DNA of 64,000 nucleotides from Diacronema lutheri (Eukaryota; Haptophyta; Pavlovophyceae; Pavlovales; Pavlovaceae), in the NCBI GenBank assembly GCA_019448385.1, contig JAGTXO010000006.1, positions 62,001 through 126,000 on the forward strand. The letters run 5' to 3'. Shown piece after piece: positions 1-64,000 of the stretch. Each line of letters opens with the position of its first letter. Position 1 is the stretch's first letter. Made by a program: the position numbers and the translations under genes. The notes beneath the pieces were generated by a model, which saw only the letters and a list, made by a program, of their open reading frames with translations, did not search any database and was not told the DNA's origin.

Positions 1-480
1 GCCGGCGCCGGAGGCGATGAAGCGGTCGCAATCGAGCTGGCGCCAACGCTCAATATCCGCCTCGTCGAGCGTGCCCCAGCTCGAGCCGACGACGACGCCG
101 TGTTGCGCGTGCAGCGCGCGGCACTCGCGCGCGGCGAGCGTCGTCTTTGGCGCCGAGCCTTGCGCGCGCGCGCCGTCGCCGAGGCTACCGCTGCCACCGC
201 CGTCGGCCGCGATGGGCAGCTGAGCGCTGATCGTGCGCCCGCCCACCGCCCTCCGACCGTGGCCCGGCCGACGCCGGCATACGCCCGACTGCTGGTCGCA
301 CACGAACGGCCGCTTGAGCGGCGCCGGCCGCACGCGCAGCGCGAACGAGAGGGTGTTGAGCCCGACCATCAGCACGGCCACGCCGAGCAGGGCGCACGGC
401 AACCATGCCGCCCATCGGCCACGCCCGTTGGCGCTCTCTCTCCTGCCGCTGCTCTCGTAGTCGCCCGGCGGCGGCCACAT
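1..480 (-). CDS. Type II membrane protein with secreted-enzyme-type Cys/Trp motif, partial (3' end off the window)
   Basis: The frame is open from an ATG at 480 to base 1, giving 160 residues with no stop, so the C-terminal part lies outside the window. The start MWPPPGDYESSGRRES is followed by basic residues and one hydrophobic segment (about residues 23-50, containing LPCALLGVAVLMVGLNTLSF), which suggests a cytosolic tail and a signal anchor. After a low-complexity stem, the end reads ECRALHAQHGVVVGSSWGTL and then a Trp and LDCD. I have seen this C...GxSWGTL...W..LDCD pattern in algal secretory enzymes with a glycosyltransferase-like architecture, but the catalytic domain is not visible here. 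The transmembrane call is from hydrophobicity. The enzyme class is inference only. Confidence 0.6.
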   Translation of the reverse strand, partial: MWPPPGDYESSGRRESANGRGRWAAWLPCALLGVAVLMVGLNTLSFALRVRPAPLKRPFVCDQQSGVCRRRPGHGRRAVGGRTISAQLPIAADGGGSGSLGDGARAQGSAPKTTLAARECRALHAQHGVVVGSSWGTLDEADIERWRQLDCDRFIASGAG

Positions 481-629
481 GCCGCACGATGGCGGCGTGC
501 GGCTTGTCTGAGTTGTGAGTTGTGACTCCCCGCGGAGCTCGGAGGGGACTTCACCGCCAGACCAAGTCGAGGTTCGGTCAAAGCTGGGAGGCGGGCAACA
601 AGGTCGGACGACAGTCGTTTCTCAGTCTC

Positions 630-2514
630 TCAGTCGTCTTCGCCCACGTTGAGGTTGAGCACGGCCATGAAGGCCTCCTGCGGCACGTTGACTTTGCCCA
701 TCGTCTTCATCCGCTTCTTGCCGCGCGCCTGCTTGTTGAGCAGCTTCTTCTTGCGGGAGATGTCGCCGCCGTAGCACTTTGCGAGCACGTCCTTGCGCAG
801 CGCATTGATCGTCGATGACGCGACGATCTTCGCGCCGACGGCGGCCTGGATGGGTACCTTGAACTGCTGGCGCGGGATGAGCTCCTTGAGTGCGCGCGTG
901 AGCCGCTTGCCCAGCGTGTGCGCCGCGTCCTGGTGCACGACGACCGAAAGCGGCGGCGCGAGCTCCTCGTTGATCAGAATGTCGAGCTTGACCAGCTTGT
1001 TGGTGCGGTATCCGATCGGCTTGTACTCGAGCGACGCGTACCCCTTCGTGCGGCTCTTCACCTCGTCGAAGAAGTCGGTGATCACCTGGCGCGCAGCGCC
1101 GCGCCGCGCGCCGCGCGCGCGGGGCGTGGGCGCGGGGCGTGGGCGCGGGGCGTGGGCGCGGGGCGTGGGCGCGGGGCATGGGCGCGGGGCGTGGGCGCGG
1201 GGCGTGGGCGCGGGGCGTGGGCGCGGGGCGTGGGCGCGGGGCGTGGGCGCTCCGGCACGCGGCGAGCCGGCGCGCGGCGGCGCGCGGCGGCGCAGCGCGC
1301 TCCACCTCGGAGAGGGGGATGTCGTACTTGAGTGAGATGCGCTCGGAGGTGACAAAGGTGAGGTCCTTGTACTCGCCACGCCTCGTCTGGCACAGCTCCA
1401 TCAGCGCGCCCGAATAGTCCTTGGGCGAGTAGATCTCGAGCGCCACGTACGGCTCCGAGACCGAGTCGATCGCCGACGCGTCCGGCATGCGCGCGGGCGT
1501 GTCGACGATGACGAGCTCGCCCTTGGTCGTGTTGACGTGGTACACGACGCTGGGCGCGGTCACGATCAGGTCGAGGTCGTACTCGCGCTCAAGCCGCTCC
1601 TGCACGATCTCCATGTGCAGCAGCCCCAGGAAGCCGCAGCGGAAGCCAAAGCCCATCGCCGAAGACACATCCGGCTCATAAAGCAGCGCGGCGTCATTGG
1701 TCTTGAGCTTCTCGATCGAGTCGCGCAGCTTGGGGTAGTCGTCGCCCTCCGTCGGATACAGCCCGCAATACACCATCGGCACCGGCTCGCGGTAGCCGGG
1801 CAGCGGCGTAACCGACGCGTCAGCCGCGTGCTGCGCGAGGGTGATCGTGTCGCCCACGCGCGCCTCAGCGATCGACTTGATCGCGCCGGTGATGTAACCT
1901 ACCTCGCCGCCGTGCAGCGCGGCGACCGGTCGCTGCGCGGGCGACATGACGCCCACCTGCGCCGCGCGCGTGCCGCGCGCGCGCGAGCCTCGCGCCTCAC
2001 GCATGTCAGAGTGTGCGCCGCACGTGGCGGCGGCCGCGTGCTTTTGCTTTTGCGCACCTCGAGGCACTCGGTCTCGTACTTTGTAGCCATGAAACGGAGC
2101 TTGTCGCCCTTGCGCACCGTCCCGTCCACGATGCGCACGAAGACGATCACGCCGCGGTACGGATCGTAGTAGGAGTCGAAGACGAGCGCGCGGAGGGGAC
2201 GGTCGCGCGTCGATGCGGGCGCGGGCACGCGCGTGACGATCGCCTCGAGGATGGGCTCGATGTTGAGGCCTGACTTTGCGGAGCATGCGATCGCATCGGT
2301 GCAGTCCAGACCGATGCACGCCTCCACCTCCGCCGCCGTGCGGTCCACATCCGCGGCGGGCAGATCGACCTTGTTGAGGATCGGGATCAGCTCGAGGTTC
2401 TGCTCGAGGGCGAGGTACACGTTGGCAATGGTCTGCGCCTCGACGCCTTGCGAAGCGTCGACGACGAGCAGCGCGCCCTCGCACGCCTGCAGCGAGCGCG
2501 CCACCTCGTACCCA

Positions 2515-2546
<32 letters not shown>

Positions 2547-2939
2547 GAGGATATACTCGAGCCCGTCCGACGCCGTGTACACCATCCGCGCGGCCTGCAG
2601 CTTGATGGTGATACCGCGCTCGCGCTCAATGTCCATGTTGTCGAGCAGCTGAGCCTTCATCTCGCGCTCCGTCACCGTGCCCGTCAGCTGGATAAGCCGG
2701 TCGGCCAGCGTCGACTTGCCGTGGTCGATGTGCGCGATGATGCAAAAGTTGCGGATCCGCTCGACCGGCACAACATAGTCGCCCTGGTCGGCCGCGCGCG
2801 TCCCCGCCGCCATGCGCGCGCGGCTCGTCCGAACTGCCGAGCGCCGCATCGCGCCGCGCCCGGCTAACCTCACGCGCCCATCCGACACGAGCGCGAACAG
2901 CGCGAGCCCGAGGGCCAATAGTGACCTCCGCGCCATCAT
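630..2939 (-). CDS. lepA: LepA/EF4 ribosomal back-translocase GTPase, plastid type
   Basis: Three exons join in frame: 2939-2058, 1956-1306 and 1085-630, giving 662 residues. Both introns are GT-AG and phase 0. The N-terminus [21 protein letters not shown] looks like a signal peptide followed by a basic transit-like stretch, as expected for a secondary plastid. The G1 motif [14 protein letters not shown], switch-[10 protein letters not shown] and G4 NKVDLPAA are present, followed by EF4-specific blocks ([54 protein letters not shown]) and the typical lysine-rich C-terminus. The sequence resembles cyanobacterial and plastid LepA more than mitochondrial GUF1. LepA binds the ribosome and remobilises stalled elongation complexes. 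The second intron is filled by a 12-bp tandem repeat. Confidence 0.93.
1126..1250. repeat. 12-bp GC-only minisatellite inside lepA intron 2
   Basis: About ten head-to-tail copies of GGGGCGTGGGCGC-type units make up most of intron 1086-1305. One copy has a C-to-T-type change (gggcatggg). All three frames stay open through it, so it produces long spurious Arg/Gly/Ala ORFs on both strands. Confidence 0.9.
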
Positions 2940-3085
2940 GACGACGTTCTAGCCTTTGCGCCGAGCAATGGCTGGACGGAGGCGATTCAAGTGTGCTGAT
3001 CCGTAGGCCGCGCGGCCGCTTCGGTGAGGAGGCGCGCGCCGCCGTCGTCCTACCGTGCAGGCGCGCGCAGGCGTGCGGCGCCCAC

Positions 3086-5740
3086 TCAGCGCAAGCGCTT
3101 CAAGTACTTGTTCTGCTTCTCGAGCCGGAACTCGTCGCGCTGCACGAGGATGCTGATGGCAGTCTTTACAGCGCGCTCGGCGAGCCCCTGCTTGCACAGC
3201 TCGTCGATGAGCACCTGGCGGCGCGCGCGCCGGGCGCGTCGGGCGCGGTCGCTGTTCAGCGCACGCATTGCCACGCGTGGCGAGCCGCCGCCGCCGACGC
3301 CGGCGCGCGCGCGCGCGCTCGGCGCGGCGCGGCACTTTTTGGCTCATGTGATGCGAGACAAGGACGCGGTTCTTGATGAGCTTCTCGCACGTCTGCACCT
3401 CCGCGTCGACGTGGCCCTCGAGCGCGATCCCGCCCGACTTCGCCGACTCGATCGTCGAGACGGTGAAGAGGCGAATTGCCTCCGCCACGTGCGCCTCGGT
3501 CGCAAGCGGCGAGAGCTCCTGCGCGGCGCGCCAGCCGCGGCGTGGAGTGGCGGTCGCGGCGTCGCGGCGTCGTCAGCGCGCGCAGCTGCGCCGCGCCGCG
3601 GCGCGCGTGGCGCCGCGCGGCGTGGCACCGCGCAGCGCAGCGCGGCGCAGTGCGGCGCAGCGCACCATCTTTGCGAGCGCCTCGGCGACGCGCACGATGG
3701 CCTCGAGCTGCCGGACGGTGACGGGGATGCCGCCGCCGCCCTGCGACTCGAGCGCGCGCATCTGCTCGCGGAACTTGACGTAATGCCCCTGCAGTACCGT
3801 CGCCGCGCTCTCGGTCAACCGCGGGAAGCAGCGCGTCCGGCAGTAGTGGATGTAGCGCTGCAACGTCTTGGGCGAGAGCTCGTCCGACCCCTCGTCCGGC
3901 GCGGCGGGGCCCGCGCCCGTGTGCAGCCCCAGCACGTGCCTGGCGATCGTCGCGTCGAGCTCCTCGTTGCGCAGGTCGCGCAGGATGAAGATCAGGTCGA
4001 AGCGCGAGAGGATCGTCGTGGCGAGGTCGAGGTTGGTCGCGAGCTCCTGGGAGTCGTCGTACGCGCCGAAGGCCGGGTTGGCCGCGGCGAGGACGGCGGT
4101 GCGCGAGTTGAGGACGGTGGTGATGCCGGCCTTCGCGACGGAGATGGTCTGCTGCTCCATCGCCTCATGAATCGCCACGCGGTCCTGCTCGCGCATCTTG
4201 TCGAACTCGTCGATGCACACGATCCCGCCGTCGGCAAGGACCATCGCGCCGCCCTCGAGGTAAAACTCGCGCGAGTGCGCCTCCTGCGTGACCATCGCGG
4301 TGAGGCCGGCGGCGGACGAGCCCTTGCCCGACGTGTACACGCCGATCGGCGCAACCTGCTGCGCGAACTTGAGGAACTGCGACTTTGCGACCGACGGGTC
4401 ACCGAGCAGCAGCACGTTCACATCGCCGCGCAGGTGCATCCCGTCTGCGAGCCGCTTGCGCGTGCCGCCGAAGAGGAGGCACGCGACGGCGGCCTTGACG
4501 TCGTCGCGCCCGCAGATCGACGGCGCGATCGACTGCGCGATCCGCTCGTACATGCCGCCCGAGCGCGCGAGCTGGCGGAAGGTCTCCTCCTCCGCCGCGC
4601 TGAAGGACGCCAGCGAGTGCGCGCCGTCCGTGTCGATGCCCACCTTGAGGCCGACGACACGCAAATAGGGCTCGCGCACGGCGAGCGTGCTCGCGCCGCC
4701 CTTGCTCCCCGCACGCCCGCCCTCCGCCGGTTTGGACGTGACGACAGAGTAGACGCCCGTCACCGTCACGCGCTGGCCGGGCGTCACCTTGCCCACGAGG
4801 TGCCTGTCGACGATCAGCTTGAGCGTGCGCGGCATGTCGCCGGTGGGCACGGTCTCGGGCGCCTCCTGCAGCTTGAGCCGCTGCTGGTCGACGAACGACG
4901 ACTCCTCGGGCAGCACCTGGTACGGGTCGAGCGGGCAGCGCTCCTCGCCAGAAGAGACGTGCGCGCGGCCGCACGTGCGCGGCAGCGCGATGTTGCCCAG
5001 GCCGGCGCGGTTCGGGATGGGGCGGCGGTCGCCGCACTGCTTGCACTCGGCGATGGCCATCGTCACCTTTGGCTGCGGCTTGCCCGCCTGCGTGATGATC
5101 CCGGGGATGTGCACGAGCTTGGAGACCTGCCGAGAGAGCATCTCGCGGATCGTCGCCGGGTGCTTGGACGCCGAGAGCAGCACCTGGATGTCGCGCACCT
5201 CGGAGCCGTCGGCGCGGTCGGCGACGGCGATCAGCTCGGCCGCCTCTTTCGCCGCGCTCTCGAAGAGCGCGAGGTGCAGCCCCGGGTTGTCCATCAGCGC
5301 GTGCGCGAGCCGCTCGTCAAACGCGAGGAGGTGGTCGACGCTCACGTCGAGGAAGTACTCGCCCGCGCTATAGTGCGCGGTGAGCTGGTCGCTGCGCGAC
5401 GGCGGCGGCGGCGGCGGCGGTGGCGGCGGTGGCGGCGGTGGCGGCGGCGGCGGGCACGGCCGGGCCGCGCCGCACGTGTCGCTCGGGCTCGGCGTGCGCG
5501 TGCCCGTGCGCGCCGCGCGTGCGCGCGCGCGCCCGCGGGCGCGAGGCATGCGCGCCTGGCGCCGGCGGAGGCGAGCGCGCGCGCGTACCGGTAGATGAAG
5601 GTGCCGCGCTGCTCGTCGCGGTATAGCCGGATGAACTCGCGATACTTGATGCGCGCAGCCACCGCCGACTCGCCCTCCTCCTGCTCGACCGGCGCGCCCA
5701 TGTCATTGAAGTGCACCGCGCCCTGATCCCAGCCCGACAT
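3086..5740 (-). CDS. mcm5: MCM5, subunit of the MCM2-7 replicative helicase
   Basis: Four exons (5740-5589, 5391-3666, 3518-3336, 3214-3086) give 729 residues, a normal MCM5 length. Introns are 197, 147 and 121 bp, all GT-AG. The start MSGWDQGAVHFNDMG resembles the MSG(F/W)D start of other MCM5 proteins. A zinc-ribbon set (CKQCGDRRPI ... LPRTCG ... RCPLDPY) precedes the AAA+ core: Walker A GDPSVAKSQ, Walker B GIVCIDEFDKM, sensor AAANPAFG and arginine finger LSRFDLIF. The blocks CPLDPYQVLPEE and MPRTLKLIVDRHL are MCM5-type rather than MCM2/3/4/6/7-type. The protein acts in nuclear DNA replication licensing and fork unwinding. The divergent upstream region carries two E2F-like sites. Confidence 0.95.
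5401..5453. repeat. GGY-triplet tract in mcm5 intron 1
   Basis: A near-perfect run of ggc with a few ggt triplets lies at the 3' side of intron 5392-5588, next to the acceptor. It yields polyproline or polyglycine shadow ORFs but is spliced out in the proposed model. Confidence 0.85.
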
Positions 5741-5944
5741 GGCCCTGCGCCCGGCGACAGGCGCGCGGGTGCAGGGTGCGGCCGTACGCGCGAGTGCACG
5801 AGCGCACGCGCTGAACGTCAGCGGCAAGCCGCTGCGCCGCCGTGCGCCCGCGCCGCGCGGCTGCGAGAGCGCGCGCACTCGGACTGCGCGTCACGGGGGG
5901 TGGGCGCGAACTTTAGGCGCCAAAAACTCCGGGCGCGAGGCGCG
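5741..5944. promoter_or_regulatory. Divergent promoter between mcm5 and the O-fucosyltransferase gene, with E2F-like sites
   Basis: The 204 bp between two opposed start codons hold GGCGCGAA (5903-5910) and GCGCCAAA (5917-5924; TTTGGCGC on the mcm5 strand). Both match the core of E2F/DP binding sites, which control MCM genes in animals and plants. The sites are seen in the sequence; the regulation is inferred. Confidence 0.5.
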
Positions 5945-7581
5945 ATGGCGGCCGGCAGGGCGAGCCTCTGGGCACTCACCATCGTGCTCGTCCTGCTCGA
6001 CGTCGGTCAAACATCGGTCCTGCCCGACGCCGCTCGGGCGTACGCGGCCGCGCACGGCTGCGACGCGCGCCTCAACGCGTGGTGCGACGCCAACTGTCCG
6101 CACGCCGCCGCGCACGGCCCGCTGCTCGCGCGCTTCGACACGACGGCGGCTGGCCACCCGCCCGCGTGGCGCTGCTACTCGCGCGGCGCGCTGTCGGCGG
6201 ACACGCAGCGATATGAGCGTGGGACCATCTTCTGCACGCGCGATGCCCAGCTGCGCGCCGAGCTCAACGCGTGCGTCGACGGCCACGACGTGGCAGGGCG
6301 CGCCGCGGCCGCGCCGGCGCCGCAGTGCGTCGTCGCCGACGCGGCGCAGCCCTCGCTTCCGCCCGCCTACGAGGCGACGGGCTCGGAGCGCTTTCTCGCC
6401 TTCTCCGTCGCGGGCCACGAGCAGCTCAACAAGCAGCGCCGCGCGCTCCTCCATTACATGCGGCTCGCAGCCGCGCTCGGCCGCACGCTCGTCTTGCCGC
6501 GCGTGCACGTGCTGCGCAAGGACAAGCGCGCGTGGGAGGGCGGCGCGTCGCGCGGCGTCGCGAGCTGGTACGTGCCGAGTGGCACCGGCTACTTTCCGCT
6601 CTCCGCCGTGTACAACACGAGCCGCATCGCCGAGTACGTGCCCGCTGTTGAGATTGCGCGCCTCTGGCAGTTGAGCGCCGACGATGGCGTCGTGCCGCCC
6701 GCGGACGGGCCGGCGGTCGAGCGGGCGGTCGAGCGGCGGATCGACGTGCTCTTCGCCGCAGATGCGCGCGTCGGCCACGGCCCGCCATGCGCCCCCTCCG
6801 CCGACGCGCTCGTCGAATTCAACGGCGTGCGCGGCGTGCGCGCTCGGGAGGTTCGTTGCGGGTTGCTGCACTCCGAAGCGCCGCTGCGCGAGCTCGCGCA
6901 CGTGCGTACGCTCGGCTTTGCCGACTCGTTTGACCAGCTGCCCGAGGCGCAGGCAACGCACCTCGCGCCCTTCCTCCGCTTCACCGACGAGATCAGCTCC
7001 GCCGCCAGCGCCTACGTGTCGCGCACCTTTGGCTCGCAGCCTTTCCTCGCCGTGCACTGGCGGCGCGCCGACTTCCAGCTCACGCGCGCGGCGCGCGCGG
7101 ACGTGCTGCTCGACGCGCGCGCGCTCATCGCGCGCGTGCAGGCCGTGCTCGAGCAGCACGGGCTACGCAGACTCTACCTGGCGACCGACGCTACCGAGGA
7201 CGAGCAGCTCGGGCTCGTCCGCGCCGCGCTCAAGCCGGAGCGCGTCTCGTGGCTCGCGGACTCGGAGCGCGCGGACATGCGCGAGGCGATGGACGTGGCG
7301 AACATTGGTGCGCTGCGCCGTCGGCGGCCGCGCTGCGCTTCCGCGCGCGCGCGCGCCGCGGCCTCTTGCGGCGACGCCGGACGTGGCGGTGTCACGCGCG
7401 GCTGAGGCGCGCGCCCACGCCACGGGCCGCGCGTGGCGATCCGCGCGGAGCAGAGATTGCCATCTGCGCGATGGCCGCCCACTTCCTTGGCACGCGCACA
7501 AGCAACTACTCGCTCACCGTGCGCGAGGAGCGCAGGGCGCGCGGCCTGTCCGAAGGAACGCACGGCTTCCTCGTCGAGTAG
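5945..7581 (+). CDS. GDP-fucose protein O-fucosyltransferase-like secretory enzyme
   Basis: Two exons (5945-7307, 7454-7581; intron 146 bp, GTGCGC...GAGCAG, phase 1) give 496 residues. The start is followed by a clear signal peptide or anchor (WALTIVLVLLDVGQTSVL). Residues about 35-115 form a cysteine-rich module (NAWCDANCP, WRCYSRGAL, IFCTRDAQL). The catalytic part carries the O-FucT signatures LNKQRRALLHYMRLAAALG, the HxRRxDF-type motif FLAVHWRRADF and the C-terminal TRTSNYSLTVREER, which matches the GxxxSxFS...ER end motif of the fold. The family transfers fucose or related sugars to proteins or glycans in the ER or Golgi. Donor and acceptor are unknown. It shares a divergent promoter with mcm5. 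Confidence 0.8.
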
Positions 7582-7685
7582 CTCCGGGCTCGTGGCGGGT
7601 CTAGTCCCTCGACACCCACCGGAGGTATGGCTCGTCACTGGGGAAAAAAGGTCTAGTCCCCCCCCCCCCTTTTTTTTTTCCCCGG
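7582..7685. other. Convergent intergenic spacer with a C12T10 tract
   Basis: The spacer lies between the 3' ends of two convergent genes. It holds a duplicated ggtctagtccc motif (around 7599 and 7650) and a homopolymer block of 12 C followed by 10 T (7658-7679). No gene is seen. Confidence 0.7.
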
Positions 7686-8690
7686 TCACGCGCCATCCTC
7701 CGGCTGCTGCAGCTGCGCGTCCTGCCACTCAGCGACGCCGACGAGCAGCCGCTCCCACAGCTCGCGCACGCCGACGCCCGTGAGCACCGAGATCATCGGC
7801 ACGTCTGCCGCGGCCGCGCTGTTGAGCTCGCCGAGCTCGTCCGAGACGCGGTAATGGCAGCGCGCGAGCTGGAGCGGCGAGAGCAGGTCGCAGCGCGTGA
7901 GCACGAGCGCGTGCGGCGTGCCGGCACGCACGAGCCGCGCGAGCAGCTCACGGTCCTCCGTCTCGAGCCCGCGCTCCGCATCGACGAGCAGCAGGACCGA
8001 GAGGAGAGCCGGACGGTGGGAGAGGTAGGCGCGGATTGCGCGCCGCCAAGTGCGCCGCGTCGACGTGTCCGCAACCGCGTCGCCGTACCCCGGCATGTCG
8101 ACGAGCACAAAGCGCGGCGCAAACTCGCCTGCGAGCTCCGCCGAGAGCCGGAAGAAGGACAGATGCGCTGTCCAGCCGGCACGCGCCGAGACGGGCGCGA
8201 GGCCTTCGCCCGAGATCGAGCCGAGGAAGGCGTTGAGTAGCGACGATTTGCCCGAGTTCGACTGGCCGACCAGCGCGACTTCGGGCAGGCCCCCGCCGTC
8301 CGGCCAGTCGCCAAGCAGCGCGCAGCCGATGTACTCGGCCGTCGCGTCGCCGCGCCGGCGCCAGACGGCGGCCTTTTGGCTGCGCCCAGTAGCAAAACCC
8401 GAGCGTGTAAGCCGGCGCAGCACGTCGCGCTCGAACGGCGTCGCTTCGTCGCTCAGCAGCGCCAGGTGCGCCGCGCGGCGCGCGGCGATGCCGCCGCCGT
8501 CCGCGCGCTCGCCGCGGCGGCGCGCGCGCGGCGCCTCGTCCACCGAAAGCGCGCGCGGCGGCGGCGCGCGGCGCGCGTAGAGACGGCGTGCGGCCGGCCA
8601 TGCCGCGCGCGGCGCGCCGATGCGCCCGCCGACGAGTGTGGGCCACGCGGCGTGCGGCACAAGGGCGCCGCGCGCCCATCGGGCGGCCAT
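7686..8690 (-). CDS. engB: EngB/YsxC (YihA) ribosome-assembly GTPase, organellar
   Basis: A single-exon frame of 334 residues. About 110 N-terminal residues are Arg/Ala-rich and look like an organelle-targeting extension. The TRAFAC GTPase core follows with G1 GQSNSGKSSLLNAFLG, G3 DMPGYGDAV and G4 TRCD (the family usually has TKCD or TKAD). The sequence between them (FVLVDMPGYGDAV, YLSHRPALLSVLLLVDA) is typical EngB. The bacterial protein helps assemble the large ribosomal subunit; here a plastid or mitochondrial role is likely but the compartment is not proven. It is head-to-head with the next gene, with start codons 45 bp apart. Confidence 0.88.
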   Translation of the reverse strand: MAARWARGALVPHAAWPTLVGGRIGAPRAAWPAARRLYARRAPPPRALSVDEAPRARRRGERADGGGIAARRAAHLALLSDEATPFERDVLRRLTRSGFATGRSQKAAVWRRRGDATAEYIGCALLGDWPDGGGLPEVALVGQSNSGKSSLLNAFLGSISGEGLAPVSARAGWTAHLSFFRLSAELAGEFAPRFVLVDMPGYGDAVADTSTRRTWRRAIRAYLSHRPALLSVLLLVDAERGLETEDRELLARLVRAGTPHALVLTRCDLLSPLQLARCHYRVSDELGELNSAAAADVPMISVLTGVGVRELWERLLVGVAEWQDAQLQQPEDGA

Positions 8691-8735
8691 CGTGCAAACT
8701 TCAACTTGCGGTTACACTCCGCGCGGGCCCAAAGC
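8691..8735. promoter_or_regulatory. 45-bp bidirectional promoter interval
   Basis: Only 45 bp separate the engB ATG (minus strand) from the ATG of the secreted protein (plus strand). No TATA-like box is visible, so transcription start sites probably lie within it or overlap the coding ends. Confidence 0.4.
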
Positions 8736-9302
8736 ATGACGACCATGCCCTGGCGAGCGCGTGCCGGGCGCGTGGCGGCGCCGCTCGCGCTGCTGCTGGT
8801 CGCGTGCGCGGAGGGCGTGACCGTCCTCGGCGTGGAGGGTCAGACCTGCGCGATGGCGTGCGCCAACGTGAGCATGGCGTGCGACGCGGGCGCGATCAAC
8901 GCGATCGTCAACCAGGGCCTCGGCAACACGGCGATCGGCAACCTCGCCAACTGCAGCTCGTGGGCGGGCCTGGGCACGGCAGCAGCGCCGTCGCACAACC
9001 TGACGACGGGCGAGTGCTTCTACATCTCCACCACGGGCTTCTCCACCGTCCCGACCGTGTGCGCAGAGCCGCCGAACGACGGCGAGGTGCGCGTGTGCGT
9101 GTGCGAGCCCTTCAGCCCGACGCCGCCGCCCAGCCCGCCGAGCAGCCCGCCGCCGGTCAAGCTCACGCTGACGCGCGGCTGCATCTGCCCGCCGTCTGGC
9201 GACGAGACGCGGCGAGTATCCGCGCGCCACAAGAAGTACCGCCGCCTGCTCTTCGGCGGCGTCTACAGCTTGCCGCCCTGCCCGCCATCGCAGTGCGTCT
9301 GA
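8736..9302 (+). CDS. Small secreted Cys-rich protein with Pro/Ser linker
   Basis: 188 residues. A signal peptide (AGRVAAPLALLLVACAEG) is followed by a Cys-rich domain with regularly placed cysteines (QTCAMACANVSMACDAG, LANCSSW, GECFYIS, VCVCEPF), several Asn-glycosylation sequons, a PPPSPPSSPPP hinge and a second short Cys cluster (RGCICPPSG ... LPPCPPSQCV). The Pro/Ser hinge is typical of algal cell-surface proteins. I do not recognise the family. An extracellular or scale/wall-associated role is an inference from the signal peptide, cysteines and linker. Confidence 0.65.
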   Translation: MTTMPWRARAGRVAAPLALLLVACAEGVTVLGVEGQTCAMACANVSMACDAGAINAIVNQGLGNTAIGNLANCSSWAGLGTAAAPSHNLTTGECFYISTTGFSTVPTVCAEPPNDGEVRVCVCEPFSPTPPPSPPSSPPPVKLTLTRGCICPPSGDETRRVSARHKKYRRLLFGGVYSLPPCPPSQCV

Positions 9303-10119
9303 GCACGCGGCGCGGCGCGGAGGACGTTCCTCTGCCACGCAGGCTGGTTGATGGTGTTCAGGGCTTGGTCGGCCCTCGCAGATTGACCCGTACCAGACCT
9401 TGTCGACGCGCGCCCTGCATTCTTCATCTCCATGTCGCGCTATATACGGCGCGGTCCGGGCTGGTCCCTGAGAATCAAGGGTTAAAAGCCACCCAATGAG
9501 CGCTCGAGGGGTCGGGGCGCGGCTTAGGACGAGCCTAGGACCGAGACCCCCCTCCTGACCGGCCGATTTGAGTAGAATTCGGGGTCGAGCGGGCGCGGCG
9601 GACGGAGGGCCCGAGCCGGGCCGACGGAGCGTCCGACCCCGGAATGCGGGCGACCGGAAGGGCTCGGGTGATTGACGCCCAGTAGAATAGAATGGCGGAT
9701 TCCGGGGGGGGGGTCGCAACTGGCATCGCGCAAGCTGAGGCCCTCTGACTGACCGGACCGCGCCGAGTGCGCGTGCACCCCGTGGAGGGCGCGGCCAGTC
9801 GGACACTCTTCGCGACTGAGCTAGCCGCGGCATACCGTGTGCTAGGCTTCCCGATCAACTTGTCGACGCAGTAGCTCACTCCGACTCCCTGTCCCCGATG
9901 GGCGGACCAGGCGAGTCGAGCGCCACCTAGTGCTCGGCCTGGCCGAGCGCGGTCTTCGTTTCTTTCCGTCTTCGTTCAGACACCGAATCGCCCTAACGGC
10001 GCGAGCGAAACGTTTCGCTGGCCACCAGTGGGATCCGTCGTGTGTGTCACACGGACATGCTGTCACACTCACACATGCAGCACAGACACAATGCCAACAC
10101 CGTGCGCTGCGCCGGCGCG
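9303..10119. other. Gene-poor stretch
   Basis: About 800 bp with no supported gene. It includes a run of 10 G at 9704-9713 and AT-richer words (agtagaat repeated at about 9571 and 9682). Open frames here have no recognisable motif. The stretch precedes the decayed gene and the foldback element, so it may be degraded repeat DNA. Confidence 0.5.
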
Positions 10120-11365
10120 CTACTTGCCGTTGGCCGAGCTGCGGGTGTTGCGCACGGCCGTGTTGCGCAGCCAGCGCCTCGATGCGCCGGTGGCCGGAAC
10201 CTCGGCGCGCTTTGACCAAGCGACCTCGGCCTGCACAGACTCGAACGCGTGCGTGAACTCGAGGCGTTGCAGGTGGCGAGCACGTGAGTTCGCGTAGGAG
10301 GTCTTGTACTCGGTGGCCTGACTGTCGACCGACGAGAGCTTGGGCGAGTTCGGCGGCACGTTGGCTCACTTGGGCTCGGTGCGCGGCTCTGCCGGCGCGG
10401 GCGCGTGCGCGGGCGCGGGCGCGACGCTTCGGACTCGCTGCCCGGCTCTGCCTGTGCGGGCGCGATGCACTCGGACTCGATGCCCGGCTCTGCCTTCGTG
10501 GGCGCGGTCGCGGGCACGGGCGCGCCCTCGACCCCGTCGCGGTTGAAGACATCGAACTCGACGCACACGCCGTGGTCCTTGAAGTCGGTGGCCTCGCTGT
10601 CGTTCGCGTAAGCCTCGGGCGAACTCGCAACGAGCGACGACATCTCGGCGTGGAGCCAGCACATCTCATGCTGCACCGCGTGTTCAGGTTCTCGAGCGCT
10701 CCGTTGAAGGAGTCACTCCCACAGAGGCGCTCGCTGCACCACACCAGATAGCCATCGAGCTTGTGAGCGTGCTCGTGCGCCCGTGCGAGGTCCTTGAGGA
10801 GCGCGTCGGCGCGCGCGCACATGCCGTCGCATGACTTGGCCGGTGTCATGCTGTGCTTCCAAGGCCTGGTGCTCGGCGTTGAGCGTGTCGTGATCCATGC
10901 GAACGAGCTGCAACCAGCTGCAGCAGCCGCGCGACGCCGCTGTCGCCGACGATGCGCTGGAGCATGTGGCCCATGAGGTGTGCGCGGCACGTGGCGAGCG
11001 CGACAATTCTTGCGCAGCAGCGCGAGGATCCGGGCGCCGCGGACGAGCCGGCCCATGCACTTGAGCGCGTAGATTCGGCCGCACATGCACGCGCCGACGA
11101 CCGAGTCGGCGGGCCCGCCGTCGAGCCAAAAGTTGGCCTCGGCCGCATCGCGGCGGCGGGCGACGCGCTGAAGGATGCGCACGCGGTAGTGCCGGTCGAC
11201 GAGCAGCTCGTCGCCGAAGATCTCGTCGGGCAGCAGCTCGGAGACGTTCTGGGGGTACATGTTGTGCGAGCGTGCACGCGACGAGATCTCGTCGGGCGTG
11301 CCGTCCGTTCGTTCAGAGCAGAGCGCGTCGGACCGGCAGACAGACGATGCAGCGCGCGAAGGCAC
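10120..11365 (-). pseudogene. Decayed unrecognised coding sequence with coiled-coil-like segments
   Basis: Read on the minus strand, convincing protein-like stretches follow each other but sit in different frames: SHNMYPQNVSELLPDEIFG, then CMCGRIYALKCMGRLVRG, CRAHLMGHMLQRIVGDSG, MDHDTLNAEHQALEAQH, CDGMCARADALLKDLARA, LDGYLVWCSERLCGSDSFN, SSLVASSPEAYANDSEATD and VDSQATEYKTSYANSRA. Roughly four to six frame changes occur without good splice sites, so it looks like a decayed gene. Codon use is less extreme in GC than in neighbours. I do not recognise the family. It could be a host gene remnant or part of a mobile element. Its position beside a foldback repeat favours the latter. Confidence 0.45.
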
Positions 11366-11675
11366 CTGCAGCGCGCGGCGTGGCCTCGCGTGCCGTCACG
11401 AAGCCGCCTGCGCGCACTGCGGAGGCGGCGAGCGCGACGAGGGCGGGCGCGGACGAGGTGCTGAGCGGCGTCACGTACGCGCCCTCGCTCGCCGAGCTCG
11501 ACGCCGCGGCGCTGACGATGCGCGCGGCGTACCACACCGACCGCCCCTGAGACGATGCGCGGCGCCCGCGGAGGACTGGTCCGTTGGCGCGCAAACCGTG
11601 GGCGAAAGGGCGCGAAGCCAACGGCCGTCCGCGCACGTTCAAACGCGCGCATACGGGTGGCTTCCTCCCACCTTC

Positions 11676-11989
11676 GGCGCCGCTTTCTAAAAGGGTGTAG
11701 GGTGTAGGGTCAAAACAAGCCCTCCCCACATTTGGGCCCGACGTCATTCCTTCTTCGAAGCCGTGACGTTACTCACATACGAGTACTTTTACTTAGTGTA
11801 GGATGTATCTATTCTCTAAGTATTTGCATAGTGTAGGGTGTAGGATAAGTACGGTTATGAAAGTCCCATAGGGGGGAGAAGGAATGACGCTGTGACGAAA
11901 GAAGGAATGACGTCGGGCCCAAATGTGGGGAGGGCTTGTTTTGCATCCTACACCCTGCACCCTACACCCTTTTAGAAAGCGGCGGCGCC
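11676..11989. mobile_element. ~314-bp MITE-like element, copy 1 (half of a foldback pair)
   Basis: The ends are inverted repeats of about 75 bp: ggcgccgcttt, then aaaagg and two or three GGGTGTA repeats, an AAAACAAGCCCTCCCCACAT-type block, and GGGCCCGACGTCATTCCTTC. The interior (about 11760-11880) is AT-rich and includes gtgtaggatgtatctattc. No coding capacity is seen. Copy 2 at 12217-12540 has the same ends with the interior in the opposite orientation. This is structurally a non-autonomous inverted-repeat (MITE or foldback) DNA element. No target-site duplication was securely identified. Confidence 0.75.
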
Positions 11990-12216
11990 TCAAAGCATGG
12001 CGGCTCGACAGCATGGCGCCTCGACAGCATGGCGTCGTCCAGCGTGGCGTCCAGGATGGCGACTGCGCCCGGGCCGTGACGCCGCGACGTCGTTCGGCTG
12101 CGTCACGGAGGAGCGCCATCCGTGCGCCACGGAGGAGCGGCAGGACCACGACGCGGCGTGACGCTGGACGACGCCATGCTGTATAGGCGCCATGCTGTCG
12201 AGCCGCCATGCTCTGA
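11990..12216. repeat. Centre of the foldback: palindromic spacer between two inverted elements
   Basis: The outer parts are themselves inverted: agcatggcggctcgacagca near 11994 matches the complement of a block near 12189-12211, and cgtcgtccagcg near 12030 matches cgctggacgacg near 12161. The central ~110 bp are not palindromic and hold repeated cacggaggagcg words. Together with the flanking copies, an almost complete palindrome of about 870 bp (11676-12553) results. Confidence 0.75.
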
Positions 12217-12540
12217 GGCGCCGCCGCTTTTCAAAAGGGTGTAGGGTGTAGGGTGTAGGATGCAAAACAAGCCCTCCCCACATCTGGGCCCGACGTCATT
12301 CCTTCTTTCGTCACAGCGTCATTCCTTCTCTCCCTGTAGGACTTTCGTAACCGTACTTATCCTACACCATACACTATGCAAATACTTAGAGAATAGATAC
12401 ATCCTACACTAAGTAAAAGTACTCGTATGTGAGTAACGTCACGGCTTCGAAGAAGGAATGACGTCGGGCCCAAATGTGGGGAGGGCTTGTTTTGCATCCT
12501 ACACCCTACACCCTACACCCTTTTGAAAAGCGGCGGCGCC
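12217..12540. mobile_element. ~324-bp MITE-like element, copy 2 (inverted)
   Basis: It has the same terminal structure as copy 1 with ends ggcgccgccgcttttcaaaa and three GGGTGTA units on each side. The AT-rich interior reads as the reverse complement of copy 1 (for example gaatagatacatcctacac). Small differences between the copies (cttttca versus ctttcta at the ends, gtaggact versus ataggggg in the interior) show they have diverged a little since the inverted arrangement arose. Confidence 0.75.
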
Positions 12541-12634
12541 TCAGAGCATGGCGCCCGCCCGCTCGAGCCGGACCTCCGCGCAGCCGGACTCGCCCCGCCC
12601 CGGGCTGCTCTGGCTGGGCGACGTCGTGCGCGCC

Positions 12635-12919
12635 TCAGAACGCCGCGCTCGCCACGCGCACGTAGCCCTCGTCCGGGTCCGGCTCGGGCGCCGCGTCGCG
12701 CACCGAGCGCGACGCGGCCTCGACGCCCGGCGTTTCGGCACGCGAGGCGACGGATGCCTCGTCCGGCCGGCCCCACGGCAGCTGCAGCTCGAGCTGGCGC
12801 TGGATGATGCGCGGCGTCGCCACGCGCCCGTGCTGCACCTCGCGACGTCGCGCGCGCACGTAGGGCACGATCGCCACCGAGCCGCTGAGGCCCATCATCG
12901 CGCCGAGCAGCACCGACAT
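12635..12919 (-). CDS. Small single-pass membrane protein, unknown
   Basis: 94 residues from an ATG at 12919. The N-terminus MSVLLGAMMGLSGSVAIVPY is a hydrophobic anchor, followed by basic VRARRREVQHG and an acidic tail with PDPDEGYV. Frames upstream of this ATG lie antisense to the helicase block and are not counted. The single hydrophobic anchor plus a short soluble tail resembles small organelle-membrane proteins, but I do not recognise a family. The ATG context and residue composition support coding moderately. Confidence 0.45.
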   Translation of the reverse strand: MSVLLGAMMGLSGSVAIVPYVRARRREVQHGRVATPRIIQRQLELQLPWGRPDEASVASRAETPGVEAASRSVRDAAPEPDPDEGYVRVASAAF

Positions 12920-13109
12920 TGTGGTCTCATTGTGTGTTTGGGCGCGAACGGAAAACGCGCGAAGGGTGGCGACGAAGATCGTTGGGTTGGGTTGGGCCAC
13001 CGGCTCCCGAGGGTTGCTTGTGGCGCTCGACTGACCGTTGGCCCAGCTTTTTTTTTTCTCGAACCTACTGTGGAGCCGCCTGCAGCGTGATCTCCCGCGC
13101 AAAACGACC

Positions 13110-16100
13110 ATGGCCGCCATCGACCTGCGCGCCTTCGACGCGGCGCTCGTCAACTGCGAGATCGTGAGCACGCGGCCGGTCAAGCCGAACGAGAAGGCGC
13201 GCACGGTCGTCAAGCTGAGCCACGGGCCGTCGCGCCGCGCGCTCGCCTTCGTCACGCCGCCCTGCGTCGTCGACTGGCCCGAGCTCACGGGCGACGGCAA
13301 CTTTGGCACCACGGACGGGCCGACGGACGTCGACAAGGCGGCGTACACGGCCGGCGTGACCGACAAGGAGCTGCCGATCGCCGGCGCACCGCTCGTGCGG
13401 ATGGACGCCTACTTTGGCGCCCTGCGCGCTATCGACGATCAGCGCGTCGAGACGGTGCACGCGCGCCAGAAGGAGCTGCTCGACACGCGCGGCCTCTCGA
13501 AGGAGGAGGTGCGCGGCAAGCTCTCGCCCACCGTCAAGCCCAAGTACGAGGACGACACGCTCGCGCACACGCGGCTGAACATGTCGACGCGCACGTTCAC
13601 GTGGGCGGGCTCCGAGCGCGTCGTGCCGCTCGTCGACGCGCGGCGCGAACCGGTCGACGAGATCCGGCACGAGGACGTCTGCGCCATCGCCACGCAGCTC
13701 GACTGCGTCTACACGGGGCTCACGGGCTCGATGTTTGGCACCAAGTGGAACGTGTGCGGGGTCATGCTCCTCAGGCGCGCCGAGCAGCGCCCGCAGCCCG
13801 GCTCGGACGCCTTCGCCTCGTACGGCGTGCCCGCCTGGGCCGACACGTTCGACTCCACGGGGCCGTACGTGCCCGACGAGCGCGAGCGCGCGGCGGCGCT
13901 CGCGGCGGTGGCCGGTCTGCGCACGGCGCGCGCGCCGGCCGGGCTGGGCGGGCGCGAGCTCGCGCGCGCGCAGGGCTACCATCGCGCCGAGCGGGCTGCG
14001 AGCGCGGCGGCGGCGCGCGCGGCGATGGCCGAGGGCGGCCAGCAGCGCGCGCTCCACGGCGCGGTCGTCAAATCGGCGCTGCGCGGCGTGGGCAACCGGC
14101 TGCATCTTTGCGACGCGCCGGGCGGAACGGGCAAGACGTTCGTCGAGCGCGCCATTATCGCCGCCGTGCGCGCGGATGGGCACGCGGTCGTCGTGGGCGC
14201 GTCCTCGGGCGTCGCCGCCACGCTGCTGCCCGACGGCCGCACCTTCCACTCGACCTTCAAGGTGCCCGGCGGTGCCGACTCCGACGGGCAAGCCGTTCAA
14301 TGGCGTGCCGCGCTCCGAGCGCGGGCGCTCCCTGGCCGCCGCGGCGGCTGGTCGTGTGGGACGAGGCGCCGATGCAGACGCGGTGCCACCTCGACTCGCC
14401 TGATCGGTGTTTGCGCGACGTGACGGGCGTCGACGAGCGCTTCGGCGGCAAGACGTTGCTGCTCGCCGGCGACTTTCGCCAGTGCTTGCCGGTGGTGCGG
14501 CGCGGCTCGCGCGCGCAGATCCCGCGCTCCTGCCTCAAGTACTCGGCGCCGTGGCAGCACGATCGGCAGCACGCCTTGGTCGAGAACTTTCGCGCCTCGA
14601 GCGCGGCGCGCGACACGGGCGACGCGCTCGGCGCGGGCGAGTGGGCGGAGCTGCTGCGCAGCCCCGGCGACGGCGCCTTTCCCGCGGCGGTGCCGGCGGC
14701 CGGGGCCATGCCCGGCGCATTCCCGCTCGATCCCGTGCAGCTGCCCGAGGCCGTCGGCGGCGTCCCCATCCGCGTGGGCTCGGCATACCCGACGGAGCTC
14801 GTGACGACTTTGTCCACGGCGCGACGTGTTGGACCGACGACGGCTCGCTGTGCGACCGCGCGGTGCTCTGCGCCAAGCAGACGGACGTGGCGCGGATCAA
14901 CTGGCTGGTGATCGGCCGCTTCCCGGGCGCGGCGGCGAGGTGCGCGTCGGCGGACGAGCTGGCGCGACGACGGGGCGGGCAAGCAGATTGCGCTGGCGTC
15001 GGTCGAATTCCTCGACTCGCTCGAGCACGCGCAGATGCCGCACCGCGTCCTCGACCTGAAGCCCGGGATGGTGGTGATGCTGCCGCGCAACCTCTCGCCC
15101 GGCGAGGGGCTGTGCGGCGGCACGCGGCTGATCGTGCGCGGCGTGCGCGCCGGCGGCCGGCTGCTCGAGTGCGCACGCCCCGGCGCGGCCGCCGGGCGCG
15201 ACAGCACCGTGCTCGTCGCGCGTGTCGACCACCACTCGCCCGACGACGGCACGTTCGCGCTTGTGCGGATGCGCCGCCAGTTCCCCGGTGCGGCCGGCGT
15301 AACGAGGCGCAGGGGCAAGCGCTCGGGTGCGCGGGCGTGTGGCTCGCCGAGCCGTGCTTCACGCACGGCCAGCTCCACGTGGCCGCTTCGCGCGTCGGGC
15401 ACACGTCGCGCGTCCGCTTTGCGCTCGGCGCGGACCTCGTGACGCGCAGCGTCGTCTTCAAAGAGGTGCTCCGCGCGGTCAGCGGTGGCGAGACGGCGGC
15501 GGCGGCGCTCGCCGCGGCCGCCGTCGCCGCCGCGCGCGAATGCGCGGCGGCGGCGCGCGGTGGCGGCGAGCGCGGCGGGCGCGGCGCGGACGGCGCGCGC
15601 GGCGCCGGCGGCGGGCGGCGCGCTGGCGGCGGGCGCGCCGCCGGCGCGCGGTGCTGGCGAGCACCCGCCGGCGCGACGCCCGCCGCGCCGCTCGCGCCGA
15701 CGCGCAGCCGGCGGGTGCTCGCCAGCACCGCGCGCCGCGCGACCGGCCCGCGTACCTGCGCGCCCTTCGCGGGCGCGCAGGGCGGCGCCAATGCGGCCGG
15801 CGTGCAGGGGCCTCAAGCCGGCGCGCCGCCCGCCGCCGCGTGGGTCGCCGCCACGCGCGTGCCGTCGGCGCTGCCGCCGCCCGGCGTCGCGCTCGCGCCG
15901 CAGCCGCCGCCGCCGCCGTCGCCGCCGCCTGCCGCCTGCCGGCAAGCTGGGCAAGCGCGCAGCGGCGGCGACGGCGGTGCGCGATCCGGCGAGCAGGCGG
16001 CGCGCCGCCGAGCCGGGGGCGGGCTCCGTGGGCGACGAGGCTCGCCCGCCACTGGCACCACTCGCGCGCCGAGCGCGCACAACGCGCGGGAGTCCGCTGC

Positions 16101-16221
16101 GTGGCCGGACGAAGCTGCGGTCACGGCTGAGGGGCGGATCCGACACGCCGTGGCCGTACAGCACATCGAGCAGGGAGGCCGTCACATCGACATGAATTTA
16201 AGTGCCACATCGAGCACGTGA
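13110..16221 (+). pseudogene. PIF1/Helitron-type DNA helicase with viral-type ssDNA-binding-like N-terminus, broken
   Basis: The first ~225 residues (from MAAIDLRAFDAALVNCEIVS; blocks TPPCVVDWPEL, RREPVDEIRHEDVCAIATQ, GSMFGTKWNVCGVMLLRR) have the block order I associate with the single-stranded-DNA-binding proteins (DUF5871-like) of large DNA viruses. A superfamily-1 PIF1 helicase follows: Walker A CDAPGGTGKTF, GASSGVAATLL, FHSTFKVP, Walker B LVVWDEAPM, the Q-motif region LLLAGDFRQCLPVV, VENFRASS, DLKPGMVVMLPRNLSPGEG, and the terminal FTHGQLHVAASRVG, the Helitron/PIF1 signature. The tail is low-complexity and contains a long hairpin. The sequence is broken, with about four reading-frame changes. 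No Rep/HUH endonuclease domain was seen, so a complete Helitron is not present. Confidence 0.6.
15645..15734. repeat. Perfect 27-bp inverted repeat (hairpin) in the helicase tail
   Basis: Arms 15645-15671 and 15708-15734 are exact reverse complements (core GGTGCTGGCGAGCACC), separated by 36 bp. This is far longer than expected by chance and could form a very stable stem. It may mark an element end or a small inverted duplication. Confidence 0.85.
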
Positions 16222-16432
16222 TACCCTGCGGACTGGCGCCACTCCTGCCGCCCCTCGCGCCGAGCCCGCGGCGCGCGCCGGGCAGTTGTTGCGCGCGCAC
16301 GCAGCACGCAGCGCGCAGACAAGACGTGAAAAATGTGTCGCGGCGAGGACGAGGGCGAGCCCCGGCGGCTCGGCGAGGCGTCGCATCTCACACACACAGT
16401 GGCGCACTCCGAACGGCCCGGTCCACATTGCG
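16222..16432. other. Spacer between helicase block and Fanzor relic
   Basis: About 210 bp without a supported gene. One frame reads CRGEDEGEPRRLGEASH, which faintly resembles the Fanzor stretch EADEARLGEAHS of the giant gene, so part of it may belong to the relic. Confidence 0.35.

Positions 16433-16462
<30 letters not shown>
16433..16462. repeat. Poly-C tract of 30 bases
   Basis: An uninterrupted run of 30 C lies at the left edge of the Fanzor relic. A matching poly-G tract (25 G) lies at 17759-17783, so the two tracts bracket the relic in inverted orientation. Confidence 0.9.
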
Positions 16463-16463
<1 letters not shown>

Positions 16464-16469
16464 CGCGCG

Positions 16470-17260
16470 CGGCTAGCCGACGCGCCGGCCTCTTGCTCGC
16501 GGCTGTAGACCCGGGCGCTGAGGGCCTCGTACATGCCGGGTGGCCGAGGGACAGAAGCCCGTCTCGGTCACGCTCGTGCAGCGCAAGCGCACTGCGCACG
16601 CGCGGCACGCGACCGCGCGCGAGACGGGCCACCGTGCAGCGCATCGGCCCCCGTCGGCGCCGGGTGCGCCGGGCGGCCGCGCCCTATGCGGCGCGCGGCG
16701 TGGAGCACCGAGGGCGCACGGTGCTGGAGGCCAACGAGCGGGTCAGCTTCACGCGCGCGCACACGCATGTGCGCACGCAGACGCGGCACGTGCACAACCC
16801 GCCCGCGCGGCTGAGCGCGCGGGCGGCGCGGCGACCTCAACTGGCGCGCGTGCGCGCTTGCGGCGGCGCGGTTCGAGCGCGTGCATGCGACCGGGCGCGG
16901 GTTCCGGCCCGAGCAGCTGCTCGTTGTGTGCGGCAACTGGCTGCACCGGTCGCGCGGCGGCGGCCGTGTGCGAGGCAAGCCGCCCGCGCTCGGTGAGGGG
17001 CTTGCTTTGGGCGCTGCGCCGGCTCGACATCGCGACGACCCTCGTACCCAAGCTGCGGAGATCCAACGGATGCTCGCAGCTGCGCGAGGTGAAGCGGAAG
17101 TGCGCCCGCTCCGAGCGCGACGCCCGCCGCGGACGCCGACGGCGCGCCGCTGGCCCGGCCGCGGCTGGCGGGCCGCGGCCGGTGCGGCGCGGCACCGGCA
17201 CGCTGCAGCCGTACGTACGCGCGCAGAGCGCCGGGCGGTCGCAGCGCGTGGCGGGTGGCG
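16470..17260 (+). pseudogene. Fanzor-like nuclease relic (diverged second copy)
   Basis: Fragments in shifting plus-strand frames line up in order with the intact Fanzor of the giant gene. LLLAAVDPGAEGLVHA has the RuvC-I AxDPG pattern. VLEANERVSFTRAHTHVR parallels VLDAGKYIAFHRESARVR. RPEQLLVVCGNWLHRS parallels RDRLLVCVGKWLRDH. RGLLWALRRLDIATTLVP parallels VGLLRELRRRGVAAVFVP. The order and spacing are conserved, so this is an older, broken copy of a related TnpB/Fanzor nuclease with several frame changes. It lies just upstream of a truncated copy of the giant gene's N-terminus. Confidence 0.55.
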
Positions 17261-17268
17261 CGGCGCGA

Positions 17269-17752
17269 TGCCCGCGGCGGCAAGCGTGACTCAGCGCGGC
17301 AACGTCGGGGGCGGTGCAGGCGGCGTTGAAGCGAACGAGAAGGTGGACGCGGCGGCGATGAGCGGCCACGGCCACACCGGCGCGTCACGGCCGCCGCCTC
17401 CGTCGCCTCGCGCGCGGCAGCGCGCGCGGCCGGCGCGACGGACGACGGCAGGGGCGTCGGCCGTGGCGGGCGTCGTGGGCGCGCCGCGCGCCAGCCACGC
17501 CGGCCTAGCCGGGCCGTCGTCGGCGTCGTCGTCGTCGGCGGCCTCGTCGTCGTCGGCCGGAACAGCGGCGCACTCGGCGCGAAGGAGGCCGACGGCAGCG
17601 CCGGCGACGCGCGCGTGTTGCCGCCTGCCGACAAGCTCGTCGCGCCGTGCGAGCGCGGTGTCGCCGTGTCGCCCTCGGCGGGCGACGTGGCGTGCGGCGC
17701 ACGCGACGTCGACGCGGCCGCTGCCGCACGGCGGAGCAGGCGTGGCTGGTGC
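17269..17752 (+). pseudogene. Truncated duplicate of the N-terminus of the giant Fanzor gene
   Basis: From the ATG at 17269 the frame reads MPAAASVTQRGNVGGGAGGV, then EANEKVDAAAMSGHGHTGAS. The giant gene has MPMAASVTKGPGVGDGAGGD followed by EAIKVEETAKTSGDGCTGT. Nucleotide similarity continues for about 200 bp (gcggcaagcgtgac, ggcgcaggtggcg-like blocks, gtggcgggcgtcg). The copy ends within 500 bp at a poly-G tract. It is best read as the start of a second, deleted element copy sitting head-to-tail with the intact one. Confidence 0.65.
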
Positions 17753-17758
17753 GGGGGC

Positions 17759-17783
17759 GGGGGGGGGGGGGGGGGGGGGGGGG
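17759..17783. repeat. Poly-G tract of 25 bases
   Basis: A run of 25 G, preceded by gcgggggc, ends the truncated N-terminal copy. It mirrors the poly-C tract at 16433-16462. Such tracts are slippage-prone and are also assembly-sensitive. Confidence 0.9.
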
Positions 17784-18062
17784 AGTTGGGAGGTCGGTCG
17801 ATAAGGTCGCTGGGGACAATCTCCCATCAGAAACTCCCGCTTAAACAGCCGCTAGGGCGGCCGCGTCCGGCACGCCCAGCGCCGCGACGAGCGCGATGCA
17901 TTCCACGAGCGCAGTGGTACATCGCTCGCCGTGGGGCGCACCACGGGCCTTTAATTTATGAGGCCAAGAGCGACGTCTTATCACACTTTCAAAAGCAGCG
18001 GATCAAAAGGCGTCTGCCAATCCGCCCGCGAGGACGACCGACGCGGACGACCAGCACGCGCG
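17784..18062. promoter_or_regulatory. 5' flank of the giant gene with a TATA-like word
   Basis: This 280-bp region is the least GC-rich part of the block. It holds TTTAATTTAT at 17950-17959, about 105 bp upstream of the proposed ATG, inside the small palindrome ggcc-N12-ggcc. It also holds cttatcacactttcaaaag (17979-17997). No coding motif is seen, although the giant frame stays open back to an ATG at 17958. Confidence 0.35.
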
Positions 18063-21000
18063 ATGGCGCAGGAGACGACCGGCTCGATGCCCATGGCGGC
18101 AAGCGTGACCAAGGGCCCCGGCGTCGGAGATGGCGCAGGTGGCGACGAAGCGATCAAGGTGGAGGAAACGGCGAAGACGAGCGGCGACGGCTGCACCGGC
18201 ACGCCTCCTCTGCGCCCGGCCGCGCGCGCGGCCGGCGAGGCGGACGACGGAGGGGCGGCGGTCGTGGCGGGCGTCGAGGGCGAGCGCGACGCACTCGCCA
18301 AGATGGGTGCCGGCGGCTGCGACGACGACGCACGCGAGCCGCTGTCGGCCGGCAAGCCCGGCGCACTCGCCGCCGCGGCGACCGTCGGGGGTCTCGGCGA
18401 GCTCGTCGGCAGCCTATGCGCGTGGCTGGCGCACGGCGCGGCTGGCGGCGCCATCGCGGCCATCTCCCCCGGGACGGCCGCGCGCGGAGCAAACGGCACG
18501 CCGCAGCGCGCCGAGCCGCCGGCCGCCGGCGATCCCGTCGCTCCGCACGCGTGCGTCGCCGCTGCGGCGCCCTTGGCGGGCAGCGCGGCGGCGCCGTCGT
18601 CGGCCGCGCGCGACGCGCAGCGCGGCGTCGCGGGATTCGACGCGGCCGCGCACGCGCACGCGCGCGACGGCAGGCGGGCGGCACGGCGGATGCGCAAGCA
18701 AGAGGGGGCGGTGCACAGGGCCTTCCGCAAGTCCCTCTGGCGCGACGCGACGTTTGTCGAGTTCGTTGAGAAGCTGCGCCCCGACGGCAGCGCGCAGCTG
18801 CTCGCGCGCGAGCCCACGCGGCACGCGGCGGCGGTGCTGTGCGAGCTCGCGCGCGGCCGCGACGGCGCGAGCGGCGCGGCCGGGCTGCTGCACGAGATGA
18901 GAGCCGCCGATGCGCGCGCGCGCGAGGCCGCCAAAGCGGCGGAGGCAGCGCGGCTTGCGCACGGGACGCTGCGCATCGTGGCAACCGTGGCGCTGGGCGG
19001 TGCGGTCTTCGCCGGCATGTCAGCGCTGGTCGTTGCTTGCGCGGCGCGCACGGCGACCGGTGCGCTCTTTGGGGCCCGCCGCCCGCGGGCGGCCGCGCGC
19101 GGAGCCGACGACGCGCTCGGCACGCTGCAGCGCGCCAAGCCGCCGCCCGCCGACAAGGGCAAGCGCAGGCGCGCCAGAGCCAACGACGACCCCGTCGACG
19201 CGGCGCGCAAGGCCGTGGGCAAGGCGGAGGGCAACTGCCGCAAGGCAGCCCGCCGGCTGCACCTCGCTGCACTGGGCGAGGAGGAGGCGCAGCAGCGCGT
19301 GCTCGACGCCGAGGCGGCGGAGCAGCTGGCGCGCTCGCGCGAGCCGGCCGGCGGCTGGGTAGGCAGCGCGCGCGCGCGCGCGCGCGCGCGCGCCCCGCCG
19401 CGCGCGCGCCCGTCGATTGGCGTGCGCGCAGCGCAGAACGGCGCGCCAGCTCCGTCACCTGCGCGCCGCCGCGCCCGTGCCCCTCGCGCGCAGGGGCGCC
19501 CTGCGGACCTGCGGCTGCAACAGGCGCACTTTGGCATTCGCGAAGATGCCGACGCGGATGTGCGCCGCGCGCACGAGGCGCTGCGCCGGGCGAGACAGGG
19601 TGTGGCGTGCGCCAAGGCCAACGTGCGGCAGATGGAGGCGGCGTTGCTCAACGCGACGCGCTGCGCCACCGCGGTGCTCGCGCCGCGTGGCGTGCCGGAG
19701 GGTGACGAGCAGGCCGCGGCGAGAGAGCAGGCGGCGCTGGACCGGGAGGCGCCGCCGGCCGCGGAACGCGCGGCGCCGACGGCGCGCTCGCCCTCGGAGC
19801 TGCCGTCCGAGTGGCGCCCGCCAGCGGTCGGCCGGCGCCCGACGCCGCGTGCACTGTCGCACGCCGCGGGGTGCGGGGACGACAACCCGTTTGCGCCGCT
19901 CGCAACCGTCAGCGGTGATTGGTCGCCCACGCCGAGCTTGCGCCCGCCGTCCTCGCCGCCGCGGCAGCCGCCGTCCGACCGCCGCAGCGCGCAGCGTCGC
20001 AGCGCGCGCGCGCGGCCGCCGAGGCCGACCGTTTCACCCGAGGAAGCGCTCGCAGCCGAGCGCCAGGCGCGCGCGCTGTCGGAGCAGGCGGAGCAGAGGC
20101 GCGCCAAAAAGGCCGCCGCCAAGGCCGCGCGCCGCGCCGCGCGCGCCGCCGACAAGCGGACGGCGCGCGTCGTCCACGCGTGCGTAAGCGCCGCCTTGCA
20201 GCGCGTCTGCACGAGCGTCGCCACGGGCACGCCTCTCGCCGTGCTCCGCGAGCGCGCCGAGAGGCCGCGCGCGCCGAAGGCCGCGCCCGCGCCACCACGC
20301 CGCGCAGCGGACGGCGGCCGCGCGCTCCGCCACGCGCGCCGTGCGGCCGATGCGGCGGCGGAGCGCGAGGCGGCGGTGGCGGCCGACGCCGACGAGCGGT
20401 TCGAGCGGCAGCCCTCCGCCGCCCGGTTCGACGGCGGCGATGGCGGCGGAGGCGGCCACGTCGAGGCGAGCGCGCGACCGCGCGCCGGCGAGGCCGGCGA
20501 GGCTGGCGCGCACGGCGCGCCTGGCGCAGCGGGGACCCCGGCGGCGTCGCTCGCGTCGCGCAGCCCGTGTGATGCGCGCCGCACGGCACGCCTCCCGCAC
20601 GCACGCGCCGCAGCCACCTACGCAGGCAACGGCGGCTGGGGTGGCAACGTCGGCGGCGACGTGTGCGGCGATTGTTTCGGCGGCGGCGGCGTCCGTCGCG
20701 ACGCCTGCGGCGGCGGCGACGCCACCTGCGGCTGCGGCGATGGCGGCGTCGGTGCTGGCGCTGGCGAGGCCCCTGCACACGGTGCGCCGGCGCGCGCGAC
20801 GGCGTCGCGCTTGCTGCGCTTGCTCGGCGCGCCACGCGCCGTGCTCGGTGCGATGGCGCACGCCGCGGCCGTGTTGGCGCGCGGCGTGGCCGCAGCCGTC
20901 GCTGGCGTGCGCGCCGCCGCGCGCGCCGTGCGGCGCGCGCGCCGCCGAGCGCCTTGCGCGCGCCGCACGGCTGCGCGGCGCGCTCGCAGCCCGCCGATGC

Positions 21001-24000
21001 GCGACGTCGACGGCGCCCTGCGGCCCTCACCGTCCTGGCCGCGCACACGCCTCGTCTGCGGCCGGCGCCTCGCGCCTCTGCGCCGCGCGGGCGCGCGCCC
21101 GCCGCCCGCACACGCCGCGCCGAGTTCCCGCGCGCGCGCTGCGCAACCCGACAGCGACGCGCCGGCGTGCGCGCCGCGGCGCTCGGCGCCTGTCGGTGCG
21201 CCGCCGCGCGCGCGTGGCCTGTGCGCGGCGCGCGCACGGCGCGTCCTCGACGTCGCCGGCCGCGCGGCGCGGAGCGCGCGCCTCGGCGCGCGCATCACGC
21301 GCCAGCGCACGCCGGGCCCGTCATCGGAGCCCTGCACGGCCGAGAGCGGCGACGGCGCGGGCGCCGGCGGCATCGGCGCGGCGGCGCCTGGCGCGGCGAC
21401 GATGCGCGCCACCGGCGCGCGCGCAGCGCGCGCTGCGGCGGCGGCGGTCGGTGGCGCCTCGCGTCTCGCGCGCCGCGCGATGGCAAGCGCCGCCGCCGCT
21501 GCCACCTCCATCGCCGGCGCTGCCGCCTCCACCGTCGCCGCCGCCGCCGTTGCCATCGGCGCGGCCGTCACGTCACCGGCGTTCGCCGCGGCGCGTGGCA
21601 TGGCGGCCGCATGCGTCGCTGCCTGCGCCCGCCCCACCGCCGCGCAGGCGGCCGCGTCGCGCGCGCTCGGCGCGCTCTTCGTGCTCGTCGACGCGGCCGA
21701 CGCGGCGGGCGACAGCGACGCCGCGCTCGGCGCGCTCGCGGCCGCGGTCGACGCGACGGAGCTGCGCCCGCCGCCGGCCTTTTGGCGCGCGGGCCGCGCC
21801 GCGGCGTACGCACCGCGTCCGCCGCCCCTCAACTCGGCGCGGCCGCGCTACAACCGGCGCGCGCGCGCACCTAGCCCTCCCGTCGCGGCCGCGCGGCGCA
21901 ATCTCGAGCGCGCGGTGCGCGAGCTCACGCGCGCCGCGCGCGCTGAGCGCGAGCGCGCGCCGGCGCCGCGCGGCGCGCGCGGCGGCGTGCTCCACGCGCT
22001 GCGCGCGTCGCTCCCCGTGCACGCGCGCGTTGCGCTCGGCACGGACGCGGAGCTGCGCGCGGACATTGCCGCGTTCGCGCGCGCGCGCCGCGAGCTGCAC
22101 AGCCTCACCGACGCCGAGGTGGCGGCGCTCGCGCGCCCGGACGGGCCGCCGCTGCCCGTGCGGCTCGCGTGCACGGCGGTCGCGCGCGCGCGCGGCGTGA
22201 CCGTGCTGCTCGACATCGTGCCGCGCGGCGGCGGCGCGCCCGAGCGGCTCGTGTGCCGCGCCCGTCGCCACGGCGCCGCCACGCGCACGCCACGGCCGAC
22301 AGCCGCCGTTATCGCGCGCGCGCCTTGCATAGCGGCGCGCGTTGGCCACACTGAGCCGGCGCGCGCGTGCGCGGGCGGATCGATCGGGGTCGCGCGCCTC
22401 CGTTCAGCGCGCCGCCGCTCTTGGCGTGGGGCGCGGCTCGACGTGCACACCCGCGAGCGGCTGGCCACACCGGTGCCAGGCCACGTCGTGGCCTGCGCCG
22501 CCGCCTCGGCCATCGGCGCGTGCGTCGCTCGCGCGCGGCTTGGGCTTGCACGGCTGGCGCGCGCGTGGCCCTGCGCCTCCGCTCCACTAGCCACTGCTGC
22601 TGTCGCCTTCGCGCCTGCCGCCGACGGTGTTTTCCCCGCCGCACTAGCCGCTCCTGCATCCGCCTTCGCGCCTGCCGCCGATTCTCCCGCCCCACTAGTT
22701 GCTCCTGCATTCGCCTCCGCGCCTGCCACCGACGGCGTTTTTCCCGCGCCACTAGCCGCTCCCGCTGTCGCGTCCGCGCCTGCCGCCGCGGGCGTGTCTT
22801 CCGCCCCACTAGCCGCTGCCGCTGCCGCCCTCCAGGCCGCCTCCGACAGCGTTTTCCCCGCCCCACTAGTTGCTCCTGCATTCGCCTCCGCGCCTGCCAC
22901 CACCGGCGTTTTCCCCGCGCCACTAGCCGCTCCCGCTGTCGCGTCCGCGCCTGCCGCCGCGGGCGTGTCTTCCGCCCCACTAGCCGCTCCTGCATCCGCC
23001 TTCGCGCCTGCCGCCGATTTTCCCGCCCCACTAGTTGCTCCTGCATTCGCCTCCGCGCCTGCCACCGACGGCGTTTTCCCCGCGCCACTAGCCGCTCCCG
23101 CTGTCGCGTCCGCGCCTGCCGCCGCGGGCGTGTCTTCCGCCCCACTAGTCGCTGCCGCTGCCGCCCTCCAGGCCGCCTCCGACGGCGTTTTCCCCGCCCC
23201 ACTAGTCGCTGCCGCTGCCGCGTCCGCGCCCGCCGCCGCGGGCGCGTCTTCCGCCCCACCAGCCATCGCCGCCGCGCCCGCCGCCAACGCGCGCACCGCC
23301 AACGTGCCCGTTGCCAACGAGGCTACCGCCACCGAACCAGCCGCCCTTGAGCTTCCCCTCCAACCCGCCAACTCGGCGCTGCTTGCGTGGGCGGGCGACG
23401 CGGCTGCGCGCCGGCTGGCCGCCGCCGCCGCGAGCGCCGGCCTCCCGCAGGCAGAGGTGGAGCGCATCGCCAGCGGCGACATGCTCGCCTCAACCGTCGA
23501 CGCGTGCTGCGAGGTCGTGCTGCGCGTGCACGGGCAGGCCGGCGGCGGGCATGTCTGCCACGTGCCGCTCGCCGCGCAACCCGCGGTGTTTCAGGACGAC
23601 GCCGAGCGCGCCGCGCTGCTGCACCGCCTGCGCAGCGAGGCGACAACGCAGGCTGTCATCGGCGTGTGGAGCCCGTCGGACGAGCGCGGCGGCGCGGGCG
23701 GTGACGACGGCGCGCAGCTCGCCTCCGGCCATTTCACCGCGTTGCGCCTTGTGCGCGTCGCGCGCGCGGGCGAGCATCGCTACGACGCGGTGCTCGTCGA
23801 CACGCTCGCGTCGCCCTGCAGGCAGGCGCTCATGCTCGCCAAGGCGATAACTGTCACGCTGCACGCGGCGGGTCTCGACATTTCGCGCGTGCGCCGCGCG
23901 CTGCTGCTCAACGAGGCGGCGCAGCGTGGCGCGACGTGCGGCCTCGCGATAGTGGGCGCGCTCAACGACGCGCTCGCCGCGGCGGGCTGCTCGTCCGCGC

Positions 24001-24334
24001 CGCGCACGTTCAGCGTGGCGGACATGTACGCTGTCGGCGAGCGCCTCCGCGTCGCGCTGACCGGCGCGGCCAGCGATCGTGCGCCGGGCGGCGTCTGCGC
24101 GGTCACGAGCGCGGTGCGTGGCGGGGGCAGCCCCGATCGCGCCGAAACGCCGCCGCAGACGCGCGGCGCCAAGGCCGCCGCTGGCGTCACCGCCGCCGCC
24201 ACCGCCGCCGCCACGCCGCCGCCGCCCGCGCTGGGCGCCGCCGCCGCCGCCACCGCCGCCGCCGCCGCTGCTGCCGCCGCCGTGGCCGCGCCGCCACCGC
24301 CGCCACCGCCGCCGCCGGCCGGCGACGAGGGCGA

Positions 24335-24385
<51 letters not shown>

Positions 24386-27300
24386 GCGCACGTTCTTGAA
24401 GCTCGCGCCCAGGGCGCGCGCGGCCGCCTCGGCGCGTGAGGCGTTGCGCGCCGCGTGTGCGCGCGCGGACGCGGCGGCGTCGTCACACGCGTCGGCGCCG
24501 CACGCGCCCGCCGGTGCGCGCCGCCGGCGGCGCGCGGGCGCAGGCGAGCTGGCGCTCGCGGCTGCGCGCGCGCTCGCCTCGACGGAGCACGGCGATTTGA
24601 CGGACGACGCGCTCGAGGCCGCCATCGAGCAGGAGCTGGGCGACGAGCGCGGCCAACTGCTGCTGTGCACGCGGGGCGCAGCGGCGCAAAGGCCCGCGCT
24701 TTGCCGGCTCCTGAAGCACGCGTGCGCGTCGGCGCGCGCGGCGAAGCGCGCGCAATTCACGGTGTTCGTCGTGCGCGCGCCCACGCGCGGCGAGCGGGGG
24801 GGCGCCGCCGCGACGCGCGTGGACTCGGTGGTCGAGCTGTCGTGCGCGCTGCACGAGAAGGCGGGCGCGCTCGGCGGCCTCCAGAGCGTCTGTGTGCGTG
24901 GCTTTGCCCTCGAGCGCCGCCGGACACTCGACGCTGGCGCCGAGGCCGGCGCGTCCGCCATCGGCCAGGACGAGCAGGTCGAGGCAGAGGCGGGCGAGGC
25001 GTCCGTCGCCGGCGTGACGATGGCCAAGCAGCTGCGTCAGTTTGCCGAGCAAGCTGCCCGCGACGACGTGCTCTTCCGCGTCGCCGTGTCCGAGGCCGAC
25101 GCCCACGCCCGGCTGGCGCGCGTTGCGGGTGACTATGTCGGCGCGTACAGCGTCGTGCTCGCAGTCGCCGGGCTCGTCTGGCTGGCCAAGGCCGACGAGG
25201 TTGCGCCGGCGGCCGCCCAGTCCGCCGCCGCGCCGCCCGCCGCCCCGCCTGCTGCCGCCACGTCCGCCGACGCCGAGCGCGACGCCTCGCCTTCCGACCG
25301 CCTGCGCGCGCTGACGCTCGCCGTGCGAGTCGCGCTCGCGCGCGGCGTGCTGCGCCACCTCCTCGCCGACGCGTCGCCGGGCGCGTCCGCGACCGCTGGC
25401 GGTAGCTGCGCGACGCCCGTCGACGCGGCCGCGTCCGACGCCGCGCCGCCCGCCACGGGCGTCGTGACGAGTGGCGTTGCGGCGGGCGCTGTGGCGGCCG
25501 CACCGGCTGCTGCGGGCGGTGCGATGGCGGGTGCATCGCCCATCACGCGGCCGGCGAAGCGCGCGCGGCGCACGCTCACCGCCGCTCCAGCCGCCTCGGC
25601 CGTTGCGGCCGCTGGAGGCGCACGCGCTGGTGCACGCGGCGCGGCCGGCGCGCCTCGCGCGCGCGCCGCGCGCGCGCCGGCCGAGTACGTCTGGCTTGCC
25701 ATCGCGCGCCGGATGCTGGCGGCGCGACACGCGGCGGCCGCGGGCGGCGACTTTGTTGCGTCGTGCGTCGCCGCGATGCAGGCCGAGTACGACGACGGCT
25801 GTGCCGTCGTCGTCGGCGACGCGCCTGATGACGCCTTGGTCGAGGCTGCGGCGGCGGCGCTGCTCGAGGGCAAGCACGCGGCGGTGAGCCTCGGCTGCGT
25901 CGACCGGCCGGCGGTGCTCGTCGTGCAGCGCGCCGTGGATGCGCCCACGTCGCGCGTGCACGGGTGGTGCGCGCACGCGGCGGGCGCCGCCGAGTTTGAC
26001 GAGGGCGCCGCGCACGGCGTGTTCAACGCGATCGTCGAGCGCGCGTGGGCGCTGCGTCCGGACCCGGCCGACGGCAGCCCGCCGCCCACGCGCACGTGGG
26101 AGGTCGAGCAAATCGCTGGCGACGCGCCCGACCAGGCGGGCGTGGCCGCGCTGCGCGTGCTCTACGCGCTCGTCGCGGCGCACGGCCGCTACCGCTCGGC
26201 CGCCGCGCTCTTTGGCGCGCTCGCGCAGCTGCACGCGCCCGACGCCGCCGGCGCGCGCGCGGAGGTCGTCGCGGCGGCGTGCGCGGTGCCGCACGGCGCG
26301 CGGCCGGGCGCCGCGCCGGCGGCCGCGCGGGACGACGCGAGGGAGCGCGCATGGGAGGGCGCTCAGATCGCCGCGCTCGCCGTCGGCGCGGACGCTGCGC
26401 GCAGGCGTGTCGCGCCCGTGCGCGCGCTCGTCGACGCGCTCGGCACGCCGCCGACCTCGGCGATCACGGGCGGGCCGGCGGTGCGGCTCGCGGGCGCGGG
26501 CGACGGCGGCCACGGTGCACGGTGGGTGGGCGGGCAGGCGGCGACGCCCGCCGAGCAGCTGCCGAGGGAGCTGCTGCGCGCCTACCACGAGGCGGTGCTG
26601 TGCGTCACGCCCGGCAGCCTCCAGCTCGGCCCGGCGGCGCTCGACGCGGTCACGCGGCCGCGCGAAAACGACACGCTGGAAGGCCTCCTCGCGCGCGTCA
26701 GCTGGCAGTGCGGCGCGAGGGCGAGCACGTGCGCCATGCTCGCCACGTTTTCCGAGCAGGCGGGCACCGGCTCGCGCGTCGCGCTCAAGGCCCTCCGCAC
26801 GAGCTCCGACCTGGCCGGGCTGACGGCGGCTGCGGTCGGGCAGCAGGCGCCGCAGACGCCGCCGCCGCCGCTGCTCGTGATGCTCGGCCGCTGCCCCAGC
26901 CCGCTCGTCGGCGGCGGCCTCTTCCCGCCCGACCGCGCGACGGGCGAGCCGGCGGTGCACGCGGCGACGTCCGAGCTCGCCGTCGAGCTGCTGCGCGACG
27001 CGCGCGCGCTGGCCGGCACGGACGGGCGGCTCGTCGTGCTGTGCCTCGAGGCGTCCAACCCGCTCTGGTTCTGCCCCAAGGTGCGCGAGCTCGAGCTGCC
27101 GCGGACGCGGTCGGACGGCGTGCGCGCGTCCGGCTGCACCTGCCCCGCGACGTGCAGCGATGCGCGCGGCGCGGCGGGTGGCGCTGCCCGCGGCGCATCG
27201 ACGCGGCCGGCGGCGCGCGCGATCAACAAGGCGGTGCTCGACCACTTCGTCGCGCTTTTCGGCCGCGAGGGCTTCGCGACCTTTGAGTTTGCGGGCGGCG

Positions 27301-30300
27301 GCGAGGCGAGCTGGCTGTGCGACAGCGCGGCCGGCACGACGACCGTCGCGGCGTGCGCGTCGCTGCCGCCGCGCATGGGCGATGGGCAGCTGGCCATCCG
27401 GCGGCACACGCTCGGCACGGGCGCCGACGCGCCGGCGCACGCCGTCGTCTCGCTCCGCGTCGCGCACGTGAGCCACGCCATCCGCCGCGCGGCGGACGAC
27501 GGCGGCGCGCGCGCCGAGCGGATGGCGCGCGCCGCGCGCGCGTTTTGCGATGTGGCGGCCGCGCTGCGCGTCGACGCGATCCTGGCGGAGGTGCCCGAGG
27601 ACCGCCCGACGGGCACGCCCTTCCTTGGCGGGCTGCTCGAGTTTTGGAACAAACGCAACGGGAGCTGGACGGCGCCAGCCACGCTCGCGCTCGGAGACGT
27701 GCGCGAGGTGGCCAAGCGGACGGCCGACGCAGCGGCCGGCCGAGCGGACGAGGTCCCTGCGGCTGGCCGTCCGCAGGTCGCGGCGCGCGCGTGCGCTGGC
27801 GCGATTGGCGGCGGCGCGGGCGCGGCGGGCGCCTCGGACGCTGCGCCCCGTGCACTGGCGGGCGCGTCGGGTGCGCGCACGGACGGCGGCCCTGCCGACG
27901 CACCGCGCCAGCTGGAGAGCCGCTACGGCGAGGCGAGCAAGCTCGACCTACCCCAAGATTCCACTACGGGCTGCGTCCTCGACGCTCGCGAGGCCCAGGA
28001 CCGCGCGCGCGTGCCTGCTGCGCCCGACGGCACAGCGCTGCGCCGCGTGCTCGACGCCGTCGGCGCGGGCGCGCCCGCGCAGCGCAGCCCGCGCTGGCAC
28101 GACGAGCGATGGGAGGAGGTCACGGGCAGCAAGGTTGGCGACGTCGTGAACGACAACGCCGGCGTCGCGCACAAGACGCTCACCGACGAGTACGTGCACC
28201 GGCGGCGGCGCGAGGTGCGGACCAAGGCGACGACCGCGGGCATCCTCGGCGAGGCCGTCGCGCTGCGCAAGCTGGCGGCCGCGTACGGCATCACCGTCGT
28301 GTGCAACCTGCCGATGGTGCGCGCGGACCCGCACGACAAGAGCGCGCCGTTCGCCTTCTCGCCGGACGGGCTCGCCATCCTCCCCGAAAACAACGAGCAG
28401 GTCCTCGTCGAGGTGAAGACGCTCACCAAGGCGGGCGCCACGGCGCACGAGGACGGGCCGCCGCAGCCGCACCGCGATCAGCTGCAGCTCGGCATGCACG
28501 TCCTCGGCGTGAGCAAAGCGCTCTACGTGCAGTACCTCAGGCACGAGGACCGGATCGTCGTGCACGTCGTGACGCGCGGCGCCGGCTGGCTTGCATTCGC
28601 GCAGCCGAGGGTGCAGGCCTTCTGGGCGCGCGTCGTCGAGCGGCGCGCGCGGCTCGAGCGCGCGCGCGCCGACCACCCGGCTGCGAGCCGGCGGCACCGG
28701 CGGCAGCAGACGCCGGCCGGGCCGCCGCTCGTGCTCGCGCTGGACGGGCGCATCCCCGCCGCGCGCGCCGCCGCGCTGCACGCCGTCGCGCACGGCACCG
28801 CGAGCGCGGCGGCGGTGGCGGCGACGGCGGCGACGGGCGACGCGACGGCGTTGCAAGACGCGATCGCGGCGCTGCGCGCGCCCGTCGGCAATGCGGCGAT
28901 CGACAGCGCAGCGCGTGCGGAGCGCGCGGCCGTCGAGCGGGCGATCGCGTACCTCGGGCAGCCGGCGGGCGACGCCGCCGCCCGCGGCACGGCCGAGGCG
29001 GCCGAGGAGGAGAGGACGGTCGACGCCGACATCTGCGCGTTGCTGCACCAGCTCGGCGCGAGCGTGGCGCACGTGCACGTCGAGGACGCGGATTGCGTCA
29101 CGCGTGAGCACTGGGGCGGGGCGGTGCTCGCTGCAGCGGGCGACCCGTCGAGCGCCCCCGCCATTTCGAGCGTCATCGTCGCGCACATCGTGCGCCTCGC
29201 CGGCTTTGGCGTCGAGCTCCCGCAGTCGATTCGCGTCGCCCCCAGCACGGCCAAATGGCACGAGGGCTGGCTCGACGTGCAGTGCGTGCTGCTGCGCACG
29301 CGCCGGCGCGGGCGGCGCGACGACGACTTTGTGGCCGTCGTCAGGCGCGGTGGGCGCTGGTTCGCGTGCGAGCCCGGCCGCGCGCGGCGGCTGCAGTGGC
29401 GGTCGGTCCTGCGCCGCGCGCGCGGCGGCGTCGACGGGACCGGCGAGGAGGCGTTCGCGGTCGTCTACGTGCGGCGCGGCGACGCGGCCGGCGACGCGGC
29501 TGGCGACGCGCAGGCCGAACGGGCGCGCGGCGGGCGCGCGCGCAGGCGCACGCGCGGCGGCACGCGCAAGCGCAAGCGCGGCGCCTCCGCCGGGCTCGAG
29601 GCGGCCGCGCCCGCCGGCGCGCCGGCTGCCGCGCCCGCCGGCGCGCCGGCGGGCGCTGCTCACCGCCCGCCCGCCATGCGCGCCACGGTCGCCGCGCGCA
29701 CCACGCGCTCTGTGACCGACGCGCGGCACTCGGCGCCTGCCGCCACGGTTGCACCTGTCTTCGACTGGCGCGCCGGCCGCCCGCCCCCCGCCGCTCGAGC
29801 CCGCCACCCGCGGCCGCGTGGGCGCGCGCCACCGGGCAAGGCCTGGGACAGCGTCTCGGGTGCGTGGGCGGACAAGCCGACTGGTGCTGCCGTCGCCGCC
29901 GCGCCGCCGCCGCTGCCGCCCGCCGCCGCGCCGCCGCCCACCGCCGCGCCGCCGCCCGCCGCCGCGCCGCCGCCCGCCGCCGCGCCGCCGCCCGCCGTCG
30001 CGCCGCCGCCCGCCGCCGCGCCGCCGCCGCCGCCGCCACCGGCGGCGCTCGGCCGCCGGCAGCACGTCGGCGCGGACGGCAGCGCGGCGGGCCGGCGGCT
30101 CGCGGCCATCGCACGGCGGCAGCGCGGCGTGCGCGCGCCGCCGCCCGCCGCGCGCTTCCTCGCCACGCTGCCGCCACCGCCACGCGACGGCCTCGCGCGC
30201 ACGAGCAAGCAGGCGCGCGCGAGGCGCAACGCGGACGGACGGCCGGCGCACGCGCGCGCGGCCAACGCGCGCGCCTTCTACCGCGGCGTGGAGCTCGGCG

Positions 30301-33300
30301 TGCACGCGACGCGCGCCATCGTCGACGCGCGCCACGCCGACCTGCCGCAGGCCGTCGTCATGGCGGAGGCGCGGGCGATCGTCGCGCGCTCCGCCGGCGG
30401 CGGCGCGCTGCTCGCGCCGGACGACGTGCGCGACCTGTGCGACGCGCAGACGGACGCCGATCGCGCTGCGATCTGGGCGTCGGTGGGCGCGCACGAGGCG
30501 ACGCGCATCTTCGCGCTCGTCACGCGCAACGCGAGCTTGGCGGGCGCGGCGCTGCTCGTGCTGCACACGCCGGCGGGCGCGCCGGCGCGCGCGCTCGGGC
30601 TCGTGGCGACGCGCTCGCGCGCGCCGTCGACGGGCGCGCCGCGCGACGCGCACAGGGCGCTGGTGCAGCGGTTGGACGTGCTGATGGACGCGATCGCCGC
30701 GGCGCGAGGCGCGTCGCCGCTCGAGCTCGAGCTCGCGCTCGCGCCCGAGCCGCAGAGCGCGTGCAACGCGCGTGCGGCCGCGCTGCTCTGCCTGCAGGCC
30801 GTCGCGGACGCGAGCGGCCGTCCCGCCGCTGAGGACGCGCTGGCCGCGCTCGACGACGCGCGCGGCATCGACCGGCACTGCCACGCCGTCCGGCAGCAGA
30901 TCGAGGCGAAGCTCGCGTGGCGGCGCGCCGACGGCGCCGTCGGCGTTGACGGCGCCGACGGCGCGCCCGCGCTCGCGCCTGCCGCCGCACCGCCGGCGTG
31001 CGCGCCGGCGCACGCTGCCGGCGAGGCGGCGGTCGACCAGGCGATCGTCACGCGGGTGCGCGACGCGCTGCGCGCGTGGGCGACGACTGGCACCGCGCCC
31101 AGCGCGGCGGTGCTCGACGACGCCTGCGCCGCGTACACGGCGCGCGCACGCGCGCGCAAGGACGCGCGCACGGCGCTGGGCCCGACGCGCGCGGCCGAGC
31201 TGCTCGCCGCGGCCGCGCGCGGCGGAGCCGAGGGGGCGGATGCCGCGCGCGCGCTGCTCGGCGGCACGCCGCGCCTGCTCGTCGTGCTCCTCTGCGTGCC
31301 CGTCGCCGCGCCGTCCGGCGAGCCGCCGCGCCCGGTCGGGCTGCTCGTCGCCGACCGGCCGACGGACGACTCGCGCCCGGCCGCGCTCGTGCGCTACGAC
31401 TTTGCGCCGCTCGACGCGGACGTGGCCGTCGCGGTCGGCGCGCATGCCGTCGCGCTGGCCAGTGCGATCTGGGCGCTGCTCGCGGCCGAGGGGGAGCCGC
31501 GGCCATCGCCCGTCGTGCGCTCGCAGCCGCGCGGCGGCGACGATGGCGCGCGTGCGCTCGCAACGTTCGCGTGCCTCGACGCGCTGATGACCGCCAGCGT
31601 CGGCGCGCACGGCCTCGCGGGCGGCGCGGGCATGCTGCCCGCGCTGGTCGCGCGAGGCGCCGCGGCCGCCCAGCGCGAGCGGCAGCTGCGCGCGGCCGCC
31701 GAGAGGCTGGGCGGCACGGTCGCTGGGTGGCCGGACACGGGCGCGAGCGCGGCGGGCGCGAGCGTCGACGACGAGGCGCGCACGTACGAGGTCGAGGCGG
31801 TCGTCGACGAGCGTCGCAAGGCGGGCAAGAGGGTGACGTTCGAGTTCCGGATCAGGTGGCGGGGCTACGACGAGAGCGCCGACACGTGGGAGCCTGAGGC
31901 CAACGTGAGCAGCGACCTCGTCGCCCAGTTCCGCAAGACGCGCGACGAGCAGAAGCGGCGCGCGGGCGGATCGGGCAGCGGCAGCGGCGGCGCGGGCGCG
32001 GCGTCGGCATTGGCGTCGGCGCCGCTTCGCGCGCACGGCGTGTCGGGCGCCGCGGGCAAGCGCGCCGTGGCGGGTGCCGCCGCGAGCGCGCGCGGCGCCG
32101 CGGGCGCGCGCGCGCCGAGCGTTCCCCGCGCGCGCGGCGTCGAGAGCGCGCGCGTGGACGAGCCCGCTGCGCCGAGCGCGCGCGCCGCCGGCGGCGCGAC
32201 GGCGCGCACGCGCGGCAGCGTGCTCCTGGGCTTCGTGGTCAAGCGCTCGACGCTCAACGCGGGGCCGCAGGCGGTGACGGCGCAGCCCGGTGCGCGGAAG
32301 GAGCTGCGGCGCATCGCGGCGGCCGTGCACAGGCTCACGACACAGGCGTACCGCGTCATCAACAAGGTGGTGCGCGACGAGGCTGCGGTGGCGAGCGCGC
32401 AGGCCGTCGGCGCGGCGTCGGGCGGCCCGTCGACCAGCGTGCACACGTCGACCACGATGGACAAGGGAACCGTCCGTGCGATCTTCTCGGCCATCGGCTG
32501 GCACAAGGACGAGAGCACGTACGGTGCAGCGCCCCGAGGCAAGCCCGCCGAGCAAGCCGCCGCGCAGACCAAGGCGGCGACGGCGCGCGCCGTCGGCGAG
32601 ATGGCCGAGGGCGTCCAGCCCGTCTGCGCGGTGGGCCTCACGGAGATCCTCGAGGCGGAGGCGACGCAGGTGTCCACCGCGTGCCTGATGCATCCATCGC
32701 GCGTCGTGAACGGGCTGCTCCGCGACGTCGTCCGCGCGGCAGTCGAGCGCGACGAGGCGCTCGTCGCGCTGCCCGAGATGCAGCGAAACGCGCGCGTGCG
32801 CGAGCTGTGCGAGCGGCTGCTGCGCGGCGACGTGGAGGGCGCGCGCGTCGGCTGCCCCGCCGCGCTCGACCGCCACCTGCCCGACATGGTCCTCCACAAG
32901 ATCGACTACAAGTGCACGCCCACGAAAAGGTGGAACTACGACCGGCACACGACGCGCTACTTCCTCGTGCAGATCCGCACCCTGCAGCACGTGGCCGAGG
33001 GGCAGGCGCTGCTCTGCCGGCTCGCGCACATCCACACGCAGCTGACCGGACGGCCGCCGCGGTACAATGTGGCGCCGCTGCGCACGCACAATGTGCGCGC
33101 GAGGCGTGGCTGCCGCTGCCGCCGCCGAGCGCCCAAGCGCGCGCGCCGCCGCCGTGCGCGCCGCCCCGCGGCCAGGTTGGTCACGCGCCCGCGCGCTCGC
33201 GCGCCGCGCGCTGCGCGCAGGTGCCGCGCAACGTGCGCCTCGCCGCGAACGCCATCTGGGAGACGCTCCCGGACGACGAGCGCAAGGAGCTGCGCGCGCG

Positions 33301-34798
33301 GCTCAAGGCGCTGGACCTGCGCGACCACGATGGCGAGCCGATCAAGTGGACAGGCACAAGCGGCAACATCCCGCCGATGTCGGACGTGCGCGTCAGGTAC
33401 GCGGTCTTCGCGACGCGCTTCGACATCTCCAACCGCGTCTTCGACTACGCCGGGCGCGAGCGGCCGCCAGCCGATCTGCCGTGGCACGCGCGGCGCTCGT
33501 GGGTGGGCCTCGCGCCGCTGCCGCGCGTGCCGCTCCCGGGCCGGCAGCCCGTCAAGTCGGTGGTGACGGATGGCGTCGCCGTGCACGCCGTCGGGACCGT
33601 CCTCGTGCCGAAGGCACAGGCGCCGGCCGGCGGCTCGGGCGTCCTGCACCGCTGGCGCCGGCCGGACGGGCGCATCGCCGTCGCGCTCGGCTCCGAGCTG
33701 CGGCGGGCGATCGACGTCGAGGAGGCGGTCGTCGTCGCGGCCGACCCGAACATGGGCAACATCACCACCTACTCTGCGCACGTCGGGCGGGCGGCCGTCT
33801 GGCGGCAGTTCACGCAGCGCGCGCGCGCGCGCGCCGCGGGCTTTGCGCGCGAGACGGCCAAGACCAACGCGGCGCGGCGGCGCGTGCGCAAGGACGGGCG
33901 CGGCGAGGAGTTCAGCGTGGAGGCGGACGAGGCGCGGCTTGGCGAGGCGCACAGCGCCAAGGTGCTCGACGCGGGCAAATACATCGCCTTCCACCGCGAG
34001 AGCGCGCGGGTGCGCGAGCGCGCCGCCGAGCACGTGTACGACGCGCCGGCGCGCCGGAAGGAGCGCTGGCGGCGCGACAGCGGCGGGCGGTCCAACGCGG
34101 CGCGCGTCGCCGAGGCGCTCATCGCGGCGCACTGCGTCGACGGCGTGACGCGCGACCGGCTGCTCGTGTGCGTGGGCAAGTGGCTGCGCGACCACAAGGG
34201 CGCGCAGCCCAAGGGCGCGCCGCCCGCCTTCCAGGTGGGGCTGCTGCGCGAGCTGCGGCGGCGCGGCGTCGCGGCCGTCTTCGTGCCCGAGCCGTACACG
34301 TCGATGCACTGCTCGATGCCGCGGCTCGCCAAGGGCGGCAGGCTGCAGCGCTGCGGCGCGGAGCTCGCGCAGAACCCGCGCCTGCCCGTGGCAAAGGGCG
34401 GCACGCGCACGGTGCACGCGCTCGTCATCTGCCCGGCGTGCAACGGCGGCAAGAAGCCCGTGCACCGCGACTACAACGCCGCGCGCAACATCTTCTACGA
34501 CGTGCACGACATGGCGGCGCACGCGGCCGGGCGCGACACCACGTCGACGCCTGAGCGCTTTGCCCTCGTGCTCGCCTGGTGGGTGCGCGGCGAGGTGTGC
34601 GAGCGTGAGGAGCGCATGGTGCACGGCGAGGGCGACGACTGCGACGACGAGGGCGACGTCGGTGACGACGACGGCGGCGGGCGCGGCGGTGGCGGCGGGC
34701 GCGGCGGCGGCGTTCGCGCCCGCATTCCCGCCCGCAGAGCTGTCGGCGCCAGTGCCGGCGGCGGCAGCGCGCGCGGGCCGAAGCGCGGCCGGCGTTGA
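18063..34798 (+). CDS. Giant multidomain protein (~5,535 aa) with Ulp1-like peptidase, YqaJ exonuclease, chromodomain and C-terminal Fanzor nuclease
   Basis: Exon 1 (18063-33092) and exon 2 (33221-34798) join across a 128-bp GTGCGC...GCGCAG phase-0 intron lying within the Fanzor part. The start MAQETTGSMPMAASV is chosen because the truncated upstream duplicate begins at the equivalent of MPMAAS (18087). An earlier ATG at 17958 is also in frame. Residues 1-1500 are Ala/Arg-rich with coiled-coil-like stretches and one hydrophobic segment (IVATVALGGAVFAGMSALVV, about 303-322). Then come an Ala/Pro repeat block (~1510-1737), a Ulp1-like peptidase (~1800-2000), further peptidase-like segments, a YqaJ exonuclease (~3340-3510), a Pro-rich linker (~3950-3995), a chromodomain (~4575-4631) and Fanzor (~4720-5480) with a basic NLS-like end (GPKRGRR). 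Whether it acts whole or is processed is unknown; an active Ulp1-like domain would allow self-cleavage. Known motifs in one continuous frame make coding convincing despite GC bias. Confidence 0.8.
22590..23272 (+). repeat. Coding tandem repeats (Ala/Pro-rich) in the giant gene
   Basis: Imperfect units of about 60 bp encode variants of GVFPAPLAAPAVASAPAAAG and GVSSAPLAAPASAFAPAAD. Blocks of several units are themselves repeated (for example the cgcctccgcgcctgccacc segments near 22710, 22890 and 23050). The frame is kept throughout. This is probably a flexible linker or spacer subject to length change. Confidence 0.85.
23466..24060 (+). other. Ulp1/C48-like cysteine peptidase domain in the giant protein
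   Basis: The order of catalytic residues fits the Ulp1/adenain fold: His1890 in SGHFTALRLV, Asp1913 in DAVLVDTLA, Gln1954 and Cys1959 in NEAAQRGATCGLAIVGALN, with the Q-x4-CG spacing usual for the family. C48 enzymes cleave SUMO-like tails or polyproteins and are common passengers in eukaryotic DNA transposons. Activity and substrate are inferred. Confidence 0.6.
24195..24390 (+). repeat. Polyalanine/polyproline linker in the giant gene (GCC/CCG repeats)
   Basis: Runs of gccgcc and ccgccg triplets encode Ala10-, Pro9- and Ala17-like tracts just after the Ulp1-like domain. They separate it from the next segment. Confidence 0.85.
28080..28585 (+). other. YqaJ/lambda-exonuclease-like nuclease domain in the giant protein
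   Basis: QRSPRWHDERWEEVTGSKVG is the N-terminal signature (RSxxW...R...TGS). GILGEAVALRKLA supplies Glu3397. SPDGLAI supplies Asp3435. LVEVKTLT supplies the E-x-K pair Glu3450 and Lys3452. QLQLGMHVLGVSKALYVQY is the typical following helix-strand. All residues of the PD-(D/E)xK metal site are present. In phages and large viruses this family resects double-strand ends for single-strand-annealing recombination. Confidence 0.8.
29030..29500 (+). other. Possible degenerate ubiquitin-peptidase-like segment in the giant protein
   Basis: The stretch with WLDVQCVLLRTRR, DDDFVAVVRRGGRWFACEPG and EEAFAVVYVRRGD has the strand pattern of the C-terminal half of a USP or a related cysteine peptidase (xxHYVAYVR..WYxxDD..AYxLxYxR). 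The usual histidine is not evident. This is a weak call from pattern only. Confidence 0.25.
29905..30048 (+). repeat. Pro/Ala tandem linker in the giant gene
   Basis: About eight copies of an 18-bp unit (gcgccgccgcccgccgcc) encode AAPPPA-type repeats. It separates the YqaJ-containing half from the half carrying the chromodomain and Fanzor. Confidence 0.85.
31785..31956 (+). other. Chromodomain in the giant protein, directly upstream of Fanzor
   Basis: YEVEAVVDERRKAGKRVTFE is followed by FRIRWRGYDESADTWEPEAN and then DLVAQFRKTRDEQ. Tyr4575, the RIRWRGY strand and the DTWEP turn are the canonical aromatic-cage and hydrophobic positions of chromodomains that read methylated histone tails. In chromodomain-carrying retroelements such modules steer integration to heterochromatin. 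A similar targeting role here is inferred. Confidence 0.85.
32220..34620 (+). other. Fanzor (eukaryotic TnpB-like) RNA-guided nuclease domain
   Basis: A helical N-terminal region (about 500 residues) precedes a split RuvC nuclease. RuvC-I Asp5185 lies in VAADPNMGNITTYS, RuvC-II Glu5367 in VFVPEPYTSMHCS, and RuvC-III Asp5427 in VHRDYNAARNIF. A four-cysteine zinc site (HCSMP...QRCG...CPAC) sits between the last two, as in TnpB and Fanzor (TS..C ... C..C ... RDxNAAxNI). All three acidic residues are intact, so activity is plausible. The domain is interrupted by the gene's only intron. Fanzor proteins use a short RNA, usually encoded at the element's 3' end, to guide DNA cutting. Confidence 0.85.
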
Positions 34799-35269
34799 CG
34801 CACGGCCGAGCCACGCAGCGGTCGACGCTTTGCGGGCTCCGCCCAGGTCGCGCGCGGCTGGCGACGCGTACCGCATTCGGCACGCCCGTGCACGCCGCCA
34901 CCCGTGGCCGAGCGCGCCGCACCAGCCGGCCCGCTCCAACCGCCGTGCGGATCACGGACGCTCGCTACGGCTCGTCGGCGCGCGTCACCTGCGCCGGCGG
35001 CCACGGCGCCGTCTGCTCCGGCCTCGTCGCGAGCAGCCCGACCGCTGCTCGCCGCCCGCACGCCGCCGCAGCAACGCTGCGCGTCGTGCTCCCCCGCTCG
35101 CCAAACGCGAAGAGCTCCCTCACAAGGACGTCCTTCCGAATGGCCCGCGCTGCACTCGGGGCGCTCTACGTGCCCCTGATCGGATTTGGCTTGACCATCT
35201 ATACTGAACCCGCTTCGTAGCGTCCGGTCTTTCGAGGGGGGTGCGGGCAACACGCGGAAAGTCGCGGCA
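34799..35269 (+). other. 3' flank of the Fanzor gene; candidate site of its guide (omega-like) RNA
   Basis: About 470 bp between the Fanzor stop and the convergent Sfi1-like gene. No gene is recognised. GC falls toward the end (atcggatttggcttgaccat, 35178-35197). TnpB and Fanzor guide RNAs normally overlap or follow the 3' end of the nuclease gene and run to the element's right end, so this is where one would be expected. That placement rests on family knowledge, not on a seen structure. Confidence 0.3.
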
Positions 35270-35932
35270 TCACAGGGCCGACGCCGCCGCTGCGGCCGCC
35301 GCGGCGCGCACGCGCTCGACGCGCGCCAAGATTGAAGCCGCCTCTGCAGCGCGCGCGGCCTGTGCGCGCGGATGCGCGGGCGCCGGCGCGGAGAGGAGCA
35401 GGCGTAGACGCTCGGCAAGTGCCGCCGCCTCGTCGAGCAGCGCCGCCTCCTCCGCCTCCGCCTCCGCCGCCAACGCCGTGCGCTCGCCTCCGCCGCGCGT
35501 GGGCGGTGCCGGCCGCTCGCGACCTGCGGCTGCCGCCCCGCGCGCGCCCTCGTCGATCGACGCGCCGAAGCCAGCCACGCCCACCGCGGGCGCACACGGC
35601 GCGCGAGGCTCGGCCGTGGCGGGCAGGGGCCTGCGCGACGGTGGGCGGGGTGGGATGGGGAGAGGGAGAGGGGGGGGGGGGGGGGGGCGGTGGCGGGGGC
35701 GGTTGGGGCACACGGGCGGCGTGAGACGCGGCGGCGACGTCCAACCGCGCATCGAGCAGCCGCGCGGCGAGGGGCGTGTGCGCGCGCGCGCGCGCACACA
35801 CCGCGGCTGCCGGCGCGGCGGTGCGAACGGGCGCGCGGTGAGCGCGTCGACGAGCAGAGATGGCGGCGGCCACGCGCCCCTCGAGCCGGGCGGCGCCGGG
35901 CTGAGTGCGGGCGCGAAGCGAGGTGCGCAGCC

Positions 35933-35966
<34 letters not shown>

Positions 35967-38900
35967 CCACCGCCGCCACCGCCACCGCCGTACCCTGCGG
36001 CTGGTTCGGCGCGCGCGCGCGCGAGGCGGGGCGGCGGCGCGCGTGAGCGCACGGCCCGCAGGGCGCGGCGCACGCGGCGCGCGCGCGGCGCACGCCGCGG
36101 CGCGCGCGCACCGGCGACGCGCGCGCCGCCGTCCGCCCACCGCGCGCCGTCGCGCGCGGCTGCCGCGGCGTGGGCGGCGGCGCGTGGCTGCAGCCAGCCA
36201 GCGGCGCGCGCCTCGCGCGCGGCGGCGGCGCGCTCACGCCACCGCCGCGCGAAGCGCTCGGCGGCGCGCAGCGCAGCGGCCGCACGCGCGCCCTCCTCCG
36301 CAGCCGCCGCGCGCAGCCGTGCCTCGTGGCCCGCAAGGCCAACGCGCAGCCACTGGCGCGCGCCCGCGGCGAGCAGCTCGCGGCGGAAGGTGTCGCGCGC
36401 GTCGTCGAGCTCGGCGCGCTTCGCGCGCTTCGCCGCCGCGCGCGCGACGAGCCCGCGGTGCCAAACGCGCCGCAGCAGCGCACGGCACGCGTGCGCGTGC
36501 GCGCCGCGCGAGACGGCGCGTGCGGCGCGGCGGATGGCGCGCGCGCGCGCGAGCGCCGCGACCGCCACGCCGAGCGCAGCGCGCGCCGCGTGCGCGCGCG
36601 CCGCGCCGCGCCGGTACGCGCCTCGCCAGCGCGCCATCCGCCGCGCGTCGAGCGCGCCGAGCGCGGCGGCGAGCGGGCGCGCGCGCACGGCCGCCGCCGC
36701 CGCGGCGAGGTGGCGCCTCGCCGACGAGGCGGCGGTCGCCGCGGCGGCGAGGCGCGGCAGCGCGGCGCGACGGCGCGCGCGTCGGACGGCCGCCGCGCGC
36801 GCGCCGTGCGCCGCGCGCCGCTCCGCCGCCTCCGCCGCGCGCTCCCACAGCGCGCGCGCCCACGCGTCGAGGGCGCGCGCGCGCCGCCGCCGCTGCGCCG
36901 CCGCCGCCGCCGCGCCGGCGGCGACGGCGGCCGCCACGCGCGCGGCGCCGAGCGCCGCCGCCTCGTGCGCCCACGCGCGCATCGCCTCAACCGCGCGCGC
37001 GCGCGCCGCCGCCGCCGCGCGCGCGCGCGCCGTCGCGTGCAGGCCCCTCGCGAGCAGCGCGAATGCCATCCAGCCGCGTGCCGTCCATCGGAGGAGCGCA
37101 AGGTAGCGCTGACGGCGGGCGCGGCGCGCGCCGTCGTCGGCGGCGAGCGCCGCGGCGCTGACCGCCGCCAGGTGGACGAGCACGCCACGTGCCGCGGCCG
37201 CGCGGCCGCGCGACGCCGCGCCGCGCCGCGCGGCCGCGCCGCGCGCGGCCGCGCGCATCGCGGCCACGGCGCCGCGGCGCGCACGGCCGGCGCCGCCGCC
37301 CGCCGCGACCTCGTCGCGGGCGCGCGCGGCGCGCGCGTGCGCCGCGCCAGCGAGCCACGCGGCCACGCCCGCGCGCCGCGCGACCTGCACGCCCGCCGCG
37401 CGTGCCGCCGCGCGCCGCCGCGCGGCCGCCGCGCCGGACGCAGCCGCCGCGAACGCGCGCCGCGCGCCCGCCGCCGATGCCGCCGCGCTCGCGGCGCGCG
37501 CGGCGGCGGCGGCCCCGCGGCGGGCGCGGCCGCGCGTCGCCCAGCCGCCGAGCGCAGACGCCGCCGCGCGCCGCGCCCACGCGCCTGCCGCCCGGCCGTC
37601 GAGCGCCGCATCGTCGCGCCGCGCCGCGAGCGCGCGCCGCCAGCCGCGCGCCAGCTCGCCGCGGCGCACCGCGTGCGCGCCCGCCGCTGCGGCCGTCGCC
37701 GCGTCGTGCTCGCGCAGCGCGGCGGCGGCAGCGGCCGCGCGGCGCCACGCGCGCGCGAGGCGCGGGCGGCGCGCGCCGGCGGTGGCGCCCGCCGCCGCCG
37801 CCGCGCACGCGCGCCGCGACCGGCGCGCGGCCGCCCACGCCCGCCACTGGCGCGCGCCGAGCGCGCGCGCGCGCGCCGCGGCGGCGGCGGCGGCCGTGGC
37901 GACGGCGCGCGCGACGCCGGCGGCGCGGCGAAGGCAGCGCAGCGCCTCGTGCTCCGCCGCCGCATCGCGGCGCACGCGCGCGCCCACGCCTTCGTCTGCT
38001 GCGTGCGCGCGCAGCCAACCGGCGCGCGCCGAGCCGGCGACGGCGCCGAGGGCGCGCGCGAGCACCGCCGTTGCCCACACGGCGCCGCCGATCCGCGCGG
38101 CGCGGCCAAGCCGGCGCATGGCCGCAACCTCGCGCACCCATCGGCGCAGCGCGCCGCGTGCGCCGGCGAGGCGCAGCGGCGCGACACTGCGCTCGTCCGA
38201 GGCGTCGGCGTCGACGTCGGCGTCGACGTCGTCGTCAGCGTCGACGGCGTCAGCGTCGCGCGCATCGTCGCGTGGCTCCGCGCGCGGCGCTGCGCGCGGC
38301 GCGGCGACGAGTGAGCCCACCGCGCCGCCGCCACCACGCGCGCCCGCCTCGCGCGCCGCAACCGCGCGCGCGTGGTGCTCCGCCCAGCCGCGCCACGCCA
38401 GCCGGCAGAGGCGCGCGCAGATAAAGCCGAGGAGAGCGAGACGCATCTCGGCCGATGTGAGGCGGCGGCGCCGCGCGGCGGCGGCGGCGGCGGCGCCGTG
38501 CCACGCGCGCAAGACCACGCGCTCGAGCGCGCGCGCGTACGCGAGCACCGCCGCGCGCCGCGCGCCGTGCGCGTCACGCCACGCGCCGAGCACGAGCGCG
38601 AGGGTCGCCGCGCGCCGCGCGGGCCGCGTGCGCAGCCAGTGCAGCCGCGCGGCGGCGCGCTCGCGCCAGCCGGCAAAGACGCGCGCGCACAGACGCGCCT
38701 GGTGCGCGCCCGCTAGCCGCGCGCCGATCGTCGCGCCCAGCTCGTCCGCGCGCCGCCGCTCGGCGAGCTCGCGCGCGCGCGCAACGAGCGCGGCCGCGCG
38801 CGCGCGTTCGCGCGCCGCCTCGAGGCCCGTCGCGCGGCTGCTCGGCAGCACGCCCTCACCTCGCGCGCTGTCCACCCCGCCCGCGCGGCCGCGCGCCTTG

Positions 38901-38968
38901 AGCGCGCGCAGCCGCGAGCTCACGTCGGGCAAGCCGCTCAGCGAGGCGGCCACCCCTTCGACGAGCAT
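35270..38968 (-). CDS. Sfi1-like Trp-repeat protein (putative centrin-binding)
   Basis: From ATG 38968 (MLVEGVAASLSGLPDVSSRL) the frame gives 1,232 residues with no intron. An in-frame upstream ATG at 39121 would add 51 residues, but that stretch looks like a leader. The protein is Ala/Arg-rich and consists of many ~25-35-residue helical repeats with a central Trp: VFAGWRERAAARLHW, VLGAWRDAHGARR, VLRAWHGAAAAAAA, LAWRGWAEHHAR, ALRRWVREVAAMRR. This is the pattern of Sfi1 centrin-binding repeats, found at basal bodies and spindle poles. An acidic Asp/Ala insert lies near residue 240. The C-terminal part has a polyproline segment encoded opposite an 18-base G run (35670-35687). The role is inferred from the repeat type. 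Confidence 0.6.
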
Positions 38969-39466
38969 TGTGAATTTTATTCCCGCCAAACGGCTGTCGT
39001 CCCACGCGACAGTGAGAGGGCCGGGGCCCGGCCGCCCGGGGCGCCCGGGGCTCGGGCGGTCCGAGCACGACGACATCGGCCCGCGCTGGTCGTCACGCGG
39101 CCGGCTGTCCTTCCTTCGCATCGCTCGCGCCTTCCGCCGCGAGGGGGGAGCGGTGTACCGACAGTACCGTGTACGTACGCTCGCTTGGGAGGCGTCGTGG
39201 AGGAGTGGAAGGAGGAGACAATGTTGTCGCTAAAAAATATGTTCAGGGGTTCGCTTGTGGAGTGGGTTGGCCTTGGAGGACTGGTGAGTCCTTGCACCCT
39301 TGTCTTCCCCTCTCCGGATTTCCTGCCTGTCCGGATTAATAAGCACGTCGTTGCTGGACGGCGCGGGAAATGGGAAGTGGGAACTTGGAAGGAAGGGGCG
39401 GCCTCACAACAGCGCGCACCTTTGAAGGACTTCCCGCAAAAAGGGAACCCGCCTGCTTCTCCCCCA
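38969..39466. other. Intergenic region upstream of the Sfi1-like gene
   Basis: About 500 bp of lower GC than its surroundings, with AT-rich words such as tgaattttattcccgcc and ctaaaaaatatgttcagggg. It is probably the promoter and 5' leader of the minus-strand Sfi1-like gene. No conserved coding signal is seen. Confidence 0.45.
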
Positions 39467-40018
39467 TGTTGCTCGCGCCCCGCGCCGACGGCTGCTCGTT
39501 GCTCGCGCGCGCTGACGGCTGCTCATTCGTCGCGCGCCTGCATTTCGTGCCGCTGCCCTCACGCGAGCTGCCCGATGTGCACGAGCAGCGCCGGTCGAGT
39601 GACGACGACGACAAGCTCGAGGTCTCGCCCGGCATCCACCCGCGACGCACGGCCGCGCGTGCGTTTGACGCGCAATGCGCCGCGGCCGGCAAGCCGGCGG
39701 CGCGCGACGCGCGCGACCAGGGCGCGCCGCGGATGCAGCGGCGCGTGCTCTTCGACGAGCCTCCTCGCCTGCACGCCTCGTTCGCCCCCTTCGATCCCGT
39801 GGCGCTCGAGCGCCGCCGCGCGACGTCGCGACCTCCGTCCAGGACGAGTACGCCATCGCCCTCGTCGCCGGCGGGCTCGTCTTTTGCCTAAGCCGCCTCG
39901 GTCAGGCCGTGCATCCTCGCGGCGCGCGCCGAGGCTCCGCGCACGCCGCGCCTCTTCAGCCACTCCGGACAGACAGACCCTCGACGCTCATTCATTTTCA
40001 GACTGCAGACAGTAGTGA
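39467..40018 (+). other. Possible small membrane-anchored protein gene, frame unresolved
   Basis: The plus strand reads MLLAPRADGCSLLARADGCS, RLHFVPLPSRELPDVHEQRR, DDDDKLEVSPGIHPRRTAA and MQRRVLFDEPPRLHASFAP in one frame. It continues in the next frame as RDVATSVQDEYAIALVAGG and LVFCLSRLGQAV, which looks like a C-terminal membrane segment. The change has no obvious intron. It could be a real gene with a sequence error, a decayed gene or chance. The product is not recognised. Confidence 0.3.
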
Positions 40019-40095
40019 CCTCTCATCCCCTTTCGTCTCTTTGCTCTTGACCGCTCTCCGATCGACCGGTCGTCGCCACGCCCCGATCCGACGCG

Positions 40096-41976
40096 TCACT
40101 CCGTTGCGGGCGCGGCGGCCTCTGCGGCGTCCCGCCGGGCGTCGCCGTGGAGCGGCTCGACCGACGCTGCCGAGTCGTTGAGCGCGTTGGCCTGCGCGAG
40201 CAGCTCGACGATCGCCAAGGCGGGGGTCGCGCCCATCGTTGCGCCTTCGGCCGCGTACGCCGACGCGACACCTGCGCGCCCGCGCGGCACGCCCGCTTGC
40301 ACGTCGTGCGTGCCGGGCGTCGCATCCAGCCCCCTGAACTCGCGCGCGGCGAGGTAGCCCGCGCCGCCGAGCGCGGGCGCAAAACGAGCGACCGTGCGCT
40401 CGTAACCGATCGACACGGCGCCGCATGCACCGCCCGAGCGCTCGCGCGCCCGTGCGCCGCTCGCGCGCGCGCCGTCCGCCGCGTGGCCGCCGTGCAGCGA
40501 TCCGCTGAGCAGCGAGAGGCGGGGGTCCCCGCCGTGCAGCGATCCGCTGAGCAGCGAGAGGCGGGGGCTGTCCTCGCACTCGCCCGCACCGTCGCGCGCG
40601 CCGTCCGCCGCGGGCGCGCCGCCGCCGGCCACGCCGGCCGCGCCGGCCGCGAGCGATGGCAAGAGGCGCGAATAGTCGAGGATATACTCGCCGGTCCACT
40701 CGCCGTCGCGCGCGCGGAGGGCGAGGAGGAGCTCGTGCGGCGAGATGATCGGCGCGAGGAAGTCCTTCGACTCGACGACGCCCGCGCGCGTACCGCCCAC
40801 GACGACGAACATGCCAATGTCCGGGAAGTTTGCCAGCTTGGCCGGATTGAGCTTGCCCATCAGCAGCATGTACCACCGCCGGCCGGCAGCGCGCAGAGCG
40901 GCGGTGAGGCCGTCGAGAAGTGGGCGCAGGTGCGCCGCCGAGAGCGTCGCGACGACAAGCCCGAACGTGGGCACGTCGCGCGCGCGCTGCACGAGGTAGT
41001 ACCGGCGCATCAGCCGGCGCGCCGTCGGCAGCAGCAGGCGGCGCAGGCGCGATGGTGGCGCGCCGGTTGATGCGCCGGGTGCGGCCACGTCGCACACGCA
41101 GATTGGCAGCTCGGGTTGCGCAGCACCCTCGCCGCCGCCGCCGCCGCTCGTCCGCGCCGCGCAGTGGGTGAGCGCAATCGCGTCGAGCGGCGCGTCCTCG
41201 CCGCCCACGTACAGCACGCAGCAGCCGCGCAGGCTGCCGGCCGCGCCGGCCGGCAGCCCGTCGAGCGCAAAGCCCTCGACGACGACCGGCGGTGGGTGCA
41301 CGCCGTCGGCCGGCGCGGAGGCCGGCGCGGAGGCCGGCGCGGGGGCCGGCGCGTCGGCCGGTGCGTCGGACGGCGCGCGCGCGCGCTGTTGGGCCGGCGT
41401 GCCGCCGTGCGGCAGCGCCGCGCCAAAGTCGCGCCGTACACGGCCGACCGTCACGCGGCCGGGGGCGCGCGCGCGCAGCGCGGCGTCGAGCGCGGGCATG
41501 GCGTGCGCGTAGCACAGCTGATAGAGCACGACGACGTGCGCCGCGCCACCGAGCACGTCTGCGCCCGCGTCGTCATCGCCGCCGCCGCCGCCGCCGCAAC
41601 GCGCGTCGAGCGCGGCCGCGATCGCGTCGGCGAGCGCGCGCACGTCGAGTGGCCGGCGCGGGAAGACGAGGTGCGCGGCGATCGGTCCGCTCACGTCGAG
41701 CTGCGCGCCCCCATAGTGCACGAGCAGCTGCGCGTCCACGTGCTGCGCCGCCACGTAGTCGAGCTGCGAGCCGTCGAACGTGCAGTCGGCGAGCACGTAG
41801 CAGCGCACGGCGGGCGGCAGGCGCGCGGTGAGCGCGGCGTGCACTGCCGCGGCGTGGACGACGAGCTCATCCGGAAACTGCAGCGCGACGCGCGTGTACT
41901 CGCCGGCGAGCACGCACGCCGCCGTCTCGGCCACTTCGAAGGCGGCGTCCACGTCGCCCGCGAAGTCGTCCGCCAT
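40096..41976 (-). CDS. dph2: DPH2-like diphthamide biosynthesis subunit
   Basis: 626 residues from MADDFAGDVDAAFEVAETAA at 41976; longer upstream frames overlap the divergent gene and are not used. The three-domain DPH1/DPH2 fold is recognised from VALQFPDELV, CYVLADCTFDGSQLDYVAAQ, HVDAQLLVHYGGAQL, ARDVPTFGLVVATLSA, WYMLLMGKLNPAKLANFPDI and ESKDFLAPIISPHELLLAL. With Dph1 it transfers the 3-amino-3-carboxypropyl group to a histidine of elongation factor 2. The cysteines that hold the 4Fe-4S cluster in other family members are largely absent (GSQ in place of GSCC, GGAQ in place of the Cys loop), which fits the Dph2 rather than the Dph1 role. A 14-residue segment (SPRLSLLSGSLHGG-type) is tandemly duplicated near residue 505. 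Confidence 0.85.
   Translation of the reverse strand: MADDFAGDVDAAFEVAETAACVLAGEYTRVALQFPDELVVHAAAVHAALTARLPPAVRCYVLADCTFDGSQLDYVAAQHVDAQLLVHYGGAQLDVSGPIAAHLVFPRRPLDVRALADAIAAALDARCGGGGGGDDDAGADVLGGAAHVVVLYQLCYAHAMPALDAALRARAPGRVTVGRVRRDFGAALPHGGTPAQQRARAPSDAPADAPAPAPASAPASAPADGVHPPPVVVEGFALDGLPAGAAGSLRGCCVLYVGGEDAPLDAIALTHCAARTSGGGGGEGAAQPELPICVCDVAAPGASTGAPPSRLRRLLLPTARRLMRRYYLVQRARDVPTFGLVVATLSAAHLRPLLDGLTAALRAAGRRWYMLLMGKLNPAKLANFPDIGMFVVVGGTRAGVVESKDFLAPIISPHELLLALRARDGEWTGEYILDYSRLLPSLAAGAAGVAGGGAPAADGARDGAGECEDSPRLSLLSGSLHGGDPRLSLLSGSLHGGHAADGARASGARARERSGGACGAVSIGYERTVARFAPALGGAGYLAAREFRGLDATPGTHDVQAGVPRGRAGVASAYAAEGATMGATPALAIVELLAQANALNDSAASVEPLHGDARRDAAEAAAPATE
40486..40571. repeat. 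Tandem duplication in dph2 coding sequence
   Basis: Two nearly exact ~42-bp copies (gccgtgcagcgatccgctga then gcagcgagaggcgggg) occur in frame, so the protein carries a repeated LSLLSGSLHGG. The near-identity indicates a recent event. Confidence 0.85.
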
Positions 41977-42026
41977 CGTGCGCGCGACGGTCGCGGTGAA
42001 CGTGTAACGAACGGAGCCGTTCGTCG
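41977..42026. promoter_or_regulatory. 50-bp bidirectional promoter interval
   Basis: The start codons of dph2 (minus) and the IQ/WW-like gene (plus) are only 50 bp apart. The sequence includes cgttacacgttc (minus-strand reading gaacgtgtaacg); no TATA box is obvious. Confidence 0.4.
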
Positions 42027-45000
42027 ATGCGCTCGTCGTCCCGCGTCGACGCGGGCGCGGCGGATGGCCGGCCGGCGCCGTCGGCCAAGGCGGTGGCGGC
42101 CTGGGCGGTGGCTGCCGATTTTGGCGCGCCCGCGTCGCCCGAGCCGTCGCTCGTCGACCCGTCGGCCGCGCCGGCCGACCTCGCGCAGCGCGTGACCGCC
42201 GCGGTGCACGCGCGGCAAATGCTGCTGCTCGAGCTGCGCTCATTTTTGGGCACGCAGCAGTACATCCGCGGCACGCAGCGCTCGCTGCCTGCCGCCGTCG
42301 TCACGCCCGCGCGCGTCAAGCTCCGCCGGCTCCTCGTCGCGTGGCGCGAGCGCACGCTCGACGCGGCCGAGCTGTTGCTGCAGTGGCGCGACGCGCACGG
42401 CGCGCGCGGCCGCGCGCGCCGCGCCCCGTCGCCGAGCGCGCGCGGCGCGTCGCCGCCACCGCGGCCGCCCTCCGGCCCTGACTGGCTCAACGACGACGCG
42501 TGCGTGTCGCGCATGTGGACCGAGATGCATTTTGCGCCGCTGCCCGTGCTCACCGACCCCTTCGTCCTGCGCTGGTTCCACACGCCGCTGTTTGGGCTGG
42601 GCGGCGCCAAGCGCGCGTCGCGCGAGCCATCGGGCGCGTCGGCGTCCGAGCTGCGCTCCGCCGATTGGTGGTGGGACCCGATCGGCTTGCACGACCCGGC
42701 CGTGCTCCGCCGGATGCGCGCGCTCGAGCCGCGCGTCGCCGCCGAGCTGCACGCCGCCGGCGTCGAGCCCGCCATCCTGCACAACGTGCTCGAGCACCCG
42801 GACAACCTGTTCGGCCGCGAGCTGGACGCGCTGCTCCACGCGGGCTGCGCGCTGAGCCTGCCGCGCGCCATCGCCGCACGACTCGACGCGGACGCGCGCC
42901 CGCGCGCGGCGCGCGGCGCGCACAGCGGCGACGGCGGCGCGCCGGTCACGCCGCCACGCAGCGGCGGCGTCGCGCGGGTGCTCGTGCCCGATTCGTTCTG
43001 TGCGCGCATCGCGCTGCACGACGGCCAGCTTGCCGCGGCGACGGCGCTCGCGTGCGCCTTCCGCTGGCGCCGGACTCTGCGCCGGATTGACGCGCGGCTG
43101 GCGGACGCTCGGCAGCGCGCGGCGACGCAGCTGCAGCGCGCGTACCGGCGCGTCCTCTCGTTGCGCAGCGAGGTGCGCAAGCAGGGGGCGGCCATCTACT
43201 CGCGCGCGATGAACGCGGTGTCGAGCGCCGTGCGCACGGCACGCGACGACGCGGAGCGCGCGCTCGGCACGGAGCGGCGCGCGCGGCAGGCGGCGGTCGG
43301 CGCGCGCGCGGGCGGCGCGCCGCCGCCGCCCCTCGACCGCGACGGCACGCGCGCGCGCGTCGCGCGCCGCGCCGAGACGGTGCGCCGGCGGTGGCGCGCG
43401 CTCCGCTCGAGCCTCGCCTCGCTCCGCCGGATGCGCGCAGCCGCCGTGGCGATCCAGCGCGTCTCGCGCGGCCGCAGCGCGCGGCGCGTCGTTGGAGGCG
43501 TGCTGCACGCGCGCCGCGCGAGCGCGCGCTACGCGCGCGTCGCGCAGTCCGCGGCGAAGCTCGTGGCGCTGCAGACCCGCTTCCGCGCCAACCGCGCCAT
43601 CGACCTGAGCCTCCACACGGAATACGCCATGCTGATGGGCACCCTCACCTACGCGCGCAGGCTGGCGACGCAGGCGGAGCTTGGCGCCCTCGTGCGCGCG
43701 CGCCGCGCCGAGCTGCGCGCCGAGGAGATCGCGCGGCAGGCCGCCTTCCTGCGGCTGCACGGCGCGCGCGACGAGCTCAACGCGGCGGAGGAGGAGTGCT
43801 CGCGGCTGCGCGGCCGGCTGCATACCCTCCTCGCACTGCGCGCGCGCTGCGCGGGCACACGGCCCGGGCCGAGCGGCCGGCGCAAAGTGGTCGCTGCGCG
43901 CGACGAACTCGGCGCGACCGACGCGCCACGCGAGCCGCGCGCTGCGCCGCAGCGCAGCACGCCGCACGACGCCGAGGCCGCGCACGCGCTCGGCGCGCCG
44001 CGCGCGCAGCGCGACGCGTCGCTGGCGCCTGGCGCGGCCGAGCAGCCGCCCGCGGACGAACCAGTCGACGGCGCGCTCGCGGCCGCGCCCGCCGCGCACG
44101 GCGCGGCGCGCGCGCACGTCGCGCCGTCCGCGCCGCACGCGACGGCCGACGGCGGCGCCGACGCACCCGCCGACGAGGAGGGCGCGACGGCTGTGCTCGC
44201 GATGGTCGTGCTCGGCCGCGCCGCCGCCGCCGCCGCCTCGCCCGTCGCCGCGCCCGCCACCGCGCCCGCCACCGCGCCCGCCGCCGACGAGTGGCTGCAG
44301 CTCGACGACGTCGCGCGCGAGCGCGCCGAGCGGCAGACGCGGCTGCGCGTGCGGCTGCTCCGCCGCTCGACGGAGAGCGCCAGCCTCTCGCGCACCTCTG
44401 CGACGGTGCGCCTCATCGCGCAGCTCCTGCCCGTCGGCGCGGACGGGCGCGAGGGCGACGCGCTCATCGCCGCGGATGGCGCGCCCGACTGGCACGCGGT
44501 GCGCGAGGGCCTCGCCGCGGCGCGGCAGGAGGGCGCGATGTTCGACGGCGCGCTCCGCATGGTCGAGCAGCTCGAGGTCGCGCTCCCCGCCGCGCGCGAG
44601 CTCCTCCTCGGCCAGCGCGCGCACCTCGCCATGCTGCGCGCGGAGCTCGACGAGGCGGCGTCGGACCTCGCCTTCCTCATGCACGCGCACGGCCACGCGC
44701 TCGCGTTGCCCGCGCTGGCGGCGCGCCCGGCCGAGCAGCCCGCGCAGCCGGACGGCGATGGTGGCGGTGCGCGCGCCGCGGCGGCGGCGGCGGCGGCGGT
44801 CGCTGCCACTGCGGAGGAGGCGGCGGCGGCGGTGGTCGTGCGCGCGGCGCTCGTCGACATCGACGACGACGCGCTCGCGACGGACGAGGCCTTCGTCACG
44901 CTCGGCGCGATGGCCGCGCGCTGCCGCGACGCGCCCGACCTGCGCCTGCCTGCGCGCGCGCTCGACGACGAGCTCGCGAGCGCGCGCACCGCGCTCGTCG

Positions 45001-47728
45001 AGACGGCGCGCGTGCTGCCCGCGCTGCGCGACGCGGCGGGCGGCGCGGCGGACGCGGCGGCGGCGGTGCGCTTCACGCTGGGCGGCGCGCACGTGCTCGA
45101 CGCGCTCGAAGCGTCGTCGCGCCGCACGATGCTCGCCGCGCTCGACGCGCGCCGCCGCCACCTCGACGCGCGCCTTGCGCTCTCGCGCGCGGACGCGGCG
45201 GACCACAAGGCGGCGCGCGCCGCGCGCGACGAGGCGCTCGGCGCGCTCGACGAGCTCGACGCGTGCGCGGCGGTGGCGGCGGATCTGCCGCACACGAGCA
45301 TCCGCCTCCGCCTCTCCGTGCCGCTCGCGCGCCTTCTCCACTCCGACGCCGTCAAGGCCGCCGCGCTCGCGCCGCACGGCGCGGGCGCGCGGCCGGCCGC
45401 CGCGCACGCGACGGCCACCGAGCCGGGCCGTGCGCTGCACGCGTTGCGCGTGCTGCCGCCCGCGGGCGCTGCGTCGACCGCTGCATCGGCGGTCGACGCG
45501 GCGCACGGCGCGCCCGCGCCTGCGATCGCCTTGCGCCGTGCGAGCCGCGCCGCCGCCGGCCTCGCCGCGCACGCGGCGGCGCAGGCGGCGGCGCACGCGG
45601 CGGCCGCGCAGCAGCAGCCGGCGCCACCGACGCCGCAGCTGCCGCCGTCCGCGCCGGCGGCGCTGTCCGCGCTCGTCGGATCTGCGCTCCGCTTACGCCG
45701 CCCATCCATCGCATCAGCCGCTGGCGCGCGCCGCCCACCCGCTGCGGAGGTCGCCGCCTCCGTGATGCTCGCCGCGGTGAGCGAGCACGTGTGCGACGAT
45801 CTGATTGGCTGGCTCGGCCTCGAGGACGGCTCGCTGCAGTTGCAGAGCGTGAACGTGAGCGCCGAGCCCGACGGCGGCGCGCCCACGCTCTGCGCGCACG
45901 TGGCGCTGCGCTCGCTGCACACGCCGTCGCAACTTGCGGCCGACGTGGCGCGGCGCGCGGCCGCCGAATTTGCCGAGCTCGACGGCGACCCGTCGAACGC
46001 GTTTGGCGCGCTCGCAGGCGCGCTCGGCGTCTCCACCATCGCCGTCTCCGCGCACCAGACCGTCGAGCCCGCCGCCGCCGACGGCGTGCCCGCGCGCGCC
46101 CACCTCTGCGCGCGCGAGGCGGACCTTGATGCGACGCTCGCCGCAGCGCGCGCGGGCGTGGACGCGGCACGCGCGGCGCTGCGCGGCGCGCGCGAGGCGG
46201 CGGCGAGCTTCGACGGGCGCGCGCCGCGCGTGCTCGGCGCGCTCTTCGCCGACTGGCGCGCCGTCTACGCGCAGTCCGTCGGCGCGGCGGAGGTGGCGCT
46301 CGTCGGCCCACGGCTGCGCCGTGCGCGCGACGTGCACCGCGCGGCCAAACGGCTGCGCGACGAGACGGCGGGCCGGCTGCGCGCGGTGCGCGCGCTGCGC
46401 GCGGCGCCGTGGTGGGGCGGCGCGCCCGTGCACCCGCTCGACGGCGCGCCGTGCTCCGCTGCGTGGAACCTCGGCTACGAGAGCGGCTACGAGAGCGGGC
46501 CGGCGCTCGACGGCGCGCGGCGCGGCACGCTCGGCCGCTTCTGCGCGCTCTGCGCGTCGCTGCACCCGCCCGCGCTCTTCCGCCACCCGTTCATCGCGTG
46601 CCCGCGCCGGCGCGCAGCCGGACTTCCAGAATGGCAGCCGCATGCGCTCGTCGCGCTCCGCGCCTCTGCCGACGCCGACGCCGACGCGGCGGACGAGGCG
46701 ATCGCGCGCGTCGCGCGCCGTATCGACGAGCGGCGCGCGGCAAAGGCCGAGCGCGACGAGGTGCTCGCGATGGGCCGGCTGCTGCGCGGCGCGGTGCGCG
46801 ACGCGCAGGCAGAGGCGGCGGCCGGGCCCGGCGGCCTCTACGCGCGCAGGCGCGCGCGCCAAGGGCAGCATGGCGCCGCGCCGCTCCCGCCGCCCATGCC
46901 GCCACCCGCGCTCCGCCGCGCGCCGAGCGGCGCGCCGGGCGCCGCGCACGACGCGCCGACGGCGACTGCGCGCGGCGCGCCGCCGCCGGCCGCGCTCGTT
47001 GCGGCGGGCACGGGCGCGCGCGGCTCGGTGCTGCGTGCGCCCCGCGCGGAGGAGCGGCAACTCTCGCGCGCGCTCGGCGGCGCGGCGCTCTCCTTCTCGC
47101 CGTCCACGTCGCCCGGGCCGAACACGCCGTCGGGCAGGCGCGGCGGCCCGGGCCGCTTCCGGCAGATTGAGGCCCTGCTCGCGCTGCAGCCGCTCGCGCC
47201 CCTCGTGCCGCAGCCGCGCGAGCTCGGCGGCGCCGCGGCGAGTGCGGGTGGCGCCGCCGCGAGGCGTGGCCACGCGCCACCCGCCGTGACGCCCGCCGCC
47301 GTCTCGCGCGCCGCGGCGCGCCTCGGCGTGCGGCTCGACGCGGCCAACCCCGCGGAGCGCGCGCCACTGTGGCTGCTAGCCGAGGCGGTGCGCGCGCCGG
47401 GCGGGCCGCAGTCAGCCGACGATGTGCAAGTGGGCGGCGGCGACGATGCCATCGACATAGACGGCGGCGACGACGCCGAGCGCCGTGGCGACGATGACGA
47501 CGGCGGTGCCGCGCGCGAGCTCGACGGCGTGGCGCGCGCCGAAGGCGGCGCTGCGCGTGTGCGCCGCGCGCGCGCGCGCGCCGTGCGTCGCGCAGCGGGC
47601 GCGCCGCTCGGCGGCGCGGACGGCGCGTTGGCCGCGCCCGCCGCCACCGATGGCGCGCCCGCGCCCGACGGGCCCGTGACGGCGCGGCCACCGTCTGACC
47701 CGTTCAGCGTCGCATTCGCTTCGTTCGC

Positions 47729-47770
<42 letters not shown>

Positions 47771-48746
47771 CGCTGCCGCGTCCGCGCCGTCGCCGTCGGC
47801 ACGGCCGGCTGCGCTGCCGGCGGCGCGCGCGCTGCTCGGCGCGTACATGCTCTTCGCCGACGAGGACGGTGGCGTGTACGTATGGGACTTTATCGGCTCG
47901 TGCCGTTACGACGCCATCGTAGACGTGCCCGAGCTGAAGCCGCTCGCGCGGATGCGCGCCCTTGCGGCGGGCGCGGCCGCGCTCGGCGCAGGCGGCGCGG
48001 ATGCGGACGCGCTCGCCGAGCTGGCGGCGCGGCGCGCGCGCGTGTCCGCGCCGCCCGTCGACGGCGACAGCGCGGACGCGCGCGCCGCGCACCGCACCGC
48101 CGGCTGGGCGGCGGACGCGGCGCGCGAGGCGGCGGACGCGCTCGGCCGCATGCGCGAGCGCGAGCTGGCGTCGGGCGCGATCCGGCACGTAACGCTCGCG
48201 ACACGCCCGCGCTCGCTCGGGGAGATACTCGCCGCCGCGCGCGCGCTCGGCGTCGACGGCTGGTGCGAGCCCGAGCTGCTGTGGCTCTTCGACCTTGCGC
48301 TCTGCTCGGAGCTGCCCGCCGGTTGGCTTGAGGTCGACGTGGCGAGCGCGCAGCTGCAGCGGCATTACGCGCTCGCGCGTGATGCGCGCGCACAGCCCGC
48401 GCTTGCGTCACCGCCGCCGTTACGCAAGCGCGCACCGAGCGTGACGCTCCGCCGGCAGTCGTCCACCGCCGGCGCGCGCCTCGGGCGCACGGCCGCGTCA
48501 ACGCGCGCGAGCGCCGCGCTCGAGGCCGCGCTGGGCGGCGGCAGTGGCAGCGGCGGCGAATATGCCGAGCCCGCGCGCACGCTCACCTTCTACCACAACA
48601 CGCTCACCGGCCGCTCGCAGTGGGCGCACCCCGTCGACGCGTACGTGCGGCACGAGGTGAAGCGATGGAGGCACCCGCACGCGGAGCAGGGCGCGCACAG
48701 GGGCGACCTGCGCTTGCGCAGGCATTACGAGCTCATCTCCTGTTGA
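42027..48746 (+). CDS. Large IQ-motif and WW-like protein of unknown function (2,239 aa)
   Basis: One uninterrupted frame. The N-terminal ~350 residues contain Trp-rich blocks (DWLNDDACVSRMWTEMHFAP, SADWWWDPIGLHDPAVLRRM). Residues ~365-530 hold IQ-like calmodulin- or centrin-binding helices (AATQLQRAYRRVLSLR, VAIQRVSRGRSARRVVGG, LVALQTRFRANRA). The middle is Ala-rich, with coiled-coil-like segments and low-complexity linkers. A small Cys cluster (GRFCALCASLHPP ... FIACPRR) follows near 1510. A 13-residue polyglutamine run comes later. The C-terminus has WW-like pieces (LPAGWLEVDVASAQLQRHYA; FYHNTLTGRSQWAHPVDAY). IQ plus WW elements suggest a cytoskeletal or flagellar scaffold, which is inference. 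It is head-to-head with dph2. The length may include unrecognised introns. Confidence 0.65.
47730..47768 (+). repeat. (CAG)13 polyglutamine tract
   Basis: Thirteen consecutive CAG codons encode Q13 within the IQ/WW-like gene. It is an uninterrupted microsatellite, probably length-polymorphic. Confidence 0.95.
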
Positions 48747-48851
48747 CGCGGGCACGGGCGCCCCGGTGCGCCACATCCGCCAAACTCGGGCTTGCGCCTC
48801 GCTGACTCTTACGGCCGTCAGTCTGTCTGACTACTCCCGTCCATCGCGAGG

Positions 48852-50254
48852 ATGCCGGCCTTTCCGGAACGGGCGGAGCTCGAGTCGCGGATGGACATCG
48901 AGGATGACGAGCGGGGGTACAACAGTGCGGACGAATACGAGGCGCGTGATATGACGCACGCCGAGCTCGCCGAGCTGGTGCGCGCCGCGACGGTGCCTGC
49001 GCTGCGCGCGCGCGCGCGCGCCGCCATCTCGGCAAGCAACGGGTCGACCCGAGCTGCTGGAGCTCATGCCGCGCCCGACCCGTTGCTGGCGGCGCCCCGC
49101 GCTTCGATCGCGGCTCTGGCGCTGGGCTGCTCACGCGCGCATGCAGGCGGCGCGCGAAGCCGCGTTTGAGGAGGCGATGAAATGTCGCGGCTTTGTGCTC
49201 AAGCGCGTCGCTCCCGACGGCAACTGCCTCTTCCGCGCCGTGTCCGAGGCCGTGTACGGCGACGACGGGATGCACGACGCGCTCCGTGAGCTGTGCGTGC
49301 AGTACATGCGCAAAGAGCGCTCGCATTTCTCGCGCTACGTCACCGAGGACTTTGAGGCCTACCTGGCGCGCAAGGCGCAGCCGTCCGTGCACGGCAACAA
49401 CGTCGAGATGCACGCGCTGTGCGAGCTCTTCTGCCGGCCGATCCTCGTGTACAACTACGCGCCGACGCCGATCAATTCGTTTCAGCCGGTAGGCGGCGAA
49501 GGCGGCGGCGACGGCGGCGGCGAGAAGAGCGGCGACAGCGGCGGGCGCGCGGACGGCGACGGCGCGGCGCCGATCCACCTCTCGTACCACAACCGGAGCC
49601 ATTTCAACGCGCTCATCGACACGCGCCGGCCTGCCGTTGGCGTTGGCCTCAGCCTGCCCGGCTACGACAGCGCGCAGCTCGTGCGCAGGGGCGAGAGCGA
49701 CGCGTTGGCCGCCGCGGCCGCATCAGAGCGCGAGACGATCGACGCGCAGTTCTTCGCCGCCGCGGCCGGCGACTCGGAAGACGTCGAGATCGACGAGCAG
49801 ATTGAGCGCGCCGTGCTGCAGGTGCCGTGCGCCGACGCGCGCGTTTGGGCCGCGCGTGGCGCGTCGCAGTGGGCCGCATGGCTGCGCCGCGCCTTGGGAC
49901 GAACCGCACATGCGGGTCACCAGTCACCAGTCACCATCACTGGCCTGTCACCAGTGACCATCACTGGCCTGTCACCAGTCACCATCACTGGCCCCTCACC
50001 AGCGCCACGCGCCGCCCTGCTTGTCGCTCGGCTTGCCGCCTTCGCAGGAGTCGCTCCAAGCGCACGAGCAGCGCGCGGCTGCGGAGGACGCTGCGGATGG
50101 GCGGCACGCAGCGGGCGACGCCGCTCACGCCGGCCTGCCGCCGCTCGCGGCGCAGCTCATCAGCGCGGGCTTTGCCGAGGCGGAGGTGATCGCCGGGCTC
50201 GCGCTGTTTGGCGACGACCACGCGTCGCTCGTGTGCTACTTGAGCGGGGGTTGA
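48852..50254 (+). CDS. OTUD5-like deubiquitinase with C-terminal UBA-like domain
   Basis: The proposed exons are 48852-48977, 49054-49821 and 50048-50254 (366 residues). The first junction is approximate: GTGCGC at 48978, with acceptors at 49053 or 49062 both in frame. Exon 1 carries ERGYNSADEYEARD, matching the SEDEYEA block upstream of the OTU domain in OTUD5. The OTU core has Asp and Cys in VAPDGNCLFRAVSEAVYGDD, then YVTEDFEAYLARKA, HGNNVEMHALCELFCRPI and the His region LSYHNRSHFNALID, followed by VGVGLSLPGYD. Exon 3 ends with a UBA-like helix bundle (LPPLAAQLISAGFAEAEVIA ... LVCYLSGG). It is a cysteine protease removing ubiquitin. Intron 2 contains a 25-bp tandem repeat. Confidence 0.82.
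49913..50000. repeat. ~25-bp tandem repeat in the OTU gene intron
   Basis: Three to four copies of gtcaccagtcaccatcactg-type units lie in intron 49822-50047. The word ccagtgac also occurs in the second copy as an inversion-like variant. The block is AT-richer than flanking DNA. Confidence 0.85.
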
Positions 50255-50390
50255 GGGAGGACGGCTTCACGTCTTAGCTCGCCTGACTCGCCGATCCGAG
50301 CCCAGTCATGAATCTGATTCAGGTCTGAGGCCGTCACAATGGCCCCGGGTTTGAAAAAGCGGCGGGAGAACTGAGGAATCCGCGCCGACC

Positions 50391-52183
50391 ATGCCGATGT
50401 TCATTGAGACGTGCACGGCGCCGACCAACATCGCGGTGATCAAGTACTGGGGCAAGGACGAGGCGCGCGGGCTGAACACGCCGATCAACTCCTCCGCCTC
50501 CGTCACGCTCGACCAGGATGACCTCTGCGCGATGACCTCGATCGCCGCGTCATCCGACTTTGTCGCCGACCGGTTGTGGCTCAACGGCAAGGAGGAGGAC
50601 ACGGCCGGCAACGGCACGCACGCCAAGCGGCTGCGCAAGTGCCTCGCCGAGATGCGCGGCCTGGCGCGCGACCGTGTCGATGCCTCGGGCGCCGTGGTGT
50701 GCACCGCGACGGAGCTTGCATCGTACAAGGTGCACGTCGTCAGCCGCAACACGTTCCCGACCGCCGCCGGCCTCGCTTCGTCCGCCGCTGGCTACGCGTG
50801 CCTCGTGCACACGCTGGCCAAGCTGTACAACGTGGAGGAGGCGTACGAGGGCCAGCTTTCCACCATCGCGCGCCAGGGCTCCGGCTCGGCCTGCCGCTCG
50901 CTTTACGGCGGGTTCGTCAAATGGGTGAAGGGGCGGAAGCCGGACGCGACCGACTCGATGGCGGTCTGCGTCGCCGATCAGGCGCACTGGCCGGAGCTGC
51001 GCGCGGTGATCCTCGTGATCAACGCGGGGAAGAAGGAGACGCCGTCGACTGAGGGCATGCAGACCTCCGTCGAGACGTCGCCGCTCCTCGCCTTCCGCGC
51101 CGAGTCGGTCGTCGAGCCGCGCCTCGCAGCGATGGAGGCCGCGTACCGCGCGCGCGACTTTGAGGCGTTCGGCAAGCTGACGATGCAGGACTCCAACCAG
51201 TTCCACGCGACGTGCCTCGACACCTATCCGCCCATCTTTTACCTCAACGATGTCTCGCGCCAGGTGCGCGCCGCGCCGCGCCGCGCCGCGCGCGCGCGCG
51301 CGCACAGCCTGCCAGCCGGCCTGCCGGCCTGCCAGCCAAGCCTGCCAGCCAGCCAGCCTGCCGGCGTGCGCGCGCGCGCCCACACGCGCGCCCCTGCCGC
51401 GCGCCGTGCGGCGCACCCACCGGGCAAAGGCTATCCGCTTGTGCCACGCGTTCAATGAGCACAAGGGCCGCATCCTCGCTGCGTACACTTTCGATGCGGG
51501 CCCCAACGCCGTGATCTATTGCGAGGCCAAGGACCGCGATGAGCTGCTCGCGTTCATGTGCGCGGGCTCGCGCGAGCACACCGTGACCTTGGCGTTGCCG
51601 CTGGCGTTGCCGCTGCGGCTGGTGCTACGGCTGGCGCTAGCACTGCCGCTGTGTGCTGTGGGCTAGCGCACATGAGCAACAGCAGATGCAGCAGCAGCAG
51701 CAGCAGCAGCAGCAGCACGGGATCTGTCCAGCCCTCACCACTCCCCTCCCCAACCCCCCCCCCCCCCCCCCCCCTTCCCCCTCACACTCACTCACACACG
51801 CCAGGCTGCACTTTTTCCCGCCACCGCGCTCGGGCGTCGAGTCGTACACCAACAAGCCCGCGCTGCTCAAGGCGGCCGCGGCCATGCCCCTCGAGCCCGC
51901 GCTGCTCGCCAAGGGCAACGAGCTGCGCACGCCCGCCGCGGGCGACGTCAAGATGATCTACTGCACCGCGGTCGGCGACGGGCCTCGCACGCTCGGCGCG
52001 GACGAGGCGCTGCTCGACGCGGCGACCGGCTTCCCGCTCGAGCAGAAGCTGCAGAAGTGGCAGCAGACGCTTGGCCCGGCGGGCGGCGGTGGCGGCTGCC
52101 CTGTCGCGCCCACCGTCTCCACGTACGCCGCTGTGGCCGTCGCGGCGATTGGCTTTTTGCTCGTGCTCAAGAAGAGCAATTGA
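50391..52183 (+). CDS. mvd: Mevalonate diphosphate decarboxylase with C-terminal membrane anchor
   Basis: Three exons (50391-51263, 51430-51557, 51805-52183) give 459 residues; introns of 166 and 247 bp both start GTGCGC. The GHMP-fold signatures are clear: [46 protein letters not shown] (phosphate-binding loop), [29 protein letters not shown] and [13 protein letters not shown]. The enzyme makes isopentenyl diphosphate in the mevalonate pathway. Unusually, after the normal family end the protein continues through a Gly linker into a hydrophobic segment ([18 protein letters not shown]) and ends KKSN, which fits a KKXX ER-retrieval signal. That suggests ER anchoring; other family members are soluble. 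Confidence 0.92.
51680..51774. repeat. CAG-repeat and 21-base poly-C tract in mvd intron 2
   Basis: About ten agcagcag units (51684-51717) and a run of 21 C (51754-51774) lie in intron 51558-51804. Both are slippage-prone and non-coding in the proposed model. Confidence 0.85.
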
Positions 52184-52594
52184 AAGGGGGCGGGGGATGA
52201 GGGGGAGGGGCGTTGATTTTGGAGGCGCGCAGCCACGCCGATGCTGCTCGCAACGCGAGCAGCGTCATGCCACAATTCAGCCACGCACTTTCGCGCCCGC
52301 AATGCGGTCTGGCTCCCAGTCGACACACTTCATCTTCTTGTGTCACTCGTCGCTGTCACTCTTCGCCGTGCAACTTCGACCGCCAGCGATTCATCGGATG
52401 TGGCCCGCGTGGTGACGCCTGCCCAGCCAACCTCCGCACGCGGCCGGCGGCACCGGCGCACGCGCGCGCCGGCGGCCAGTGTGCCCGCGGCGCGCGCGCG
52501 CCCGTGCGCGCGCCCGCGGCGCGCGCGGCGGCGGGGCGCCAGCGCCGAGCGCGCTCGGCAGCTCGGCGTTGTTCGGCCGCCAGCGCCGAGCAAC
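52184..52594. other. Convergent intergenic spacer between mvd and hsp60
   Basis: About 410 bp with no supported gene. It begins with a G-rich stretch (aaagggggcgggggatgagg) and later has ordinary mixed sequence. It presumably contains both 3' UTRs and polyadenylation regions. Confidence 0.5.
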
Positions 52595-54916
<2,322 letters not shown>

Positions 54917-54989
54917 TCACTTCCTGCACTCACATACTCAACCAGTCTGCCACCGTGCTAGCGGACCGGCTTTGCGGCGCCCCAGGCGC

Positions 54990-55967
54990 TCACGCTCGGC
55001 GAGCGAGCGCAGGCACGGGCCCGCCGCCCGCGTCGAGCGCGGCGCCCACGCCGCCCGCGCCGCGCGGCGAGGGTGCGGCGCATGCGGGCGGCGTCGTCGC
55101 CGCCGATGGCAAGGAGGCGACGCGCGCGCGCTCGAGCTTCATCATCGCCGCGAGCTGCTCGCCCGTGAAGATGAACTGCGCCTGCACCACGCCGCCCACG
55201 GCCAACCCGGGCGCGCCCGCGTGCGCGAGCGCCGCCGCGCGAGATCGCTCGATGCGCTCTCGCTTCTCCTCGCGGATGCTCTCGTAGCGCAGAGCCGACA
55301 GTTGAGCGACGCGCCTCTGCGCCATGCGCGCGAGCGCCTCGTCGCCCGCGACGGCCGCGTCGCCGCTGCACCGGCTGAACTGCCCCTCGCCCGGCGCCGG
55401 ATCGCCGCCGTTGGGGCCCGCGTCTCCGAGGACGCCGGCGGGCACGCCGGCGATGGACGGCTCGCCGGCGGCGCTCGCGCCGGCCTTCGCGGCGGCGGCG
55501 GCGGCCGAGGCCGCCCGCGGCCGCGCGTATGCCGTTGGCTGACGCGCCGAGAGCCGCTGGCGCACGCTCTTCCACAGCGCGCCCGAGCTCGCGCCCGTGA
55601 CGCCGGCGCTCGCCACACCGTTCGCGACCGGCGGTGCGCCATGGTCAGCGCGTGAGCCGGCGCTATGGCTGGCGCGTCGGCCGAGCGCGGTGGCCACGGC
55701 CTCGCCATCGGCCGTGGTATTCGTGGAGCTCGCTCCCGTCGGCGCACGCCGGCGCCGCGGTGGCGTGCCCGTCGAGGCCGAATGCCGCCGCGCGGGCGCG
55801 GGCACGCGCCGGTGCCGCCCAGGCGCGCACGCCGCATCGTGGCGCTGAGCCTCGACGTCGGCAAAGTCGCCAGCATGTCGCGCGACGACGAAAGACACAC
55901 TCACGTGCTCGACCATCTGCCGCACGAGCATGGCCACCATGCCGGCCTCATCCAGATCGCCCACCAT
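54990..55967 (-). CDS. Unknown protein with C-terminal Arg/Glu helix
   Basis: 325 residues from ATG 55967. The first 45 residues ([40 protein letters not shown]) look well folded. The middle is low-complexity Ala/Gly/Pro. Residues about 225-285 contain helical [20 protein letters not shown] and [15 protein letters not shown] followed by [17 protein letters not shown]. No family is recognised. The frame may contain unrecognised introns in its low-complexity middle. Its ATG is only 35 bp from that of the plus-strand neighbour, which supports this start. Confidence 0.5.
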
Positions 55968-56002
55968 CGTGCCCGGAAAGGAGGGCGGACCTCCCGGGGC
56001 GC
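55968..56002. promoter_or_regulatory. 35-bp bidirectional promoter interval
   Basis: The two opposed ATGs are separated by 35 bp (gtgcccggaaaggagggcgg...). There is no room for two separate core promoters, so the genes probably share one. Confidence 0.4.
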
Positions 56003-56560
56003 ATGGGCAAGAATGCGGGCAAGCCGGTGCGGCACACGGGCGGCAGCGGCGGGGGCCAGAGCTACGAGGAGGCGTGGGAGAAGCGCGAGTTCCACTCCAA
56101 AGCCTACCAGCAGCAGGAGGTTCAGCTCCTGCTCAATGCGCCCGAGCGGCTCTCGTGGGACGAGTGGAAGGCGCAGCAGCAGAAGAAGAAGGACGAGGAG
56201 GAGGCGCAATTCTACGGCGTGGGGATGGACATGATGAAGTACCGCCAGCAGCTCGACGACGAGCGCGAGAAGCGCCTCAACGAACGGCGCGAGGCCAACG
56301 AGCAGACGCGGCACGAGCGCGAGGGCGACAAGCGGGACAAAAAGTCCAAGAAGCGGGGCAAGGACAAGGGCAAGGACAAGCGCAAAGGCAAGGACAAAAA
56401 GTCCAAGGGCAAGGACAGCGGCGTCGATGCCAGCAGCGGCAGCAGCAGCAGCGACGAGCAGACGCGGCGCAAGAAGGGGCGGGCGGGCGAGGCCGACAAG
56501 GGGCCGGTGAAGCTCTCAAGCTTCTTCAACGCGCATTCGGACGACGAGGACGCGTTGTGA
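56003..56560 (+). CDS. Lysine-rich nuclear-type protein, unknown
   Basis: 185 residues. The N-terminal third is ordered and charged (YEEAWEKREFHSKAYQQQEV, LLNAPERLSWDEWKAQQQKK), continuing as a Glu/Arg coiled coil (QLDDEREKRLNERREANEQ). The second half is a basic KDKGKDKRKGKDKKSKGKD tract, a Ser run with an acidic patch, and an end (VKLSSFFNAHSDDEDAL) like short CK2-type acidic tails. The composition fits a nucleolar or RNA-binding protein. No family is assigned. It has the same GC-rich codon use as its neighbours. Confidence 0.7.
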   Translation: MGKNAGKPVRHTGGSGGGQSYEEAWEKREFHSKAYQQQEVQLLLNAPERLSWDEWKAQQQKKKDEEEAQFYGVGMDMMKYRQQLDDEREKRLNERREANEQTRHEREGDKRDKKSKKRGKDKGKDKRKGKDKKSKGKDSGVDASSGSSSSDEQTRRKKGRAGEADKGPVKLSSFFNAHSDDEDAL

Positions 56561-56656
56561 CGGCCCGGGGTGTACAGGGTGTCGCTTGGGTTGTCTCGGG
56601 GTGCGTGATTGGCGAGCACGCGAAGGAGAACACCACGTGAAAACTGAGATGGTGGG

Positions 56657-57517
56657 TCACGAGCCACTGCTCAAGCGCGCGTCGACCGCCGTTGGGGCGG
56701 TGGCGACCGGTGCCCAGCACGCGAAAAATCCGGCCACCGAGCGTGTGCGCCCGGCTCTCGTGCGGTCGTACCACGCGAGCGCTGCCATGTGGTCCTTGAC
56801 GTGGCGCGGCGCGAACGCAATCTTGCTGCGAATGTCCGCGTTGAACCACGGCTGCACGACGCGCCAGATGGCGGGGAAGTATGGCGGCAGGTTGAAGGCG
56901 ATGATAGCGCCGAGGCGGCACGGATAGTGTCGCTGGCAGCAGTCGACACCGTCCTTGACGTACGGGAAGAGCAGCCCAGGCTTGAAGCCGCCCATGTCGA
57001 GCAGCATCGCCGCACCCTCCACGCCAGGCGGCATCGCGCGCACCATCTCCTCCATGAAGAAGGAGACGTGCTTCACGTTCTGCGCGCGCCCGTACGCGTG
57101 CGGGCGCCAGGCGCGCGTCGTCACCGTCGTGACAGGCAGCCCATCCTTGGTGCGCAGCGGCCGGCCGAGTGCGTCGCGCGGCGCGCGCCACGCGCCCTGC
57201 CGCGCTGCTGCGGGGGTGTCGCGCTCTTGGCGCAGCGCGCGCGGCCTGTTGGCCTTGCGCCACGCATAGTCCTCGAGCAGCACGGCCTTTGCCCGCTCCA
57301 CGCTCCAGCCGTACACGCGCATGAAGCGCGCCATGTCCATCGGTCGGACGCGCTCCCCGCCCATCTGCCACGCGTTGGGTGGCGGACATTGCCGCGCGAG
57401 CTCGGCGAGCCGCAGGCGCTGCGTGGGCAGCGCGCACGCCTGCGTGCGCTCGCGCACTCGCGCCCCGACGCTCGCGACGAGGACCGCCATCCTGACGTTC
57501 ATTTCGCAAGTGGTCAA
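56657..57517 (-). CDS. CRAL-TRIO (Sec14-like) lipid-binding protein
   Basis: 286 residues. A helical N-terminal lobe (MDMARFMRVYGWSVERAKAV, LLEDYAWRKANRP) matches the CRAL-TRIO N-terminal domain, followed by the lipid-binding lobe with MLLDMGGFKPGLLFPYVKDG, CCQRHYPCRLGAIIAFNLPP and YFPAIWRVVQPWFNADIRSK, then IAFAP. The DxxGF...YP.R......N.P..F...W..v.P......KI order is diagnostic. The start may be ATG 57517 or the nearby in-frame MNVRMAV. The family moves phosphatidylinositol or other lipids between membranes. The ligand is unknown. Confidence 0.85.
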   Translation of the reverse strand: MTTCEMNVRMAVLVASVGARVRERTQACALPTQRLRLAELARQCPPPNAWQMGGERVRPMDMARFMRVYGWSVERAKAVLLEDYAWRKANRPRALRQERDTPAAARQGAWRAPRDALGRPLRTKDGLPVTTVTTRAWRPHAYGRAQNVKHVSFFMEEMVRAMPPGVEGAAMLLDMGGFKPGLLFPYVKDGVDCCQRHYPCRLGAIIAFNLPPYFPAIWRVVQPWFNADIRSKIAFAPRHVKDHMAALAWYDRTRAGRTRSVAGFFACWAPVATAPTAVDARLSSGS

Positions 57518-57646
57518 ATCAGCGTTCGAGCGGACAGCGGCCGAGAGGACATCGTGCGAGGCGCGTCTCCGACTGGGATTAAATGATTCATTGCAAAGAA
57601 TTACTGTGCAAGGTCTCTCAGCCTGCGGGTCGGTCTCCGGCTGGGT

Positions 57647-58168
57647 TCACACCATTCCCTTCAGGCGGGTCTCCTTGTGCGTCTCGTACGCCTCGAGCGA
57701 GCCGAGGTAGTCGCCTGTCACCGGGCACTTGTATTTGCCCGCGAGGCCCGTCAGATAGCAGAACTTGCGCGGCGGCCGCGTCGATGGCTTGACGGCGGCC
57801 GACAAGTACGTGGGCACCCAGCTCGGGAACTTGTGGTACTGCTCGTCGTCGACGATGTCGTCAAAGCTCTTCGTGCGGCCGGTCTCCTCGCGGAACTGGT
57901 CGCCACCGCGCGTCTTCTTCTTCGCGCCCTTGCCCGCGCTCTTTTTCCGCCCCTTCTTCTGCTCTCCGAGGAAGAGCTCTCCGTCGTCCGACTCGTTTGG
58001 CTCGTAGTCGTCGTCGTCGGGCTCAAGCGCGTCCTCGTGCCAGTTGTCCTGCTCGAGCGCGTCAAGCCGCTTGCGCTTCAGCTCCTGCCGCGCGTGGTCG
58101 TCGAGCGCGCGCACCTTCGTCTGCCGCTGCCGCGTGGACGCCCGGCCGGCGCCCTCGTCGACCTTCAT
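57647..58168 (-). CDS. YL1 C-terminal-domain protein (chromatin-remodelling subunit-like)
   Basis: 173 residues from MKVDEGAGRASTRQRQTKV. The N-terminal half is charged, with an acidic stretch (EPDDDDYEPNESDDGELFLG) and a basic one (KKGRKKSAGKGAKKKTRGGD). The conserved end is FPSWVPTYLSAAVKPSTRPP followed by RKFCYLTGLAGKYKCPVTGD and YLGSLEAYETHKETRL. This matches the (K/R)xCxxTGLxxxYxxPxTxxxY pattern of the YL1_C domain found in Vps72 (SWR1) and Ies6/INO80C (INO80). Which complex it serves is not clear. The FPSWVPTYL lead-in favours the INO80C/Ies6 side only weakly. Confidence 0.6.
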   Translation of the reverse strand: MKVDEGAGRASTRQRQTKVRALDDHARQELKRKRLDALEQDNWHEDALEPDDDDYEPNESDDGELFLGEQKKGRKKSAGKGAKKKTRGGDQFREETGRTKSFDDIVDDEQYHKFPSWVPTYLSAAVKPSTRPPRKFCYLTGLAGKYKCPVTGDYLGSLEAYETHKETRLKGMV

Positions 58169-58185
58169 GGGGCGTGTCTCGCACG
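58169..58185. promoter_or_regulatory. 17-bp gap between two opposed start codons
   Basis: Only ggggcgtgtctcgcacg separates the ATG at 58168 (minus) from that at 58186 (plus). The 5' leaders must overlap the opposite gene or be extremely short. Confidence 0.55.
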
Positions 58186-58674
58186 ATGGCCGCCGGCGCG
58201 CTGATCTATCGCTCGCCTTGGGTGCTCGGAGCGCGCCTCCTCTTGCGGGCGAAGGTGCTGCAGGTGGGGACCATGGTGGGCGTGGGCGCGCCGCTTGCCA
58301 TCGCGATGCGCGCCGGCGAGCTCGGCCTTGGCGAGTACGCGGTCCTCGGATCCACATTTGCTGGCAGCGTCGTCGTCGGCGCGTCGCTCGCCTTCATTTC
58401 TGAGCGGTTCGTCGGCGAGATCCGGCTGCACAAGGAGGCGGGCAGCGTGGTGGTGAGCACGCTGTCCGTCTGGGGCCAACGCCTCGACCACGTCTACCCG
58501 GTCGCCGCAGTGGTGCCGCTCGCGCCGCGCACGGTCCAGCAGCGGCGGGCGGTGCCGCTCGTCTTCCACACGGACGCCAAGGGCCGGCAACACGTCGTGA
58601 TCCTGCGCGACGACCATGCCGTAGACCGGCCTGCCCTCGAGCAGCTGCTCACGGGCAAGGCAGTCATGCGGTGA
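58186..58674 (+). CDS. TMEM186-like mitochondrial inner-membrane protein
   Basis: 162 residues with two membrane segments (VGTMVGVGAPLAIAMRAG; LGSTFAGSVVVGASLAFIS). The block order IYRSPWVLGARLLLRAK, ISERFVGEIRLHKEAG, VVVSTLSVWGQRLDHVYPVA and VVPLAP resembles TMEM186/TMEM70-type proteins (RxVGxIxLH, STLxxxGxRxDxxxPxxxVVP). These act in complex I or ATP synthase assembly. The homology call rests on pattern memory, so the exact family is moderately sure. Confidence 0.55.
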   Translation: MAAGALIYRSPWVLGARLLLRAKVLQVGTMVGVGAPLAIAMRAGELGLGEYAVLGSTFAGSVVVGASLAFISERFVGEIRLHKEAGSVVVSTLSVWGQRLDHVYPVAAVVPLAPRTVQQRRAVPLVFHTDAKGRQHVVILRDDHAVDRPALEQLLTGKAVMR

Positions 58675-58971
58675 TGAGACCGTCCGCTCGTCGCGGCGGC
58701 CCGCGCCCGGGTGAGCGTCCGTGGCGTCCAATGGCGACGCGTGAGCATTGAGCAAGGGCGGTCAAAAACGGCTGAGAGCGGGCTGCACCGCTTTCAGATT
58801 CCGGCCATTGCCGATCTGACGAGCGTTGCCGCATTCCACGCACGCCGGCCGCGGCTCCCCTCCCCCGCGCGCACGCGCGCGTGAGACGCGTCGCAGTTCG
58901 CCGAGCGCCACCTCGCCGGTGCGCGCTGCTGCCACCTCGCCGAGCGCCACGCCGCGGCACGCCGCGCCGGC
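58675..58971. other. Convergent spacer between the TMEM186-like gene and cbbX
   Basis: About 300 bp with no recognised gene. Repeated gccgagcgccacctcgcc-type words occur at about 58898 and 58935. It presumably contains the two 3' UTRs. Confidence 0.45.
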
Positions 58972-60687
58972 CTACTCGACAATGGCCGACTCGCCGAGCG
59001 CCTCGAGCTCCGCGGCGGTGGGCATGTCGGCCTTGGTGAACATCTGCAGCTCCTCGGGCGTGATCGAGCCGTCCGACGACGGGTCGAGCTTCTCGATGAA
59101 GAGCCGGTTCGCCTGGCGCATGCGCGCGCGATCGATGGCATTGCGCACCGTGCGCGCGTTCGAGAAGAAGGGGAGCGTCATGCGCTTGGCCACGTACTCG
59201 CGCAGCACGGGGATCGCGTCGTCGGCGAAGGTGTACTCGAGCTCGCGCGCCATGACCTTTGCGATCTCGACGAGCTCGTCCGGCTCGTAGTTGGGGAAGT
59301 CGATGTGGTTGCCGATGCGCGAGCTCATGCCCGGGATGTATGAGAAGAATTTGTCCATGCGGTCCTTGTAGCCGGCGAGCGTGACGATCAGGTCGTCCTT
59401 CTGGTTCTCCATCACGTTGAGCAGGATCTCAATCGACTCCTGGCCGTAGTCCTTGTCGTTGGCCGCGTTGTACAGGTAGTAGGCCTCGTCGATGAGCAGG
59501 ATGCCGCCAAAGGCCTTCTTGATCATCTCCTTGGTCTTGGGCGCCGTGTGCCCGACATACTGGCCGACCAGGTCGTCGCGCGTCGCGACGACGACGCCGC
59601 CGTGCCGGCAGTAGCCCATGCGCTGCAGAATCTGGCCCATCTTCATCGCAACGGTCGTCTTGCCCGTGCCAGGCGCGCCGGTGAAGCACATGTGCAGCGA
59701 CGGGATGGACGTGTCGAGGCCGAGCTTGCGGCGCATCTTATCGATGACGAGCAGAGATGCGATGTCACGCACGCGCTGCTTGACCGGCTGCAGGCCGATC
59801 ATGTCGTTGTCCAGCTTCTCGAGCACCTCCGTCACGCCGTCGCGATACATGAAGTCGGACACCTGATGGTGAGACGGAGGACAAGGATGGTACCGTGGCG
59901 AGGACAGGGATGGTGAGGACGGGGACGGGGACGGCCGGCGACGAGTCGAGGGAGGCGCCGGAGGCGGTCACGCCGGTGCCGCGCGCTGAAGGTCGGACAC
60001 GAGGGCGTGCGACGGCGCAGAGCGCGCCGGCGCTCCCCGGTGCGCGCGCGAACGCGGTGCCACCCCGTGCTCGCCATTGTGTGCCGCGCTCGGCCCGCGC
60101 GGCGGCCCACGCGGCGGCCCGCGCGCGTCCGCGAACACGATGCGCGTCCGAGAGCGAGACCGTGGCGTGCGCTCTGCCCGCCACGTGCCGTCGCGCCGGA
60201 GCGAAGAGCCGGCCGCGACGCGGAGCACGCACTACCAAACCCGCGCCGCGCCGTGCCCGAGGTGCCCGCTCGTCCGCGCTCGGCGGCGCGGAGCGGCGGG
60301 GCGCAGGCGCAGGCGATCGCGCGGCGTGTGGCGCGCGCGCGGCGCGGCGCGCACCTTGCCGGCTGGCGCGCTGTCGGGGATGGCCCGCATGACCTCCATC
60401 TTCTTCTTGCGGCGGTTGCGCTTGTCCTCCTCCGCTTTGAGCGCCGCCATCGCCGCCTCCTCCTCCTTGCGCCGCTCGACGTCGGCCTCCTTGAGCGCAT
60501 CGCTCAGCTTCCTGTAGTTTTTCATGTTCGGGTCGCCGGCCATCGCCTTCGACTCGTCAAAGGTGAGCCCCATCGCCACGCCGGACGGGCGCGCGGCCAC
60601 CGCGCGCAGCGGCCGCGAGCTCACGCCCGCGCGCATCGCCTCCGCCGCGCCGAGAATCGCCGCCGAGAGGAGGAGGGAGCGCAGCAT
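58972..60687 (-). CDS. cbbX: CbbX, red-type Rubisco activase, nuclear-encoded and plastid-targeted
   Basis: Exon 1 (60687-60355) and exon 2 (59862-58972) join in frame across a 492-bp GTGCGC...CAG intron, giving 407 residues. Exon 1 starts with a signal peptide ([17 protein letters not shown]) and a transit-like stretch, then a charged helix ([20 protein letters not shown]) and [12 protein letters not shown]. Exon 2 continues [20 protein letters not shown]. The AAA+ core has Walker [38 protein letters not shown], Walker [21 protein letters not shown] and [20 protein letters not shown]. CbbX remodels inhibited red-type (form ID) Rubisco. The C-terminus contains an unusual EF-hand-like loop, [12 protein letters not shown]. 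The exon pairing relies on the conserved IPD...DFMY...GV block. Confidence 0.9.
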
Positions 60688-60775
60688 TGCGGCCTTGCAA
60701 TTATCTCACAACACACAGCGTCTCTCGAGCCTCACAAAAGAGAAGGTCGCGATTTTCGAAAGGACGTTGGCATCC
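60688..60775. promoter_or_regulatory. 88-bp bidirectional promoter between cbbX and a rhodanese gene
   Basis: Less GC-rich than the genes; it includes gcaattatctcacaacac and gcgattttcgaaagg. No TATA box is obvious. Confidence 0.4.
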
Positions 60776-61252
60776 ATGGTTGCCATCACGGCGAGCCGAG
60801 CGGCGTGGATGCTGCCGGTGTGCATGTCGGCAGCGGCAATGCGGCATCCGGACGTGGTGCGGCGCTCCGCCTGTCTGCAGCTTGGCGCAGCGCGGCGCTT
60901 CGCCGTGCCGCGACGCGTGATTGTCTCGCTCGCCGGCGTGGGCGCGCCATACGAACTCGACGCTGTGCGCCGCCAGCTCGCGGCGGGCGATGCGCAGCTG
61001 CTCGATGTGCGCGAGAAGGAGGAATGGGACGCGGGGCACCTCGCCGGCGCGTTGCTTGTGCCGCTGTCAACCCTTCCGGCCGCCCAGCTCCCGCCGGGCG
61101 TCTCCGCCACGCGCACGGCCTACGTGCACTGCAAGGCGGGCGGGCGCGCTCTGCGCGCGGCGGCCTGCCTACGCGAGATGGGCGTGCAAGATGTGGTGAG
61201 CCTGCAGGAAGGCTACGCCGCGCTCCTCGCCGCTGGCTTCCCGCCCGCCTAG
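60776..61252 (+). CDS. Rhodanese-domain protein, probably organellar
   Basis: 158 residues. The first ~45 residues are Ala/Arg-rich and hydrophobic, consistent with a targeting peptide. The rhodanese fold follows: DAQLLDVREKEEWDAGHLAG, ALLVPLSTL, and the active-site loop YVHCKAGGRALRAAACLREM, whose Cys and following loop are intact, then VVSLQEGYAAL. It is a single-domain sulfurtransferase fold. The substrate is unknown. Its head-to-head position with cbbX makes a plastid location attractive but unproven. Confidence 0.82.
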   Translation: MVAITASRAAWMLPVCMSAAAMRHPDVVRRSACLQLGAARRFAVPRRVIVSLAGVGAPYELDAVRRQLAAGDAQLLDVREKEEWDAGHLAGALLVPLSTLPAAQLPPGVSATRTAYVHCKAGGRALRAAACLREMGVQDVVSLQEGYAALLAAGFPPA

Positions 61253-61524
61253 ACCGCGCAATGCTCTCGTGCCGCCCGACCGAGCTGCGAGCGCGGAGCG
61301 CCTCATTGCTCAGCCCCTTCAGCGTGCTGTCCACTCAGGGACACGGGCAGCGTCATCGTGCGCGGCCGTCGCGCGCCGCGCGCGAGTCGTGAGTCGCGCC
61401 TATCCGAGTCACACTTCTTTTCCCTTCTCTTTGCATCGTCTCAAAAAGAATATCTTGAAATATCGGAGGGAGGCAGGGAGCGCAAACCTCTCTCGAAGCA
61501 TCTGCACCGCCCGCACCAAGCACG

Positions 61525-62281
61525 ATGCTCAGCCTCACGATCTGCTCGCTCGGCTTCCACGGCGTGCGCTCCAGCGCGCCGATGGGCAAGAGCGTCATCC
61601 GCATGGAGGGCCAGAACTCGAAGGCGCTCCCCTTTGCGCCGCGCCCCGCCCTCCTCGACGGCACGCTGGTGCGCGCTCGCGTCCGCGCGCGCGATGCGCG
61701 CGATTCGCGCGATGCGCGCGATTCGCGCGATGCGCGCGCGCGCCGTGCGTGAGCGTCGCTCGCCTCACCGCCACGCGCTCTGCCGCGGTTCGCCTGCACA
61801 GGCCGGTGACAACGGGTTCGACCCGCTCGGCCTCGCGGAGAGCGAGAGCCGCCTCGCCTTTTACCGCGAGGCCGAGATCCGCCACTGCCGCCTCGCGATG
61901 CTCGCCGCGGCGAACTGGCCGCTCGCGGAGCTGCTCAACAAGCCGCTCGCCAAGCTGCTCAACCTGCCGGCCATTACCGAGCAGACCGGCGGCCTCGCGC
62001 CCTCCATCCCGAACGGCGGCCTCGGCCAGGTGAGCGCCGCCTTCTGGCTGCTCGTGGTCGCGATCGGCATCCTCGCCGAGGTCGGCGAGATCACGCCGCT
62101 CCTGCCGGAGGCGCGGATCGCGGGCGACCTGGGCTTTGACCCGCTCGGCCTCTTCGCCAAGATGACGGCGCAGGAGAAGCGGACGATGCAGGATAAGGAG
62201 CTGGCGAACGGCCGCCTCGCGATGATTGCCATCACGGTGTTCGTCGTGCAGGAGTTCGTCTCCAAGAAGCCGACCTTCTGA
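61525..62281 (+). CDS. Light-harvesting chlorophyll a/c-binding (FCP-type) protein
   Basis: Two exons (61525-61668, 61802-62281) give 207 residues; the intron is 133 bp (GTGCGC...CACAG, phase 0). The segment LPFAPRPALLDGTL joins AGDNGFDPLGLAESESRLAF. Helix 1 contains YREAEIRHCRLAMLAAANWP and helix 3 QDKELANGRLAMIAITVFVV; both have the E-x-x-x-x-R chlorophyll-binding pair. The second FDPLGL (GDLGFDPLGLFAKM) precedes helix 3. It is a three-helix thylakoid antenna of a red-lineage secondary plastid. The N-terminus before MGKSVIRMEG is short for a bipartite presequence, so an upstream exon is possible. Confidence 0.88.
61685..61737. repeat. ~16-bp tandem repeat in the LHC intron
   Basis: Copies of gcgcgattcgcgcgat fill most of the intron between the donor and the branch region. 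It yields an Arg/Asp/Ser shadow reading. Confidence 0.8.
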
Positions 62282-62377
62282 AGCGCCCCCCGAGCCGCAC
62301 GCCGGCGGCGCGCGCCACCCTCTCCGCGGCGCTCGTAGCTAAGCTTTCTGGCAACGCCCCTCTTAGAATATGAAATG

Positions 62378-64000
62378 TCACCAGCCGTCGCGGCCGTCCC
62401 CCGCGTCAGAGCTGCCGCTCGCCGCTGAGGAGCACGCCGGCCCGAAGACGCGCTCGGCGAGCAGGAGGCGGCGGTGAACGGCGTGGGCCCACACGGCGCC
62501 AAACCCGTAGGCGAGCGCGTGCGCGCGAGATCTCGCGCGCAGCCGGTGCAGGGCGCGGCCGGGCCGCGCGTCGGCGGCGAGCGCGCGCGCGACGACGGAG
62601 TGCACGCCCGCGAGCGCCGCATCAAGCTTGGCGGCTGCGCTGCGTCGCGCGCGCGGCGCGTCGAGCGCGCGCGGCGAGCGGCGTGGCGGCGGTCGCGGCC
62701 GTCGCAGCGCCCACCGGCGCAGCGCGGTCCGGAGCGCTCGCCGGCTGCCGAGCGCGCGCGCGCTCGCGCCGAGCGCGCGGCCGCACGCGGCGGCGCGGAT
62801 CCGGCGCGAGCCGCGCGTCGCGCGCACGCGCCAGTCCGCCACGGCCGCCGCATCCCAGTCCACGCGCAACGCGCACCGTTCGGCGATCGCATGCCGCCAT
62901 TCGCCGAGCGCTGCCGCCAGCAGGCGGCGCGCGCCGAGCACGGCGCAGCCGACGCGCAGCCGGCGCGCGGCAGCGAGCGCCGCGGCCACCGGCCACGCGT
63001 GCAAGGCGCGCCTGCGCGCGCGCCGCGCGCCGCGCGCCGCGCAGATGGCGAGGAGCATGGCGTGCGCGCACGCGCGCATCCACTGGCGGACGGCCGCGCG
63101 CGTGCGTGCGCCATCGACCCACATGCGGCGCTCGGACGCGCGCGCGCGCGCGTGCGCGCGCCACGCACCGAGCAGCTCGCGGTGCGCGCGCGCGTGCACG
63201 CGCCGGCGCGCGGCGCGCAGGGCCGCGCGCTGGCCCGCGCGCGTGCCCCGCGCCGCCCAGCGGCGCACGAGGCGCGCGAGGCGCACTCGGCCCGCGGCCG
63301 GCACGGAGCGGCGGCGCGCGCACGCCGCCGCCGCGTCGCGCCATCGACTGATGCACAACGCCACTCGCCACCGCCCGGCGCACGCCGATGCGCACGCAGC
63401 GCTCGGCGTGCGCTCCGCCGCCCAGCGCGCGAGCGCGGCCGCGCGGCGTCGACGGCGCGACGCGGCGGCCATCGTGACGGCCGCGACGCTGGAGGCGGCG
63501 CGCGCGGCGCGTGTGGCCGCCCAGCGGTGCAGCGCGCGCCGCGCGCCGCGCGTGCCGGCAGCGCTGCCGCCCGCGCCGAGCGGCGCGCGCCGCGGCGCCG
63601 CGGCGCGCGCGCGCCACGCGCGCATGGCGCGCGCGCGCGCCGCTCGGCCGAGGGCGCGCGCGAGCGACACGTCGGCCGCGCGCCGCTGGCGCCGCGCGTC
63701 GACGCGGCGCGCGCGCGCGCGCGCCGCCGCGGCGACCCACACGCCGAGCGCCGCGTGCGCAAGGCGCGCGCGCGCCAGCCCGGCGCGCGCTGCGGCGCGC
63801 AGCGCGGCGGCGCGCGCGGCCGCCCAGCGCGGCCACGCGAGCGCGCGCGCGTCCGAGCGCGGCGCGGAGCGGCGCGCGGCCGACTGTGCGAGCGCGCGCG
63901 CCGCCGCCGCGAGCGCCCACGCGCCGTGCGCGCGGCGCAGCGCCGTCGCCATCGCGATCCGGCGAGGCGCGCCATCCGCGCCGTCTGCGCGAGCCCAGCG
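62378..64000 (-). CDS. Second Sfi1-like Trp-repeat protein, partial (5' end off the window)
   Basis: The frame is open from base 64000 to a stop at 62378. The first visible residues RWARADGADGAPRRIAMATA continue into LRRAHGAWALAAAAR, so the Met at 63952 is internal to a repeat and the gene starts outside the window. About 540 residues show repeated Ala/Arg helices with a Trp every 25-40 residues ([84 protein letters not shown]). The pattern matches the Sfi1-like protein at 35.3-39.0 kb. A centrin-binding basal-body role is inferred. It converges on the LHC gene with a 96-bp gap. Confidence 0.55.
   Translation of the reverse strand, partial: RWARADGADGAPRRIAMATALRRAHGAWALAAAARALAQSAARRSAPRSDARALAWPRWAAARAAALRAAARAGLARARLAHAALGVWVAAAARARARRVDARRQRRAADVSLARALGRAARARAMRAWRARAAAPRRAPLGAGGSAAGTRGARRALHRWAATRAARAASSVAAVTMAAASRRRRRAAALARWAAERTPSAACASACAGRWRVALCISRWRDAAAACARRRSVPAAGRVRLARLVRRWAARGTRAGQRAALRAARRRVHARAHRELLGAWRAHARARASERRMWVDGARTRAAVRQWMRACAHAMLLAICAARGARRARRRALHAWPVAAALAAARRLRVGCAVLGARRLLAAALGEWRHAIAERCALRVDWDAAAVADWRVRATRGSRRIRAAACGRALGASARALGSRRALRTALRRWALRRPRPPPRRSPRALDAPRARRSAAAKLDAALAGVHSVVARALAADARPGRALHRLRARSRAHALAYGFGAVWAHAVHRRLLLAERVFGPACSSAASGSSDAGDGRDGW

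Follow-up and report, generated by a model that had tools for sequence, protein, structure and literature searches.

The stretch of DNA analysed here (64,000 nucleotides of the haptophyte Diacronema lutheri, hereafter the window) is best read as containing a copy of a large mobile DNA element that spread recently and, on that same best reading, a giant Fanzor1 transposon of this design is new. With middling confidence we take it to be a recently amplified element whose main protein joins a RecE/YqaJ-type exonuclease to a chromodomain and a Fanzor nuclease and which operates by a guided-cut mechanism. The three domains were each identified independently, in support of this explanation, and lie co-linearly in one reading frame that recurs in many copies.

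Extent, ends and copies of the element

9440..35204, + strand: whole element copy, about 25.8 kb
9440..9464, + strand: left terminus, (C)TATATA[C/G]GGCGCGGTCCGGGCTGG, from the junctions of 19 copies
35182..35204, + strand: right terminus, GGATTTGGCTTGACCATCTATAC

Similarity to other parts of the genome begins at window positions 9436-9441 in 23 other places and at 9431 and 9434 in two more. On the right it is lost at 35192-35214 in 12 of the 20 copies compared, these being the ones with sequence beyond, and the contig itself ends at 35191-35204 in seven and at 35013 in one. Outside these boundaries are host-like genes. The left-end sequence TATASGGCGCGGTCCGGGCTGG has 187 exact matches genome-wide and the right-end sequence 194, with none for either reversed control, and paired ends fall mainly into length classes of 21.5, 26-27, 29 and 31 kb. 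The YqaJ region is present at 86 scored genome places with 98-100% identity, and the chromodomain-Fanzor region at 88, the window's own copy being included in each count. Among these places, scored from 246 and 351 candidates respectively by a selection that favours intact copies, there is no internal stop in any of the 86 YqaJ or 88 chromodomain-Fanzor matches, and frames of at least 4000 amino acids hold 70 and 69 of them. The abundance of exact termini, the near-identity of the copies and the discrete length classes strongly support the mobile-element setting proposed in the first-pass annotation.

Contigs that end at the element gave rise to the idea of telomere-specific insertion, which was rejected since those contigs stop at the boundary of the element itself and the flanks of internal copies are varied. 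Copies reach 31 kb and the read N50, as deduced from part of PMC8379373, is about 24 kb, so that some flanks may be mis-joined. That the whole arrangement is an artefact of assembly or annotation, which the earlier annotation had allowed for, is nevertheless the least probable explanation considered. The repeats do exceed many reads and some contigs stop exactly at the element's right end, but dozens of places repeat the domain order and frame, each with private differences, and the many copies with the same frame contradict it.

Fanzor and its probable fusion partners

23412..24140, + strand: region with a His...Asp...Gln...Cys pattern, read earlier as Ulp1-like
28071..28646, + strand: RecE/YqaJ-type exonuclease domain
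31785..31937, + strand: chromodomain
32211..33092, + strand: probable N-terminal Fanzor part, in the same exon as the chromodomain (weak collinear profile match)
33221..34798, + strand: C-terminal Fanzor exon, with the RuvC nuclease and its zinc-binding region (Asp at 33743, Glu at 34289, Asp at 34469)

The Fanzor exon matches PF07282 with 28.5 bits (cut-off 26.3). Alone against solved structures it retrieved no Fanzor at E values up to 1, the matches being Cas12f1, at 0.29, and two that are due to chance, while a profile (A1) of the exon with two other D. lutheri Fanzors matched the Spizellomyces punctatus Fanzor, 8gkh, at E 1.5e-7 and 9cf0 at E 0.0029; with profile A2 the values were 3.7e-7 and 0.035. 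When the exon is aligned with the two other Fanzors, its D175, E357 and R416-D417 do not vary, and the glutamate is repositioned to just before the zinc-binding region, as described for Fanzor in the accessible part of PMC10711439. Cysteines that could belong to a Cys4 zinc finger are present, at 364, 378, 404 and 407 of this second exon, though the first pair is not CxxC. The profile matches and invariant residues bear out the earlier claim of a Fanzor with an intact Asp-Glu-Asp site. Its placement in Fanzor1 is assumed, because of its size and because no IS607 recombinase was recognised in the frames scanned.

Of five database matches to the second exon, one was nearly identical (P0003) and one matched 7% of the query (P0007), and neither was counted as a relative. 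The other three are partial, with 39-50% identity, and too short to reveal an upstream fusion; two span the whole motif and keep Asp, Glu and Asp, and the third, which is truncated, keeps the first Asp. The probable N-terminal part has no Pfam match. It matches a profile of the two other Fanzors at E 7e-4 alone and 4e-3 within the joined product, in a three-sequence search.

The exonuclease domain matches the PHROG family of RecE-like exonucleases (phrog_434) at E 4.1e-16, PHROG having no curated cut-off, and PF09588 with 17.5 bits, below the cut-off of 22. It contains GILGEA, FSPDGL, LVEVKTL and RDQLQLG, which we take to be the catalytic motifs of RecE/YqaJ, and these results support the assignment of a YqaJ exonuclease. 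A homologue search with the YqaJ-containing portion of the long protein found none; the segment alone found one EukProt entry of Pavlova lutheri, 99% identical over 31%. The chromodomain, also claimed earlier, is confirmed by PF00385 (E 4.5e-12, 46.1 bits against a cut-off of 25.1).

The further proposal of a Ulp1-like peptidase is not supported. Its region has no Pfam match at E values up to 10, a genome-wide search with PF02902 gave nine places, none within the 64-kb window, and hhalign against two host Ulp1 proteins gave scores near zero. The AlphaFold model has a pLDDT of 43.8 and comparing its structure was uninformative, with no C48 structure among the 50 structure matches listed. Four more His/Asp/Gln/Cys-like stretches noticed by eye, including one from a 31-kb copy, match neither host Ulp1 nor each other; the single high score, between two of the stretches, comes from sequence that they share by overlap. 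While cutting, end-resection and chromatin domains are repeatedly co-encoded in one frame as had been suggested, the 'processing' component is unsupported, so that 'polyprotein' becomes a guess. A candidate for a further enzyme at 26.7-27.7 kb, with no Pfam match and an AlphaFold pLDDT of 35.7, was dropped.

The giant reading frame

17955..33092, + strand: first exon block of the giant coding frame, with a further intron probable inside it
19359..19436, + strand: probable additional intron, GT..AG and phase 0 at both edges, with a (GC)n tract of variable length
22579..23238, + strand: Ala/Pro-rich tandem repeat, 57-bp period, 11.8 copies
33093..33220, + strand: intron, 128 bp, GT..AG, phase 0

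The frame is free of stops from 17955 to 33566, or 5203 amino acids. The start given earlier, 18063, is merely an in-frame ATG. Between about 18 and 33 kb third-position GC tracks the giant frame, if weakly up to 23.4 kb, and thereafter it tracks the Fanzor frame. The exon that follows the 128-bp intron begins, at 33221, exactly where three of the five database homologues start. One continuous frame with a single intron had been described: the frame and the intron at 33093-33220 stand, but a second intron at 19359-19436 is likely, since the (GC)n tract near 19366-19409 varies in length (46, 40, 44 and 46 across the window copy and three others, two of which are shorter than the window copy, by 6 and 2 bases) and the unspliced frame is therefore not constant. 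The main product appears from its sequence to be one protein of roughly 5,000-5,700 residues in the window copy, and larger in the 31-kb class.

It is unlikely, though far from negligible, that the open frame instead yields separate YqaJ, chromodomain and Fanzor proteins through internal promoters, more introns or cleavage. At 75-84% GC long open frames come easily, and an antisense frame reaches 1784 amino acids; yet the longest runs in 200 first-order Markov sequences, all six frames considered, averaged 855 and never exceeded 1548. The variable (GC)n tract inside the frame can be counted in favour of separate products, and the position where the database Fanzor predictions begin could also mark the start of a separate gene. 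Adding the first exon gave no higher Fanzor profile score (32.4 bits for the joined product, 34.2 for the second exon alone) and no single alignment to the profile crosses the junction. Against this, the first exon does have its weak collinear Fanzor match, and from the chromodomain through to the intron there is one stop-free exon in all 88 scored copies.

Selection is a separate matter. Twelve young copies, counted over YqaJ, have 23 synonymous and 47 non-synonymous variants, a near-neutral pN/pS of 0.80, so that selection on the fused protein is not demonstrated. Relative to the window copy, pN/pS ranges from 0.55 to 1.41 over the YqaJ region of 7 usable copies and from 0.43 to 1.34 over Fanzor exon 2 of 9 copies. 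In a diverged fragment, dN/dS is 0.31 and 0.70 in Fanzor pieces and 0.94 upstream.

Other parts, insertion and mobility

11692..12514, no strand: long inverted repeat, a self-palindrome, 90% over 833 bp
13035..15439, + strand: PIF1-like helicase gene, decayed, with several frame changes
16088..18088, no strand: segment in the place where a 31-kb copy has about 7.7 kb
34799..35204, + strand: right-end non-coding region, candidate source of guide RNA by its position, as in known Fanzor elements

The inverted repeat has opposite-strand matches at 38 other places. The 7.7 kb in the 31-kb copy includes a ubiquitin-hydrolase fragment and about 800 extra N-terminal residues of the giant frame. PIF1 is recognisable by PF05970 (E 4.3e-16 in one frame, 4.8e-24 in another) and Pif1_2B (E 9.6e-14), its frames otherwise having a weak carbonic-anhydrase match (E 0.037). 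In the two copies compared, the window's and a 31-kb one, the frame changes in PIF1 are common to both and the giant frame within the same element is open. As RNA, the last 200 nucleotides of the right end fold with a z score of -2.29 (4 of 200 shuffles were equally stable), and the region has no Rfam match. In the frames scanned, Pfam revealed no transposase, Rep or integrase.

No target-site duplication of at least 2 bases adjoins the element in 18 of 19 copies; the remaining copy has one of 13 bp. Three similar unoccupied sites contain 11-19 bp that are missing from one occupied site. Junctions as variable as these would be more readily explained by break repair than by a transposase making a staggered cut of fixed length. 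The lack of duplication is also Helitron2-like, and a rolling-circle element with RepHel supplied in trans, the Fanzor fusion being a retention or passenger device, is a possibility to be taken seriously though on balance improbable. Chlamydomonas provides the precedent of Fanzor1 in Helitron2 with hairpins at both ends (PMC3627910), where exact ends show no duplication and duplications of 7-19 bp are otherwise frequent. Here, a short palindrome is found near each end (on the left in 14 of the 15 ends displayed, though not in the window copy), the element carries a PIF1 gene and the genome does have a Helitron Rep domain, at C63. However, that is the single match to Helitron_like_N (PF14214) in the genome against some 190 element ends, so the element is without a Rep detectable by that model. 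Further, PIF1 is decayed, with no HxH motif in its N-terminus by eye; asymmetric terminal inverted repeats were likewise not seen by eye, and the terminal sequences as DNA fold weakly (z -1.5, -1.9 and -0.05).

It is also doubtful, to about the degree that separate proteins are, that this is an ordinary high-copy transposon whose tyrosine recombinase or DDE enzyme goes unrecognised in the giant protein, with Fanzor and YqaJ as accessories. There is room for such an enzyme, as most of 24.4-27.7 and 28.6-31.65 kb is without any Pfam family match, and TATAC/TATATAC is repeated at both ends; short repeats so placed resemble recombinase cross-over sites. But neither domain was found by Pfam in the frames scanned, and there is no consistent target-site duplication of the DDE type. 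The element's length (21-31 kb) and its possession of a replication-type helicase together with a RecE-like exonuclease are virus-like features, but an endogenous polinton-like or other virus is very improbable: no capsid, packaging ATPase, polymerase or integrase matched in the frames scanned, which cover part of those of the length classes, and four scans of a viral contig collection with short peptide patterns yielded no relative.

For the preferred guided-cut transposon, Fanzor would take a guide made of the element's right end and flanking DNA, and so guided would cut matching unoccupied sites. The chromodomain may keep the protein on chromatin while the fused exonuclease would resect the cut ends. 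Host recombination could then copy the element into the break, by which copies would be kept or gained, all domains being presumably expressed from one mRNA. Repair into a cut homologous site accounts for keeping or homing but leaves the spread to unrelated sites unexplained, so the element may be moved by some other activity.

Relation to known elements and significance

To our knowledge this would be the largest Fanzor fusion. RecE/YqaJ viral recombination exonucleases are usually encoded by phage genes of their own and work with a partner annealing protein, whereas the domain matching phrog_434 here is fused to Fanzor. Among the Fanzor literature matches listed, which mostly exclude subscription papers and supplements, there is no comparable fusion.

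With Fanzor1 elements (Bao and Jurka 2013, PMC3627910) the element has in common a eukaryotic transposon setting, the Fanzor Asp...zinc-binding region...Arg-Asp motif and high copy number. It differs in that Fanzor is the C-terminus of a giant protein that also contains RecE and a chromodomain, in an element of 21-31 kb, and no known transposase superfamily is recognised. Chlamydomonas CRe-1, 2 and 3 (PMC3627910) are likewise in an algal host, with no duplication at exact ends or sometimes about 13 bp, and palindromic sequence near both ends; in contrast, here no Rep was detected, PIF1 is decayed, the ends are different and there is no TTTT target. The most abundant repeat of Auxenochlorella is also an uncharacterised Fanzor-encoding element and a major algal-genome repeat, described in the available portion of PMC12636532 without fusion, size or other domain. 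SpuFz1 (8gkh), whose RuvC region is the one aligned by profile, comprises residues 1-638, and its 2.1-kb locus has just one open frame, as given in the part of PMC10432273 accessible. Giant eukaryotic transposons also exceed 20 kb and carry accessory domains, and Fanzor is absent from the main text of the review on them, to the extent available (PMC6431247).

The biological roles of Fanzor in eukaryotic transposons remain unknown, according to the accessible part of PMC10432273. If the present reading is true, a Fanzor fused both to a chromatin reader and to an exonuclease for end resection would point directly to guided cutting followed by recombination, and a young, high-copy family in a cultured and sequenced alga is a place to test the role of Fanzor.

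Giant reading frame and its domains

The window has 5203 codons without a stop on the + strand at 17955-33566, and the giant open frame claimed by the first-pass annotation is real. GC content of the region is 75-84%, at which long open frames arise easily, but the longest frame in 200 first-order Markov simulations had 1548 amino acids (mean 855). Position-specific GC marks the giant frame as coding between ~18 and 33 kb, with a weak signal upstream of 23.4 kb; from ~33 to 34.8 kb it marks another frame, the one holding Fanzor. The switch occurs at a 128-bp phase 0 GT..AG intron, 33093-33220, and the first codon of the exon that follows is the exact start of three of five database homologues. 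These starts support the 33220/33221 boundary; alternatively they could reflect a separate gene start. Exon 1, the part before the intron, has a weak collinear match to the Fanzor profile, the joined product scores 32.4 bits against 34.2 for exon 2 alone, and no alignment spanning the junction was obtained with that profile.

Features of the giant protein and of a longer copy
28071-28646, + strand, RecE/YqaJ exonuclease (PHROG RecE, E 4.1e-16; YqaJ under the Pfam cut-off)
31785-31937, + strand, chromodomain (Pfam, E 4.5e-12)
up to 34.8 kb, + strand, Fanzor exon (Pfam Cas12f1-like_TNB, 28.5 bits, cut-off 26.3)
L046:3093-3359, fragment of a ubiquitin C-terminal hydrolase (PF00443), 5′ region of a 31-kb copy, with PIF1 on one side and the giant gene on the other

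The exonuclease, chromodomain and Fanzor are fused co-linearly in a single frame, and these three assignments of the first pass stand. As a single-sequence query the Fanzor exon has no match among solved Fanzor structures; a profile of it with two other D. lutheri Fanzors matches the Fanzors of S. punctatus (E 1.5e-7) and Parasitella (E 0.0029). In that three-member alignment the acidic residues Asp, Glu and Asp, which had been called intact, are invariant, and the Glu occupies the repositioned place known from Fanzors and described in PMC10711439. A Ulp1-like peptidase had also been proposed in the giant protein, and none of the tests made gives it support. For the other stretches tested, no Pfam hit has an E below 0.54. 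By eye, 28560-29250, after YqaJ, resembles a ubiquitin hydrolase end, with no Pfam match.

The intron at 33093-33220 had been thought the single one. A phase 0 GT..AG pair at 19359-19436 encloses a (GC)n tract of variable length (near 19366-19409; with its flank it measures 46 bases in the window copy and in one further copy, and 44 and 40 in the remaining two compared), from which we infer a second intron. Frames cluster near 4,500 amino acids, with 37 of 86 at YqaJ places and 43 of 88 at chromo-Fanzor places having 4480-4530. The ATG at 18063, previously taken as the start, has no special support: in a 31-kb copy (C89:1320747 onwards) the giant frame continues ~800 residues further upstream, and one copy has a frame of 6136 amino acids, so the window copy differs at the N-terminus and is probably shortened.

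Element ends, copies and decay

The left end of the element is at 9440 (23 other places begin matching at 9436-9441) and the right end at 35204, similarity ending at 35192-35214 in 12 fetched copies that extend past it; seven contigs terminate at 35191-35204 and one earlier. Exact termini number 187 left and 194 right genome-wide, with none for reversed-pattern controls; the positions used below come from roughly the first hundred matches at either end. Among the matches listed, contigs C1-C46 hold 98 left and 93 right ends. When a script matched each left end to the closest same-strand right end no more than 45 kb away, 40 stayed unpaired and 58 copies resulted, together 1.6 Mb: 12 of 21.5 kb, eight of 26-27, seven of 29-29.5, 23 of 31.0 and eight others. 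The main text of the D. lutheri genome paper (PMC8379373) contains no word beginning ‘transpos’, and the repeat classes for which it is seen to state a share are LTR and LINE. The starts of C1 and C12 and the ends of C3, C8 and C32 are at, or one base off, the right terminus, so the element limits how far the assembly runs unbroken, and contigs joined across it may be chimeric. At C2:30440-30680 one copy is inserted into, or adjoins, the left end of another. An 833-bp self-palindrome (11692-12514, 90%) with telomere-like TAGGGTG/ACACCC units occurs at 38 other places and might serve as an origin, a hairpin or a source of dsRNA.

The 86 scored YqaJ matches (identity 100% in the window, 98-99% elsewhere) and 88 scored chromo-Fanzor matches have no internal stop, and frames of at least 4000 amino acids hold 70 and 69 of them; being the best of 246 and 351 candidates, they are biased toward intact copies. 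Across 4.5 kb of 12 copies, single-base codon variants comprise 23 that are synonymous and 47 that are not, a near-neutral pN/pS of 0.80, and three of the 12 have private frame-breaking indels. The copies are therefore young, and these counts do not demonstrate selection. The PIF1 helicase gene (13035-15439) has, by eye, at least four frame changes within 1.3 kb, which the window copy shares in position with one 31-kb copy, and its parts at 12.55-13.64 and 14.75-15.09 kb are unmatched in one 21.5-kb and one 29-kb copy. The giant frame has thus been retained in the amplified lineage but PIF1, in the copies seen, has not. The ubiquitin-hydrolase fragment of the 31-kb copy (E 4.3e-8) lies in a part missing from the window copy.

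Insertion sites

Among 19 copies with both flanks, 18 lack an adjacent duplication of two or more bases and one has 13 bp; if the ends may shift, one further match, of 4 bp, appears. The preceding base is C in 14, the following base G in 15, and both hold in 11. A repeat containing AAGCGYCGTTAG hosts several insertions, and its longer form, AAGCGYCGTTAGTATAA, with 94 exact copies genome-wide (e.g. C4:1309260, C89:454536), flanks several. One occupied site lacks 11-19 bp present between the flank words at three similar unoccupied sites, suggesting a small target deletion, the sites compared being paralogous, not allelic. Misassembly over long repeats may also have shuffled flanks. The element lies between an O-fucosyltransferase gene (5627-7402, +) and a diphthamide-synthesis gene (40099-42300, -), and outside it a 2248-amino acid open frame (42000-48746) has just a weak WW match.

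Relatives and a possible mechanism

Three homologues from public genome or metagenome data have 39-50% identity to the Fanzor exon and are too short to show fusion. Two further Fanzor families in the same genome, at C89:776500-784500 and C86:1017400-1024400, have frames of 1,584 and 1,412 amino acids with Ala/Gly-rich N-termini; chromodomain and YqaJ are absent from the former (Pfam) and the latter (by eye). No viral relative was found in a viral contig collection with short peptide patterns. Genome-wide, a single Helitron Rep domain was detected, at C63:35738-36019. Eukaryotic transposons bearing Fanzor are already known (PMC3627910, PMC10432273, PMC10711439, PMC6338049, PMC12636532, PMC12660748); a review of giant eukaryotic transposons (PMC6431247) does not name Fanzor in its main text. 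The paper listings and passages covered gave no earlier description of a Fanzor-RecE-chromodomain fusion; what is new is a giant Fanzor transposon with Fanzor so fused.

Repair into homologous cuts, if that is how the element is copied, leaves its spread to unrelated sites unexplained, the main weakness of a repair scheme, and a Helitron-like or hidden recombinase step possibly moves it. PIF1 helps break-induced replication, and with PIF1 decayed a helicase would have to be supplied from elsewhere. RecE-type enzymes resect DNA ends. For the repair scheme itself, the domain anatomy suggests that Fanzor, with a putative guide RNA, would make guided cuts, RecE would resect the ends, the chromodomain would tether the protein to chromatin, and repair would then copy or retain the element.
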